This document shows, in pieces, positions 1 to 64,000 of a stretch of 64,000 nt of DNA. The stretch comes from Tetrapyrgos nigripes (lineage: Eukaryota > Basidiomycota > Agaricomycetes > Agaricales > Campanellaceae), in the NCBI GenBank assembly GCA_013368315.1, contig JAACJM010000031.1:62001-126000 (forward strand), in the 5' to 3' direction. The number at the start of each line of letters is the position of its first letter. Position 1 is the first letter of the stretch. The notes below the pieces were generated by a model. It saw only the letters and a list, made by a program, of their open reading frames with translations. It ran no database searches and had not been told where the DNA came from. The position numbers and the translations under genes are program-made.

Positions 1-1088
1 CTAATGGTACTTGAGTTGGAATGCATAATCAGTGAATCGTGCCATCCTCAGCAATGTCCAGTTCCTACAAGCAGTGTTGAGTAGCGATTCATCTGAGCAA
101 ACATTCGTTCGTACTTTTTTCAATGACGTGATCACTGCTACTTCCCTTTTCTCCCAACGAATAACACATTTGGCAAAGTGAGCCTTAAGTTCTTTACTGG
201 GAATCAAGAGAAGCCTCTCCTCTAGCCAGCAGCCTCATAGCCGGGACCTAAAGATGGGGTAGTGCGCATAGGGATCACAGTCAACATGAGCGCTCATGAG
301 GTCTCATGCAGGCATAGATGCGTGAAGCAATCTTGAATCAAGTTCTCTATGCAAGCTGAAATCTCTTCTCCATTAGAATCTCGAACATACACACCACTGT
401 TACCCTCGTGGCAATCCCTGGTGCTAAACATGACCCCATTTATTTCTATGGTGGAAGCAGATCGAACATATTTCGGAAGTGTCATTTTAGCCTGGATGAA
501 AAGTACTTGTATCTCTTCAGGTAGCTGGTATAACGTCTGACTGATATTTTCCTCGTAGATATCTTCCCTGGCTGAAGCAATGCGTAGATCAGTGGTGAGA
601 GTTCCACGAAGCTCCGGTGTGATCAGTTTCTCTAGAAAGGGCCGGCAAGCTCTTAGGAACCCTGGGCAGCAGTCCAGGTATATGTAGTGGATTAGGTTCT
701 GCATCTCATGATACTTTCGACCCATGGTCCATTCATATTCACCTTAGTGAGATCATCAGAATGGGTTGTGGTCACTGATCACGATCACTGTACCTGCTTT
801 GTAATTGGTTTCGAACTCCCCAACGTCCCCTATCTGCCTCTCGAATGGGAACGCCCATGCTCCATTTACTGGTCCATACTGAAGCAAAAACTCTCCGATG
901 TGAAAAGCCATGTGGTGATTGGGAACACAACCATACTGAGGAAATAAAGAATGTAGGTGCTGCCTATATCTTGTCATTTGTTCCAAGTACGCTTCTCTGT
1001 GACGTTCTGAAGTGGTCCTTGATGAAGCAATGATGACAGCAGAGACCAGATGCATGGTGAGATCAAGTAATGCCTGCACTGGGTGCAA
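1..1088 (-). pseudogene. CACTA (Tnp2/Plavaka-like) transposase, C-terminal part
   Basis: Three blocks on the minus strand (1088-794, 742-294, about 207-1) read as the C-terminal half of a fungal CACTA-type transposase. The signature is VPNHHMAFHIGEF, then GPVNGAWAFPFERQIG, then, after splicing, YKAGEYEWTMGRKYHEMQ. The first two blocks join cleanly across a 51-bp intron at 793-743 (donor GTACAG, acceptor CTAAG), which restores the family-typical G-E-x-E-W-T-M. The link to the third block is not resolved, and that block stops at 1-3. The N-terminal half is not present: the frame runs into the end of the neighbouring palindrome at about 1088. Family assignment is from motif memory. I treat it as a fragment because the catalytic region is missing. 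Confidence 0.6.
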
Positions 1089-2330
1089 ACACTTGTAAAT
1101 CCTCTGCTTTACTGAGGTTTTACAAGAGTATTACACCAAGCCAATCAATATGTAAGACTCCTTGTCATACATTAGTATTACAAGGGACAGAAAAAATTAG
1201 AACAACCTTGTATGACCATTGTAAGTCACAAAGAAATACCATGGACTTTCAGTGTGACTTGCTGTCACTGTATACCCTTGGTTGATATACTGTGGAATTA
1301 CACAGGAATTTCAGAGTGACTTTTTGTCACAAATATGTCATGTAGTAAGACACATAGGAAATACTGGAGTATTTCAGTGTGACAGATAATCAGAGTATGA
1401 CAACAGTAAGGCAAGAGAGATTTACAAAAGGACTTACAAGGAAGCAAAATCTGCAGGAAATTGACAAAAGTGACAATCAAGTCACAGTAATACACTTGTA
1501 AGACTAGCTGTATTATGAAGGAATTACAAGAAACATTTGCTACAAACACTGGTAAATCCTCAGCCTTACTGGAGTATTACAAGAGTATTATGGGGAACCA
1601 ATCAATATGTAAATAGGCTTGACTTACAAGTGTATTACAAAATAGACAAAAAATGAGGACTGTTCTGAAGGACTGTTGTAAGCTGCAAGGACATACCATG
1701 GACTTTCAGTGTGAGGCTTTGTCACAGTATAGCATTGAAGAGCATACAGTGGAATTACAAGGTGACTTTTTTGTCACAGTATGTCTTCTTGTAGAACAGA
1801 ACTGAAATACCACAGTATTTCAGTGTGAGATAATGTCACAGTAAGACAATTTGTAAACCAAGTAAAATTTACAGAGGACTTACCAGAAGGTAGAACTTGA
1901 AAGTCTTGGGTAAGACTGCTCATATTTACACTGAATTTATGGAGGGGCAGCTGTGTCATAGTGATACTGTAGAAAGACTTGTGATTTTACAAGGGAATTA
2001 CAAGATGCAGGTTTTAAAAGTCTATCTCGTAAGTCTCTGGAAAAAATGTGCATGCTAAATGGAGAATATACAGTGTGACAGACTAGTCACAGTAAGACAC
2101 TTGTAAGTCACAAGACATTACAATGACTTTACTGAAAAGTGACTATTTTGTAAGTCATCATGTATATCCAATGGACTTACAAGAGACTGGGTAGATGGAT
2201 TTGCAGTGCATGTCAATTAAGTAATACAGAAGGGCTTACTGAAAATTTACAACCAGGTTAATTAAATTTTACTAAATATAAATAGACAGCTCAGGTTGGA
2301 CAGGAAAAGGGCAGACTACTGTATCTGCCT
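1077..2330 (+). repeat. Left subterminal arm with TTACAAG/CTTGTAA motifs
   Basis: AT-rich non-coding arm of the palindrome. It holds at least a dozen copies of TTACAAG or its complement CTTGTAA, mixed with TGTGAC/GTCACA motifs, in both orientations. Such arrays in the terminal regions of CACTA elements are known binding sites for the element's DNA-binding protein. Here the function is inferred from layout only. Small open frames in it have no recognisable coding character. Confidence 0.7.
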
Positions 2331-4112
2331 TGTCATCTGCTTCATCTGCTCAGTCTGTTACATCTGCGCATCTGCCTTGTCTGCCTTGTCTGCCTTGTGT
2401 GCCCCATCTGCCCCGTCTGCCTTGTCTGCCCCGTCTGCCTTGTCTGCCCCGTCTGCACCGTCTGCACCATCTGCCCCGTCTGCCTTGTCTGCCCTGTCTG
2501 CATTGTCTGCCTTGTCTGCCCTGTCTGCCTTGTCTGCCTTGTCTGCTCCATCTGCCTTGTCTGCTCCGTCTGCTTTGTCTGCCTTGTCTGCTCTGTGTGC
2601 CTCGTCTGCCTCGTCTGCCCTGTCTGCTCTGTCTGCCTCATCTGCCTCATCTGCCTTGTCTGCTCTGTCTGCCTTGTCTGCTCCATCTGCCTTGTCTGCC
2701 TTGTCTGCTCCGTCTGCCTCATCTGCCTCGTCTGCTCTGTCTGCCTCGTCTGCTGTCTGCCTTGTCTGCTCTGTCTGCCTTGTCTGCTTTGTCTGCCTTG
2801 TCTGCTCTGTCTGCCTTGTCTGCTCTGTCTGCCTTGTCTGCTCTGTCTGCCTTGTCTGCTCTGTCTGCCTTGTCTGCTCTGTCTGCCTTGTCTGCTCCAT
2901 CTGCCTTGTCTGCCCTGTCTGCCTTGTCTGCCTTGTCTGCCTTGTCTGCCTTGTCTGCCTTGTCTGCTCCGTCTGTCTGCCTTGTCTGCTCCGTCGGCCC
3001 TGTCTGCCTTGTCTGCCCTGTCTGCTTCATCTGCTGCGTCTGCTTTGTCTGCCTGGTCTGCCTGGTCTGCTCCGTCTGCCTGGTCTGCTCTGTCTGCCTG
3101 GTCTGCCTTGTCTGCCCCGTCTGCCTCGTCTGCCCCGTCTGTCCCATCTGCCTTGTCTGCCCCATCTGCCCCGTCTGCCTTGTCTGCCCCGTCTGCCTTG
3201 TCTGCCCCGTCTGCCTTGTCTGCCCTGTCTCCCTTGTCTGCCCCGTCTGCCTTGTCTGCCTTGTCTGCCTTGTCTGGCTTGTCTGCCCCGTCTGCCTTGT
3301 CTGCCCCGTCTGCCTTGTCTGCCTTGTCTGCTCTGTCTGCCCTCATCTGCCTTGTCTGCTCCATCTGCCTTCGTCTGCCTTGTCTGCTCCGTGTGCCTTG
3401 TCTGCCTTGTCTGCTCCGTCTGCCCTCATCTGCCTTGTCTGCTGCGTCTGCCTTTGTCTGCCTTGTCTGCTCTGTCTGGCTTGTCTGCTTCGTCTGGCTT
3501 GTCTGCTCCGTCTGCCTTGTCTGCCTTGTCTGCCTTGTCTGCCTTGTCTGCCTTGTCTGCTCCATCTGTCTGCCTTGTCTGCTCTGTCTGCCCTGTCTGC
3601 CTTGTCTGCCCTGTCTGCTTCATCTGCTGTGTCTGCTTCGTCTGCCTGGTCTGCCTGGTCTGCTCCATCTGCCTGGTCTGCTCCATCTGCCTGGTCTGCT
3701 CTGTCTGCCTGGTCTGCTCTGTCTGCCTGGTCTGCCTGGTCTGCCCCGTCTTCTCCGTCTGCCCCGTCTGCCTTGTCTGCCTTGTCTGCCCCGTCTGCCT
3801 TGTCTGCCTTGTCTGCTCTGTCTGCCCTCATCTGCCTCGTCTGCTCCATCTGTCTTTGTCTGCCTTGTCTGCTCCGTCTGCCTTGTCTGCTGTCCTTGTC
3901 TGCTCCGTGTGCCTTGTCTGCCTTGTCTGCTCCGTCTGCCCTCATCTGCCTTGTCTGCTCCATCTGCCTTCGTCTGCCTCGTCTGCTCTCCTCGTCTGCT
4001 CCGTCTGCCTTCGTCTGCCTCGTCTGCTCTCCTCGTCTGCTCCGTCTGCCTCGTCTGCACAGGCAGATGGGGCAGATAAGGCAGAGCAGATGAGGCAGAC
4101 AGACATAGCAGA
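2331..4112 (-). repeat. 9-bp minisatellite, block 1
   Basis: Tandem array of CTGCCTTGT-type units, the reverse complement of GCAGACAAG, with variants CTGCTCCGT, CTGCCTGGT, CTGCCCCGT and CTGCCTCAT. The last part (about 4063-4112) is already in the opposite orientation, switching at GTCTGCACAGGCAGAT. Because the unit is 9 bp, all frames stay open for hundreds of codons and translate to LPC, SAL, CLV or, on the other strand, ADK, QTR, RQG repeats. I do not call these genes. Confidence 0.9.
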
Positions 4113-4117
4113 CAAGG

Positions 4118-4540
4118 TGTCACAAATCGCCGATCTATTCATTTTATATCCCCACGGACTACTATTCATTCCTCTCATCTTTACCACCATCATCTTCTCT
4201 GTCTACAGTTACCATCACTTGATCTGATATGTTCATCATTAATCTCCGATTCCTATCTCCCTGGACATTCTCACTTATTCACTTATTCTCAATTCACTTC
4301 TTTGACATATATACCAAGGACTTGTAGTTAGTTCCTTAGTCTGTTCACTTCGTCTCCACTCTGCTCTCAGTACAGTGCAGTGTCGAGTATAGTCAGCTAC
4401 TCATCCTCTACTTGTGTCTACTATTTCTCTACACTTTCTCACTCTGTCTCTCTCTCTATATCGTCTCATTTGTAACTGGTCAATCTCTTGGTTCATTATG
4501 TGACTTGGGTGGTTATTGCTAAGTGACAACGCTCTTGACA
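4118..4540 (+). repeat. Solo LTR (gypsy-like), left copy
   Basis: A 423-bp sequence beginning TGTCACAAATC and ending CTCTTGACA, flanked on both sides by CAAGG (4113-4117 and 4541-4545). It contains a TATA-like TATATACC near the middle. TG...CA ends plus a 5-bp target duplication identify a solo LTR inserted in the minisatellite. It is the mirror image of 7236-7658, with only about one difference seen. Confidence 0.85.
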
Positions 4541-4545
4541 CAAGG

Positions 4546-6696
4546 CAGACAGATGGAGCAGACAAGGCAGACAAGGCAGACAAGGCAGACAAGACAGACG
4601 GAGCAGACAAGGCAGATGAGGCAGACGAGGCAGACAGAGCAGACGAGGCAGACAGGGCAGACGAGGCAGACGAGGCAGACAGGGCAGACGAGGCAGACGA
4701 GGCAGACGGGGCAGACGAGGCAGACAGAGCAGACGAGGCAGATGGAGCAGACGAGGCAGACAGAGCAGATGGAGCAGATGAGGCAGACGGAGCAGACAAG
4801 GCAGACAAGGCAGATGGGGCAGACAAGGCAGACAAGGCAGATGAAGCAGACAGAGCAGACAAGGCAGACAAGGCAGACGGAGCAGACAATGCAGACGAGG
4901 CCGACAAGGCAGACAGAGCAGACAAGGCAGACAAGGCAGACAGAGCAGACAAGGCAAACGAGGCAGACGGAGCAGACCAGGCAGACCAGGCAGACAGAGC
5001 AGACAAGGCAGACCAGGCAGACGGAGCAGACAAGGCAGACAAGGCAGACGGAGCAGACAAGGCAGACAAGGCAGACGGAGCAGACAAGGCAGACAAGGCA
5101 GATGGAGCAGATGGAGCAGACAAGGCAGACGGAGCAGAAGAGGCAGACAAGGCAGATGAGGCAGACAGAGCAGACAAGGCAGACAAGGCAGACAAGGCAG
5201 ACAAGGCAGACAAGGCAGATGGAGTAGACAAGGCAGACGGAGCAGACAAGGCAGACGGAGCAGACAAGGCAGACGGAGCAGACAAGGCAGACAGAGCAGA
5301 CAAGGCAGACGGAGCAGAAGAGGCAGACGAGGCAGATGAGGCAGACAGAGCAGACAAGGCAGACAAGGCAGACAAGGCAGACAAGGCAGACAAGGCAGAC
5401 AAGGCAGACAAGGCAGACAAGGCAGACAAGGCAGACAAGGCAGACAAGGCAGACAAGGCAGACAAGGCAGACAAGGCAGACAAGGCAGACAAGGCAGACA
5501 AGGCAGACAAGGCAGACAAGGCAGACAAGGCAGACAAGGCAGACAAGGCAGACAAGGCAGACAAGGCAGACGGAGTAGACAAGGCAGACAGAGCAGACAA
5601 GGCAGATGGATCAGACAAGGCAGACGGAGCAGACAAGGCAGACAGAGCAGACAAGGCAGACGGAGCAGACAAGACAGACAGGGCAGATGGGGCAGACAAG
5701 GCAGACGGGCCAGACAGAGCAGACAAGGCAGACAAGGCAGATGGAGCAGACAAGGCAGACGGAGCACACAAGGCAGACAGAGCAGACAAGGCAGACAGAG
5801 CAGACAAGGCAGACGGAGCAGATGTGGCAGATGAGGCAGACAAGGCAGATGGGACAGACGGGGCAGACGGGGCAGACAAGGCAGACGGGGCAGACAAGGC
5901 AGACGGGGCAGACAAGGCAGACCAGGCAGACAGAGCAGACCAGGCAGACAGAGCAGACCAGGCAGACAGAGCAGACCAGGCAGACAGAGCAGACCAGGCA
6001 GACAGAGCAGACCAGGCAGACGGAGCAGACCAGGCAGACGGAGCAGACCAGGCAGACGGAGCAGACCAGGCAGACCAGGCAGATGAAGCAGACGCAGCAG
6101 ATGAAGCAGACAGGGCAGACAAGGCAGACAGGGCCGACGGAGCAGACAAGGCAGACAGACGGAGCAGACAAGGCAGACAAGGCAGACAAGGCAGACAAGG
6201 CAGACAAGGCAGACAAGGCAGACAAGGCAGACAAGGCAGATGGAGCAGACAAGGCAGACAGAGCAGACAAGGCAGACAGAGCAGACAAGGCAGACGGAGC
6301 AGATGTGGCAGATGAGGCAGACAAGGCAGATGGGACAGACGGGGCAGACGGGGCAGACAAGGCAGACGGGGCAGACAAGGCAGACCAGGCAGACAGAGCA
6401 GACCAGGCAGACAGAGCAGACCAGGCAGACAGAGCAGACCAGGCAGACGGAGCAGACCAGGCAGACGGAGCAGACCAGGCAGACCAGGCAGATGAAGCAG
6501 ACGCAGCAGATGAAGCAGACAGGGCAGACAAGGCAGACAGGGCCGACGGAGCAGACAAGGCAGACAGACGGAGCAGACAAGGCAGACAAGGCAGACAAGG
6601 CAGACAAGGCAGACAAGGCAGACAAGGCAGATGGAGCAGACAAGGCAGACAGAGCAGACAAGGCAGACAGAGCAGACAAGGCAGACAGAGCAGACA
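4546..6696 (+). repeat. 9-bp minisatellite, block 2
   Basis: GCAGACAAG-type array with units GCAGACGGA, GCAGACAGA, GCAGACCAG, GCAGACGAG and GCAGATGGA. The stretch at about 5350-5570 is nearly homogeneous GCAGACAAG. Two longer blocks (about 5800-6290 and 6285-6695) are near-copies of each other, showing higher-order duplication of about 480 bp. It ends abruptly at GCAGACAACTGCC, where the orientation flips. Confidence 0.9.
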
Positions 6697-7230
6697 ACTG
6701 CCTTGTCTGCCTTGTCTGCCTTGTCTGCTCCGTCTGTCTGCCTTGTCTGCTCCGTCAGCCCTGTCTGCCTTGTCTGCCCTGTCTGCTTCATCTGCTGCGT
6801 CTGCTTCGTCTGCCTGGTCTGCCTGGTCTGCTCCATCTGCCTGGTCTGCTCCGTCTGCCTGGTCTGCTCCGTCTGCCTGGTCTGCTCCGTCTGCCTGGTC
6901 TGCTCCGTCTGCCAGGTCTGCTCCGTCTGCCTGGTCTGCTCTGTCTGCCTGGTCTGCCTTGTCTGCCCCATCTGCCTGGTCTGCCCCGTCTGCCCCGTCT
7001 GCCCCATCTGCCTTGTCTGTCCCGTCTGCCTTGTCTGCCTTGTCTGCCTTGTCTGCCTTGTCTGCCTCGTCTGCTCTGTCTGCCTCGTCGGCCCCGTCTG
7101 CCTCGTCTGCCTCGTCTGCCCTGTCTGCCTCGTCTGCTCTGTCTGCCTCGTCTGCCTCATCTGCCTTGTCTGCTCCGTCTGTCTTGTCTGCCTTGTCTGC
7201 CTTGTCTGCCTTGTCTGCTCCATCTGTCTG
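6697..7230 (-). repeat. 9-bp minisatellite, block 3 (opposite orientation)
   Basis: CTGCCTTGT-oriented array starting at the flip point after GACAA. It mirrors the outer part of block 2: read as the reverse complement from 7230, the unit order matches block 2 from 4546. The centre of the whole palindrome is therefore here, and the right inner arm is shorter. Confidence 0.9.
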
Positions 7231-7235
7231 CCTTG

Positions 7236-7658
7236 TGTCAAGAGCGTTGTCACTTAGCAATAACCACCCAAGTCACATAATGAACCAAGAGATTGACCAG
7301 TTACAAATGAGACGATATAGAGAGAGAGACAGAGTGAGAAAGTGTAGAGAAATAGTAGACACAAGTAGAGGATGAGTAGCTGACTATACTCGACACTGCA
7401 CTGTACTGAGAGCAGAGTGGAGACGAAGTGAACAGACTAAGGAACTAACTACAAGTCCTTGGTATATATGTCAAAGAAGTGAATTGAGAATAAGTGAATA
7501 AGTGAGAATGTCCAGGGAGATAGGAATCGGAGATTAATGATGAACATATCAGATCAAGTGATGGTAACTGTAGACAGAGAAGATAATGGTGGTAAAGATG
7601 AGAGGAATGAATAGTAGTCCGTGGGGATATAAAATGAATAGATCGGCGATTTGTGACA
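7236..7658 (-). repeat. Solo LTR (gypsy-like), right mirrored copy
   Basis: The 423-bp reverse complement of the LTR at 4118-4540, bounded by CCTTG at 7231-7235 and 7659-7663. The identical insertion site in both arms means the LTR entered the array before the arms were duplicated, or was copied across by gene conversion. Confidence 0.85.
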
Positions 7659-7663
7659 CCTTG

Positions 7664-10274
7664 TCTGCTATGTCTGTCTGCCTCATCTGCTCTGCCTTAT
7701 CTGCCCCATCTGCCTGTGCAGACGAGGCAGACGGAGCAGACGAGGAGAGCAGACGAAGCAGACGAAGGCAGACGGAGCAGATGAGGAGAGCAGACGAGGC
7801 AGACGGAGCAGACAAGGCAGATGAGGGCAGACGGAGCAGACAAGGCAGACAAGGCACACGGAGCAGACAAGGACAGCAGACAAGGCAGACAAAGACAGAT
7901 GGAGCAGACGAGGCAGATGAGGGCAGACAGAGCAGACAAGGCAGACAAGGCAGACGGGGCAGACGGGGAAGACGGGGCAGACGAGGCAGACGAGGCAGAC
8001 AGAGCAGACCAGGCAGACGAGGCAGACAGAGCAGACCAGGCAGATGGAGCAGACCAGGCAGACCAGGCAGACGAAGCAGACGCAGCAGATGAAGCAGACA
8101 GGGCAGACAAGGCAGACAGGGCCGACGGAGCAGACAAGGCAGACAGATGGAGCAGACAAGGCAGACAAGGCAGACAAGGCAGACAGAGCAGACAAGGCAG
8201 ACGGAGCAGACAAGGCAGACAGAGCAGACAAGGCAGACGAAGGCAGACGGAGCAGACAAGGCAGATGAGGGCAGACGGAGCAGACAAGGCAGACAAGGCA
8301 GACGGGGCAGACAAGGCAGACGGGGCAGACAAGGCAGATGGGGCAGACGGGGCAGATGGGGCAGACGAGGCAGACGGGGCAGACCAGGCAGACCAGGCAG
8401 ACGGAGCAGACCAGGCAGACGGAGCAGACCAGGCAGATGGAGCAGACCAGGCAGACGGAGCAGACCAGGCAGACGGAGCAGACCAGGCAGACCAGGCAGA
8501 CAAAGCAGACGCAGCAGATGAAGCAGACAGGGCAGACAAGGCAGACAGGGCCAACGGAGCAGACAAGGCAGACAGACGGAGCAGACAAGGCAGACAAGGC
8601 AGACAAGGCAGACAAGGCAGACAAGGCAGACAAGGCAGACAGGGCAGACAGGGCCGACGGAGCAGACAAGCCAGACAAGCCAGACAAGCCAGACGGAGCA
8701 GACAAGCCAGACGGAGCAGACAAGGCAGACAGAGCAGACAAGGCAGACGAAGGCAGACGGAGCAGACAAGGCAGATGAGGGCAGACGGAGCAGACAAGGC
8801 AGACAAGGCACACGGAGCAGACAAGGCAGACGAAGGCAGATGGAGCAGACAAGGCAGATGAGGGCAGACAGAGCAGACAAGGCAGACAAGGCAGACGGGG
8901 CAGACAAGGCAGACGGGGCAGACAAGGCAGATGGGGCAGACGGGGCAGATGGGGCAGACGAGGCAGACGGGGCAGACCAGGCAGACCAGGCAGACGGAGC
9001 AGACCAGGCAGACGGAGCAGACCAGGCAGACGGAGCAGACCAGGCAGACGGAGCAGACCAGGCAGACCAGGCAGACAAAGCAGACGCAGCAGATGAAGCA
9101 GACAGGGCAGACAAGGCAGACAGGGCCGATGGAGCAGACAAGGCAGACAGATGGAGCAGACAAGGCAGACAAGGCAGACAAGGCAGACAAGGCAGACAAG
9201 GCAGACAAGGCAGACAAGGCAGACAAGGCAGACAAGGCAGACAAGGCAGACAAGGCAGACAAGGCAGACAAGGCAGACAGAGCAGACAAGGCAGACAGAG
9301 CAGACAAGGCAGACAAGGCAGACAAGGCAGACAAGGCAGACAAGGCAGACAAGGCAGACAAGGCAGACAGAGCAGACAAGGCAGACAGAGCAGACAAGGC
9401 AGACAGAGCAGACAAGGCAGACAGAGCAGACAAGGCAGACAGCAGACGAGGCAGACAGAGCAGACAAGGCAGACAGAGCAGACAAGGCAGATGAGGCAGA
9501 CGGAGCAGACAAGGCAGATGGAGCAGACAAGGCAGATGGGGCAGATGGGGCAGATGGGGCAGACGGGGCAGATGGGGCAGACCAGGCAGACGGGGCAGAC
9601 AAGGCAGACCAGGCAGACGGAGCAGACCAGGCAGACCAGGCAGACAAAGCAGACGCAGCAGATGAAGCAGACAGGGCAGACAAGGCAGACAGGGCCGACG
9701 GAGCAGACAAGGCAGACAGACGGAGCAGACAAGGCAGACAGAGCAGACAAGGCAGACAGAGCAGACAAGAGCAGACAGCAGACGAGGCAGACAGAGCAGA
9801 CAAGGCAGACAGAGCAGACGAGGCAGATGAGGCAGACGGAGCAGACAAGGCAGACAAGGCAGATGGAGCAGACAAGGCAGACAGAGCAGACAAGGCAGAT
9901 GAGGCAGATGAGGCAGACAGAGCAGACAGGGCAGACGAGGCAGACGAGGCACACAGAGCAGACAAGGCAGACAAGGCAGACAAAGCAGACGGAGCAGACA
10001 AGGCAGATGGAGCAGACAAGGCAGATGGAGCAGACAAGGCAGACAAGGCAGACAGGGCAGACAAGGCAGACAATGCAGACAGGGCAGACAAGGCAGACGG
10101 GGCAGATGGTGCAGACGGTGCAGACGGGGCAGACAAGGCAGACGGGGCAGACAAGGCAGACAAGGCAGATGGGGCAGACAAGGCAGATGGGGCAGATGGG
10201 GCACACAAGGCAGACAAGGCAGACAAGGCAGATGCGCAGATGTAACAGACTGAGCAGATGAAGCAGATGACAAG
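7664..10274 (+). repeat. 9-bp minisatellite, block 4
   Basis: Mirror of block 1 and longer (about 2.6 kb against 1.8 kb). It begins in the CTGCC orientation, flips near 7720 at CTGTGCAGACGAGG and then runs as GCAGAC-type units. It contains several near-repeats of a segment built around GCAGACGCAGCAGATGAAGCAG, which marks higher-order duplication. It ends at ACAAGGCAGATACAGTAGTC and passes into the right arm. Confidence 0.9.
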
Positions 10275-11524
10275 GCAGATACAGTAGTCTGCCCTTTTCC
10301 TGTCCACCCTGAGCTGTCTATTTATATTTAGTAAAATTTAATTAACCTGGTTGTAAATTTTCAGTAAGCCCTTCTGTATTACTTAATTGACATGCACTGC
10401 AAATCCATCTAACAAGTCTCTTGTAAGTCCATTGGATATACATGATGACTTACAAAATAGTCACTTTTCAGTAAAGTCATTGTAATGTCTTGTGACTTAC
10501 AAGTGTCTTACTGTGACTAGTCTGTCACACTGTATATTCTCCATTTAGCATGCACATTTTTTCCAGAGACTTACGAGATAGACTTTTAAAACCTGCATCT
10601 TGTAATTCCCTTGTAAAATCACAAGTCTTTCTAGGGTATCACTGTGACACAGCTGTCCCTCCATAAATTCAGTGTAAATATGAGCAGTCTTACCCAAGAC
10701 TTTCAAGTTCTACCTTCTGGTAAGTCCTCTGTAAATTTTACTTGGTTTACAAATTGTCTTACTGTGACATTATCTCACACTGAAATACTCTGGTATTTCA
10801 GTTCTGTTTTACAAGAAGACATACTGTGACAAAAAAGTCACCTTGTAATTCCACTGTATGCTCTTCAATGCTATACTGTGACAAAGCCTCACACTGAAAG
10901 TCCATGCTATGTTCTTGCAGCTTACAACGGTCTTTCAGAATAGTCCTCATTCTTTGTCTATTTTGTAATACACTTGTAAGTCAAGCCAACTTACATATTG
11001 ATTGGTTCCCCATAATACTCTTGTAATACTCCAGTAAGGCTGAGGATTTACCAGTGTTTGTAGCAAATGTTTCTTGTAATTCCTTCATAATACAGCTAGT
11101 CTTACAAGTGTATTACTGTGACTTGATTGTCACTTTGTAAATTTCCTGCAGATTTTGCTTCCTTGTAAGTCCTTTGTAAATCTCTCTTGCCTTACTGTTT
11201 GTCATACTCTGATTATCTGTCACACTGAAATACTCCAGTATTTCCTATGTGTCTTACTACATGACGTATTGTGACAAAAAGTCACTCTGAAATTCCTGTG
11301 TAATTCCACAGTATATCAACCAAGGATATACAGTGACAGCAAGTCACACTGAAAGTCCATGGTATTTCTTTGTGACTTACAATGGTCACACAAGGTTGTT
11401 CTAATTTTTTCTGTCTCTTGTAATCCTAATGTATGACAAGGAGTCTTACATATTGAATGGCTTGGTGTAATACTCTTGTAAAACCTCAGTAAAGCAGAGG
11501 ATTTACAAGTGTTTGCACCCAGTG
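10275..11524 (-). repeat. Right subterminal arm of the palindrome
   Basis: Reverse complement of 1077-2330, with the same TTACAAG/CTTGTAA and GTGACA motifs and ending in GCACCCAGTG. Scattered substitutions separate it from the left arm. No coding content is seen. Confidence 0.75.
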
Positions 11525-11821
11525 TCAATAACAAACCACCCAAGTCACACAGAAATGAGATCAATTGATAATGGAAAGATAGATAAAGGGGTAAGAGTAA
11601 GCTGACTAGGCTCTACACTGTGTAGTAATAGTATGGAGTGGAGACAAAGTGAACGAACTGGGGAATCAGTTACAAAGGATCACAAGTATATATGTGAAAG
11701 TCTAAGAGATGAGAAGGAGTTAATGGAAATAGAACAATGACCATATGATACATCAAAGACGAGGATAGATGTAGGTACCAAATCATAGAAAAGTGATTGA
11801 GAGTTATTATAAGGTTTGACA
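11523..11821 (-). repeat. Gypsy-like LTR, minus orientation
   Basis: Starts TGTCAATAAC on the plus strand and ends TTTGACA. It shares CCACCCAAGTCACA, the GGAGTGGAGAC...AAGTGAAC block and a TATATATGT block with the solo LTRs at 7236 and 4118, so it is a diverged member of the same family. Its left end abuts or overlaps by two bases the CAGTG end of the palindrome. No target duplication is evident. Confidence 0.55.
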
Positions 11822-11860
11822 GAAGTTATAGAGTTTGCTGAGTGTCAATCTAAGTGTAAA

Positions 11861-12240
11861 TTAATGAGGAAAAGCAATAGACGAATGATGAAGGAATTCT
11901 GGGTTTAATGATGAATTAAAGGAAGAAGGAGGGCAAAGAACTGTAGCAGTCCATGACATTACCCCCTCTTTAAGCTGTGCTTTCACCTGGAGCACATGAG
12001 TACTTTTCCAGATATCCTCCATGTTAATCCCTAATGAACAAGTTGTTGACCCTACTTGTATTAAGTTTGGTGGACGATATGCATTGGGGTGTTCAAGATG
12101 GAATTTTTCAATCATGTCTTTCAGCTTCGTTAATCCAGAAGCTGGTTCTGACAAGTTTTCAGAATCTGAGTAATCCAATCATTTAACCAAGTACTAAACA
12201 CCTTGACAATTTCTCGTTGGTTTTGAGTCCAGGATTGCTT
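11861..12240 (-). pseudogene. 3' remnant of a gypsy-like retrotransposon
   Basis: Two overlapping minus-strand frames (around LKQSWTQNQREIV and KDMIEKFHLEHPNAYRPPN) join with one frameshift near 12170. They end in LKEGVMSWTATVL just before the LTR at 11821. A short tail of the EGVMS type before the 3' LTR is what I remember of basidiomycete gypsy polyproteins. No protease, RT or integrase remains. The rest was probably lost when the LINE inserted or by deletion. Confidence 0.35.
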
Positions 12241-12702
12241 CAACTCCCTCATCCCCATCAAGACCAACACAACCCTACCTCTATTCCCACTCCCATCCCA
12301 TCCCCACATCCAGCTCACTCTACTGCTATCCCCATGTCTACCCAATACCCACCTCAGGCTACTGTCTTCATTCCGTCTTCCAGTCTGCCACCTACCGATC
12401 GTGACCATTCTTCTCGTATTGCTATAGGGTGTGGCTCTGACTGGATGACCAATGAGGTGGGACTTCGTGCACAATACAAAGGCTTGCTGAAGATGTGTAA
12501 TCTGGATGTCCATCCCCCATCCCTGGACAGATTATACCTGGTATCAGTCCAACGAACCAATGATACTCTTGTTGCTGAGTTCTTGACACTAGGGGGGCCA
12601 ATCCGAGTTGTTGGTTTGTGGAAGACAGGTCCTCCTGGCCTCCCAAACTTGCATTGCTGTGATCCCATCAACAAGAACCTTCCCTACCTGCCCACATCTT
12701 GA
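12217..12702 (+). pseudogene. Possible LINE ORF1 or 5' remnant
   Basis: An open frame whose first 60 codons are Pro/His/Thr-rich (HPHQDQHNPTSIPTPIPSPH), followed by a less biased part with GSDWMTNEVGLRAQYKGLL. It lies directly upstream of the LINE endonuclease frame. I do not recognise a domain. Position suggests the first ORF of the LINE, but it could be unrelated. Confidence 0.3.
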
Positions 12703-12748
12703 TGGGTTGGGGATGAGACCATAACAATGCTCAGCCATCTATTCTTTC

Positions 12749-13850
12749 TTGTACTTCAATGCTCACACATCCATAACTACCTTACCCTCTGCTACTAATT
12801 CTACTTCAGAATCACCTATAAATAATTTATCCTCAACTATCAACTCTACCTCACAAACATCTATATGTAGCCTATCTTCTCTTGCCATCTCTGTTGTACC
12901 CCATACTCAAAAAGCCACCAGTCACCTGAACTATGCTAATATACCAAGCAGTATGCTGACTACTCATTCTGCTGACTCTTCTTCTACTTCTACTTCTACT
13001 ACCATTAATGACAATCTTGACAATCCCAACGAGCATTCCTTTCTGATTAAATGCTGGAACATCCATGGTAACCTGGCACTCGGCCTCACTCATCTCCCAT
13101 TTCAAAACCCATTACACTGCTATGATATCAACATCTTCCAAGATACTCATCTAGTTCCTGGTCAAGAGGAACTGCTTATGATTCCTGAAGGCTACTGCAT
13201 TGTAGCAAAGTCATGAGAACCTGACTCTGACACCATGAAGTCCTGGGGAGGAGTAGCAGCCCTTTTCCCCACTGCACTAAATGTTAAAATGATCTCTAGA
13301 CTATCAAGTCCAGACATCATGGTTCTCAATGTTGACCATAAGTTCATTGTAATCAATGCCTACATCCTGCCTAAAGCTAGCCTCTGGAGATACTTCACAG
13401 ACATCCATCCCTTTCAATGCCTCCAAGAGACTCTTAGTGCAGTGCAAACACTAGATTCACCTATCATCTTGGGTGGAGACTTGAATGGATGCACAGCCAA
13501 TTGTGCTGCTCTACCCCATCACCCACCACAATGCTCCATCAATCACACACTGCCAAACTCTTGAGGAAATCGCATCCTAGCTCTTGCTGCAGATCATGAC
13601 CTTTGTATCTTGAATGGTGCAATGAGTCTAGGCTTGTCCAACTTGAATTTGACATCTTTCCAGGGTAAAACAGATGATGAGCGCTGCTCAGTCATTGATT
13701 ACTTTTTGGCCTCCTCAAACTCAATTCACTCTCTTGTATCTGGTTTCTCAATTGGTGCCCACAAACGAACATGGTCAGACCATGCCCCACTTGTCCTGCG
13801 TCTAAACCTACCTACACATGTCTCTGCCCACTCTGATTGTTCTGCTACTT
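12749..13850 (+). pseudogene. LINE endonuclease (EEP/APE) domain, broken
   Basis: One reading frame interrupted by TGA at about 13214 and 13562. It carries the apurinic-type endonuclease motifs of non-LTR retrotransposons in order: LIKCWNIHGNLA, DINIFQDTH, VINAYILP, ILGGDLNG, CSVIDYFLAS and TWSDHAPLVLRL. This enzyme nicks target DNA to prime reverse transcription. Both stops fall where an Arg would fit (CGA to TGA). The neighbouring frames downstream are RNase H and RT of the same element. Confidence 0.8.
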
Positions 13851-13959
13851 TATGCTCAGACCTCTTCTATACTACTGACACACTTCCCACTCATTTGCAT
13901 CTTGACGGTCTCCTCATTGATACTATCACTTCAAAAAAAAACCAGATGAGGAGAAAGCA

Positions 13960-14487
13960 ATGCGGAAACTATATGGGGAGGTCTTCACTACCCAGACTAA
14001 TGCACTGTACATTTTCACAGATGGCTCCTGCTTTGACAATGGAACATCTAGAGCAAGAGCAGGAGCAGGAGTGTCTGCTGGTCATGGTTCAGATTTCTCA
14101 TGCTCAGCTAGAGTTGTTGGTGATCAGACCAACAATTGCGGTGAGGTACTTGCTATCCTAATCGCTCTCAGCAAAGTCAATCAGCATTGCTCTCTATCAA
14201 TCCACACAGACTCTGAGTACACCATACACTCCATTGCCCACTGGGCTATCAAGAACACCAGTACAGGCTGGAAATGTCCAAATGGAGACATTCTCAAAGA
14301 CATCGCTGCCTGGTTGGCATACTGCACAGCCCTATTATTCATCACTCATGTTAAAGCACACAACAGGAATACACATAACAAGATGGCAGATCAGCTAGCA
14401 AAAGAAGGTGCCATGCAACCAATCTCACAATCACACTACATTCCACTCTTACCCTCCACAAAGCCCAACCCACCACCCCCCCACTAG
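13960..14487 (+). pseudogene. LINE RNase H domain
   Basis: A 175-codon frame with a complete RNase H active site: FTDGSCFDNG (Asp), NNCGEVLAI (Glu), IHTDSEYTIHS (Asp), then HVKAHN (His) and NKMADQLAKEG (Asp). RNase H removes the RNA strand during cDNA synthesis. It sits between the endonuclease and the reverse transcriptase, whereas most RNase H-bearing LINEs place it after the RT. No internal stop is seen, but the element around it is broken. Confidence 0.8.
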
Positions 14488-14685
14488 CAATATCAAAGGT
14501 CTCAATGAACCTTCCAGAGCAACCATCAGAGGGAGAAAAAGAGACCACATGAAAACTGAAAGTCCAGTCTTATGCTAGCTCCTCCCACTGTGGTTGCGAC
14601 TTTGTTGCACACCTATGTACTTGTAACCTGGCAAAACTCCAGGAAGTCACTCCCAACTCAGCAGCTTTCTGGAACCAACTTTGGT

Positions 14686-16350
14686 GATACGCCATACAAA
14701 ATCGCAGTATACATACTTGGATTTTGGTTCATAATATCAGTTTTGACGTTCTTTTAAGGGAATAAGAGGACTAGGGTGAGCCCTGAACTGCTAGTTAATA
14801 CCCAGCAGGACTAAGAAAACAACAGTACAATAATATTAAGTGCTTACGAATGGAGAAACAACTCATTCTAAGTACTATGATAGATATGTACGAGTTGGGA
14901 GTTATAATAGTAGACCCACCAAATGATAAAAATAGTCTATAAAGGCTTTCGAATCCTATTATAACGACTAGAACCACTAGCGTGATCCAAAGGGACAGTG
15001 AAATGTGAGGTAGCTCCTATTCATGGGCATAGGAACACGTAAGCAACACAATCCTCGGCCGAAAGGTCACTCAGAGAAGACAGCGCTAAGATTGGACATG
15101 TGGACAATCATGCTAGGTCTAGATCTATGTATCAGTAAAACCTGTAGTACTAAAATGGCTTTGAGGGAATCTTAAGTATCTGTAAAAGGTACATATGGAC
15201 AAAAGTAGGACAAAGTATATATGTACGGGATCCCAGAGAGTTCAGCTATCCATTGGTACCAAGGGGATAGTGGACGGGCATCTCTACACAGAGATATGAG
15301 GGACAGAAGTGCTAAGTCGCAATACATCTGAATGATTGGAATACAACCCAAACAGGTAACGTTATTTCTGGATAAGGATAAATCTGTCAGTAATCGTCTA
15401 GCTAGGCATTGAAAGCATTGAGGAAGGAATAAGTATGCAAACGGGACTGCAGAAGAGCTGGACTTGTATGTAGGACTCAGTAGTAGACTGCTGGCAATAC
15501 ATAGAATGCAAATAAAGCAAGATTGGAGAAAAAGGGAAAGGAGAACCGAACAGAATAAAGAAACTACAAGAAAACCCTGTGCCCCTAGCATAAGGACGAG
15601 TGTTCTGAGTCATAGATGCGATGCTCGCTAACCAGGATGGTACACGAAAACACCAGACGGCTTACAAAGGGAACTGAAGAAAGTTCCTATGAATATTTAG
15701 ATAATATTGCACAGTTTCTGTATACCCTAATAAGCAAGTCTTTACTTACGAGGAAATAGGTAGAACTCGCTAGCGGACTTTTCGATTCGTTTTATATTTT
15801 CTCTACGTACCTTTTAGTGGACCTCGAAAAGAAATAGGTAACTGTATAGTTGTAGCTGTGAGTAGTATAATAGGACCAGATATTACAAGTAGCTACCCAA
15901 GCCATGTACTGTAGAGTATTGGATCTTGCTAGCGATAGTAGAGGACGTGAAACACGGACCAAAGCTTCTAAACAAACTTAACTGCACTCGCTACAAGTAT
16001 AAACATTGTGTTGGAGATAATAGAGTTTTAAAATTGAACATCTTTGGGGTTATAACTGTGATCTTTGTGTTGACCTTCTGGTCTATTAAGTGTTGATTTT
16101 AAGGCAACTGTGGCCTACAAGTGTTTGATTTTAGGGACTAGTTGATCCCCTTGGTGTTAAACTTGTGTTTATTGTGTCACGTGCTAAGCACTAACTTCAT
16201 TGAAAAACCCCGATCAAAAGTACTTATAGTACAAGTAAAACTGGGAGTTTGAGTACTCTGACTACTCAGAACACTTGTCTCATTTACATTTGTATACGAT
16301 TTTGTGTTTGGGTGCAGTTCCTAGTGCTTAATTACAAAAACCACCTATTA
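14686..16350. repeat. Unclassified 1.67-kb dispersed repeat, copy 1
   Basis: Begins GATACGCCATACAAAATCGCAG and ends ATTACAAAAACCACCTATTA. It matches 29144-30837 almost base for base in the same orientation, apart from a 26-27 bp gap near 15597. It has no convincing coding frame, no terminal inverted repeat and no TG...CA ends. It lies inside the LINE between the RNase H and RT frames. No target duplication is clear. It could be a non-autonomous retroelement, an LTR-like unit or part of a tyrosine-recombinase element. Confidence 0.7.
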
Positions 16351-16394
16351 TCGGGTCCTCCAAGGTGGCTCTAAGAAAAACAACCCATTATCTG

Positions 16395-17715
16395 CCTCAG
16401 ATCTTGCATCAGTTTCCTCTGTTTGTATGAACCCTCCTCTGATTCCACCAGAAAACTTCAATCAGGAGTCCATCTCAGAGAAAGTTCACCCAGCCAACCT
16501 CATCCCCCCGTCACACAGCCCTTACCTTCTGTCAAACAATGTGTTACTGCTGAAGACATCGAAGAAGCTGAAGCTAATCTCAACAAGTCCTCATCATCAT
16601 CAAAAGGCATTGATAATGTCATGAAAGACCTTATCATGCAAATGGACAATGACAAACTTGCTGAATTGTTCAATGCATGCCTTGATGAATGTGACTCCCC
16701 ATTAGCCTTGCTGGTGTCCCGCATCACTGCTATCCTCAAAAAAGGAAAGGATCCCTCAGATCCAAACAGCTACTGGGCTGTGTCACTGGAGAGTTGTATT
16801 CTGGAAATGTTCACTTACACTATTCACAAATACATTTACAGTTGGGCTGTCAATCTCAATCTCATTCCTCCATCTCAGAACAGATTCCACCCCAAATACT
16901 GTACCAACAATAACACTTTTGTTCTTTGCACAATGATCGAAAAGTCTTGAGCTGAAGGCAAGTATGTATGGCTTGCATTTGTGGATATCAGCAACACTTT
17001 TCCCTCTGTCACACACACACTCCTATGGCTCAAGCTCCACAACAATGGCCTCACTGGCAAGCTCTTTGACTGGATATGGAGACTCTACACTGACATGGAA
17101 TATGTTGTGGAGTCCAATGGTGAATGCTCCATGTCATTCAAAGCACACATGGGTGTCCTCATGGGAGATCCTGTCTCCCCAACCCTATGGTTACTATATA
17201 TGCATGACTTTGCACTCAAAGAACACCCTGATGATATATCCCTCATGGCGACAGTCATTTCACACCTTGAACATGCTGATGATGTAGTACTTATCTCATC
17301 CTCTTGCCATGGCCTTCAGTTTCACCTTGATACTTTTGCAAAATGGTGCAGTGAAAATGCTCTTGTGGTCAACAGACTCAAATCATGGGCAATGGTATTT
17401 GGTCCTCTAATTGGCCTACTACCCATTCTTACCCTTACTGGTGAAATTGTCCAATATACCAAGCAACATACATATGTTGGTATTACCTTCTGCTCTACAG
17501 AGCGCAACATCTTTGCTGCTCACTTCTCTCACATTGCCACAGAGGCCCAGAAAAATGCAAATGCAGTCCTTAGCATTGAATCAGTGGTAGGATCCTGTAT
17601 ACTGCTTGAGTGGACCCATACCTCATCAATGGGTGTGATATCATGCTGGATCTTCGACCAACTGATTTTGATCAGCTTGTGGATGTTCAAAAGACCTACC
17701 TTCAATGGGTTTTAG
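16395..17715 (+). pseudogene. LINE reverse transcriptase domain, broken
   Basis: Starts around VCMNPPLIPPENF, shifts frame near 16510, continues through ITAILKKGKDPSDPNSYW, meets TGA at about 16948, then shows the RT core: FVDISNTFPSV, GVLMGDPVSPTLW and HADDVVLIS (the xADD catalytic motif). This is the polymerase that copies the element RNA at the nicked target. It is typical of agaricomycete LINEs with a HADD/QADD box. At least one frameshift and one nonsense codon (CGA to TGA type) inactivate it. Confidence 0.8.
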
Positions 17716-18515
17716 GGATCAATAACCACTCAATTTTGGCCCCTCTGTTTATGGAACTTGCAATTCTGCCTCTTCAATATTGTCAAATCATTCTTACCTT
17801 GCACTACCTCCAATACATATTATTGAGAGACCCCTCCCACTATGCACACATTGCTCTTCAATCTTGCTTATCACTATTCCATCAAATGAAATCCAATTGG
17901 CTGGGCAATCTAGCTAACATTCTTATTACCCTCACATCTCTTTCCCTTCCCAGCGACAACTCCCTTACTCCTGAACTGGTCAGTGACATCATCAAACATG
18001 TTGATATGCATGCCAAACATTCATTACAAGAGGAAATCAACAAATCTTCACATCTTTATTTATTGCATGGTTGACTTGAACCCCTCCCCATGGAAGAGTC
18101 TAGGTTCTTTGTCATGTACTTCTGCCACTACCTCCAAGTCATTGACCCTTGTCATTGAAAGGCACTGACAAGACTCCTACTCAGTGACCATCTCCTTGCA
18201 CTTGAGCTCCATAGGAGGGGCTCCAGATATCAGCCACCAATCCCATGTGAAATGTGTCTCTGCCAGCTATGTGAACAAGAGGTTGAATCCCCAGAACATG
18301 CTCTCCTGCTCTGTCAATTTTCCCAAGAGGTTATCGACATCTGTCAATCAATAATCACATGCTTATCCCCCTTTCATCCTGATCTACCTGCTCACAACAC
18401 ATTACACTTCCTATGCAAAATCATCTTTCACTATGATAGCATTGATATTGTAGCAAAGTTTGTATACAACATTCTTGAGATCTTCTACTCTAAACTCATC
18501 TATATACCCCCTTGA
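17700..18515 (+). pseudogene. LINE RT C-terminal region with zinc-binding motif
   Basis: Several frames continue downstream of the RT core (around QWVLGINNHSILAPLFMEL and then 18252-18515). They end in CLCQLCEQEVESPEHALLLC, a C-x2-C...H-x4-C arrangement resembling the zinc-binding tail of LINE polyproteins. Frameshifts occur near 17700 and 18080. The LINE body appears to end around 18515, and no poly(A) tail was recognised. Confidence 0.6.
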
Positions 18516-18687
18516 TAACACTGCTACAGCTGCACCTATTATTATCTCCACATCTCATTCACCCACTTTTTTCTCTCAATTCTCCACTCTCATCCTTGTC
18601 CCACACTCACTTGGTAGTGCACCATCAAACACAATTTGACATTATTGAGTTGGCTATGTAAGTTCCTGACCTAAATACCTGCCATGG

Positions 18688-19087
18688 TGTTGAACTATAT
18701 ACCTTCCATGTATAGTAACTATGATTCTATATGGAGTTATTATGAAACTTCTACGTAGTTATAAGTATGGCTAGTCCTCCAGGACATTCTCTGGACATTA
18801 CTCTTATCTCTTACTATGTAGTGATATCTCTGTAGATAGCAATATGGCCAATGGCAATATCCTCTTAGTCTCTAGGTATGTCCATGGATGATGTAGATAT
18901 TAGTAATTACATACTCTTTATCTAGTATAAAAGATCTCTGTAAAGTCGTAGTTACTACAGAACAATATCCAGTTCTATCTGCTCTTCAAGCAACTTGCAT
19001 CTAAGCTCTACTAGCTTTCTACTCAGCACTCTACTTGGTGAGTTCTGTTGACTGGTCACCCTACGCTAAATAGTTGCTGCTTCATTA
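18688..19087 (+). repeat. Copia A 5' LTR
   Basis: 400 bp, begins TGTTGAACTATATACC and ends GCTGCTTCATTA, so the 3' end is TA rather than the usual CA. It contains a likely TATA box at TAGTATAAAAGATC. It is followed at once by the primer-binding site. Confidence 0.92.
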
Positions 19088-19101
19088 GGTTATGGGCCCC
19101 G
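19088..19101 (+). promoter_or_regulatory. Copia A primer-binding site (half tRNA-iMet type)
   Basis: GGTTATGGGCCCCG directly after the LTR. It is complementary to the anticodon region of initiator Met tRNA rather than to a tRNA 3' end, the arrangement known from Drosophila copia and yeast Ty5. Confidence 0.7.
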
Positions 19102-19912
19102 AGGGCCATCGACGTTTGGTCTTGTCCCATACAACTACCGTTGTCAAGATGGATCGCATTGTCGAGGTCAATGGCAAGCTCATCACTGAGTAGGCTGTCG
19201 GACTCGATGTTGTGCAGTTGGTGGATTGATGTTTCGCTTTATCTCCTTCTTCATCTATATTGCCTGGTAAAATATATAACCAGGGTTCAGTTTAGAGTCA
19301 CATTAGGCACTCTTTGCTGGTTTAATTATAGATCTAGATAAGTCACTTTATACCTGTAACAGTTATTTGTGGAACCCTTATAGATCTACAGATAGTTGTA
19401 TGCAGAGTGACTGGCATGCTTTGCAGCCTCCACTTTAGTGTGGGACTGTTTTTTGCACTCAGGCAAAACTCCGTAGTCATTTGGATGAGCCAGGGGCATT
19501 TATAAAAGTCGCCAATCTAGATCTATAGAAAAACAGTAGTTAGATAGTGCTCCCCTATATGCTTTAAAGCATCTCTACACCCATTAGGAAGTACTGTGCC
19601 ACTACTCAATATTGCGATTTCTAGAGTAATCATGTGCTCTCTGTCAAGAGTATGGTCTCTGACAGTGTGAAATTGATCGAGAAGCACTGATGAAGAAGTT
19701 AATATAGGATTCCATTATGTGCACGTACTGATGAACAGTTTTCTACTGGCATATAGTTGATTAATGCAAATGTATTATGTACATTCCTTGTCTGGGGCAT
19801 TTGCTTAGAAAGGAGAAGGAATTATTGTGGTTGTATTAGACCCTTCAATGTTCCTTGGTACTTGTGACCTATTGAATGCACATCTTTACTGATTGATGCT
19901 TCATAGATCAAC

Positions 19913-20995
19913 ATGTCTTCCAACAACACTAACAACAACTCTGAAAGCATCTTCAATGTTCCCATGCTCAATACCACCAATTATGAGCAGTGGAACTATG
20001 CTATCACCTGCCTCCTTGAAGCCAAAGGGCTTAGCAGGATTGCTCAGGGTACCCAGAAGTGTTATGTGAACACTAGTCCCACTGAAACAGGTAATGCACC
20101 TTCTTATCCTGAAGGATTTGAACAGATTTCTGATGAAGCTTTTAATGATTTAACTGAATCCGAACGATTGTCTTATAACCATACCATTGCAACCTTTAAT
20201 GATCAATGGAATCAACATCAAATTTTGGTTAAAAAATGCGATCAGGAAATAGTTGAAACTTACAAGCTTCAAAGCGCTTGGGATGATAAAGATGAACAGG
20301 ATTTGGGTTATATTTCCTCCTTTCTTCCAAATGATGTGGGTTTGGAGATGAGAGAGTTCACTCAAGAAGAAATAGATGAAAACCATTGTGCCAAAGCAAA
20401 AGGAGATTATACCTTGAATATGCTTTGGAATAAGATAGACAAGAAGTACAGTTCTCCTGGCCCAACGTCATGGTTCTTAGACTTTAAAGAATTCATGTCT
20501 TGGACGCTTGATGAGAAGAAAGATCCTGCAAACCAGATTGCAACCCTGGGAGCAGTTCTCACATGTCTTAAAGTCTATGGATTTACAGTTGATGACAAGT
20601 TTAGAGCTCTTTTTTTGATGGATCGCATTCTGCAATCCTGGGGAAACTATGCCCAATTTACACTTGCCACAATTGAACCAAAGAACCTGACTATGGCACA
20701 TGTGGAAGGACTTATTCTTGTCAAGTATAAACAACAGACTGGTCAATCTTCAGAATCATCTCTTCTTACCCGCATTACTGGAGACAGACGAAAGTTTGAT
20801 TCTGCACCCAATTGGAACATTCAGAAGGCTGGATCTTCTAAACAGAAGAACCAAAACAAGGGTAAGGGTAAACAACCCAAACCTAAGGAACCTTCTAATA
20901 ATGTTACAACAGGTGATGTGAATCAAGGGGAGATAAGAAGAAGAAAACTTGTTACAGTAAGAAGAAGGGTTCCAAAAAAGGTGCTGCTAATTTAG
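19913..20995 (+). pseudogene. Copia A Gag
   Basis: Begins ATGTCTTCCAAC, an MSS start shared with copia C and probably with copia B. The N-terminal part matches the copia capsid pattern: MLNTTNYEQWNYAITCLLEAKGL, then MLWNKIDKKY, then FRALFLMDRIL. It turns basic near the end (KNQNKGKGKQPKPK), consistent with nucleic-acid binding, and no CCHC zinc knuckle is seen. A one-base loss near 20928 (GGGGAGAT) throws the frame out. The expected continuation (DKKKKT...SDSDDDAPL) lies in the next frame. About 825 bp of leader separates it from the LTR. Confidence 0.85.
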
Positions 20996-21080
20996 CTGAT
21001 TCAGATTCTGATGATGATGCTCCTTTAATGGTGACCGCTTTTATGGCAAATCCTTTCATCAGGTCAGACCACAAACGATT

Positions 21081-23272
21081 TTGGGTTATTTCATTCTTAC
21101 TCATTATGAGAGACTCATGGTCAATGAACTCGCACAGGAGACAGTTGACTTTCAGAGTTTCCTCAGAGTAGAAGCTTGTCATCAAATGACCTGTAAGCTA
21201 GCTGAAGTTTGGGATTATACATACAATTCTGATGGCACTCATACAGAACCTTATCTTCAAGCAAAAGAGGATCTCAATGGTGATGAAGACATGACAAACC
21301 GATGGTTTGATCATGAAGGAACTATCTGTCCCATTCAGAAACAAATCGAGGAGGAGGTTGAGTATTTTTGCCGTTATATCATGAATAAAGCTTTGTCTGA
21401 GATGCACACCCATAAATGGATTCCACAGCAATTTAAAAAATGTGAGCCAGCTCCTTCAAAGCCTCCTTCCTTGATTGAGAGAGCTTACTGGTCTACTCCT
21501 GCTCAATCTGTTATGCGCACAAATGGTGTTACAATTAACACTCAATTTCATGATACATCATTATATCTCGATTTTATTCGCACTCTACCTATTCATCATA
21601 CCAAAGTGTCATCGTCGTCTTCAAGTAGGAAGCGAAAGGCTGTTCAAGGTTCGTCCTCTTCTGAGTCATCAGATTTTACATCTTTGGATCATAGCGAAGA
21701 AAGTTCCTTTAATTATATTCCTCCGAGTGTTGCATTCAAAATGTGGCAAGACAGAATGTCTCACATGTTCACAGATCCAATCCTCGAGAATATGAAAAGG
21801 GAACCTGATGAATCTGCAAATACTTCGAAGAAACCTTGCTATGATGCACCTTTAGAAGAAGAAGCTGGTCCCTCATCTCTGGCAAATGCTATCAATGTCT
21901 CCATTTCGTCTGGATATCTTGCCGATGATGATGGTGTTAGTCTTGGTTCAGAATCAGATGTGGAAATCTATATTGATGGTGACGAAACTATGGCTTTCTG
22001 GCAAGTATTTCACACTTCTAATAAAAATAGTGCACTCATACAATTGCCTCAGATCTCAATGTCGTCAGACTATTGTGAATCTCATACAGCCCTAGTGGCT
22101 ATAGACAATTGTACTATTAATACAAATGATGTGCCTGTATTTATTTGTGAACAAAGTTTTGTTGCTCGTGCACATTGCTCAACGTGTGAAAAGTATCCTT
22201 TGAATAGTATTTGTAAGAGTAAGATCACTGATGAAATAACCTGTTGGGTTTCAGATTCAGGTGCATCAACTCACATTACAAACAATTTGATGGATTTTGC
22301 TCATTACCATAAGCTACCCAATCTGATTCCACTTCAGATTGCTGACAAAAGATCTGAAACTTACCTTGAAGGCGTTGGAACTGTTCTTATTGAACACATC
22401 AATGAAGAAGGAGTCAAACATACTATAAAATTATACCCAGTGTTTTATCAACCAACTTGCACACATCGTTTGTTGTCTCAAGGATGTATTCTTTCTGAAG
22501 GATACTTTGAAATCTCACGGGATGGCAAGTCTGAGTTTTGGAAAGAAGTAGATCAAAGTCTTCTGATGACATTATTACCAATGCATCGGAAAGACAATTT
22601 GCATTGGCTCAAATCGAAGATAATCATTCCTGAGTCAGCAAATCTATCATCTACTCTTACTGATCATGACATCATGCTGGAAAGGCAGTGGAAAGTCATA
22701 TTATTGAGAATACTAAAAGCTTAAAACCATTTAAAGTACCTAAACATAGTGTATGTCAAGGCTGTGCCTTAGGCAAGACTCCATTGAAATCTTATCCTTT
22801 ATCAGAAAAACAAGCTACTGAAGTATTACAACTTGTGCATACAGATGTGAAACAACAACCATCTATATCATATCACAAGTATGAGTATTTCGTCGTCTTT
22901 CTAGATGATTTTAGTTCTTTCCCTGTTACCTTTCTATTAGTTAGAAAATCTGATGTCTTTAAGTCTTTCAAGATGTATGTTGCCTGGGCAGAACAGTCTA
23001 CTGGCAAAAAACTAAAGACTTTACGATCAGATTTGGGAACAGAATTCATGAACAAAGATTTTGACAACTTTCTTGCTGAAAAAGGAATTAGAAGACAAAA
23101 GTCGGCTCCATACATACATGAACAAAATGGTCGTGCTGAGAGAATAATTAGAACACTCAATGAGAAGTCAGAATCCATGTGCCATCATGCAAATGGACCT
23201 CCTTCTTGGTACAGCTACTTTTGTAGCATGTCGCACACCAACAAAATGACTCAATTGGAAAACACCTTTTGA
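21081..23272 (+). pseudogene. Copia A protease and integrase region
   Basis: The first frame (to 22724) contains the aspartic protease site CWVSDSGASTHITNN. After a frameshift near 22690 the integrase follows: HSVCQGCALGKTP (zinc-binding Cys pair), LVHTDVKQQPS (first Asp), LRSDLGTEFMNKDF (second Asp) and HEQNGRAERIIRTL (Glu). Another frameshift lies near 23200-23275. The enzyme would insert the cDNA, but as it stands the frame is broken. Confidence 0.85.
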
Positions 23273-23273
23273 A

Positions 23274-25965
23274 TTGTGGTACAAAAGGAAACCAGATGTA
23301 TCATATTTCTGTTCTTGGGGATGCACTGCATATGTATTCATCCCAGAAAAGAAAAGAGTAAACAAACTCTCCCCAAAATCGGAATTAATGATCTTCATTG
23401 GTTACAAAAAAGGTTCTAAAGCCTGGTTATTCATGAGACGTGACAATTCACTTTTTGTTAGTCCACAAGCACTCTTCATAGAGAAATGGTTTCCACGAGT
23501 CTTATCATCTGAAACAGAAGAAAGCGACAAACCCACCAAACCTGTCCAACCTTCTGAACTTATACGCAGTTTGCACAAACAGGGTACAAATAATCTCCCA
23601 CCTGACCCTGTAGTACCCCTTGATTTGGATAACCTGTTCCGAGATCATTTTGATGATCAGGGTCCACCACCTGATGAAGGTAATGGTGATCATCAAAATA
23701 TTGATGATGGAAATGGTTCAGATGAAAGTTCCGATGACCATAATCCTGGTGCACACCAACCTTCTGATCCAAATGACTCTGAAACAGAATCTATACAATC
23801 TCGTGAACTGACTCCACCACCTGCACCAGAACCACCTGCTCAAGTACCTGCTGATCCTGTACCTGTACAAGGTCCTCAACCAGTTAATCCATGCAACATT
23901 GATTTAACTACTGGTATATTTATAAATAGAGAACCTAATCCAAATCAGACTAGATCTTCAGATTGTCAATCTAGACCAAATTGGAGAATTACAGATCCAA
24001 ACATGCAACACAGTAAAAATATACCACGAGGTGGATGGACTAGAGTAACTCATTCTCAATCTCGTGCTGCTCGTTCACAAGCTGTAACAGATCCAACTCC
24101 ATCTACTTCTCAAGTCAGAGAAGAGAGTGACAATGAAGATCAATCTGAAAAAGAAGCAGGACCTAGTGGAGAAATTGTGGAGTTTCTTGAACAAGATGTT
24201 TTAGAACAACGTGTACAAGAAGAGGGAGTATGGTTACAAAATTATCTCTTATCACAGGCGTTTGTAAATAAAAAGCAAGGAAGTTCCTCTGCGACACCTC
24301 TTTTTATTCATGATACCCCTATTGCTTTATTGGATGAATATCCATATCATCATGATACCAATAGAGATCCAGATCCAAAAAATAAAAAAGATAAAGTTAC
24401 AAAAGATCTGATAGACTATTGGGATAATAAGACTTTTGTGCAGCACTGGACATCAACGAATGATTTCAGGAACGCTCCAAATGATCTTAAAAAGCAATGG
24501 GAAGAAGCTTGTCAATATGAGATTGATCAATTAAAAAAACAAGATGTCTTTGAATTGGTAGATCTTCCCAAAGGTCATAAACCAGTCAGATGTTGTTGGG
24601 TATTCAATATAAAATCAAACAAAACAAAACATGCACGACTTGTTGCAAAGGGTTTTTCCCAGACAAAAGGAATTGATTATAACAATGTTTTCAGTCCAGT
24701 AGTCCACTTTGAAATGGTTAGACTGTTACTTGCCATTGCTGCTATAGAGAATTGGGAGATCAAGGCACTAGACATCAAAAGTGCTTTTCTCTATGGACTT
24801 CTTGATGAAGAAATCTATATGACGCAGCCTGATGGTTTTGTTAGTCAGGACAGAAGCAAAGTTTGGAGGTTACGCAAGGCACTTTATGGTCTGAAATAAG
24901 CAAGCTTAGCCTGGTGGACTGAATGCACAAAGTATATGCAATCTTTAGGCTTTAAGCGCTTACATTCAGATGCCGGCATATATATTTATGTTATAGCCAT
25001 CATATATGTAGACGATGCGTTGTGGATGGGTTCAAATTTGCAATTATTAAGCAGATTAATGAATAAATTCATGGCTAAATGGGAATCTCATGATCTCGGA
25101 GATGCAAAGGAATTTTTAGGCATGCACATAGAACATGATCGAAAGAAAAGTATTCTTACTCTCAATCAAGAAGACTATTTAGAAAAAGTCATCAAACATT
25201 TTGGTGCTGAGAATATGAAGCACACAACAACACCTATGCCACAATCATATATTCCTTTAGCACATGATGGTAGTGTTGATACCAAAGTTAGAACTCTGTT
25301 CCAACAAGTGATTGGCTCGATCCTTTATCTTATGCTTGGTACTCGACCTGATATAGCTTTTGCTGTTATCAAGTTATCATCATTCTCAGCAAATCCCTCC
25401 CCAGACCATTTAAAGAAAGCTATGTATATCATAAGATACTTGCTTTCTATGAAACATTACAGACTTATCTATGATGGGTCTAAAGAAAGTGGTCTTATAG
25501 GTTTTTGTGATAGTGACTGGGCACAAGATAGAGATAATTGTCATTCACAAACTGGCTTTATATTTGAGCTTGCACAGGGCTCAGTCTGCTGGTCAAGTCA
25601 AAAACAAAAAAACTGTTGCATTGTCCTCCACTGAAGCCAAGTACATGGCACTTTGTGAATGTGCAAAACAGGCTCTATGGATTAAAACTTTATTGAAGGA
25701 AATTAATTTCAAATTAAATCATGTTCCTATTGTTGGTGACAATCAAGGCTCGATCTTTATTAGTCAAAACCCTATTACTGAATCAAGATTGAAGCATATT
25801 GATATATGTTACCATTTTATACGAGAACTGATTCAGGAGTCTAAAAAGATCGAACTCTATTTTACTCCTGGAAATGAAAATCGTGCAGACCTTCTAACAA
25901 AGAATCTTGGGCACATTAAGTTTCTTAAATTCCAAAATGAGTTAGGACTATTCTTTGATTTTTAA
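23274..25965 (+). pseudogene. Copia A integrase tail, RT and RNase H
   Basis: Starts in the integrase C-terminal part (WGCTAYVFIPEKKR), passes an acidic Pro-rich linker, then the RT: CWVFNIKSNKTKHARLVAKG, DIKSAFLYGLLDEEIYMTQP and YVDDALWMG. A TAA at 24897 interrupts LKxASLAWW where copia B has Gln (CAA to TAA). A frameshift in an A-rich run near 25610 separates CDSDWAQDRDN from the RNase H end (SSTEAKYMALCECAKQ, GDNQGSIFISQNP, NRADLLTKNLG). Confidence 0.88.
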
Positions 25966-26111
25966 ATATACTTATGGGTTGGAAACAACTGTCAAGATTT
26001 TCACATGAAACTTTAGAGTGGATAGTACTCTCATTCCATTATGTTTATGCTCATTCAAGAATCATTTAATCCTTGATGTGCGCTTACAATGCTGCACTTA
26101 AGTCCACATCT

Positions 26112-26125
26112 AAAGTGAGGGGGAG
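26112..26125 (+). promoter_or_regulatory. Copia A polypurine tract
   Basis: AAAGTGAGGGGGAG lies immediately before the 3' LTR, where plus-strand DNA synthesis would start. Confidence 0.8.
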
Positions 26126-26525
26126 TGTTGAAATATATACCTTCCATGTATAGTAACTATGATTCTATATGGAGTTATTATGAAACTTCTACGTAGTTAT
26201 AAGTATGGCTAGTCCTCCAGGACATTCTCCAGACATTACTCTTATCTCTTACTATGTAGTGATATCTCTGTAGATAGCAATATGGCCAATGGCAATATCC
26301 TCTTAGTCTCTAGGTATGTCCATGGACAATGTAGATATTAGTAATTACATACTCTTTATCTAGTATAAAAGATCTCTGTAAAGTCATAGTTACTACAGAA
26401 CAATATCCAGTTCTGTCTGCTCTTCAAGCAACTTGCATCTAAGCTCTACTAGCTTTCTACTCAGCACTCTACTTGGTGAGTTCTGTTGACTGGTCACCCT
26501 ACACTAAATAGTTGCTGCTTCATTA
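26126..26525 (+). repeat. Copia A 3' LTR
   Basis: 400 bp, differing from the 5' LTR at 8 positions, mostly transitions. It is followed by the CATGG target duplication at 26526-26530. Confidence 0.92.
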
Positions 26526-26530
26526 CATGG

Positions 26531-28160
26531 GACTACCATCACAAAGTTGACATGATTGATTTCATTGGTAAGGACTTAGAGTAGATGTAGGTCGTGGCAG
26601 GCTATAACATGTCTACATCTGGCTTGTTCATAGAGGACCATGCCATGTAATTCTATCTATCTATCTTCTCAAGTTCAGGGGCTTGAAGGGTTACATAACC
26701 CCACAATCTCCCCACATGCCCTTACATGCCCCCAGCCCAACTACATTTGGCTACCTCTAGGGACCAGATGGTTTTGACGCAATGATGATACAGACCAATC
26801 TGAACAACAGCATCATGTTTCCCAGCACCGCAGCTCCTCAGAGTTCCTCCCCAGTCCCCACTGCCCAGCTTCTGTCCATCAGTTTGCTTGTGGTCCACCG
26901 ACATGTACAGTCACACCTTTGTCTCATTGATGTGATGTGTCACTTTTTCTGTACCTCCACCCCACCAGTGTGTTGATGCTGCTTTTGATGTGTTTTCCTC
27001 TAAAGTCTGGAATATGCTCAAGCTATTCAGACCTTCCTCAAAAAAGACTTTCATTTCCTTCACTGAATGCAAGAACTTGGTTGGTCTTGGACATTCTGGA
27101 GGCTTGTTCAAACTTAACTGCACAACTTTTGGATGAGGAGGGTGCCATCACTGTGAGAGACTGAGAGTATGTATGCAGCGAAACTCTTCAAAGACTCATC
27201 TTAATGCACTCTAGTTTGAAGAATGCTTGAGGGAAATATTCGCCAAGTATTGCATGCTGCTAGGTCAATCGCACATTGTTGATGAAAGGGGTGTGGGCCA
27301 GTGCTGTTATGTGGCGAGTTTGACAATAACAAAAAGGACACTGCACACCAGCAAAACATCCCCAGAATCACCTCCTGTGTATAATATCCTATACTTTGCT
27401 ACAATCCCCTCTTGTGCCATCCCAAAAGTTGTATTGGAGTTGCAGTGCCAATAGGACACACTAGGTGCTGATGCATTCAACCTATATTTGGAAAAGGTAA
27501 ATTGTGGTGAGTGTCAGCAGATTGTGTGGGGTGCTAGGTTATAGAACAGGAGAGGAACAATTTTGATGTAAGATAGGTAATGCAATTCTGGAAAATATAA
27601 CAGTGCGTATTGCATTAGGGCAAATATAATACACCAAATCAGGTCTTGCAGAAATACAATGAACTTTTGAATGTATATTGCCAAGGTAGATTTTATAACA
27701 GTGATTTAACACAAGAGCAAATATTATATCAGGGTCATATCTTTGATGAACAAAAGATGAGAAATATACATCTGACTATGGCGATGGAGGGAAGTATGCC
27801 ACAATGAGAGCAGGAGCAGCGCAAGAGACAAGATTAGGATATTTCTTGATGGATCACAATGTCACCTTTGTGTCAAGTGTCACCACATTCTCCAAAGATC
27901 TGCAATGGCATTAAACTTCTTGGGATGGCACAATGGTGTATGTAATATTCTATGATGAAGTAAAATGTAGAATAGAGAATATATTTTCGTTCTCTGAAAG
28001 TAGAAACGTCTCAGGCATGTGACACCTGCCCGACTCTTCTCTTGTCCACCATTATGTCGAGCTCAAATAATTATCCCGTCAATTCTCACTCTTCCATTTC
28101 AAAGTCTTTTTCCTCAACGCCTTTTTCCATTCTCAATCTCTCTGTTATCTTCACATAGCC
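26531..28160. other. Gene-poor segment
   Basis: Host-side DNA after copia A. Only short frames without recognisable domains are seen. From about 27480 it becomes AT-rich. The last 100 bp (pyrimidine-rich, TCTCTCTGTTATCTTCACATAGCC) look like a promoter/leader for the frame starting at 28161. Confidence 0.5.
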
Positions 28161-29078
28161 ATGGCCTCTCTCCAGCCAGCTTTTGAAGTCCCAACTTGCA
28201 CCACACACAGCAATATGCATCTCCAGCACACTCACTCAGACAACGCACCTGCTGGGGACGATGGCTTTGAAATCGTCAATGCCCTGGGCCCAAGGAGACC
28301 TGCCCAGGACCCTGAGCAACCTAACGGCATGCAGGGTGCCAGGGCTGCAGTAGCTGATGCTGCTGCATGCCCTACTCCCCACCCCACCTGAGAAGCTCAG
28401 ACCAGTGCAGAATCTTGTGCCGAACCTATTCCAGAGGTCTCTCCAACCCCTGCCCATCACCACCATGGCATGGGTCAACCTGTCTCTCCACCCAGCGGTT
28501 CCAGTGCTGGTCCAGTCCACACACATCCATGCAGTCCTTCCCAGACCCAGTCAGGTTCTACCCATCCACAGGAAACCCAGGATCCATCCCTGCCTCACTG
28601 TCCTTCCATGGACAGCGAGCCTGTGTCTCAAGGTAGATATCCTCCTGGACTTGGTGAGTCCCTTCTCCCTTTCCTCCAACATGGGTTCCAATGCTAACCC
28701 AGTCAGTTTTTCCTCTCCTTAGGAGATCCACCCCTGCCTCACCGTCCTCCTGTGGATGCCAAGCCTGCGTCTCGAGAAAGACGTCCTCCTGGACTCAGTG
28801 AATCCCTTTTTCACCTCCTCCAACGTGAGTTTTCCATGCTAAACCAATTGCTCCTTTCCTCTCCTTAGATGCTTGACACCATCCCCCTCCCAGATGATCT
28901 CCTTCTGCCCACAGTTGGCCCAGATTGTCAAACCAGGAGTCACAGGTGCAGTCTCTCACTGCCTCCTACTGGTTCTCCTGTCTCTGCTGAGCCACGAGGC
29001 CCTTGCAATGCCACAGCCAGCCCCAGTCAGGACCAGGGAATGCATGACAAGGCCCCAGACATTGCCTGTATTTCCTGA
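28161..29078 (+). pseudogene. Pro/Ser/His-rich spliced gene, interrupted
   Basis: ATG in the context CATAGCCATGGCC. One frame runs MASLQPAFEV...CPTPHPT, meets TGA at 28389, then continues in the same frame (AQTSAESCAEPIPE...). Downstream are splice-like signals: GTGAGTCCC...CTAACC...CTCCTTAG (about 28654-28724) and GTGAGTTTT...CTAAACC...CTCCTTAG (about 28830-28868), then MLDTIPLPDDLL. Two consecutive exons (PSLPHCPSMD..., PPLPHRPPVD...) are copies of each other. No known domain was recognised. The 3' end is cut by the repeat at 29144. It could be a host gene or the N-terminal part of a mobile-element protein. Confidence 0.4.
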
Positions 29079-29143
29079 GCTGCCAAAGGGAAAGTGTGTC
29101 AACAGCCCCAGGACCGTGAGCCGCCACATGACACTGATACGCT

Positions 29144-30837
29144 GATACGCTGTACAAAATTGCAGTATACATACTTGGATTTTGGTTCATAATATCAGTT
29201 TTGACATTCTTTTAAGGGAATAAGAGGACTAGGGTGAGCCCTGAACTGCTAGTTAATACCTAGTGGGACTAAGAAAACAATGGTACAATAATATTAAGTG
29301 CTTACGAATGGAGAAACAACTCATTCTAAGTACTATGATAGATATGTACGAGTTGGGAGTTATAATAGTAGACCCACCAAATGATAAAGATAGTCTATAA
29401 AGGCTTTTGAATCCTATTATAATGACTAGAACTGCTAGTGTGATCCAAAGGGACAGTGAAATGCAAGGTAGCTCCTATTCATGGGCATAGGAACGCGTAA
29501 GCAACACAATCCTCAGCCGAAAGGTCACTCGGAGAAGACAGTGCTAAGATTGGACATGCGGACAATCACGCTAGGTCTAGATCTATGTATCGATAAAACC
29601 CGTAGTACTAAAATGGCTTCGAGGGAATCTTAAGTATCTGTAAAAGGTACATATGGACAAAAGTAGGACAAAGTATATATGTACGGGATCCCAGAGAGTT
29701 CAGCTATCCATTGGTACAGAGGGGATAGTGGACGGGCATCTCTACACAGAGATAAGAGGAACAGAAGCACTAAGTCGCAATACATCCGAATGATCGGTAA
29801 ACAACCCAAACAGGTAACGTTATTTCCGGATAAGGATAAATCCGTCAGTAATCGTCTAGCTAGGCGTTGAAAGCATTAAGGAAGGAATAAGTATGCAAAC
29901 GGGACTGCAGAAGAGCTGGACTTGTATGTAGGACTCAGTAGTAGACTGTTGGCAATACATAGAACACGAATAAAGCAAGATCGGAGAAAAAGTGAAAGGA
30001 GAACTGAACGGAATAAAGAAACTACGAGAAAACCCTATGCCCCTAGCGTAAGGACGCGTATGAAGGACCTAGCAGTCATAAGTGGAGTGTTCTGAGTCAT
30101 AGATGTGATGCTTGCTAACCAGGACAGTACACAAAAACACCAGACGGCTTACAAAGGGAACTGAAGAAAGTTCCTACGAATATTTAGATAATATTGCACA
30201 ATTTCTGTATACCCTAATAAGCAAGTCTTTACTTACAAGGAAATAGGTAGAACTTGCTAGCAGACTTTTCGATTTTTTTTATAGTTTCTCTACATACCTT
30301 TTAGCAGACCTCAAAAAGAAATAGGTAACTGTATAGTTGTAGCTGCGAGTAGTATAAAAAGGACCAGATATTACAAGTAGCTACCCAAGCCACATACTGT
30401 AGAGTATCGGATCTTGCTAGCAATAGTAGAGGACGTGAAACACGGACTAAAGCTTCTAAACAAACTTAACTGCACTCGCTACAAGTATAAACATTGTGTT
30501 GGAGATAATAGAGTTTTAAAATTGAACATCTTTGGGGTTATAACTGTGATCTTTGTGTTGACCTTCTGGTCTATTAAGTGTTGATTTTAAGGCAACTGTG
30601 GCCTACAAGTGTTTGATTTTAGGGACTCGTTGATCCCCTTGGTGTTAAACTTGTGTTTATTGTGTCACGCGCTAAGCGCTAACTTCATTGAAAAACCCCA
30701 ATCAAAAGTACTTATAGTACAAGTAAACTGGGAGTTTGAGTACTCTGACTACTCGGAACACTCGTCTCATTTACGTTTGTATACAGTTTTGTGTTTGGGT
30801 GCAGTTCCTAGCGCTTAATTACAAAAACCACCTATTA
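29144..30837. repeat. Unclassified 1.67-kb dispersed repeat, copy 2
   Basis: Same orientation as 14686-16350 and about 95% similar by eye. It starts GATACGCTGTACAAAATTG (with a second GATACGCT just before) and ends CAAAAACCACCTATTA. It keeps 26-27 bp near 30063-30089 that copy 1 lacks. It lies between a broken Pro-rich gene and a tyrosine-recombinase scrap. Confidence 0.7.
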
Positions 30838-30954
30838 ATGGGACACTCTTACCACATTGGTGGCACAACCTTTATGCTGCAAGAAGGTGTAGACTCAGAA
30901 GTTGTAAAGACCACTGGGAGGTGGAAGTCAAGTGCCTTTGCCCATTACTGGTGA
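30838..30954 (+). pseudogene. Tyrosine recombinase C-terminal scrap
   Basis: Starts at the exact end of the repeat and reads GHSYHIGGTTFMLQEG, then VVKTTGRWKSSAFAHYW before a stop. This matches the C-terminal box of tyrosine recombinases (H-x-x-R box, GRW, then the Tyr motif) as found in fungal Crypton-like and other integrase-like proteins. The usual Arg of GHSxRIGG is His here. Only the last 39 codons survive. Confidence 0.6.
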
Positions 30955-32326
30955 GACCTACACACCATTGCCTCTGTTCACATCGACAGAGTCCACGCAA
31001 GGAAACAACTTCATCACCATTTCAACCACCACTCCTTCTAAACTCCTACTCCATGCTGTATTCACTCTAATAGCACAATCCTTTGCACCACATCACACAT
31101 CACACATCACATCTTTGAACATCTTCCACCTTCCTTCTGTTGCCTCCATTTGTCTCCTGCACATAGATAACCAATAGTTTTGTCCACAATAGTACCTGGT
31201 TCCATAAACCACAGCATACAATCCAATAGATGTACTTTACACTCCTTAACAATTAAACACACGCACTTTTACCTCTGCTTGGATACTGCCCTTGAGTAGA
31301 CAGATCCCTCTGGCTCACCACTCACTATCTGACATGCTACGGCTTAGCACAGCATCGGGTGCCAGATAAAGTTCCAAGTGACAAACCAGACATCGGAAAA
31401 TTTATCCCAACATTCTCAGGATAAATTTCCTGTCTGTCATGCCCACTATGACAGTATGTTTGGTGGAACGAAGAAGAAGAGTTTTCTATGTCAGAGATCC
31501 GAAAATATTCATTTCCAACTCAACATATTCCAGTAGTAATTCTAGGGACATTTTGCTGTTGTGGATGGTGGAAAACTGAAAAAAGAAACAAAAACACTGA
31601 CAAAGCACTGTGAATAGTAAACTATGACATACCGAGGTGTCGACGATGTCTTCCACGGACAGGTTGTTGGTAGGCAAACAAAATGTGACATCACAGTCCA
31701 AAACAAAGCTCGGGAGATTTAGGAATAGACAAACGGGAAAAGCAGGGGGCGATTCGGCATAGCCACATGTGGAAATGGAGTGTAAAGAACTTGTCCTTCA
31801 TTTCATTTCGGCCTCGTAATGTATGGGACAAGGTGACTCGGCGAGTCACAACTGGGTAGGCATGAGTTTGCAGATATAAATGTGTCGGGGTCAGTCGCCA
31901 TATCGTCATTCCAAGCTTTTATCTACTAAGTACGTGTCCCTCTCGAACATGTAGCAGACCGAGAGACGGATATGATAAGAGCAAATTTGGCATGATTGAC
32001 TGGTCTCTCCTTAGCGCAACCTATCATACCAGAAAGTCAACCATGTATTCCGTATATACGAATATATTCCGCCGTTTTCAATACTTGGCCTCAAGAATTC
32101 CTCAAGCAAGACGTATACTTCCCTGATATATACCCTCATTTCAGATACTTTTCATTAGGCTCAACGCTTACCCTTCGCAATATTAGCACTGACACTGTTG
32201 TCTCGTCACAACTTTAAGTTCTCTGGAAATAGGCTAAAGCTTTCGTTGCGTGAATTAATTCACTGCCAGAGAAGCTATATTTTCTGGGCCTTGTTCGCTG
32301 GTATTCTTTCATGTTCTGCTTTAATA
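30955..32326. other. Intergenic segment with a possible minus-strand exon pair
   Basis: Mostly non-coding. On the minus strand around 31701-31486 a frame LPTNNLSVEDIVDTS is followed by a plausible 57-bp intron (GTATGTCATAG...TTTTTTCAG) and the ending MSLELLLEYVELEMN. Upstream frames do not join convincingly. I do not recognise a family and give it little weight. Confidence 0.25.
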
Positions 32327-32472
32327 GAGAGGTTGCGAAACGCCAACCGTTGGAGTTGTGTGCGCCAAATGGCCCAACCGTTGGCTATGAGGTCATTTTT
32401 CCCAGCCAAAATGACCTCATAGCCAACGGTTGATCGCACACAACTCCAACCGTTGGCGTTTCGCAACCTCTC
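32327..32472. mobile_element. 146-bp palindromic MITE, TA target duplication
   Basis: Near-perfect inverted repeat: GAGAGGTTGCGAAACGCCAA at the left end and its complement at the right, meeting in the middle around TTTTTCCCAGCCAAAA. TA lies immediately outside each end (32325-32326 and 32473-32474), as for Tc1/mariner-type MITEs. The left arm has about 10 extra bases (CCAAATGGCC). CCAACCGTTGG-like sites occur in both arms. Confidence 0.75.
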
Positions 32473-32730
32473 TAATGAGGCGCAAATTGTAGAAACTGAG
32501 GCTTCTCTTATCGATCTTTTTTATGTTCTGCTTTGATGACGCCCAAACTGTAAATATTGGGGTTCCTCTTCTACCTGGATCGATCCTTTTCACGTCAACA
32601 GCAATCCTCATATTGGGCACGTGCCTTTCGTGAAATGCTATCGGGTTCTACTCGGTTCCGTCACGGTGAGGTTCACTCGCAATCGCACCAAATGCGAACG
32701 AGGCTGTGGAGCGACAAGTCTAGCTAGAAG

Positions 32731-33088
32731 TTGCCACAGCTTACACTCGCACCCATTTATGATACGCTCGAGATCTACTGGCCTCTATGGTATCCCTTTG
32801 AAATAATGTGGATGAAGAAAGGGACTCCAGATAGTATGCGAGTTAAGAGTGTGCAGAACTGGTGGGCTGGGAGGAAGATCAGTCTTGTTCAGATGCAGGG
32901 AAGTGGATTGACGAAGGACTCTAACCAGCTGCAACCATGTATCAGGATTCATAGGACGGTAAAGACAAGGATGCAGGTAGGCGCTCCGGATCCAGATTAT
33001 GTTTCCCGCGGCGCGGATGTTGGACGGGAGGCAGCTCTCTGCCGACGCTCCGTTCATGATCATTCAGTACGGATTCTTGCGTCATTAA
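32731..33088 (+). pseudogene. Truncated DUF2235 paralogue
   Basis: LAPIYDTLEIYWPLWYPFE, NWWAGRKI and CIRIHRTVKTRMQ align with the last exon of the minus-strand DUF2235 gene (LAPIYDMLVIKWYTWDLFE, NWWAGRRI, KVRVHRSVRTRMM). One extra T near 33002 shifts the frame; after it VPAARMLDGRQLS continues to a TAA at 33086-33088. The N-terminal catalytic part is absent. It is an inverted, diverged partial copy lying tail-to-tail with its relative. Confidence 0.7.
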
Positions 33089-33264
33089 TCAGACTGACTT
33101 CTTCCCCACTAGGAACCCTTCCAAGGCTTGAGTCAGACTTCTTGAAGCTGTTTGCGTTAAATGATTGAATCGTTATAAGAACCAAATGTATAATAGACTA
33201 TTTTATGACCCGATCGATATCCTGTGATTCAGGAGCACTAGCAGTGTGCAATAGTGAGCGTTCT

Positions 33265-35482
33265 TCAATCCACCCACTCAACTAAATCCGAATCCACCGA
33301 GATATTCTGCCCTCCCACTTGCAAACTCGCCGCTGGAACATACGGCCCCTTTGGATCCATTGACTTCGCCATCATCCTCGTCCTGACACTCCTATGAACC
33401 CTCACCTTTTTGTCGAATATATATTTCTTAGCCTCTTTGCTCGGCGGTACATTCACATAAATCCTCCTTCCAGCCCACCAATTCGCTTCATGTGTATTCC
33501 CCCTAACCGGATCCCACTTCTTCATACGGAACCGCTCGAAAAGGTCCCACGTGTACCATTTGATAACGAGCATGTCGTAGATCGGCGCGAGAGAGTCCCA
33601 GAGGTCGTGTTCTTCTTCTGTACTAGTAGCCGTGACGGGACACTTTTTTTCGGAGTTGGATTTGTTCACGGATTCGACGGTCTGGACGATCGAGTCGTCT
33701 CGGAGTGGAAGAGGGGCGGGTCTTGGCTTCACTATCGGATAGAGACACAAAGGATCCATGCCCAAATGACTCTGGAGTTCATTGGCAGCGAAGATGATAC
33801 CTGTTTCCTTCTTGAAGCATTCTCGGATCATCCAACGTAGCGGAATGTTGGCAAGGTTGGGTTTGGTGTCATTACTAACTGATGAATATTGATAATAAGA
33901 ATTCGATGGTTCTTGGTTCAAGCAGCAAAGACTTACCAGATCCGCCGCCAACGTCTAAGCAATAACACAAGGAGGTTACCATTGTTGTTCGGGCGAGGAG
34001 AACTTGGAGATCCACGTACCACAATGAGCACCCGCAAACCATACCTGCTCAACATCAGTTTTGAGCTTTTTACCATCATTTTCCTTTTTGTACCACATGG
34101 ATCTATCAAAGCGAGCCCTCCTCTCATCAAGCGCAATAGCATGCCTGAAGGTCTTGAGATTGGGTGCTGAGGACGTGTACATTGCTCCAGTCGTAGTGAT
34201 CAAGCCAACGGAATTGACGGTGTCCCTATGTAAATGGATGGATTATCATCCTGAACGGAAAAACGATCCAATTGAATTAGCATATACGCACCATACACCC
34301 ACGAACTCAATCATAACCATCGCCGTGCGGTGTTGTTCAAGGAATTCCTTCAACTTGACGTGAAACTCATTGATAGAATCGGGGGAGAAAGATTTTCTCG
34401 TGGGCCCGAAATAGAGATTGAGTCATCATTTCTTGATTCTGGGGGGAGGAGACCGAAGAGACCGACTACGGCTGCTACACTGATGACAAAAAGGAAAAGG
34501 GGATGATACGATAGTCAATTCCATGGGAGCTTGAAGCAGCTTGTATAGATGGACTTACGTGCGAGCGGTGTAGGAGCCTCGAGAGAATCCTGCAACTCGG
34601 TGTCAGAATGCACTTCGCAGCTTCAGGGAGTAAAACCATACCAAAAAGACAGATTTTATCGCCTTCTTTGTCTGAGCAGAATGCATGCGCAATAAGTAAG
34701 AATCCTAGCAAGAATTTCGAACGACGTACATTGTTCAGTCAAAGTCTTGTAGGCATCTACAGCGAATATAAGATAAAGTGAGAATGCCACCAGGCGCAGA
34801 TCCACGCACCCATAACATGGTCCTCGAAGTTCCAAGCTATGGCCTTATCAACAGTCTGTGAACGATAATTATCAAAATCAGGACTTCTCTTCCGATGCCC
34901 GCATCTTAGGTTTCCAATGTGAAGAACGTACCCGAGATACAGGCCCATAGAATGGGATCTTCGAGCGATTGCTTCCTGCCTTCCACATTCCAATACCTTT
35001 CTGTAAACGCGATAGAATTCGAGGTCAAGACATACTTTGACTCGGAAAAGTTCGAGCTCAGTTACTCACGCGATAAAAGATAACCTGTCTCTTATTCCCC
35101 TCGTCGGAATCTACAACTGGTGCGACGACGAAAGTCTTCGGCTCGCCGGTTTTTTTATCGACTGTAGGGTCTAGTTCCTTTGGGTGGTTGTAGAGAAGTC
35201 GGGAGAATTGTATCACGTTGGTGACCTGTGAAGTAATATAACTTGAGTATATTGGTAGATGGAGGGATGGGTTGGGTACGTACATCGTCATCGATCCTGA
35301 GGAGAGGAATGAAGGAAAAAGGCGACGAAATTCAGCAAAATCTTCAGAATGAAAGATGCATCAAGGAGAAATAGTACTTACTCGTCTCCGGTCCCGTCGA
35401 ACATGAATATCAAGTTTCGTGGAGGGGCTTTAATATTAGGGCCTTGCGCATTTATGGGCGGAATAAATTTTGGACTCGACAT
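33265..35482 (-). pseudogene. DUF2235 (Tle1-like alpha/beta hydrolase) gene, 12 exons, frame disturbed in exon 9
   Basis: Exons: 35482-35382, 35296-35284, 35225-35070, 35000-34932, 34855-34810, 34756-34730, 34671-34642, 34589-34559, 34479-34292, 34225-34020, 33954-33937, 33878-33265. The product starts MSSPKFIPPI and shows RNLIFMFDGTGDE, HVMDAYKTL, the nucleophile elbow GFSRGSYTAR, FVGVWDTVNSVG, ALDERRARF, VWFAGAHCDVGGGS, then a C-terminal extension to VEWVD. This is the T6SS Tle1-like phospholipase/hydrolase fold widespread in fungi, probably cytosolic. Exon 2 is a 13-nt microexon. In exon 9 the frame after GLFGLLPPE does not join the frame of SPDSINEFHVKLKE, so either one indel inactivates it or I misplaced a splice site. 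The gene could be functional if the latter. Confidence 0.8.
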
Positions 35483-36375
35483 CTTCTAGTCTGTGCGAAA
35501 TTCGAGAGAGCCGGGGAGAGTTGGAATCGGAATGAGAGTTGATAATGAAGTTGAGGATAATATGTGAGATGGATAAGTTGCAAACGAAACCGAAGCTGAG
35601 CGAATGAAGGTGGGGGATTTCGGTAATCTCAAAGCCAGCCCAACCTGTTACTTATAAAGAGGGACATACTTCGCTAAACTCAAAGGTCGACGCGCCGTAT
35701 GCACTGAACCTGACTATACGTCAAAAGCCCAAGTTCAACGCAGTCGAACCTGCCAGTGTCCAGGAACGTTTCATCACGGAGCCGACTAGGAGCGGCAGCG
35801 ACTACATACATATGTATGTGGGACCAATGTCTATCATGCTTGATGTCGAGGGCTGTCACTGGAATCCAGTGTCAATGGAACTAGGTACATAAGTTTGAAA
35901 TAAGCACTTCACTTAGTCGGTGTTCTTACCTCCGAGCTCGGCTAGTTGATGCTCAGGGGTTGAAGGTTTGCTCCAGGGTCTCAAAGTTCTAGATCTCCAG
36001 TTACGGGTTCTAGGATCCAAACCCTGCTGAGTGGGGAGAGCATGTACAGACTCGAAATAGCGACGGAATTGGCACGGAACGTTTTGAGTATCAATTGCAA
36101 GTCTATGAGAGAGGGAGAGAAGATCGAGTGTAGGATTGATTTTGACGGGGAGGATAGAGTGTCAGGTTTATCCTATATATTCTATTCCTCTATTCCTATA
36201 TTCCTATATATTAAGATAGGACGGGCCTGGGAAGAAATAATATTTACATAATCATTACTAAGCAATGTCCCTACGAATCCCTAATTGATCCCTAACCAGA
36301 CGTCAGGGCCGCAGGCCCCGACCGAGCGAAGCTCGTATGCTGTTCAATTTGCACTTTTATTATTTGTACCCACAC
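35483..36375. other. Upstream region of the DUF2235 gene
   Basis: No gene is supported. It contains the presumed divergent promoter side, a TATATTCCTATTCC-like simple repeat near 36175-36215 and ends in CCACAC (36370-36375), the left target duplication of the transposon that follows. Confidence 0.5.
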
Positions 36376-36479
36376 TATGGTTGACGAGGAGGCTCAGGAC
36401 AAAATTTTTTGTACGTCCCAAGTCGCGGGTACCTGGGTCAAGGCCTAGGCCGCCTGTTCATGTCATCCCGGCGGTATTA
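36376..36479 (+). repeat. Left terminal inverted repeat
   Basis: 104 bp from TATGGTTGACGAGG to CGGCGGTATTA. It includes GTACGTCCCAAGTCGCGGGT and GGCCTAGGCCGCCTG. It pairs with 41307-41410. Confidence 0.88.
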
Positions 36480-36844
36480 CTATTAGAGCCCGAACTAATA
36501 TATTTTTCTACTGTGAGAACCTTCCGGAACATATAAGTATGCATAGGCAAGGTATCTCATCTCGTATGCACCAGCCCAGCGTACATGTCAACCCGTACTT
36601 TGATGATGTGGTCAATCACATCTACGTCATTTCCAAGCGGCTTTCAACTCTGGTAGGCACTTACCACTGACTATCCAGGTCGAGACCTCTTAACGGAGAC
36701 ATTGGGATTCTCGATGCATGACAGGTCCTCAACTACGAAGATTATTTTGTTTAATTCCCGCCTTTCTTCGACGCTGGGAGCTCTTTTTAAGGCCTTCCAT
36801 GCTGCAATTCCACGGACTTCAGTTCTTTCCTCCCTTTTCTCGCC

Positions 36845-39182
36845 ATGGGATATTGTCAGGATGGGTGTGGTCAGGTTTTTGACGCTCTTCCGAACGGCTA
36901 CAAGCTCTGCATGAAATGCAAGAAAATTCAGGATGCTCCGTCAGAGGTTGAGAAAAAGGCCATTCGAGTACGTGTCATTGTTTTGAGCTCTGACAACGCC
37001 GTTGACTCCTTCAAATTTCTAGGACACTTACCAGCAGTGTACCAACTGCTCTGCCGCCTTTCCCAACCTGGAGGGACCATATTGCGGACCGTGCCAGCGA
37101 ACGTTGAATGCAGGTCAGCTTTCCTGCCCCTACTTATTCTCTGTGATCTGTACTCACTCATTACTTACAGACCCTAAGCTCACAGAGCTGCAACAGCATA
37201 TCAGCACCTTCGACAAGGCCGCCACCAGCGAGCGCCTCAATAAAGGCTCCACTACGCAAAACCCTTCGCTCACCAAGGCTAACGAGATGAAGCAGAAGAT
37301 GGCTACTGCCAAGTCAGCCAGCAAGAACCTCAACGAGATCGTTCATGTCGACTGTACGCTCAACATCCTCATCAAGGGGAAATTGGTCAAGGTCTGTTCA
37401 GTAATGCATTGTTTTTCCCAAATGTGCTGTTCATCATCTGCAGTCCCCTATGCCCCCCGTCACCGATGTCTTCATGGGCACCAGAAAAGTCAATGACGTT
37501 TTTGACACCATCAGCAAAGGCCTTCTTGAGGCTTTTATGACCTCGGGTTTCAATACTCAACACAAGATTCCTATTAACTACAAGTTGGATTTGGATCCGT
37601 GCGTGTTCTAGCTCTCGTATCTTTGCACTTCATTGATGGTCATATTTATAGCTCCCAGCGTAGTTGGGCTGTTGGCGGCAAAACACCGTATACCATCACG
37701 CTCACCGACACTGTCCTCAACACGACCATCAAGGCCTACTTTGACGAGTTGTGCAGGAAGAGCATGGTTTCAGATAACTGTCAGAACGGTCGACGTCTTC
37801 CCTTAGCCGTGTCAATCCCGACCATTCCGGTAAGTAATCATTGTCCTGCACAAATGTCCTCCTGATCACTGATTATGTAGCTACATGATGACGATGACGA
37901 TGAGGACTATGAAGGCGCATCCGCACCTCACGCATCCAAGGCTATCAAATCACAATACGGCCGGAAACGAACTCATTCTCAAATTGCTCCTGGCTTGGAA
38001 AATGGTACGTTCATTTCTAGACTTGTTTATCACTACCTTTATAACTACGTGCAATGATTTCAGACATGCATATTGCTCGTTCCTCCAAGTATACTAGCCG
38101 CTGGGCTCTGAGGTCTCTTTTCGAGTATTGACTTCACACGATCACGAAGCTCACTTACGAGATCGATTCCTCCGGGAACGCTGTTGCTAGCGATGATCCT
38201 GCAGAGGATTTCATTGAGGTCGCAATAGGTTGGATACAGCACATCAAACAATCTGTCCCCGTTGATGGATATTTAGGGAAAGGACTTTATAAGTATGTGT
38301 TCTGGGTACATCTATCTTTTCCTCTCGTGAAATATAACTATTGTCCTGATGTATGTGCTCAGGGAAAATACAGTGGTCATGATGTTGCAATCCTTCAGTA
38401 CCAGCGTGATGCCATCGCCGAGTCCGATAGTCCCAAAACTGAAAATGCTCGTAACTTAGAGAAGGAACTTCGCCTGCTCAAGTTTGGGGATTACTTCATT
38501 GACTCGTTCCAAAGGCGAGCAGATGCGGAGGGTGTTATGCTTCCAGGTAAGCAACTGTATTCTTTACTCTTCTCTAATGTTGACATGCTGTCATATTATT
38601 AGCCTTGTCTTGGAACTCTAAGGATGCATTTCTCGCCAAACTGACCCAGCCACTGGACTCTCCTGTTGATGACAACGATACCAGTCTGGTGTTCGACACT
38701 TTCCTTGTAGTTCCTCTCCTTGACTTTGGTGGGCTGTTTGTCGAAAGGAAGTTTTCGGGAAACAATGAGGTAGGCAAGAACGATGCTGACCGCCTTGGCC
38801 AAGTTATGGATGCCTTTGCCCATCATGTTGTAGACGACTCGAATGGTGAATTTGTGTTTGCTGATATCCAAGGTATGCCATATCCCCCTTCAATGCCTGA
38901 CTCTATGTCTGATATAAACATGTACTTCAGGTCTTGTGGCTCCCTCTAAGGCCGTCATTTTATTCGATCCTCAAGCCCATACATAAGTAGTACAGTCCGT
39001 TGTACACCCGACTCTACTGAACATTTCTCAGGAAGGCAGGTGACTCTGGTCCTTGGGACTTTGGCGCATCTCAAGTCACAACATTCTGTGAGAGGCATCG
39101 TTGTGGTCATGTGTGCTGCGAGCTTGTGATGCCTTCCTTGAACAAGTATAGGACCGGACCACTTCGGATTGGCTTTGAGTAG
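36845..39182 (+). pseudogene. Alpha-type protein kinase gene, 11 exons, decaying
   Basis: Exons: 36845-36967, 37023-37113, 37171-37391, 37444-37598, 37651-37829, 37881-38004, 38064-about 38293, 38363-38546, 38603-38872, 38931-38982, 39032-39182. The N-terminus has two Cys4 modules (CQDGCG...CMKC and CTNC...CGPC). A central region of unknown function and an Asp-rich linker (DDDDDEDYEG) follow, then an alpha-kinase domain: LEKELRLLKFGDYF, VFADIQG, ILFDPQAHT, GPWDFGASQV and the zinc motif HRCGHVCCEL. Defects: in-frame TGA at 38129-38131 (fits CGA), a one-base phase mismatch between exons 7 and 8, and the exon 10 donor reads ATAAGT instead of GTAAGT. The ATP-binding Lys position reads Leu in VAILQY. 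Alpha-kinases phosphorylate Ser/Thr in helical segments; here activity is doubtful. Confidence 0.82.
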
Positions 39183-39281
39183 GAGGAAGAATAGTGTTCT
39201 GTCTATTTTCTTGGTAAAAAAATTCTGCTTGTATGTATGTAGCTAGAGGGCGACGCAAAGTCCTAAAAATACAGCCAGTAC

Positions 39282-40716
39282 TCATGCCTTCATCAGCGGC
39301 AGCATTTCCGTGAAAATGTGCCAGATGTTCTCCATTGTGACCTTGCCTACTCCAAGGGTGCCAAGAACCTGTTCAGCATGTTGGGCATATTCGGCAGTGA
39401 CGAACCAAATCAAATCCTCCCCTCCAACTTCATGCATTAACTGGTCAATCAAGTCCATGTCGACGTGCTGAAGATAATTCTGCGCATTGTATTTATGTGG
39501 CAGTGCAAATTTGACGTTAGGGGCTATGCCAGAGGGCAGGTATTTGTTCTTATCCTTTCTTCCCGTATGATTGTTTTCCCTGTCTCGTAACTCGTCAAGT
39601 TCCTGTTGAATGGTCGTAGACCAGAGGTATTGAGCTAGCATGCTACCAGTTAGTATGTCAGTAGCTATGCATACCATCTTGAAAGGAACTGTGTACTAAT
39701 GTTCTGGATCAGCTTTGTTGTAAATACCCTCGCCACGACTCCAGAAAATCTTGACGTTTTCTCCCCAACTCAGGCGCACCTGCAGCCATCCTCTTTCGAT
39801 CGTTATGTTGTGGACACTTTTCAGGAATACATGGGCAGGGAGCTCTTCAATTGGAATGTCTGGAGAGAAAATTTCTCTAGCGAACACATCAGCTGAACTG
39901 TTCCCATCATCCGATCAGTAAGAAGTGAGTCATACCTCAGCGCATTCGCAATAGCAAAGATCCCTCCAGTTTCACTTCCCTTGTCGGTAGTCATCTGTAC
40001 TGACATCCCACCCTGCGAATGTATCAAGCGCAAGTAAAGGTATGAGATTGAGAGTTTGAGACGATTATTTGGCACAACCCAAAGGCCCAACCACTTCCCT
40101 GACCACTTGTCACGTACACCCCATATCAGAAATCCAATACTGGCAAGCTTGTCATGACCATCGCCGCTCCACTCATGATTTGGACCGAGAGAGATTAGAG
40201 GTGCACGAGGAATTTTTTTGGCCGTTGGTTCTCTCACCTGGAAACCATCAGGATCTTGAGCACGCATCTCACCTTCAATGAAGTCTCTAAATGGTTGAAG
40301 AGATTAGAAAGTCCTGTTCTCACAGAGGAGGTCTCAGTGATGCTAAATTGGGAAAGTGGATACACACCTTGTGAGATGGACGCCAGTATCTAACATTATG
40401 TTCTCTCGAACAGTTCTGGGTCCCCTATGTGCATTGGGATCTTTGGCCATCTGATCAAATACAAGTTGACGCTTCTCCACGTCAGGCATACTGTGCGTGG
40501 TTGCACCACTAGCTTTAATTTTCCAGTGGGCTTTGTGTCGGGTGATACTGGACGCGCTATATATGGTGCGTCAGGATTCAGCACATATGGCAAGGATGGT
40601 AACCGGGCGCCGACAACTGACCTGATTTTGATGTCATGCTCTGCGAGAATCAATTCTGAAAGCTTGTTTTTGTCGGTGACCCTGCGCTGATGGTATTCTA
40701 GAAGGATATCCCTCAT
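39282..40716 (-). CDS. Fungal integrase-core transposase, 5 exons
   Basis: Exons: 40716-40622, 40556-40378, 40286-39936, 39897-39697, 39642-39282. All junctions are GT-AG and in phase, with no stop. The N-terminal part has a helix-turn-helix-like stretch (LAEHDIKISASSITRHK), then KRQLVFDQMAKDP and GPRTVREN. The catalytic core reads WSGDGHDKLASIGF (Asp), VQMTTDKGSETG (Asp) and SVHNITIERGW (Glu), a D-D-E arrangement in an rve-like fold. The C-terminal part has LPSGIAPNVKFALPHKYN and GGEDLIWFV. It would cut and join the 104-bp TIR ends. An additional 5' exon upstream of 40716 is possible, since a TGA precedes the ATG by 11 codons. It converges on the kinase gene with a 99-bp gap. Confidence 0.85.
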
Positions 40717-41306
40717 TCCTTCGTCCCCGACCTTGGCTTTAGGAGGTCAGTACTGACTCGTAGGCAGCGGGAAATATCGCAGGCTCACAGCAATCCTTAT
40801 ATTGGTTTTTGCCTGCAGGATTATTGAGAGGCATAGTGACAATGCGACAATACTGGTGTACGTGGAGGAGAAGCAATGACAGGCTGGATGGCAGCTGAGG
40901 ACAGTACAAAGGAGTAAGGAAACTTCAGGGTGAAACTGCCTTGTACTTATATTCCAATGTTGCAAGCCCAGCGACTTGAAAGATGCTGAACACATGCTGT
41001 AGACTTGCACTTGCATGTATACGAGATTCCGCAAGCTAGAACTGGCAATAGATAGCCTACGAGCACTTTTAGAGAATTCATAAATAGTACACATGCATCC
41101 CAACAGGCGAAGGAAGAGGTAAAAGCAGCCTCTAGGGTCAAAGCTTTGATTAGAACTTGCAGAAGAAAGGCTACTCACTCCTTTTCGTATGTTCATGCCG
41201 CTCTAACAAGGTATCTACCTATAACAAACTCATCTTATAAAGGATACATAGTAAGTATTTACATCCATGTACGCATGTCATGGACAACTTGTTGTACGTA
41301 TGATTC
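40717..41306. other. Promoter side of the transposase gene
   Basis: Between the transposase start and the right TIR. No supported gene. It presumably holds the promoter and perhaps a short 5' exon of the transposase. Confidence 0.4.
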
Positions 41307-41410
41307 TAATACCACCGGGATGACATGAACAGGCGGCCTAGGCCTTGACCCAGGTACCCGCGACTTGGGACGTACAAAAATTTTTGTCCTGAGCCTCCTC
41401 GTCAACCATA
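41307..41410 (-). repeat. Right terminal inverted repeat
   Basis: 104 bp, inverted copy of 36376-36479, ending GCCTCCTCGTCAACCATA at 41410 and followed by CCACAC. Confidence 0.88.
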
Positions 41411-41451
41411 CCACACACACCCGAAATTTTCCGCACTCATAGTCGAAATTC

Positions 41452-42880
41452 GTGTTGTAACGGTTCGGGATAAAACTATTTAGGAACCCCTACACCGGCG
41501 GGAACCCCCCGGGAACCCCTTTGCTTATTTGGGAACCCGGTTCCCATCACATCATGTCACACTGGGTCACATCCAGTCACGATGCGAGGCGCTGGCGAGG
41601 ATACACGTATTGTAGGCGTAGATTGTAGCGAAAAATGTCCATTAATATTAGAAACATGTCTAGATACACAGAGACACGTAGAATAGGGGAGAAAACGCGT
41701 AATGGGTGGTAAAAATTGGGTTAAAACATTATGGAAAAGTACTTGCGGGAGGTGAAGGACAGGTTGCATGGCTTGCTGACATGTAGAGGAGATAATGAAG
41801 AACTGATTGTGTCCAAACTACCTTAACGCAGGGTTCTGAGGCATAGAAATCAAAACGGGGAAGAGCAGGCACAAAAAGAAATGTCAGTTCAACAACGGCA
41901 CGCACCTCAGACCACTCTCTACAGGCCAAACTTCGTACACAGCGCCTCAAAGACCGCATACTCTCACATACTATGCCAAGCTGAACTCGAAGACCTTGGA
42001 AACTTCAATGGAAAGACCAAAATCGCTATGATAATGTGAAGAGCTTACGACTGCGGAGAACGCGTGAGTATGTATGTAGTAGGTCCTCGCCAACGGCATC
42101 CTGTAGTGAAGGCAACATGCGGTGGGAACACTGGCACAGAAATTTGGTGTCGGAGACTGTAGAACAATGCCAAAGACGACGACCACTATTTGATCGCGAC
42201 TCAAGCGTGACAAAGGTGTGACAGACGCTAACTTCGTGTTTGTGGCGGGTTCCTAGGAACTCCGGGGTTCCCGCCAATGCAGGGGTTCCTAAATAGTTTT
42301 ATCCAACGGTTCGACTACGGTTGGCTCTGGCTCGGCTCCGGCTCGGCTCCTTATGTAAATGGCTCGGCTCGGCTTTTAGATCCGGCTAGTCACGACTCGT
42401 GTCGCTAAAATTCCGTGAAAACCACTTCCCTTCTAGACATGTAGATAGGAATGTAGGAGTGAGACCTTACAAGTCATATTGACACTCCAGGAGTGAAATC
42501 GAGCTTCTAGATATGGTATGCGCACTCTGAACCAAGAGATACATCATTTTCCTTAATATTGTGCTAAAATTAGAAATTAAACAACCGTGAGAACTTATCA
42601 AATTAAGGCACAACAACTTTTTTGAGTTACGGTCTCATGGTCTTTCTCGCTCAAAGTACACCGAACTTGCTTCAAAGACACTCCCTGATGTCAGCTACTG
42701 AGACAGTACACTTTAAGCTAATTTCTGGTGTCACTAGAGGGCAGTCTCTCTGAGAGAATTTGACTCGGCTTTTATGACTCGAGCCAGAGTCGGTCGAGAG
42801 CCACCTGGAGCCGAGCCGCGGCTCAAAAACCGGCTCAGCTCAGCGGCTCGCTGGAGCCAAGCCGGACCGTTTACAACAGT
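41452..42880. mobile_element. hAT-like MITE rich in GGCTCGGCTC, with a nested element
   Basis: Left end GTGTTGTAACGGTTCG and right end, in reverse complement, ACTGTTGTAAACGGTCCGG. Inner flanks on both sides are rich in GGCTCGGCTC repeats. The flanking 8 bases are CGAAATTC (41444-41451) and CGAAATCC (42881-42888), one mismatch, as for hAT-type insertions. A second element (41468-42304) sits in its left end. No gene inside. Confidence 0.5.
41468..42304. mobile_element. 837-bp MULE-like MITE with 9-bp target duplication
   Basis: Inverted ends of about 41 bp: GGATAAAACTATTTAGGAAC followed by CCCTRCAYYGGCGGGAACCCC. They are flanked by identical AACGGTTCG at 41459-41467 and 42305-42313. A 9-bp duplication is characteristic of Mutator-like elements. 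The interior has short open frames only. Confidence 0.75.
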
Positions 42881-43122
42881 CGAAATCCCCGCACTCATTC
42901 AGGTTTCCCGCACTCTCAATGTCTAAGTTGTTATTTTTTTCATAAAACTTAAGACATTTTTCTCTGTATTGACTTACGTAGGAGTGGAATATTTAGCATA
43001 ACACAGAACGAGGACGATGGAAACTGGACGCAAGACCTTTTAACGCGACGTGTCAGGGTCACGTGAAGGTAACATGACTCAAAAGTTTCATGTGACTCAT
43101 GCCAATACCTTCGGCACTCTTT

Positions 43123-43822
43123 CACCGCGGGCGGCGATGGGTATTTGCAACCCGTTTTTGAGCAGGCTTAAATCTCGAATTGTTCGCACAGTTTTTTTCC
43201 CAGATAAAATTGGCTTACTTGCTGTTGAAATGACAAAACTTGTATCATAAGTATTTTCTAAATTATGCTATGATCAAACATTATAATTGATTTGTGGGAT
43301 AAAAACCTCCAAATAGGATTAGATTTAGGTGGCTTTGCAAAAATGTGTTCAAACAAGTCAAGTATCTGTGCCTGATTTGGCGTGAAAATACTCAAAATTT
43401 TCTGACGCAGATTTGGCTCACATGCCTGCAAAGTATTTGCCACGCTTTTTGCATTGTGAGAGAAACCATTTACGTAAATTTCTGTCACAGTGCAAAAAGC
43501 GTGGCGAATACTTTGCAGGCATGTGAGCCAAATCTGCATCAGAAAATTCTTAGTATTTTCACACCAAATCAGGCACAGATACTTCACTTGTTTAAACACA
43601 TTTTTACAAAGCCACACAAATCTCATCCTATTTGGCAGGTTTTTATCCCACAAATCAATTATAATGTTTGATTGTAACATAATCTAGAAAATACTTATGA
43701 TACAAGTTTCGTCATTTCAATGGCAAGTAAGCCAAATTTTATCTGGGAACAAACTGTGTGAACAACTTGAGATTTAAGCCTGCTCAAAAATGGGTTGCAA
43801 ATACCCATCGCTGCCCGCAGTG
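43123..43822. mobile_element. 700-bp CACTA-like foldback element
   Basis: Two arms of about 340 bp in inverted orientation around a 20-30 bp spacer near 43460-43490. The ends are CACCGCGGGCGGCGATGGGT on the left and, in complement, CACTGCGGGCAGCGATGGGT on the right. TTT flanks both sides (43120-43122 and 43823-43825), a 3-bp duplication as in CACTA elements. The matching frames in the two arms are just the palindrome read twice. Confidence 0.7.
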
Positions 43823-44039
43823 TTTGCCACGTCGTGTTGTCTTTACTACCACCACCAGCCCAGCGTGTACCAGACGTGCTCAAGCCTTTTCCCTGATGTG
43901 CAGCCACAGAAATCCGTTTTTTATTGCTCTCTCTATCCTTTCCTCTTCACAATAGTCCAGTTCAGACAAGCTAATGTTCACGCGTCTGTGTAGCAGGAAT
44001 GGGGTGTGTGCGCTTCGGGCAGTGTATTAGTGCAAGGTG
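43823..44039. other. Short spacer before copia B
   Basis: Nothing recognisable. It holds the left flank of the copia B LTR (AAGGTG before 44040), with no 5-bp duplication matching the other side. Confidence 0.5.
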
Positions 44040-44407
44040 TGTTAAGCAGGCATGGTACGGCTTGTACACTACTAAACGCAGTGGCAACTACGCTACTTAC
44101 CTGGGGATAAGAGTTAGCTTATTAGGCTTGTTAGAGGCTTGTTGAGCGATGTGGGTTAAGTGTAAAACTTATTATTTGGAGGACTATCTACCAGTCCTTA
44201 TATACCTTTTAGGAGGTACAAATATATGTAAACTAATACTAGAGTAACAATAATATTCTATTGTACTGGATAGAACAATGCTGGTTTCGTACACTATTGT
44301 CGTACTACACTTTATTGTCTATATAATCTTATTGTTCTATATATAACTACTACTATTGTTCTACATAGAATATGTTGATGGCTGCAACTGAATGCGCCAG
44401 TTCAACA
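44040..44407 (-). repeat. Copia B 3' LTR
   Basis: On the minus strand it starts TGTTGAACTGGCGCATTCAG and ends GCCTGCTTAACA. A purine tract GCAAGGGGGAG (44418-44408) precedes it in element orientation. Confidence 0.9.
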
Positions 44408-44513
44408 CTCCCCCTTGCTAAGCAGCACAGTAGTGCGCGTAAGCATAGTTAGGCGCTGTAAGCAGCCATGGAAGGAAGGGATCCAGTGCCTCGACGTTTT
44501 CGATGCAATTTCT

Positions 44514-47500
44514 TCAATTATAAAACTGAAGTCCTAATTGTTTCCTGAACTTCTCAAACTTTACTCGATCTAAAGCTTTAGTGAGTAGATCTGCAGGGTT
44601 ATTGCTTCCTTCAATGAAGAATAACTTGACTGTCTCGTCGATGACTTTTTCTCGAACAAAATGATATCGAATATCAATGTGTTTGGTTCGCTTATCCGTG
44701 ACAGGGTTTGATGCAATAAAAATTGATCCCTGATTGTCACCGTAAATTGGGATAGCGTGAAGAGGATATTCGATTTCACTGAGAAGAGTCTTGAACCAAC
44801 AGACTTGTCGACTGCAGTCACTAAGTGCCATGTATTCAGCTTCAGTCGAGGATAGAGCGACTGTCTTTTGTTGTCTAGACGTCCAGCTAAATGGTGCTTG
44901 GGCTAATTGTAGAAAGAAGCCAGTTTGAGATTTGCGAGTTTCAGGATCTGATCCCCAATCGGAGTCTGTATAGGCTGATAAGCCTTCTCCCCCTCGACCG
45001 TTGTACACAAGAGCATATTTTCTAGTGCCAACGAGATAACGGCAAATGTCTTTCGCCTTATTGTAGTGTTCTTGTGAGGGGTTTGCAGCAAATTGCGCAA
45101 GTTTTGTGACAGCAAAGGAAATATCAGGACGTGTTCCTAACATTAAGTAGAGCAAGGATCCGATTATCTCCTGATAACTTTGACGAAGAGTATAATTGAC
45201 AGGAGTGTCATTTGGAAGAGGAAGAGGGTGATAATTGCCAGGTAATGGGGTAGCAGAAGCTTTCGCGTTTTGCATTCCATAAGTTTCTAGGATTTTATCC
45301 AGATAAGCGCACTGGTCTAAAGAGATCTTGCTGCCTTTCCTGGTAATTCTCATCCTAAGGAATTCTTTGGCATCGCCTAGATCCCTACATTCCCATCTCT
45401 TCATAAAGTCTCCTTTGAGTCGTAAGACTAAGGTTTTGTTAGCTCCACAGAATAGAGCATCATCCACATAGACTACGGCAATGACGATAGAATTTTCAAT
45501 AAGATTTTTGTTGGCGTCATAGCGTTTGTGAATGAAGATTCCGGCGTCGGAAATGATTCGTTTAAAACCGAGTTCCGCCATGGACTTATCAAGACTTTTC
45601 CACCACGCAAGTCCTGCTTGTTTGAGTCCATAAAGAGCACGAAGAAGCCGGACGACTTTATGCTCTTGTCCTTTTACTTTAAAGGCTTCCGGTTGTTCCA
45701 TATAGATTTCTTCATCGAGTAAGCCATATAAATAGGCTGATCGGACATCGACACCGGACACGTGCCAGCCCTTAAGTGCAGCCAAGGCGAAGATTAAGCG
45801 CACAGTCTCGAATCGAACAACAGGTGAATATATTTGATCAAAGTCTATGCCTTCGACCTGTGAAAAACCTTTTGCAACGAGTCTTGCCTTTTTACGACCA
45901 TCAGTTTTGATGTCGAAGACCCATCGGTTTTTGATAACTTTCCTATCTTTAGGTCTTTCGACCAATTCATAGGTGTCGCGCTTGTGAAGAGCCTCTAGTT
46001 CTTCGCGGCAAGCGACTTTCCATTCCTCTTGCTCAGCTATAGGTAAGCGAGCAATATCTTTGAATGTCCATTCGCGAATATTACGAACATTCGGTTGATT
46101 CCCATCATTTTTCGAAGTAACTTTCTGAATAAGCAAGTGGGAATCGATTTCTCCAGGAGCAATTGCCTGCATAAGCAAGAAATTTATAGATACTCCCCCT
46201 TCACGGCATGGTTCTGCCATTTCTTCTGATTCAGGGCGTGCAGAGTCATCACTCTCGGCTTGCTGCTCCCCCTGGGGTGCGCTTCCGGATGCAGAACTAG
46301 GTCCGGGAACCTGTTGCTCTGCAGCTTGCTGACGTCGGTTTTCTCTCCGAGCGTCTCTGTCTGCTTTAGCTTTTGCTTCCGCTCTTTTATCAGCTGCGAT
46401 TTGAGGTTCAAGATCGCGTTCAACTTCTACAGGATGTTTATCCCCGTATCGTTTAGGTACAGTACCAGTACGCTCGCTTCGACGCGTTGGTTCTGTTGGT
46501 GGCCGTCTTTGTCTAGGAGCTCTGGGCTTTCGAGGTGCCTGAGGAGGTGGTGTCTCCACTGGCGGCGGTGTTACCGTTCTTCTAGGCTCAGAGTCACTAT
46601 CCGGAGACGAAGGCGGTGGATCCTGTTCAGGTTCGTCGTCACGAAGTTGATCAGGTCTCCTTGTTGAAGGGATGCGAGGAGGACGATGATGAAAATCTTC
46701 ATCATCATCGTCAGGGATTTGTGGTAGAGGAGTGTCATCGCCTTGCGATGACTCGATAGGTAGTTGTTTTGAATTACGAGATTGAGTTTTACATCGAGGA
46801 AAGAAGTCTTCCTCAAACACGGCTTGCGGGGATGTAAATTCCGCATTGTTTGTACGCATGAAAAGATTTCCACGTTCTCCTGGTGCTACACCAAGATACG
46901 TCATAAGTTCTGACTTGGAAGCGAGTTTGTTCTTTCGAGTTTCCTCTGGTTTAAAGACGTAAGCCCCACAGCCAAAGACACGTAAGTGATCGATACGTGG
47001 TTTTTCCTTTTCAAGCATTTCAAATGGAGTTATCCATTTGTGTCTTCGTAAGGGAGTACGTCGATAGACATACAATCCATGACGGACAGCATATTCCCAC
47101 CAAGATTCAGGTAGACATGCTAACTTCATCATTGCCAATGACTTATCCATTAGGGTGCGTATAAAGCGCTCCGCTCGACCATTCTGTTGATGAATGTATG
47201 GTGCACTGTTAAGGATTTTAACACCCTTTTCGAGTAACATTTCTCGGTAGGTGCCTTTGATGAATTCACCACCCATATCAGACATCCACTGTTCGACTTT
47301 CGTCTTATATTGAGTTTCTACCATCGCAAGGAACTGGCGAGTGGCAGTTAGTGGTTGTTTTTTATCTGTAAGAAAACGTATCCAAGCATCTGAAGTGTAA
47401 TCATCAAAGAAGACGATTATATACTTGTACTTGTGGTAGGATATCGTGGGGTATTCATGTAAATCCGTATGGATAATTTGGAAAGGACGAGTAGCACGTC

Positions 47501-50447
47501 GTTCATTAGGAGGGTAAGTCTGTCTGGGAGTTTTGCCTTCAAGACAGCCTTTGCACAAAGGAAGATCCTTTGGAATAATGAATTCGGGAGTGCCAAGGGT
47601 GTGTTGTCGGACATGTTTTAGAACATCACGAGAGGGATGCCCTATACGACGATGCAAAATCTCGTAGTCGATAAGATAAATCAAAAGATTGGCTTTAGAA
47701 GCGACAATTTTCGACTTGTGTGGAAGATAGTATAGCGTTTCTTCCGGTATACGCTTTGAGAAAGTCAAGAATGTTGTATTTCTCGAAATGGTGATATGAT
47801 CGGAGTTACCGCGCATAAACATGTTGTCATTTAAGAATTGACCAACAGATAAGAGTCGTTGATTTAGATCGGGAATATAATAGACCGGATATAATTTCAT
47901 AACTCTTTTACGTTGAGAGATCAGGACTGTTCCGGATGCACGAATTTTCGTGAATCCATTGGCAGTTTTTACTGGAATTGGTTTTATATAACTCAATTCA
48001 ACAAAGTCATTGATGTCGAACGTAAAATGCGCTGATGCTCCAGAATCCAGTAACCATCCATCACTGAAGTGGATTTTGACAGTATCAGATCTCTTTTTCT
48101 TACACCTCTGGCATAGTGAGAACAGAGTGCCACAGGCACATAAATATTTATTGTTGCCGCCAGGGCTAGTGTACAGATCATTATAAATAAAAGGGGTAGT
48201 CAAACCCAGAGGAGCGGTATGTAATAAATATATACATGAAGAACCTGCTTCCGAATTACGAGCTGCTGGAAAAAGCGCATCAGTACTTTTATTCATAAGA
48301 TCTGAATTGAGATCTGACCTGAGATAACCGTTGTCCAAGCCGGAGGGTTCAGAGTCTAAGGACCATCCATAATTATTTGCGGCATTGACGGTAACCATGA
48401 CTGGGGTAGAAGGTCGTGGACTTGGAATTCCGTACGATGCGGTGTCCTCTACGGGTGACGTAGGTAGACTCATCCTGCCGATCGATGGCGGAGTCGACAT
48501 GTACTCGAGGTCGCTGGTTTCGGATAGGCTCGGAGACATGCTCCGGAGTTCTGGCATTGAACTCGGAGTTGGAGCCCTGGAGGGTAATTCCATCCCTCCT
48601 AGTCCGATTGTTGCGTCTCGTTGCCAGTCGATTAGCTCGTCGTACCTTCCATCCTCGTTTTGGAGATGAGGAGTCAGCCATTCCCATCCCGTCGAAGTCG
48701 TGCCAGGTGTTGGGCTTGCAACACGGCTGGATGGCAAAGATTGAGTGGTCATGCCATTGGGAGGTGCAGGCTGTGAGCCACTTGGCATCTCGCTGCGGAC
48801 TGCAGCAAGTCGTTGGACAAGAGAAAGAGTGCCACGGGTTCCCGTTGGGGCAACGGTGTTCAGTGCCGTTCTGAGTGGTTCCCCATAGATGTGTAGGGGA
48901 TCCTCGGGATTCTGAAACCTTTCCCCAAGGTACACTGCGCATTCCATCATCTCGGCAGCAGGATCCGCGGCAATCCGGTCGATAAGTGGAACAGGTGTCC
49001 GGATGTCCTGAGAAACCTTTGCACCTGACTCCGTCGTTGTGGTACCAAATACACTTCCGAGTTCCGAAGTGTTCACCAGAGTGTCCTCGTTCCAGCTGGC
49101 ATCTTCTCCTTGAGCGCATGCCATATCGGCATCTGGATCGGTCTGAGTTTCGGGATATTCACCGTTCCAACCATTCCAGTTGCCAGCATCACCCCAACCA
49201 TCAGTAGATGATTGAAGGTTGTCCCAATAGATGCGTTCCGTGAGAGTGCGTTTAGAACGGGGAGCAGGAGTAAGTGGAGTGAAGGAGGAAGAATCAGGGT
49301 GAGACATGACGACATCCTCAAGAGTAGCAATAGTCTCACCAGATGGTCTAACGCCAATATCGCGTGCAAGGTTGATAGCTCTTTTGGTACCTGTGAAGAA
49401 GGCGTCAAAAGGCTTTTCCGTTTCCATTAAAAATGGCTTACGGATATCAACTGCAGCGGGCGTGTTGACGACGGTGACTGTGTGCATCATGGGAGACATG
49501 TCGTCGTTGACAAGATGTGCCTGGCCCTGTCTCTTGGCCTGTTCGAACTTTCCAGCTCGACCTCCTCGACGGAAATTGGCTTTTCCTTTGCCCTTTCCCT
49601 TGCCCTTTCCCTTGTTGTTCCCATTAGAGCCGCTGGCTCCGTTAGCGCCGCTGCTGCTGCCACTAGGGCGCTGCTGCTGCTGCTGTTGGAAACTAGGGTT
49701 ACCATCCTTTCGCTTGACAGCTGAAAGACGGTTGGCATGGGCTTTCCCAGAAGGCCCCTTGAATGCTCCTTGGCGAGATTCCCAGATATTGACAATCTCA
49801 GACTGCAATACATCGAGATTTGTATTGTCAATCTCCTCAATAGAGTTTTGAGTATACTGATTGATGAGATACTCATATCTGGGAGGTAGTTTGGAGATGA
49901 TGAACATGACGATGAGGAAGTTGGCAACTTTCGTAATGGAAGTGGCTGAGGTGTCATCAGTGGGGATTCCAGCGGCACTGACCCTATCGAAGTGCATGCG
50001 AATAAGTTCGATCGCAGCGCTAGGGTTGGCGTCATTAGGAATAGTGATGGAGGTAGCACGTTTGAAATCCGTGTAGATTGCGGAAACACCAGGTTTCCCA
50101 TAGGTCTTCTTGAGAAAGACCCAAATTTCCTTGGCGGTAGTCATTCCAAGCGTCTTCTGACGAACGGGAGGAGAGAGACGAAGTTTGATAGACCCCATGG
50201 CCTTATCGTTCTTCTCATCCCAGTCAGCCTGTTTCTTTTGAGCCGCCGTGATAGCCTCAGATTGAGCCGCCGCGTCTTCAGCAGATAGAGGGGAGACGGT
50301 ACTCACTTCGGCATCATCGGGGCGATCAGATCTAAGGACAGAACTAAGTCCAGTAGCCTGCAACCAGGCGACAAGGATGTCAGCCCAGATGTTGAAATCA
50401 ACACCGGCGAAGACGGGGACAGTAGTCATCAGAATGTTGGAGGACAT
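44514..50447 (-). CDS. Copia B Gag-Pol polyprotein (1,977 codons, intact)
   Basis: The frame is open from 50483. I choose the ATG at 50447 (MSSNILMTTV) because copia A and C begin with the same MSS context. Gag: FNIWADILVAWLQATGL and a Gly/Lys-rich RNA-binding tail with no CCHC knuckle. Protease: WLLDSGASAHF, Asp near residue 801. Integrase: HRRIGH...CKGC zinc motif, catalytic Asp 995 (HTDL), Asp 1057 (SDMGGEF), Glu 1093 (NGRAER). A Pro/Arg-rich acidic linker follows. RT: KARLVAKGFSQVEG, DVRSAYLYGLLDEE and YVDDALF near 1660. RNase H: YTDSDWGSD, SSTEAEYMAL, GDNQGS and ADLLTKAL. One frame with no stop is the usual copia layout, so the element may be competent if expressed. Confidence 0.93.
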   Translation of the reverse strand: MSSNILMTTVPVFAGVDFNIWADILVAWLQATGLSSVLRSDRPDDAEVSTVSPLSAEDAAAQSEAITAAQKKQADWDEKNDKAMGSIKLRLSPPVRQKTLGMTTAKEIWVFLKKTYGKPGVSAIYTDFKRATSITIPNDANPSAAIELIRMHFDRVSAAGIPTDDTSATSITKVANFLIVMFIISKLPPRYEYLINQYTQNSIEEIDNTNLDVLQSEIVNIWESRQGAFKGPSGKAHANRLSAVKRKDGNPSFQQQQQQRPSGSSSGANGASGSNGNNKGKGKGKGKGKANFRRGGRAGKFEQAKRQGQAHLVNDDMSPMMHTVTVVNTPAAVDIRKPFLMETEKPFDAFFTGTKRAINLARDIGVRPSGETIATLEDVVMSHPDSSSFTPLTPAPRSKRTLTERIYWDNLQSSTDGWGDAGNWNGWNGEYPETQTDPDADMACAQGEDASWNEDTLVNTSELGSVFGTTTTESGAKVSQDIRTPVPLIDRIAADPAAEMMECAVYLGERFQNPEDPLHIYGEPLRTALNTVAPTGTRGTLSLVQRLAAVRSEMPSGSQPAPPNGMTTQSLPSSRVASPTPGTTSTGWEWLTPHLQNEDGRYDELIDWQRDATIGLGGMELPSRAPTPSSMPELRSMSPSLSETSDLEYMSTPPSIGRMSLPTSPVEDTASYGIPSPRPSTPVMVTVNAANNYGWSLDSEPSGLDNGYLRSDLNSDLMNKSTDALFPAARNSEAGSSCIYLLHTAPLGLTTPFIYNDLYTSPGGNNKYLCACGTLFSLCQRCKKKRSDTVKIHFSDGWLLDSGASAHFTFDINDFVELSYIKPIPVKTANGFTKIRASGTVLISQRKRVMKLYPVYYIPDLNQRLLSVGQFLNDNMFMRGNSDHITISRNTTFLTFSKRIPEETLYYLPHKSKIVASKANLLIYLIDYEILHRRIGHPSRDVLKHVRQHTLGTPEFIIPKDLPLCKGCLEGKTPRQTYPPNERRATRPFQIIHTDLHEYPTISYHKYKYIIVFFDDYTSDAWIRFLTDKKQPLTATRQFLAMVETQYKTKVEQWMSDMGGEFIKGTYREMLLEKGVKILNSAPYIHQQNGRAERFIRTLMDKSLAMMKLACLPESWWEYAVRHGLYVYRRTPLRRHKWITPFEMLEKEKPRIDHLRVFGCGAYVFKPEETRKNKLASKSELMTYLGVAPGERGNLFMRTNNAEFTSPQAVFEEDFFPRCKTQSRNSKQLPIESSQGDDTPLPQIPDDDDEDFHHRPPRIPSTRRPDQLRDDEPEQDPPPSSPDSDSEPRRTVTPPPVETPPPQAPRKPRAPRQRRPPTEPTRRSERTGTVPKRYGDKHPVEVERDLEPQIAADKRAEAKAKADRDARRENRRQQAAEQQVPGPSSASGSAPQGEQQAESDDSARPESEEMAEPCREGGVSINFLLMQAIAPGEIDSHLLIQKVTSKNDGNQPNVRNIREWTFKDIARLPIAEQEEWKVACREELEALHKRDTYELVERPKDRKVIKNRWVFDIKTDGRKKARLVAKGFSQVEGIDFDQIYSPVVRFETVRLIFALAALKGWHVSGVDVRSAYLYGLLDEEIYMEQPEAFKVKGQEHKVVRLLRALYGLKQAGLAWWKSLDKSMAELGFKRIISDAGIFIHKRYDANKNLIENSIVIAVVYVDDALFCGANKTLVLRLKGDFMKRWECRDLGDAKEFLRMRITRKGSKISLDQCAYLDKILETYGMQNAKASATPLPGNYHPLPLPNDTPVNYTLRQSYQEIIGSLLYLMLGTRPDISFAVTKLAQFAANPSQEHYNKAKDICRYLVGTRKYALVYNGRGGEGLSAYTDSDWGSDPETRKSQTGFFLQLAQAPFSWTSRQQKTVALSSTEAEYMALSDCSRQVCWFKTLLSEIEYPLHAIPIYGDNQGSIFIASNPVTDKRTKHIDIRYHFVREKVIDETVKLFFIEGSNNPADLLTKALDRVKFEKFRKQLGLQFYN

Positions 50448-50750
50448 TTTTTGATAATATCTGGGGAAGTCAACTGTCAGCATTTATCCATATGTAGAAT
50501 AGGAAGGCGGCATTAAAAGCGCCATGCGAAAGTGAAAAGAGGCAGCGATAAACGCGCCATGACAGTGACTACTCCCCAAGATTGTCAACAACTGCAGCTG
50601 GACATAGGTCCTGCGCTGTTGGACATATCGTCAAGCCATGAAAGGCGACGCAGGCTGCCACAAGGGCGCCACAGGCAGCCATGAAGGCGCCATCCAGGTA
50701 GTATGCGAAGTCTATGGTTTGCAGCCATTGAAGGCGCTCCCAAGGGCCTT

Positions 50751-50764
50751 CGGGGCCCATAACC
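50751..50764 (-). promoter_or_regulatory. Copia B primer-binding site (half tRNA-iMet type)
   Basis: In element orientation GGTTATGGGCCCCG follows the 5' LTR directly, identical to the site in copia A. Confidence 0.7.
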
Positions 50765-51135
50765 TGTTAAGCAGGCATGGTACGGCTTGTACACTACTAA
50801 ACGCAGTGGCAACTACGCTTACTTACCTGGGGATAAGAGTTAGCTTGTAGGGCTAGTTAGAGGCTTTGTAGAGCGATATGGGTTAAGTGTAAAACTTATT
50901 ATTTTGAGGACTATCTACAAGTCCTTATATACCTTTTAGGAGGTACAAATATATGTAAACTAATACTAGAGTAACAATAAGATTCTATTGTACTGGATAG
51001 AACAATGCTGGTTTCGTACACTATTGTAGTACTATACTTTATTGTCTATATAATCTTATTGTTCTATATATAACTACTACTTATTGTTCTACATAGAATA
51101 CGTTGATGGCTGCAACTGAATGCGCCAATTCAACA
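50765..51135 (-). repeat. Copia B 5' LTR
   Basis: 371 bp. In element orientation it starts TGTTGAATTGGCGCATTC and ends GCCTGCTTAACA. It contains TATATAAGGACTTG, a likely TATA/start region. Confidence 0.9.
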
Positions 51136-51571
51136 GGCAAGCAAACTATTCGTCAATGCTCAAGCGCTCAAGGACATGACGACTTTGAGATATTCACCTG
51201 GATGGCTAGCGTGACGACAGTGGCGCGAGGTCTACAAGCCAGATAGAGGTATCGGATACGGGACCGAAGTTCCGAAGTTACCGGACGTGTGGCACGCGAG
51301 TCCAGGATCTAAGCTTGCGTTTCCCGCCGACGCTAAACAGAGACACATCACTACGCAATCTGCAGTCCGTTGTTAGTGGTATTCTCACATCAGGTGCGTT
51401 ACCGTAGTTGCGTCTCTGTCTGCTCTTTCTGACTCTTCTTAGAGCGAAGACATCCCATCCAGTCTCTCAGAATATCACCGTCAAACAGGTCCCCTCTCTT
51501 CATCTTCCGCTCTCTCTCTACATCACCTCTACACCTTACACATGTCCAATCCGTCTACGCATTAACACAAG

Positions 51572-52819
51572 GACAAGAGTCAGACTCAGAACTACGGTTT
51601 GAGGAGTGTGTTTGGGGTGACTGTACGATGGTCTCCTACGGACATTGCGCAAGGAATCGATAGTCGTTCTGGCGATATATGGTGAGTCTCTTCAGAGTCT
51701 TTCTGCCTGGTTTTCGTCTTCTTTCTTTCTTTTTACGTTCTAGCGCTCTGGAGTTCCTCAGTTCCCTTCTTCGTTCTCTTGCTTTACTTATTTTATTCTT
51801 GCTTTATTCTCACCGTTCTCCATTCTCCCTTCCATTCTATGGTCTATACCCATACCTGTCCTCGTCTATGCGTAAACTGCCTACTAGCATCCCCATTCAT
51901 ATCTTGTCTTCTCCTTCATATACTTATCTTCTACCTTGTATTCGTTCTTATCTGCCGTTCCATTTTGTCTTGTTTCCATTTTCCTTCTCCCTTTTACTTT
52001 TCCCTTTTCTATGTTGGAACTTGGCGTTTCGTTATTCTTTCCTTTTCCCTCCTTCTATCTTTCTTTATTCTCATTGTCTACAGCGTATACTAACCAAACC
52101 TCACTCTTCTTGCTCTGATCTGCTCTCCGTCTCACTCCTCACCACCTTTGTGACATATCTCCCTCCCACTCTCGACTCTCAAATACCAACCAAGGTCCAA
52201 CGCAGCACCTATAGTTACCTCTCCTCGATCTCCCAGCACTAATCCCCCAAAAAGCAAGAAGTCAAAAATCTTATGGGGCTTCGCTGTCGGGCTCTACTCG
52301 TTAATAGGAGTCAGGTTTGTTGACGTTTGGGGGTAATCTGGATGTGGATTGGCTTGGATTAGGTGGGTTGTTACATTCTTTTCTTTTCTTTTCCTTCATC
52401 ACTTTCATCTTCATATCCTCGTCCTCGTCCTCATTGTCTCGTTCCATTCCCGGCCATGCCTTAGTGTTCATCGATGTATCTTCGAACCCTTTAAAATTCT
52501 CTTGGTCTTAATCTTATCTTGTTTCTCCACGTTTCTTAGTTTCTTCATCGTGGGTTGTTGGTGTGTTGGCGTTTAACTCCGGTCTTTCATAGTCCATCTT
52601 TTGTCTTTGAGTCGCTTTCTTTCCTCATTTCTCATTTCTCATTATTATTGTTGTCTTCTCTAATGATTAGACTCCATCTAACCTGACTCTCGACCTTTTT
52701 ACTTTTTCCTTTATCCAGGCTCTTTCTCATCTTTGTCCAATATCAGGCTCTTTAGGTGGGACCCAAGGGAGTTGTGGGAAGAGTTGGGGTCTCAATATGG
52801 CTCGAGATGTATGAAGTAA
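51572..52819 (+). CDS. Spliced gene of unknown function, 3' exons
   Basis: Three exons join in phase: 51572-51681, 52237-52314 and 52747-52819. They read DKSQTQNYGLRSVFGVTVRW...SGDI, then TNPPKSKKSKILWGFAVGLY (a short hydrophobic stretch), then LFRWDPRELWEELGSQYGSR and a TAA. Donors GTGAGTC and GTTTGTT and acceptors CTCCCAG and ATATCAG are plausible. The first intron is about 555 bp, long for this genome and very pyrimidine-rich. Upstream exons (about 51441-51489) are possible but their frame is ambiguous. I recognise no family; it could encode a small membrane-anchored protein. Part of it is duplicated at 62513-62775. Confidence 0.4.
51966..52290 (+). repeat. Duplicated segment, copy 1
   Basis: Pyrimidine-rich sequence CCATTTTCC...CTTTTCTATGTTGG...TACAGCGTATACTAACCAA...CTCGATCTCCCA. 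It is matched with gaps by 62513-62775 in the same orientation. Confidence 0.65.
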
Positions 52820-54889
52820 AGGTGGGAGAAAGCAAGAATCGAAGAGGTAGTACGAGGGAGGGCATAGTTAGTTGCTCGTTGGAAGCTCGTTGGTTAGATG
52901 GCACTCGGTACGTAATCTTGCTTCTCATAAAACCTCACTAAGTCTCACCTCTCAGGACGACGATTCATACATTGACATCTCGACGTCTCGATATCCTCCT
53001 CCCTTCCCTTTCCCGGTCGCAACTGAGACACATCCTTCCAATCAGTCTTCCTCTTCGAACTTTTTCTTCCCCACTGGACTACAGACTTGGCTCACCCCCA
53101 AATATATCTACCGTCGTCCTCATGTTGTGTTAACGCTCAGGACCATATAGGCTTTAGCAGCGGAAATAAACACAGCGTAGAAGCTATCTATTCATCTTCC
53201 AATGAGGGATTTCCAATACTTGTAGACATTTAAGGTCGTGAGCTGCTGCTATGCAAATGACAATGCGGACCTAAGTACGTGCTACTGCAGAAGAGGGGGA
53301 AATTTCTCAAGCTAATTCCGACAGAGTCAAATGATCACCCAGATGAATTTAACTACTCAGAGCGGTGAGAGTTCGTCTCCAACATCGAGCAGCTGTGAGC
53401 GGAAGTAATTTCAAGAATGATCGATTTTTTTGTCTCGATCACCTCAATGCTTTTCAGCTTCATATAACCGGGATCGTCGGCTGGTCTCGTAAGGTCGTCT
53501 TTGGGCTGCCTCAGTCATCAAAACCTTTCTCGTTAGACACCTGGATTTACTCCACCAATCCAACTCGTCCGCTCCGTATTGTAATATAGGACAGAAGAAG
53601 TCAAAATGTGAGGAACAGAAGAGGAAGAGAGAAGAGATGCACCGAAGCCGCCAGTCAATGAGATCATGCCGACCTCAGAGGTCATTCCCAGTGAAAAACG
53701 ACACAGAGCAGAGCCGACTGAAAACCGACCAAAATCGACTGTGTCCGGCCCCAGCTGAAATGGTGGGCCTTGTCGGCTCCAGTCGGTAGTAGTCGTAGGG
53801 ACTCGTAGAATTTTACATGCAGCATGACAGATTCCGACTGGATCTGGCTTGACCCGACTGGTTTGCGCTGGTTACGGCACTCAGATAAACGCCTGTAGTG
53901 TCAGATAGCGTCGGACCTAATCAGATTTCAGCGGGCATTTCATCTCGGACAGGATCAGAAATACATATAATTATCAGCTTCTACTACATTACACGATATC
54001 TGACTATATCCAACTACAACTGCATAATACAAAGTCCAGATCCTAACAAGAAAACCAAAGGTGAACCAAGTTTACTAAGTCCGCAGTGGTGCAAAACACG
54101 AAGTGGAAGAGGGATAGAGACAGCGAAACTCTGAAAAGCAAAGAATAAGAATGGCAACGAAAATAAATAAGAAGATTACATACCACCCATTGTTCTTGCA
54201 CTTATCGGCCGGTTTTTGACACGCCTAGAATCTAAATTAGTATTGAGTTAGGAACTAGAGTAAAAGTCGAGACGAACCGCTTTAACTTCGAAGGTCTGTT
54301 GAGATCAAAGCTTAAAAAGTGAGACAGAAATCGAGGTAGAGACAAAAGGCGGGTCAGCGTTACTCAATCCCAAATGAAAGAAAGCATGTACGCACCTGTA
54401 GTAGCCTATAATTCGGGCCAGGCTGTTACTTCAGTACCTTGGAGCATCCCATCCACCCTGCCCGCATACAGCTTCACCTAGCAAAGAGTCCTACCACATA
54501 TTCCATGTAACTATCTTCTAGAAGAATGGTCGTCAGCTTGTTGACGTGTTTGACGCGTTCTGGTAGGTTGTTATAGTGTTTGGTGGTATCTAGTAGTGTC
54601 GGTGGGCAAGGGAGATAGAGCCTCGCACGTTAGCCCGCCATAGAGGAAAAGTCGAAATGACAATGCCTTGGAGAAGAGAGGAGGGAGGTAGTATGGATAG
54701 TGGGAGAGAGCAGGAGGGAGGGAGAGAGGGCCCGGGGAGATGTGGTGGAAGGGACGAAAGGACGCGTCATCCCCGACTCCGGACCGAAGGGACAGGAGGA
54801 GGGACGTGTCCCACCGATCGATCAACAAATTCGGGTTCTGAAATTTTAAACGGCGATTCCCGCATGAGGTCATTGTTTTCAGCGTTCCA
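52820..54889. other. Intergenic segment
   Basis: No supported gene. 53690-53900 is rich in CGACT/AGTCGG motifs and may be a decayed repeat. 54660-54800 is purine-rich (GGAGGGAGG-like). Short frames in both are compositional. Confidence 0.4.
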
Positions 54890-55272
54890 TTGCCTTCTAC
54901 GCTTTACCACCATGACTCTCTCGCAATGCCTCGGTCTTGCTGCCAGCGCGTGCCCATTATTCCTTGCTCAATGTTGTCAGAGCTCTTGCAACTTTTGTCT
55001 GCTATCGACCTATTGCATCTCCACCAGCGTGTAGTAGACCATACAGCTCCGAACAAGCAATCTAAAATATTGAGAGCTCGTTTCAAAGCCGATGTTATTG
55101 CCGAAAAGCTACTTTATTCAGAGAATTTCGTCTACAGCTTTCTTGTTTGCTCACGAATATGAAGCAAAGTGTCAAGTAATGGACCGCGCTTTCGGTGAGG
55201 GCTTTTGTCGTCTGTTCAGTGAAAAGGTTTTATATTCAATGGTTCAGTCTGGGTGCTGTCAGAACCGATCAA
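54890..55272 (+). pseudogene. Possible gene fragment cut by copia C
   Basis: A frame around MLSELLQLLSAIDLLHLHQR and ILRARFKADVIAEKLLYSEN may splice near 55133 to FAHEYEAKCQVMDRAFGEG and LFSEK. It is then interrupted by the copia C LTR at 55273. I recognise no family. The composition looks coding, but the start and splice sites are uncertain. Confidence 0.3.
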
Positions 55273-55555
55273 TGTTGAGCAGGCTATGTTCTATATACGT
55301 AGCGGCAACTGCATACTTACCTGGGGATGTAGAAGTGCTTGTTAGAGCGGTTTGTTAGAGGTTAAGAGCGATGAGTGTTAAGGGAAATCCTTATTATTGT
55401 AAGGCAAACTACGAGCCCTTATATACTGTTCTAGATAGTACATGTGACTACTTATCTAAGAACTACTGATGTAAGTAAGCGTAACTAACTAGATTACTAT
55501 CTAATCTACATCTAATCTAATGTTGATGGCTGCTTACTAATTTGCCAATTCAACA
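55273..55555 (-). repeat. Copia C 3' LTR
   Basis: 283 bp. In element orientation TGTTGAATTGGCAAATTAG... to CATAGCCTGCTCAACA. It is preceded in element orientation by GCAAGGGGGAG (55566-55556). Confidence 0.9.
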
Positions 55556-55677
55556 CTCCCCCTTGCTAAGCTGCACCATTAGTGCGTGTAAGCATAAAGG
55601 CACTATAAGCAGCCAAGGTTCATCTTCGTTATTTGAGATACGTTGTACCACGGTTCTATGATACATTATACCAAGGC

Positions 55678-58600
55678 TCAACTAGTATAAAATTGAAGTC
55701 CTAGTTGTGATCTAAACTTCTCGAATTTTTGTCTGCCAAGGTTCTTTGTAAACATATCAGCAGGATTATCGCTTCCTTCTATGAACTTTATTGTTACGTT
55801 TTCATTTGCTACATGTTCACGGATAAAGTGATACTTGACAGCAATGTGTTTTGAACGTTGTTCTGTAACAGGATTGGATGCGATAAAGATAGATCCTTGA
55901 TTGTCCCCATAGATATCGATAGCTTTCATCTCGATGTTAAGTTCTTTTAAGAGAGCTTTTATCCAGATAACTTGACGACTACAGTCACTAAGTGCCATAT
56001 ACTCAGCTTCAGTAGAACTTAATGCGGTTGTGGTTTGAGCTCTGGAGGCCCAGTAGAAAGTTCCACGGGCCAACGTTAGGAAGAAGCCAGTATGTGATCG
56101 ATGATCGTTTGGGTCTGATGCCCAGTCAGAGTCTGTGTATGCAGCGAGACCAGTTCCTAATGGATCTGATTTAGTGATCTTTTTCTTGGATCCATCATAC
56201 ACTAATGCATAGTGTTGAGTACCGAGAAGGTAACGGCAAATCCAGAGAGCTTTAGCTAGATGATCATCTGAAGGGTTTGCAGTGTGCTGTGCCATTTTGG
56301 TAACGGCGAAGGCAATGTCAGGACGAGTTCCTAACATGATGTAAAGAAGAGACCCGATGACAGTTTGATATTTCTGTCGAAGGACTGGGTCTATTGGGGC
56401 TTTGTTTTTTATAGGATAGTATCCTGCAGGTAATGGAGTAGCAGAAGCTTTCGTGTTTTGCATACCACATCGTTCTAGTACCTTTTCAAGGTAGGCACAT
56501 TGATCAAGATAAATCTTGCTGCCTTTCCTGACGATGTTCATCCTAAGAAATTCTTTGGCATCGCCAAGATCCCTGCATTCCCATTTCTTCATAAATTTCG
56601 CTTTTAGTTTAAGCACTAGCTGCTTGTCTGCTCCACAGAATAGGGCATCATCAACGTAGACAACGGCAATGACAATGTAACCGTTTTGATTATATACGAA
56701 GATTCCGGCATCAGAGTTGATTCGTTTAAAACCAAGTTCTGCCATGGACTTGTCGAGACCTTTCCACCAAGCAAGACCAGCTTGCTTAAGTCCATATAGA
56801 GCGCGAAGTAGCCAAATGACTTTGCGTTCTTTTCCAGGTTCTATAAAACCTTCCGGTTGTTCCATATAGATCTCTTCTTCGAGTATGCCATAAAGGTAGG
56901 CACTACGAACATCGACACCTGAGATGTGCCAATTATTGAGGGCTGCCAAAGCAAAAACTAGGCGCACCGTCTCGAAGCGAACAACTGGAGAGAAGACTTG
57001 ATCAAAGTCTAGACCTTCAATCTGTGAGAAACCTTTAGCGACGAGTCTCGCCTTCTTTTGACCATCAGTTTTGATGTCAAAGACCCATCGGTTTTTTATG
57101 ACTTTCCTATTCTCAGGATGGTCTACGAGTTGAAAAGTTTCGCGCCTGCGAAGTACCTCTAGTTCTTCACGGCAAGCGATTTTCCATTCCTCTTGTTCCT
57201 TATCTGGTAAGAGCAATATTTCTTGGAGTGTCCATTCACGGGGAGATTTAGAGTCAATTGCATTATGAAGCAAGAGATTTATCATCTTTACTCCCCCTTC
57301 CCAGCATAGTTGTGCCTGATCTTCTAAAAGATCGTTTCCATCTGTATTAGATGCAGAATTCTCATCGTCTGATGTGGACGAATGTGGCCTGAGACCTTCA
57401 TCAGTGTCTCCTGAGTCACTTTGTCCTGTGGAACTAGGACCGGGATCCTGTGGTTCTGCGGCTGCAGGCTCGTGTGGCTGGTTTAGCTCTCGCCATGCCT
57501 CACGTTCTCTTGTGGCTCTATCAGTGTCGCGTTTATCAGCTGCGACCTGTTTGTCTGCATCGCGTGCACACATGCCAGGGGGCCGAGTGCTCCCCTGTCT
57601 CCAGGCTTGATTAGAGTCTGGTACAAATGTTTTCGGTGCTCTCCTGTCACGTTGAGGTCGTCTAGGTGTAGGAGGCGGATTCGGTGATTGCCTTGGTCGC
57701 CTCGGAGGTGTCTGTGGAAGCTGAGGTGGTGTATCAGGTTCAGATTCAGATCTCGGGGGTGGCGTTTCCGGTGGCGATCTCCGCGGACTCTGTCTGTTAG
57801 CATCGTCATGCCAAACATCAGGTCTCCTTTTGGAAGGTGCGTTGGGTGGTATGTTAAAATGCTCGTCCTCATTTTCACCAAACATTTGAGGAGTATCCTC
57901 ATTAGGATCGTTTGGAACGTCTTTCGACGTTATAGGAAGTCGTTTCAAGTTTGTTGTGCTTTTGTCACATCGAGGAAACAGGGTTTTGTCGAATACTGCT
58001 TGTGGTGCAGTGAATAATGCGTTATTCTTTCTCATGAATAGATCACCATGTCTGCCAGGGGCAGGACCAAGATAGGTCATAAGTTCTGTTTTGGAAGCTA
58101 GTTTGTTCTTTCGAATTTTCGCGGGAACGAAGACATATGCTCCACAGCCAAGTACACGTAAGTGATCCATACGAGGCTTTTTCTTTTCCAGAACTTCATA
58201 TGGTGTTATCCAGTCATGTCGCCGCATCGGAGTGCGTGTATACAGATACACTGCATGTGTAACACAAAATTCCCACCAGCTATCAGGAAGACACGCGTGT
58301 TTGTGCATCGCCTCAGCCTTATCCATTATAGTGCGCATAAGGCGCTCAGCACGACCATTTTGTTGGGGGGTGTATGGTGCGCTTTGAAGGATCTTGATGC
58401 CTTTGTCTTTCAACATTTCTCTGAAGGCACCTTTGATATATTCTCCCCCTGCATCGGACATCCATTGTTCAACTTTAGACTTGTATTGATTCTCAACCAT
58501 GGTGAGCCATTGGCAAGTGACATGTACTGGCGTTTTCTTATTGTTCAATAGAAAGGCCCATGCATTAGATGTAAAGTCGTCCAAGAAGATTATCATGTAA

Positions 58601-58900
58601 TTGAACTTATGGTACGATTCAGTGGGGAATTCTTTGAGATCCGAATGGATTAATTCAAAGGGACACGACGCCCGACTTTCTGATGGTGGGTAAACTCGTT
58701 GTGGTGTTTTACCTTCGAGACATCCGTGGCATAATGGTGGTTGTAAAGGAATATTGAATTCAGGCCAGCCGTTGGTATGTGTTCAAAGATGTTTGAGAAC
58801 ATCACGAGAAGGGTGATCAGCACATTGATGTGCTAAGTCAAAGTTGATTTCGTAAATCATAGTGTCTGCCAAGGAGGAGACGTCAGTTTTGGTATGAGGA
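55678..58900 (-). pseudogene. Copia C integrase, RT and RNase H
   Basis: The main frame 58596-55678 holds most of the integrase core (WMSDAGGEYIKG, QQNGRAERLMRT), the RT (KARLVAKGFSQIEG, DVRSAYLYGILEEEIYMEQP, YVDDALFCGA) and RNase H (YTDSDWASDPND, SSTEAEYMALSDC, GDNQGSIFIASNP). Just upstream in the same frame, about 58785 has TGA in SRDVLKHL-stop-THT, where B has Arg (LKHVRQHT). The integrase zinc motif CHGCLEGKTP lies between. The C-terminal sequence ends KFRSQLGLQFYTS. Confidence 0.88.
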
Positions 58901-58926
58901 AGATAATAGATGGTATCTTCCGGTGA

Positions 58927-60144
58927 TCATTTGGTAAATGTCAACCAACGACGATGCATTGCATGTCCATCTACATCTGTCATTTTGTCATGTTTCATCA
59001 GCATGATCATTTGGTCTGATCCATGAACTGTCACTCTATCTGACTGTAGAAATGTGCCAAGTGACAGTAACCGTTGATTGAGATCGGCAACATAGTAAAC
59101 AGGGGCAACTTTGAAGTAACGAGATCCCTGTTGTATGATGACAGTACCGGCGGTATTGGTTTTGGTAACTCCATTTGCAGTTTGAATGGAGATTGGATCT
59201 ACTTTATGTGACTCAACAAAATTGGTTAAGTCAAAAGTATAATGAGCAGATGCTCCAGAGTCGAGTAACCAGGCGTTGTCATAATGTTTCTGGTTGATGA
59301 GAGTGTTCTTTCCCTTGCAATTCACACAAGATGAATAATAAGTCCCACAGGGACATAATATATTGGGTACATTATAAATAGAGGGGCTAATAGAGCCCAG
59401 AGGAGCGGTATGTATAAATATGTTACAAGTATGTGATAATAATAAATCACATACGACCGGGCTCATCATCTGCACTGTATGGGATGTGTCAGATACTCTA
59501 TTCACAATGGAAGAGAAAGAAGGTGTGGCGTACCTGTAGTACCTGCCATCATTCCAATTCTCGGAAATTATCTCCTCCTCGGAGTCAGACCTGAGGGATA
59601 TAACATCCATATCCGGAGAACTCGACGGTGGTGTTATGAGGTCCGGTAGGGAGTCGGCATCCCCGTCGGCATCCGAGTTGGAAGCATGCGGGGACATGGA
59701 GATTTCCTCGAATAAGGGGGTAACCCACCGCACTTGGCTCCACCCCGATGAATTGGAGGCACTCATCTGGTCGAGGTCCTCGAGACCATCGTTGTACTCC
59801 CTGTCAAACTCCCCCGAATACCACCTTTGAGTCATCTCGTCGGTGATCACCTGCATACGCTTCTCGAGCATTCTGGGGTTGGGGTCGACGTTCTCCTTGT
59901 CAGAATCCCCCATGTCGACGAGACCGGCCTCCCACATTCTGAGGCGCTTGGTTGACTCCTCCTTTTCCCTTTCGAACTCCTCCGAGTTCATGCTCCCCAC
60001 GTTGGAAATGAGGCTGTCCGACAGTCTGTCGTCCTCCTCGGCCATTTCGGCGTCGTCGTCCGTTCCCACGCACTTGTCGTGTTTCCACCCGAAGTTGTTC
60101 CACGCCTCCTCTTGCTGTGGAGTACCCAGTTGGCGGCACCCCAA
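58927..60144 (-). pseudogene. Copia C Gag linker and protease
   Basis: Follows the Gag frame after a one-base shift near 60138 (SNSWG to GCRQLGTPQQEE). The acidic linker is followed by the aspartic protease site WLLDSGASAHYTFD and TANGVTKTNTAGTV. It ends at TGA in FTK-stop-SPEDT, where copia B reads FSKRIPEE, so CGA to TGA. Confidence 0.85.
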
Positions 60145-61475
60145 CTGTTGGAGACAGGTTTGTTGTCGCGGATGGCGAACCAGTGGTCGTCATCGTGAGC
60201 GGGGTTGGAATCGGTGTGAGAGAAACCAGGAGGATAGGGGGCGACGAGGTTTTGCCAGTAGTATTGTTCCATGAAAGAACGACCATCGGAGATGATAGAG
60301 GGACGAGGGAGAGAGGTAGAGGCTTCGGAATGAGACATGTGTGCTAGTTCAAGGTCTTTGAGGAGCTCACCAGTTGGCTTTAACCCATTATCATGAGCGG
60401 TTTTAAAGGCATTCTGAACAGATGAGAAAAATCCGTCAAAAGGCTTTACCGACTCGCTAAAGAATGGTTTACGCACATCTTTGGTAGAGGGCTCCGTGAC
60501 TGTAATGGTCGGGGTTTCCTTGAAGAACTTCGCTGCATGTATGACGTGTGAGTGTCCTAACTTAATAGGACCCATACTTTGGGCTTGTTGCTTCTGGCGT
60601 GTTTGTTCACCGGCGCGTTTTCCGCGGCCTCGCCAGTTGCCACGTCCTTGGCCTTTGCCTCTCCAAGTGCTGCTGCTGCCTTTATGGCGCTGCTGCTGCT
60701 GTTCCTCGAAGACAGGGGGTTTGTCTTTACGTTTGATTGCCGTGATTTTGGTGGCGTTGGCGGATTGAGATTTCTTTCCGCCACGGGCTTCCCAAGTGTT
60801 GACAACCTGAGTACGAAGATCATCGAGGGATCCATCTTCGAAGGCGTCAATGTCGTCCTGAGTTTCTTTGGCAATGACATAGCCATAGATATCAGCAGGG
60901 AGTTTGTTGATAACGATCATGTATTGGAGGTAGAGGGGAATGGCCGTATTTACTCCAGCGTTGTTGATACGAGTGAGGTACATTTTGATGAGATCAATGG
61001 CAGCGCCAGGATGAGCGTTGCGAGGAATCTCAACGTTCATGGCACGCTTGAAGTTCTGAAAGATTTCAGCAGCTCCAGGTTTACCGTAGAGATCTTTGAG
61101 CGTTCCCCACATTCTCCTGGCGGTAGTGATATCCTCAAGTTTCATACCTATGGCCTGAGAGACACAGAGTTTGATAACTCCCATGGCCTTGTCGTTATCT
61201 TTGTCCCAATCAACTGTACTACCAGTGGCAGTGGCGGTGAAGTGTGTAGGAGACGCTTCTTCATCGGTTGCTCCTGCAGCGGCACCAGCAGTAGTACCAG
61301 CAGGGGCAGTGGGAGCAGGAGCTGGAGTAATTTCGATATCTCCAGGATGAGGAGTATTTAGGACATATGCGATGCCCTGAGATTGAAGCCAAGATTTGGA
61401 CTTGCTGGCCCAAAGGGTATAGTTCGGTCCAGTGAGTTCTGGAACGGTGGACATAAAGCTTGATCTGGAAGACAT
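59988..61475 (-). pseudogene. Copia C Gag
   Basis: Starts MSSRSSFMSTV at 61475. It has the copia Gag pattern LTGPNYTLWASKSKSWLQSQ, MWGTLKDLYGKPGAAEIFQ and VINKLPADIYGYVI, then a basic Gly/Arg tail (WRGKGQGRGNWRGRGKR). It loses frame near 60138 and runs out of the family pattern after SWGAANW. Confidence 0.85.
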
Positions 61476-61786
61476 TTCAAATGTGATCTGGGGATATAAT
61501 CAAACTGTCAGCATAACATCCTATGTGCAAGATAAGCGGCGGCGTTAAGGACGCGCCATGAAAATAAATGAAAGCTGCGGCTAGCGCGCTTATGACAGTG
61601 ATTATCCCCAGTGTGCTTTATATCAGCTTGCAGCCATGAAGGCGCTACTGAGCACATACTGCAGCCTTGAAGGCGCATGTAAAGAACTTCTGCCACAGAG
61701 GGCGATGTTCAAGCAGCCGCAGGGGTGCTACCAGGTATTTCGCAGTCTAGGACGGCAGCCAGTGATGGCGTGATGTCCAGGGCTTG

Positions 61787-61800
61787 CGGGGCCCATAACC
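61787..61800 (-). promoter_or_regulatory. Copia C primer-binding site (half tRNA-iMet type)
   Basis: In element orientation GGTTATGGGCCCCG directly after the 5' LTR, the same as in A and B. Confidence 0.7.
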
Positions 61801-62083
61801 TGTTAAGCAGGCTATGTTCTATATACGTAGCGGCAACTGCATACTTACCTGGGGATGTAGAAGTGCTTGTTAGAGCTGTTTGTTAGAGGTTAAGAGCGAT
61901 GAGTGTTAAGGGAAATCCTTATTCTTGTAGGGCAAACTACGAGCCCTTATATACTGTTCTAGATAGTACATGTGACTACTTATCTAAGAACTACTGATGT
62001 AAGTAAGCGTAACTAACTAGATTACTATCTAATCTACATTTAATCTAATGTTGATGGCTGCTTATTAATTCGCCAATTCAACA
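61801..62083 (-). repeat. Copia C 5' LTR
   Basis: 283 bp, nearly identical to 55273-55555, with a few substitutions (for example TTAAGC against TTGAGC at one end). Confidence 0.9.
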
Positions 62084-62104
62084 GAAAGAAAACATACACG
62101 TACG

Positions 62105-62331
62105 TTCCTGATATCAACACCCACCCAACGTTCCTCCGAACCTAACCCATTCTCAAAATTCTGTTGTCGCATCACCTCGTCTATACTCGCACCCCATCTG
62201 GGGAGAAATCTTCTCCTTAGACCAAGTTCCTCGGACCTCTCCCTAAACTGCAACATCATAACTTTCTTCGAGTTGACTTCTCGAGCGAGACGGGGTTTTG
62301 GTTTGGCTTTGAGGTAATACATATAAGACAA
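62105..62331 (-). CDS. Possible exon, unknown function
   Basis: A minus-strand frame reading LQFRERSEELGLRRRFLPRW, then DEVMRQQNFENGLGSEERW and VGVDIRN, followed by a GTACGTGTATG donor-like sequence at about 62104. It lies next to the copia C 5' LTR, which may have split its gene. No family recognised. Confidence 0.3.
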
Positions 62332-62512
62332 TTAGGGATTGTCGTTGATCAGGAGTAAGCTATTGTGTAGATTAGATGTAGAAGTAAACACAAACTCACA
62401 CGAGAATCCGAGTGAGTTAGACCTGTGCTGATGAGGAACCCAAGAACAAGACCGGCAATCTCGGTGAGACTCCTGGAACGAGACCAAGAGAGCGAGAGCG
62501 AGATCCCATTTT

Positions 62513-62775
62513 CCATTTTCCTTTTCTATGTTGGCACTTTGTCATTCTTCCTTTAATCTTCTATCTTTTCATTCTCATTATTAATTTTCTGGTTATCTAC
62601 GGCGTACGCTAACAAAGCTCACCCTTCTGGCTCTGCTCTGCTGCCCCTCCTCCTCGCTCCTCACCACTGTTTTCGAGTCTACCAACCAACCAAAACCTAT
62701 CGTTACCTGTCTTCCCTCTCCTCGATCTCCCAAGAATAGAGAAATCAAGAATCCTCCACGGCTTTGGCTTCAAAT
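62513..62775 (+). repeat. Duplicated segment, copy 2 (degenerate)
   Basis: CCATTTTCCATTTTCCTTTTCTATGTTGGCAC...CTACGGCGTACGCTAAC...CTCCTCGATCTCCCAAGAAT matches 51966-52290 with deletions. The exon homologous to KSKILWGF is disrupted (AAATCAAGAATCCTCCACGGC). Confidence 0.65.
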
Positions 62776-63179
62776 ATACACGTACCTCTATTCGCGAAGG
62801 AAAAATCGGGGCACTAATAGTAATACGACCCGCTCGAGTGTAGTTACTAGCAGGCAGATGTATATACTAGAGTGTGTGTCGAGTGTAATGTTCATATTAA
62901 ACAAATGTCAGTATTTATTGACATAATTGGGGTACTTGTAATGAATATTTCCTACTATAGGACCATGATGCTTACGATGACCTTGCTAGATTGGAATGGC
63001 TATTTCCACCGTATATGGAGAAGCCTCGTCCCACCTATACTGGCTTGCCAAAAACTTTTGATTACAACGCCAAGATTACACTTGACGTTGATCTTCTATG
63101 CTGTGCTATCGTGGAAAGTATTATTCCGACCTAAAACATCATTTCCGAACGCAAAAGCGTGACATGTGACACCCGAATT
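62776..63179. other. AT-rich intergenic DNA
   Basis: No supported gene. Short frames only. Confidence 0.4.
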
Positions 63180-63320
63180 GACATATAAATCCTGAATTCA
63201 AGAAGGCGAGTATTGAATTCCTAGAGTTCAGATCCGAGCTCTTGAAGGCGAGTGCCGAATTCAGAGGAACAATGACCGAATTTATGAAGTGAGTACTGAA
63301 TAAAGAGAATTGACTCCTGA
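63180..63320 (+). repeat. Degenerate tandem repeat (GAATTC...GAAGGCGAGT)
   Basis: Four or five imperfect units of 20-45 bp built around TGAATTC and GAAGGCGAGTRYYGAATT, decaying toward 63320. Confidence 0.55.
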
Positions 63321-63769
63321 CCACTGATTTACGCTTTTGCCGAATGATCGGGGAATGGTCCGAATACTTGCAGAAGTTGGACCGAAATCAGCATCTCAGA
63401 TTATATTGAATTTCACTAGAATTATTTGGACCGACATTGAAGCTTTGCTGAGCCTCCTGTAAGTAGTTAGCAGGAATAACTGATTAAATAATTATGAATC
63501 GAGACATTATGTATTTCCGTGCACTTGAGAGCGTCGTTCCTCTTTCTTTGGGAGAATGCAGATTTTAATTGGTTTTGCCCAGAACTCCTATCATTTGCTA
63601 CCATGTCCCACGATACCTATGTCCCGCGCTCCTGAGGCAAGTAGGTGTAGTTGTATGGACACTTATGTAAAGCATATAAGGGGAAATGCACTTAGCAAAT
63701 AGTCATATCTTGGAAAAATATTTAGTGCAATGCCAGTTTGTGTTGTCAGTGGTCAACCTGTACTGTCTC

Positions 63770-63870
63770 TGTTCAGTTCTGCACTCAGCACTCTTGATTT
63801 GGTACACCCTTCCTTCAATTCGGTACTCCTTGTCTCAATTTGGTACACCCTTCCTTCACTTCGGTACGGT
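63770..63870 (+). repeat. Short tandem repeat (TTGGTACACCCTTCCTTCA)
   Basis: Units TTGGTACACCCTTCCTTCAA, TTCGGTACTCCTTGTCTCAA, TTTGGTACACCCTTCCTTCA and CTTCGGTACGG follow one another. About 19-20 bp per unit, with two alternating variants. Confidence 0.65.
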
Positions 63871-64000
63871 ATAGGTAAATCTGCAGACACCCTTCGTATA
63901 GCATTGTAGATTACTGTATAGGACTATATGTACAATACCATATATATATGTGACCTACAGGATGATTTTAAAGTTGTGTATTAGCTGTACACAGAGTGTA

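What the first reader, a model, noticed from the sequence alone, without database searches (positions are those of the whole stretch)
36376..41410. A TIR transposon that carries an alpha-kinase beside an integrase-type transposase
Seen: 104-bp inverted repeats, a 6-bp CCACAC duplication, an intact five-exon D-D-E integrase gene and, inside the same boundaries, an eleven-exon alpha-kinase gene. The two genes converge with a 99-bp gap. Known: alpha-kinases are expanded in some basidiomycetes and rve-like integrases drive several DNA transposon classes. Inference: this is a cargo-carrying transposon family that could explain how alpha-kinases spread in these genomes. I know of no described family with this combination.
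Basis: partly seen in the sequence, partly recalled or inferred. Interest (0 to 1): 0.92.

Follow-up and report, generated by a model that had tools for sequence, protein, structure and literature searches.

The report
Jumping gene carrying a protein kinase
This stretch of a mushroom genome is a cut-and-paste transposon that carries a protein-kinase gene next to its transposase; the same pairing recurs in several related elements of this genome, so many of this fungus's alpha-kinases look like transposon genes, but a transposon of this type with an alpha-kinase had already been reported in other fungi.

Summary
Window 36376-41410 is a 5,035-bp element with 104-bp inverted repeats, a CCACAC duplication, an intact DDE transposase (six exons by homology, not five) and a convergent alpha-kinase gene whose copy here is probably broken. 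The host is Tetrapyrgos nigripes. An apparently allelic contig has the empty site with one CCACAC and about 99% identical flanks, so the unit moved as one. A second copy (about 90% identical) has its own 6-bp duplication. More distant families hold the same two genes inside terminal repeats; one has six copies, 99.4-99.8% identical, with 6-7-bp duplications at all five sites read. 22 of 42 alpha-kinase matches lie within 8 kb of such a transposase (0.4 expected), all 22 on the opposite strand; 35 of 57 transposase loci have no kinase match that near. dN/dS suggests purifying selection on the kinase. Ends (TATGG..CCATA) and duplication fit IS3EU; a tree test was not possible. Kojima (2025) already reports fungal IS3EU elements with transposase and alpha-kinase in opposite orientations, with a TET gene between. 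So this is a TET-less mushroom member of a known kind. The less-charted point is that many alpha-kinases here appear to be transposon genes.

The parts
36370..36375 (.). left target-site duplication CCACAC
   Evidence: single copy at the empty allele C297
36376..36479 (+). left terminal inverted repeat, 104 bp, begins TATGGTTGAC
36845..39182 (+). alpha-kinase gene, 11 exons, 596 codons plus stop; Pfam PF02816; Cys-rich N-terminus; in-frame TGA at 38129 and no GT donor after exon 10 (38982)
39183..39281 (.). 99-bp gap between the two convergent genes
39282..40834 (-). DDE transposase gene, six exons (40834-40789, 40736-40622, 40556-40368, 40286-39936, 39876-39697, 39642-39282), 413 aa, no internal stop; presumed catalytic D159, D218, E261; Pfam PF24764 rva_4
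41307..41410 (-). right terminal inverted repeat, 104 bp, ends GTCAACCATA
41411..41416 (.). right target-site duplication CCACAC

Best explanation
A cut-and-paste DNA transposon of the IS3EU type in Tetrapyrgos nigripes. Its DDE transposase most likely binds the 104-bp TIRs, excises the 5-kb unit and joins it to a 6-bp staggered target, giving CCACAC twice (inferred from ends, duplication and empty allele). The alpha-kinase is a second gene of the element, present in several distant sister families and, judging by selection, kept because it helps the element, most likely by phosphorylating the transposase or a host factor that limits transposition or silences it (inferred, not shown). This copy probably moved recently (found in one of two haplotypes), but its kinase is probably now broken.
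For: TIR and TSD. Empty allele: joined 300-bp flanks match C297 over all 600 bases at 99%; C297 matches 2.8 kb left (99.1%) and 2.6 kb right (99.3%) with one CCACAC; a 1.2-kb flank segment has exactly two matches in the genome, C31 and C297. Second copy C261:11478-18586 with GATGAT. Gene pair inside inverted ends at 8 of 8 loci examined (8 of the 22 kinase matches within 8 kb of a transposase; at 5 more, the other F7 copies, one or both ends were seen; 9 were not looked at): window, C261, C31:138449-144839 (CTCCAA), C6:1154861-1161965, C20:523742-531362, C190:97402-103870 (GGTTGCA), C41:430081-435639, C58:344605-351614 (CTTAAA). Flank duplications at 7 of 8: four of 6 bp, C190 7 bp, C6 and C41 5 or 6 bp. 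Five F7 sites read on both sides: 6,6,6,6,7 bp. 22 of 42 kinase matches within 8 kb of a transposase, 0.43 expected, 22 of 22 on opposite strands. dN/dS: kinase 0.32, transposase 0.27 between the two close copies; 0.08-0.10 for the F7 kinase against three relatives. Other species: 3 of 8 kinase hits share a contig (by length) with a listed transposase relative.
Against: 35 of 57 transposase loci have no kinase match within 8 kb, and 15 of 42 kinase matches have no transposase within 15 kb. Both close copies have damaged kinases, so the kinase is not needed in cis for each copy. C20:523742-531362 shows no TSD. C190 and C41 end in TA but not in TAYGG, and the F7 transposase is only weakly alike (best domain E 4e-5), so the families may span more than one superfamily. 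No comparison with Repbase IS3EU transposases was possible, and the transposase profile has no convincing match among solved structures (best E 0.036, a prenyltransferase). The F7 dS is saturated (about 2). Kinase and transposase identities correlate only weakly without the F3 family (12 of 120 permutations as high; 12 of 720 with it). 5 of 8 kinase hits in other species show no listed transposase on the same contig.
Confidence: 0.9

Rival explanations
1. The kinase serves the host (adaptive cargo) and the transposon is only its vehicle.
For: Alpha-kinases are said to be highly expanded in rusts (PMC4469406, passage) and one rust alpha-kinase is listed among 46 genes under diversifying selection (PMC4150398, passages).
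Against: The kinase recurs beside this class of transposase in several distant families and in three other mushrooms, as expected of an element gene; copies sit at unrelated places, one of them absent from the other haplotype.
Confidence: 0.2
2. The kinase is a neutral hitchhiker captured repeatedly by chance.
For: 35 of 57 transposase loci lack a kinase match within 8 kb; both close copies have damaged kinases; two gene arrangements exist, 5 convergent and 17 divergent of 22.
Against: Kinase dN/dS below 1 in all four comparisons made (0.32, 0.08, 0.10, 0.09); 22 of 22 close pairs on opposite strands; related kinases in families whose transposases are at most about 55% identical.
Confidence: 0.2
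3. The TIRs belong to an element that merely landed around or beside an old host kinase gene.
For: Nothing in the calls beyond the window itself.
Against: The empty allele lacks kinase and transposase together, and the C261 copy contains both.
Confidence: 0.02
4. It is another element with 6-bp duplications and an integrase (Polinton/Maverick remnant, or GingerRoot rather than IS3EU).
For: GingerRoot shares 6-bp TSDs and mostly TA..TA ends and was not separated from IS3EU on the published tree; Polinton has 6-bp TSDs (PMC10045372, passages).
Against: The element is 5.0 kb and the seven others measured are 5.6-7.6 kb; fungal IS3EU is described with these ends and an alpha-kinase (PMC12730594, passages).
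Confidence: 0.06

Closest known systems
TET+ IS3EU transposons of rusts and, by the word 'all', Tuber indicum (Kojima 2025, PMC12730594; outline, abstract and passages seen)
   Same: DDE transposase plus alpha-kinase in opposite orientations; 6-bp TSD; TIR over 30 bp; ends TAYGG..CCRTA (TSD, TIR and ends are stated for the rust families).
   Different: No TET/JBP gene here; Agaricomycete host; the two genes here are convergent with 99 bp between them (the passages state only opposite orientations, with the TET gene in between).
GingerRoot (described in PMC10045372, passages)
   Same: 6-bp TSD and mostly TA..TA ends; not separated from IS3EU on the published tree.
   Different: Characterised from a clubmoss; the passages seen mention no alpha-kinase.
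Alpha-kinases MHCK A, TRPM channel kinase, eEF2 kinase, ALPK1 (solved structures)
   Same: C-lobe matches by profile, including DIQG, the DP(Q) motif and HxC...C; the only three structure matches at E 0.001 or better for a model of a relative (P0123) are alpha-kinases, best 1ia9 at 2.7e-9.
   Different: N-terminal lobe aligns poorly (Pfam covers profile 89-185 only); Cys-rich N-terminus; model of moderate confidence (mean pLDDT 60.1, pTM 0.45) and large rmsd (12.5) in that match.

Membership tests
IS3EU | 6-bp target-site duplication | tested here: met
   CCACAC with one copy at the empty allele; GATGAT at C261; 'usually 6 bp' per PMC10045372
IS3EU | TA..TA ends, in rust fungi TAYGG..CCRTA | tested here: met
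   TATGG..CCATA; definition from PMC12730594 and PMC10045372
IS3EU | TIR longer than 30 bp (rust families) | tested here: met
   104 bp
IS3EU | DDE transposase falls in the IS3EU clade on a tree | not testable with these tools
   No Repbase sequences on hand; shown only: rva_4 domain, presumed D and E nearly invariant, second D in 23 of 26 rows
TET+ fungal IS3EU | alpha-kinase and transposase in opposite orientation | tested here: met
TET+ fungal IS3EU | TET/JBP gene between the two | tested here: not met
   99 bp between the genes; the 3 TET matches of the genome are on contigs without a listed kinase match
Ginger1/Ginger2 | 4- or 5-bp target-site duplication | tested here: not met
   6 bp here; Ginger lengths from PMC10045372
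KDZ (Zisupton) | 8-bp target-site duplication | tested here: not met
   6 bp here; Zisupton length from PMC12730594
Polinton/Maverick | large element with its own DNA polymerase B (recalled) | tested here: not met
   5,035 bp with two gene models spanning 36845-40834; Pfam scan of those two proteins only
Alpha-kinase (PF02816) | C-lobe catalytic and zinc motifs | tested here: met
   PF02816 E 9.6e-17; profile match to MHCK A, TRPM kinase, eEF2K; the zinc motif lies in exon 11, which this copy may no longer splice in

The most novel reading that the evidence does not exclude
The alpha-kinase is an ancient second gene of IS3EU-type transposons across Dikarya, so the alpha-kinase expansions reported for rusts and other basidiomycetes are in large part transposon gene expansions, and the kinase licenses transposition or counters silencing by phosphorylating the transposase or a host factor.
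Probability: 0.4. Interest if true: 0.75.

Novelty: new member of a known kind. Interest (0 to 1): 0.5.

Why it matters
Alpha-kinases are called highly expanded in rusts (PMC4469406, passage), stand in a table of domain comparisons of wheat rusts under protein modification (PMC5295586, table row only seen), and one is listed among genes under diversifying selection (PMC4150398, passages). If many of them are transposon genes, such counts and scans need masking, and a eukaryotic transposon with its own protein kinase becomes a testable system for how elements regulate their transposase or the host. The polymorphic insertion here and the near-identical six-copy sister family give material for such tests.

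Tried and rejected
Rejected: a host kinase trapped by TIRs (the empty allele lacks both genes); Ginger and KDZ (TSD length); Polinton (size, gene content). My first five-exon transposase model, used, was replaced after the alignment with relatives showed a 7-residue insertion and missing parts near the N-terminus. F6 (C240:108000-117000) was searched and no transposase was found there. A tree test of kinase against transposase was reduced to a distance comparison on 6 pairs, inconclusive when the most distant pair is dropped. The first protein search with the whole kinase scored only the 7992 candidates sharing most words and found only the window's own protein; the kinase-region search found 9 including it. 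The transposase profile found no convincing solved structure. Two long-range synteny probes fell in a high-copy repeat and told nothing about allelism; the probe at 34300-35500 was informative. No Rfam match at gathering scores and no tRNA in the window. Kojima's supplementary data and Repbase were not available.
Full report
What is there. Window 36376-41410 is bounded by 104-bp inverted repeats that agree at 102 of 104 positions and flanked by CCACAC on both sides. The 29-base tip, with up to 3 mismatches, occurs only at these two places in the window and in none of 100 shuffles. On the plus strand, eleven exons from 36845 to 39182 encode an alpha-kinase. On the minus strand, six exons from 40834 to 39282 encode a 413-residue transposase with Pfam rva_4 (five-exon model). 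The presumed catalytic residues are D159, D218 and E261: in the alignment of 26 sequences the first D and the E are nearly invariant, the second D stands in 23 of 26 rows. That these are the catalytic residues is recalled from related integrases. The stop codons are 99 bp apart.

State of the genes. The transposase model has no internal stop and aligns over 399-411 positions with three relatives of other mushrooms. The kinase has an in-frame TGA at 38129 and no GT donor after exon 10. The public model of the same gene (P0121) leaves out the segment with the TGA and ends right past the missing donor, so the HxC...C motif in exon 11 is left out. I read this kinase copy as probably non-functional.

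Host. P0121 is named as Tetrapyrgos nigripes and lies on a contig of 631,795 bases, the length of contig C31 that holds the window; taxonomy: Agaricales.

It moved as a unit. The two 300-base flanks, joined with one CCACAC, match C297:62340-62941 over all 600 bases at 99%. In the fetched stretch of C297 the left flank (33538-36375) is 99.1% and the right flank (41411-44039) 99.3% identical, with a single CCACAC at the junction. A flank segment, 34300-35500, has exactly two matches in the genome, C31 and C297, so C297 is best read as the other haplotype, in which neither gene is present at this site. Insertion in one haplotype is the simple reading; a clean loss from the other is not excluded. 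A second, decayed copy on C261 (11478-18586; about 90% identical, with two insertions and a left tip mixed with that of a sister family) has its own 6-bp flank repeat, GATGAT. The whole-element search found no other full copy (its counts are lower bounds).

Sister families. I examined eight loci with both genes: the window, C261, C31:138449-144839, C6:1154861-1161965, C20:523742-531362, C190:97402-103870, C41:430081-435639 and C58:344605-351614. Inverted ends enclosing both genes were found at 8 of 8. Flank duplications were found at 7 of 8: CCACAC, GATGAT, CTCCAA and CTTAAA (6 bp), GGTTGCA (7 bp), and two that can be read as 5 or 6 bp (C6, C41); C20:523742 shows none. The ends of C190 (TAGCG) and C41 (TTACC or TACC) are not TAYGG, and one end of C6 and of C20 reads TACAG. 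Pairwise, transposase identity to the window's is 54% (F2, C31:138449), 41% (F3) and about 25-31% (F4, F5); the F7 transposase of C58 was found only by profile (domain E 4e-5 to 7e-4). F7 has six kinase-bearing copies, 99.4-99.8% identical over about 3.1 kb, each with a transposase match about 4.6 kb away. Both flanks were read at five of its sites: CTTAAA, CGCAAC, CTTGGG, GTAACA and the 7-bp CTATTCC; the sixth, C243, shares the right flank of C154 and is probably its allele.

Genome-wide. PF02816 gives 42 matches. Three transposase queries give exon matches that cluster into 57 loci. 20 of 42 kinase matches lie within 5.5 kb, 22 within 8 kb and 27 within 15 kb of such a locus, against 0.30, 0.43 and 0.77 expected at random. 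All 22 pairs within 8 kb are on opposite strands, 5 convergent and 17 divergent; of the 27 within 15 kb, 26 are. Of the 22, I examined ends of 8 fully, of the 5 other F7 copies partly, and 9 not at all. The binomial tail assumes independence, which copies of one family and allelic contigs violate; by my grouping at least six nucleotide families are involved (F1-F5, F7). Against the reading: 35 of 57 transposase loci have no kinase match within 8 kb, and 15 of 42 kinase matches have no transposase match within 15 kb. The broader rva_4 Pfam search (170 matches, not all listed) was not used for the count. TET/JBP has 3 matches, one above the cut-off, on contigs without a listed kinase match.

Other species. 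The transposase has 182 relatives at E 0.001, 120 listed; the named ones are, as far as I recall the genera, Agaricomycetes, and a few have no name. The kinase-region search found 9 proteins including the window's own.

Selection and co-divergence. Between window and C261, dN/dS is 0.32 for the kinase (424 codons) and 0.27 for the transposase (229 codons); exons with gaps were left out, and the C261 copy has 5 and 2 stops in the codons compared. The F7 kinase exon against three relatives gives 0.08, 0.10 and 0.09 with dS near 2, so the values are rough. Identities of six kinase-transposase pairs correlate (r 0.88; 12 of 720 permutations as high), but without the most distant pair only r 0.57 (12 of 120).

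Kinase fold. A profile of the kinase relatives matches MHCK A, eEF2 kinase, TRPM kinase and ALPK1 in the C-lobe. A model of P0123 (mean pLDDT 60.1, pTM 0.45) matches the TRPM channel kinase 1ia9 at E 2.7e-9; the only three matches at E 0.001 or better are alpha-kinases. Activity is not shown, and the ATP-binding lysine was not assigned.

Comparison with the known. IS3EU is described with TA..TA ends and usually 6-bp TSDs (PMC10045372, passages), and in rusts with TAYGG..CCRTA ends and TIRs over 30 bp (PMC12730594, passages). [quoted passage not shown] The window element matches ends, duplication, TIR and gene pair and lacks the TET gene. A tree placement could not be made. Searches pairing alpha-kinase, MHCK or IS3EU with transposon terms, fungal groups or gene-family expansion listed PMC12730594 as the one paper that by its passages joins kinase and element; I opened passages of PMC10045372, PMC4469406, PMC4164029, PMC4150398 and PMC5295586 besides, and saw the rest as listings only. 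Subscription papers are mostly not in that library, so other reports may exist.

Verdict. A probably recently mobile, now kinase-damaged member of an IS3EU-type family. The kinase-transposase pairing is already in print for other fungi; its occurrence without TET in a mushroom, in several distant families, with an empty allele and near-identical copies, is the added knowledge.

Noticed in passing
window 2371-4027 and 4558-10232: Two long arrays of a 9-bp unit (TCTGCCTTG; GCAGACAAG), the same unit in opposite orientations, about 183 and 624 copies, with strong strand composition skew.
   Followed up: no
window 50000-57900: High-copy repeat: two probes each gave the maximum of 40 scored matches, several at 99-100% identity, about 7 kb apart in C31, C35 and C522 alike.
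   Followed up: no
window 41468-42304: A short repeat with 41-bp inverted ends directly beside the element; its left part has many copies at 84-97%; a similar one lies at L011:5091-5908.
   Followed up: no
G000:C261:11237, G000:C261:21817, G000:C142:18673: Tips of a sister family (nearly the same first 35 bp, then a different sequence) without a detected partner end or matching flank duplication in the stretches fetched.
   Followed up: partly
G000:C31:144882-146693: A 1.8-kb element with 32-bp identical ends TACGGTTGCC and a 5-bp flank repeat CCGAG, possibly a non-autonomous relative next to the second kinase-bearing element on C31.
   Followed up: partly
G000:C240:110542 (also C426, C256): Alpha-kinase matches in a segment present three times (94-99% alike) with no such transposase found in the 9 kb read at C240; a reading frame that looks esterase-like (recalled, no call) lies downstream.
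   Followed up: partly
G000:C139:203655 and G000:C151:149467: Two kinase matches about 1.5 kb from a transposase of the other (F7) type but in convergent order; their ends were not fetched.
   Followed up: no
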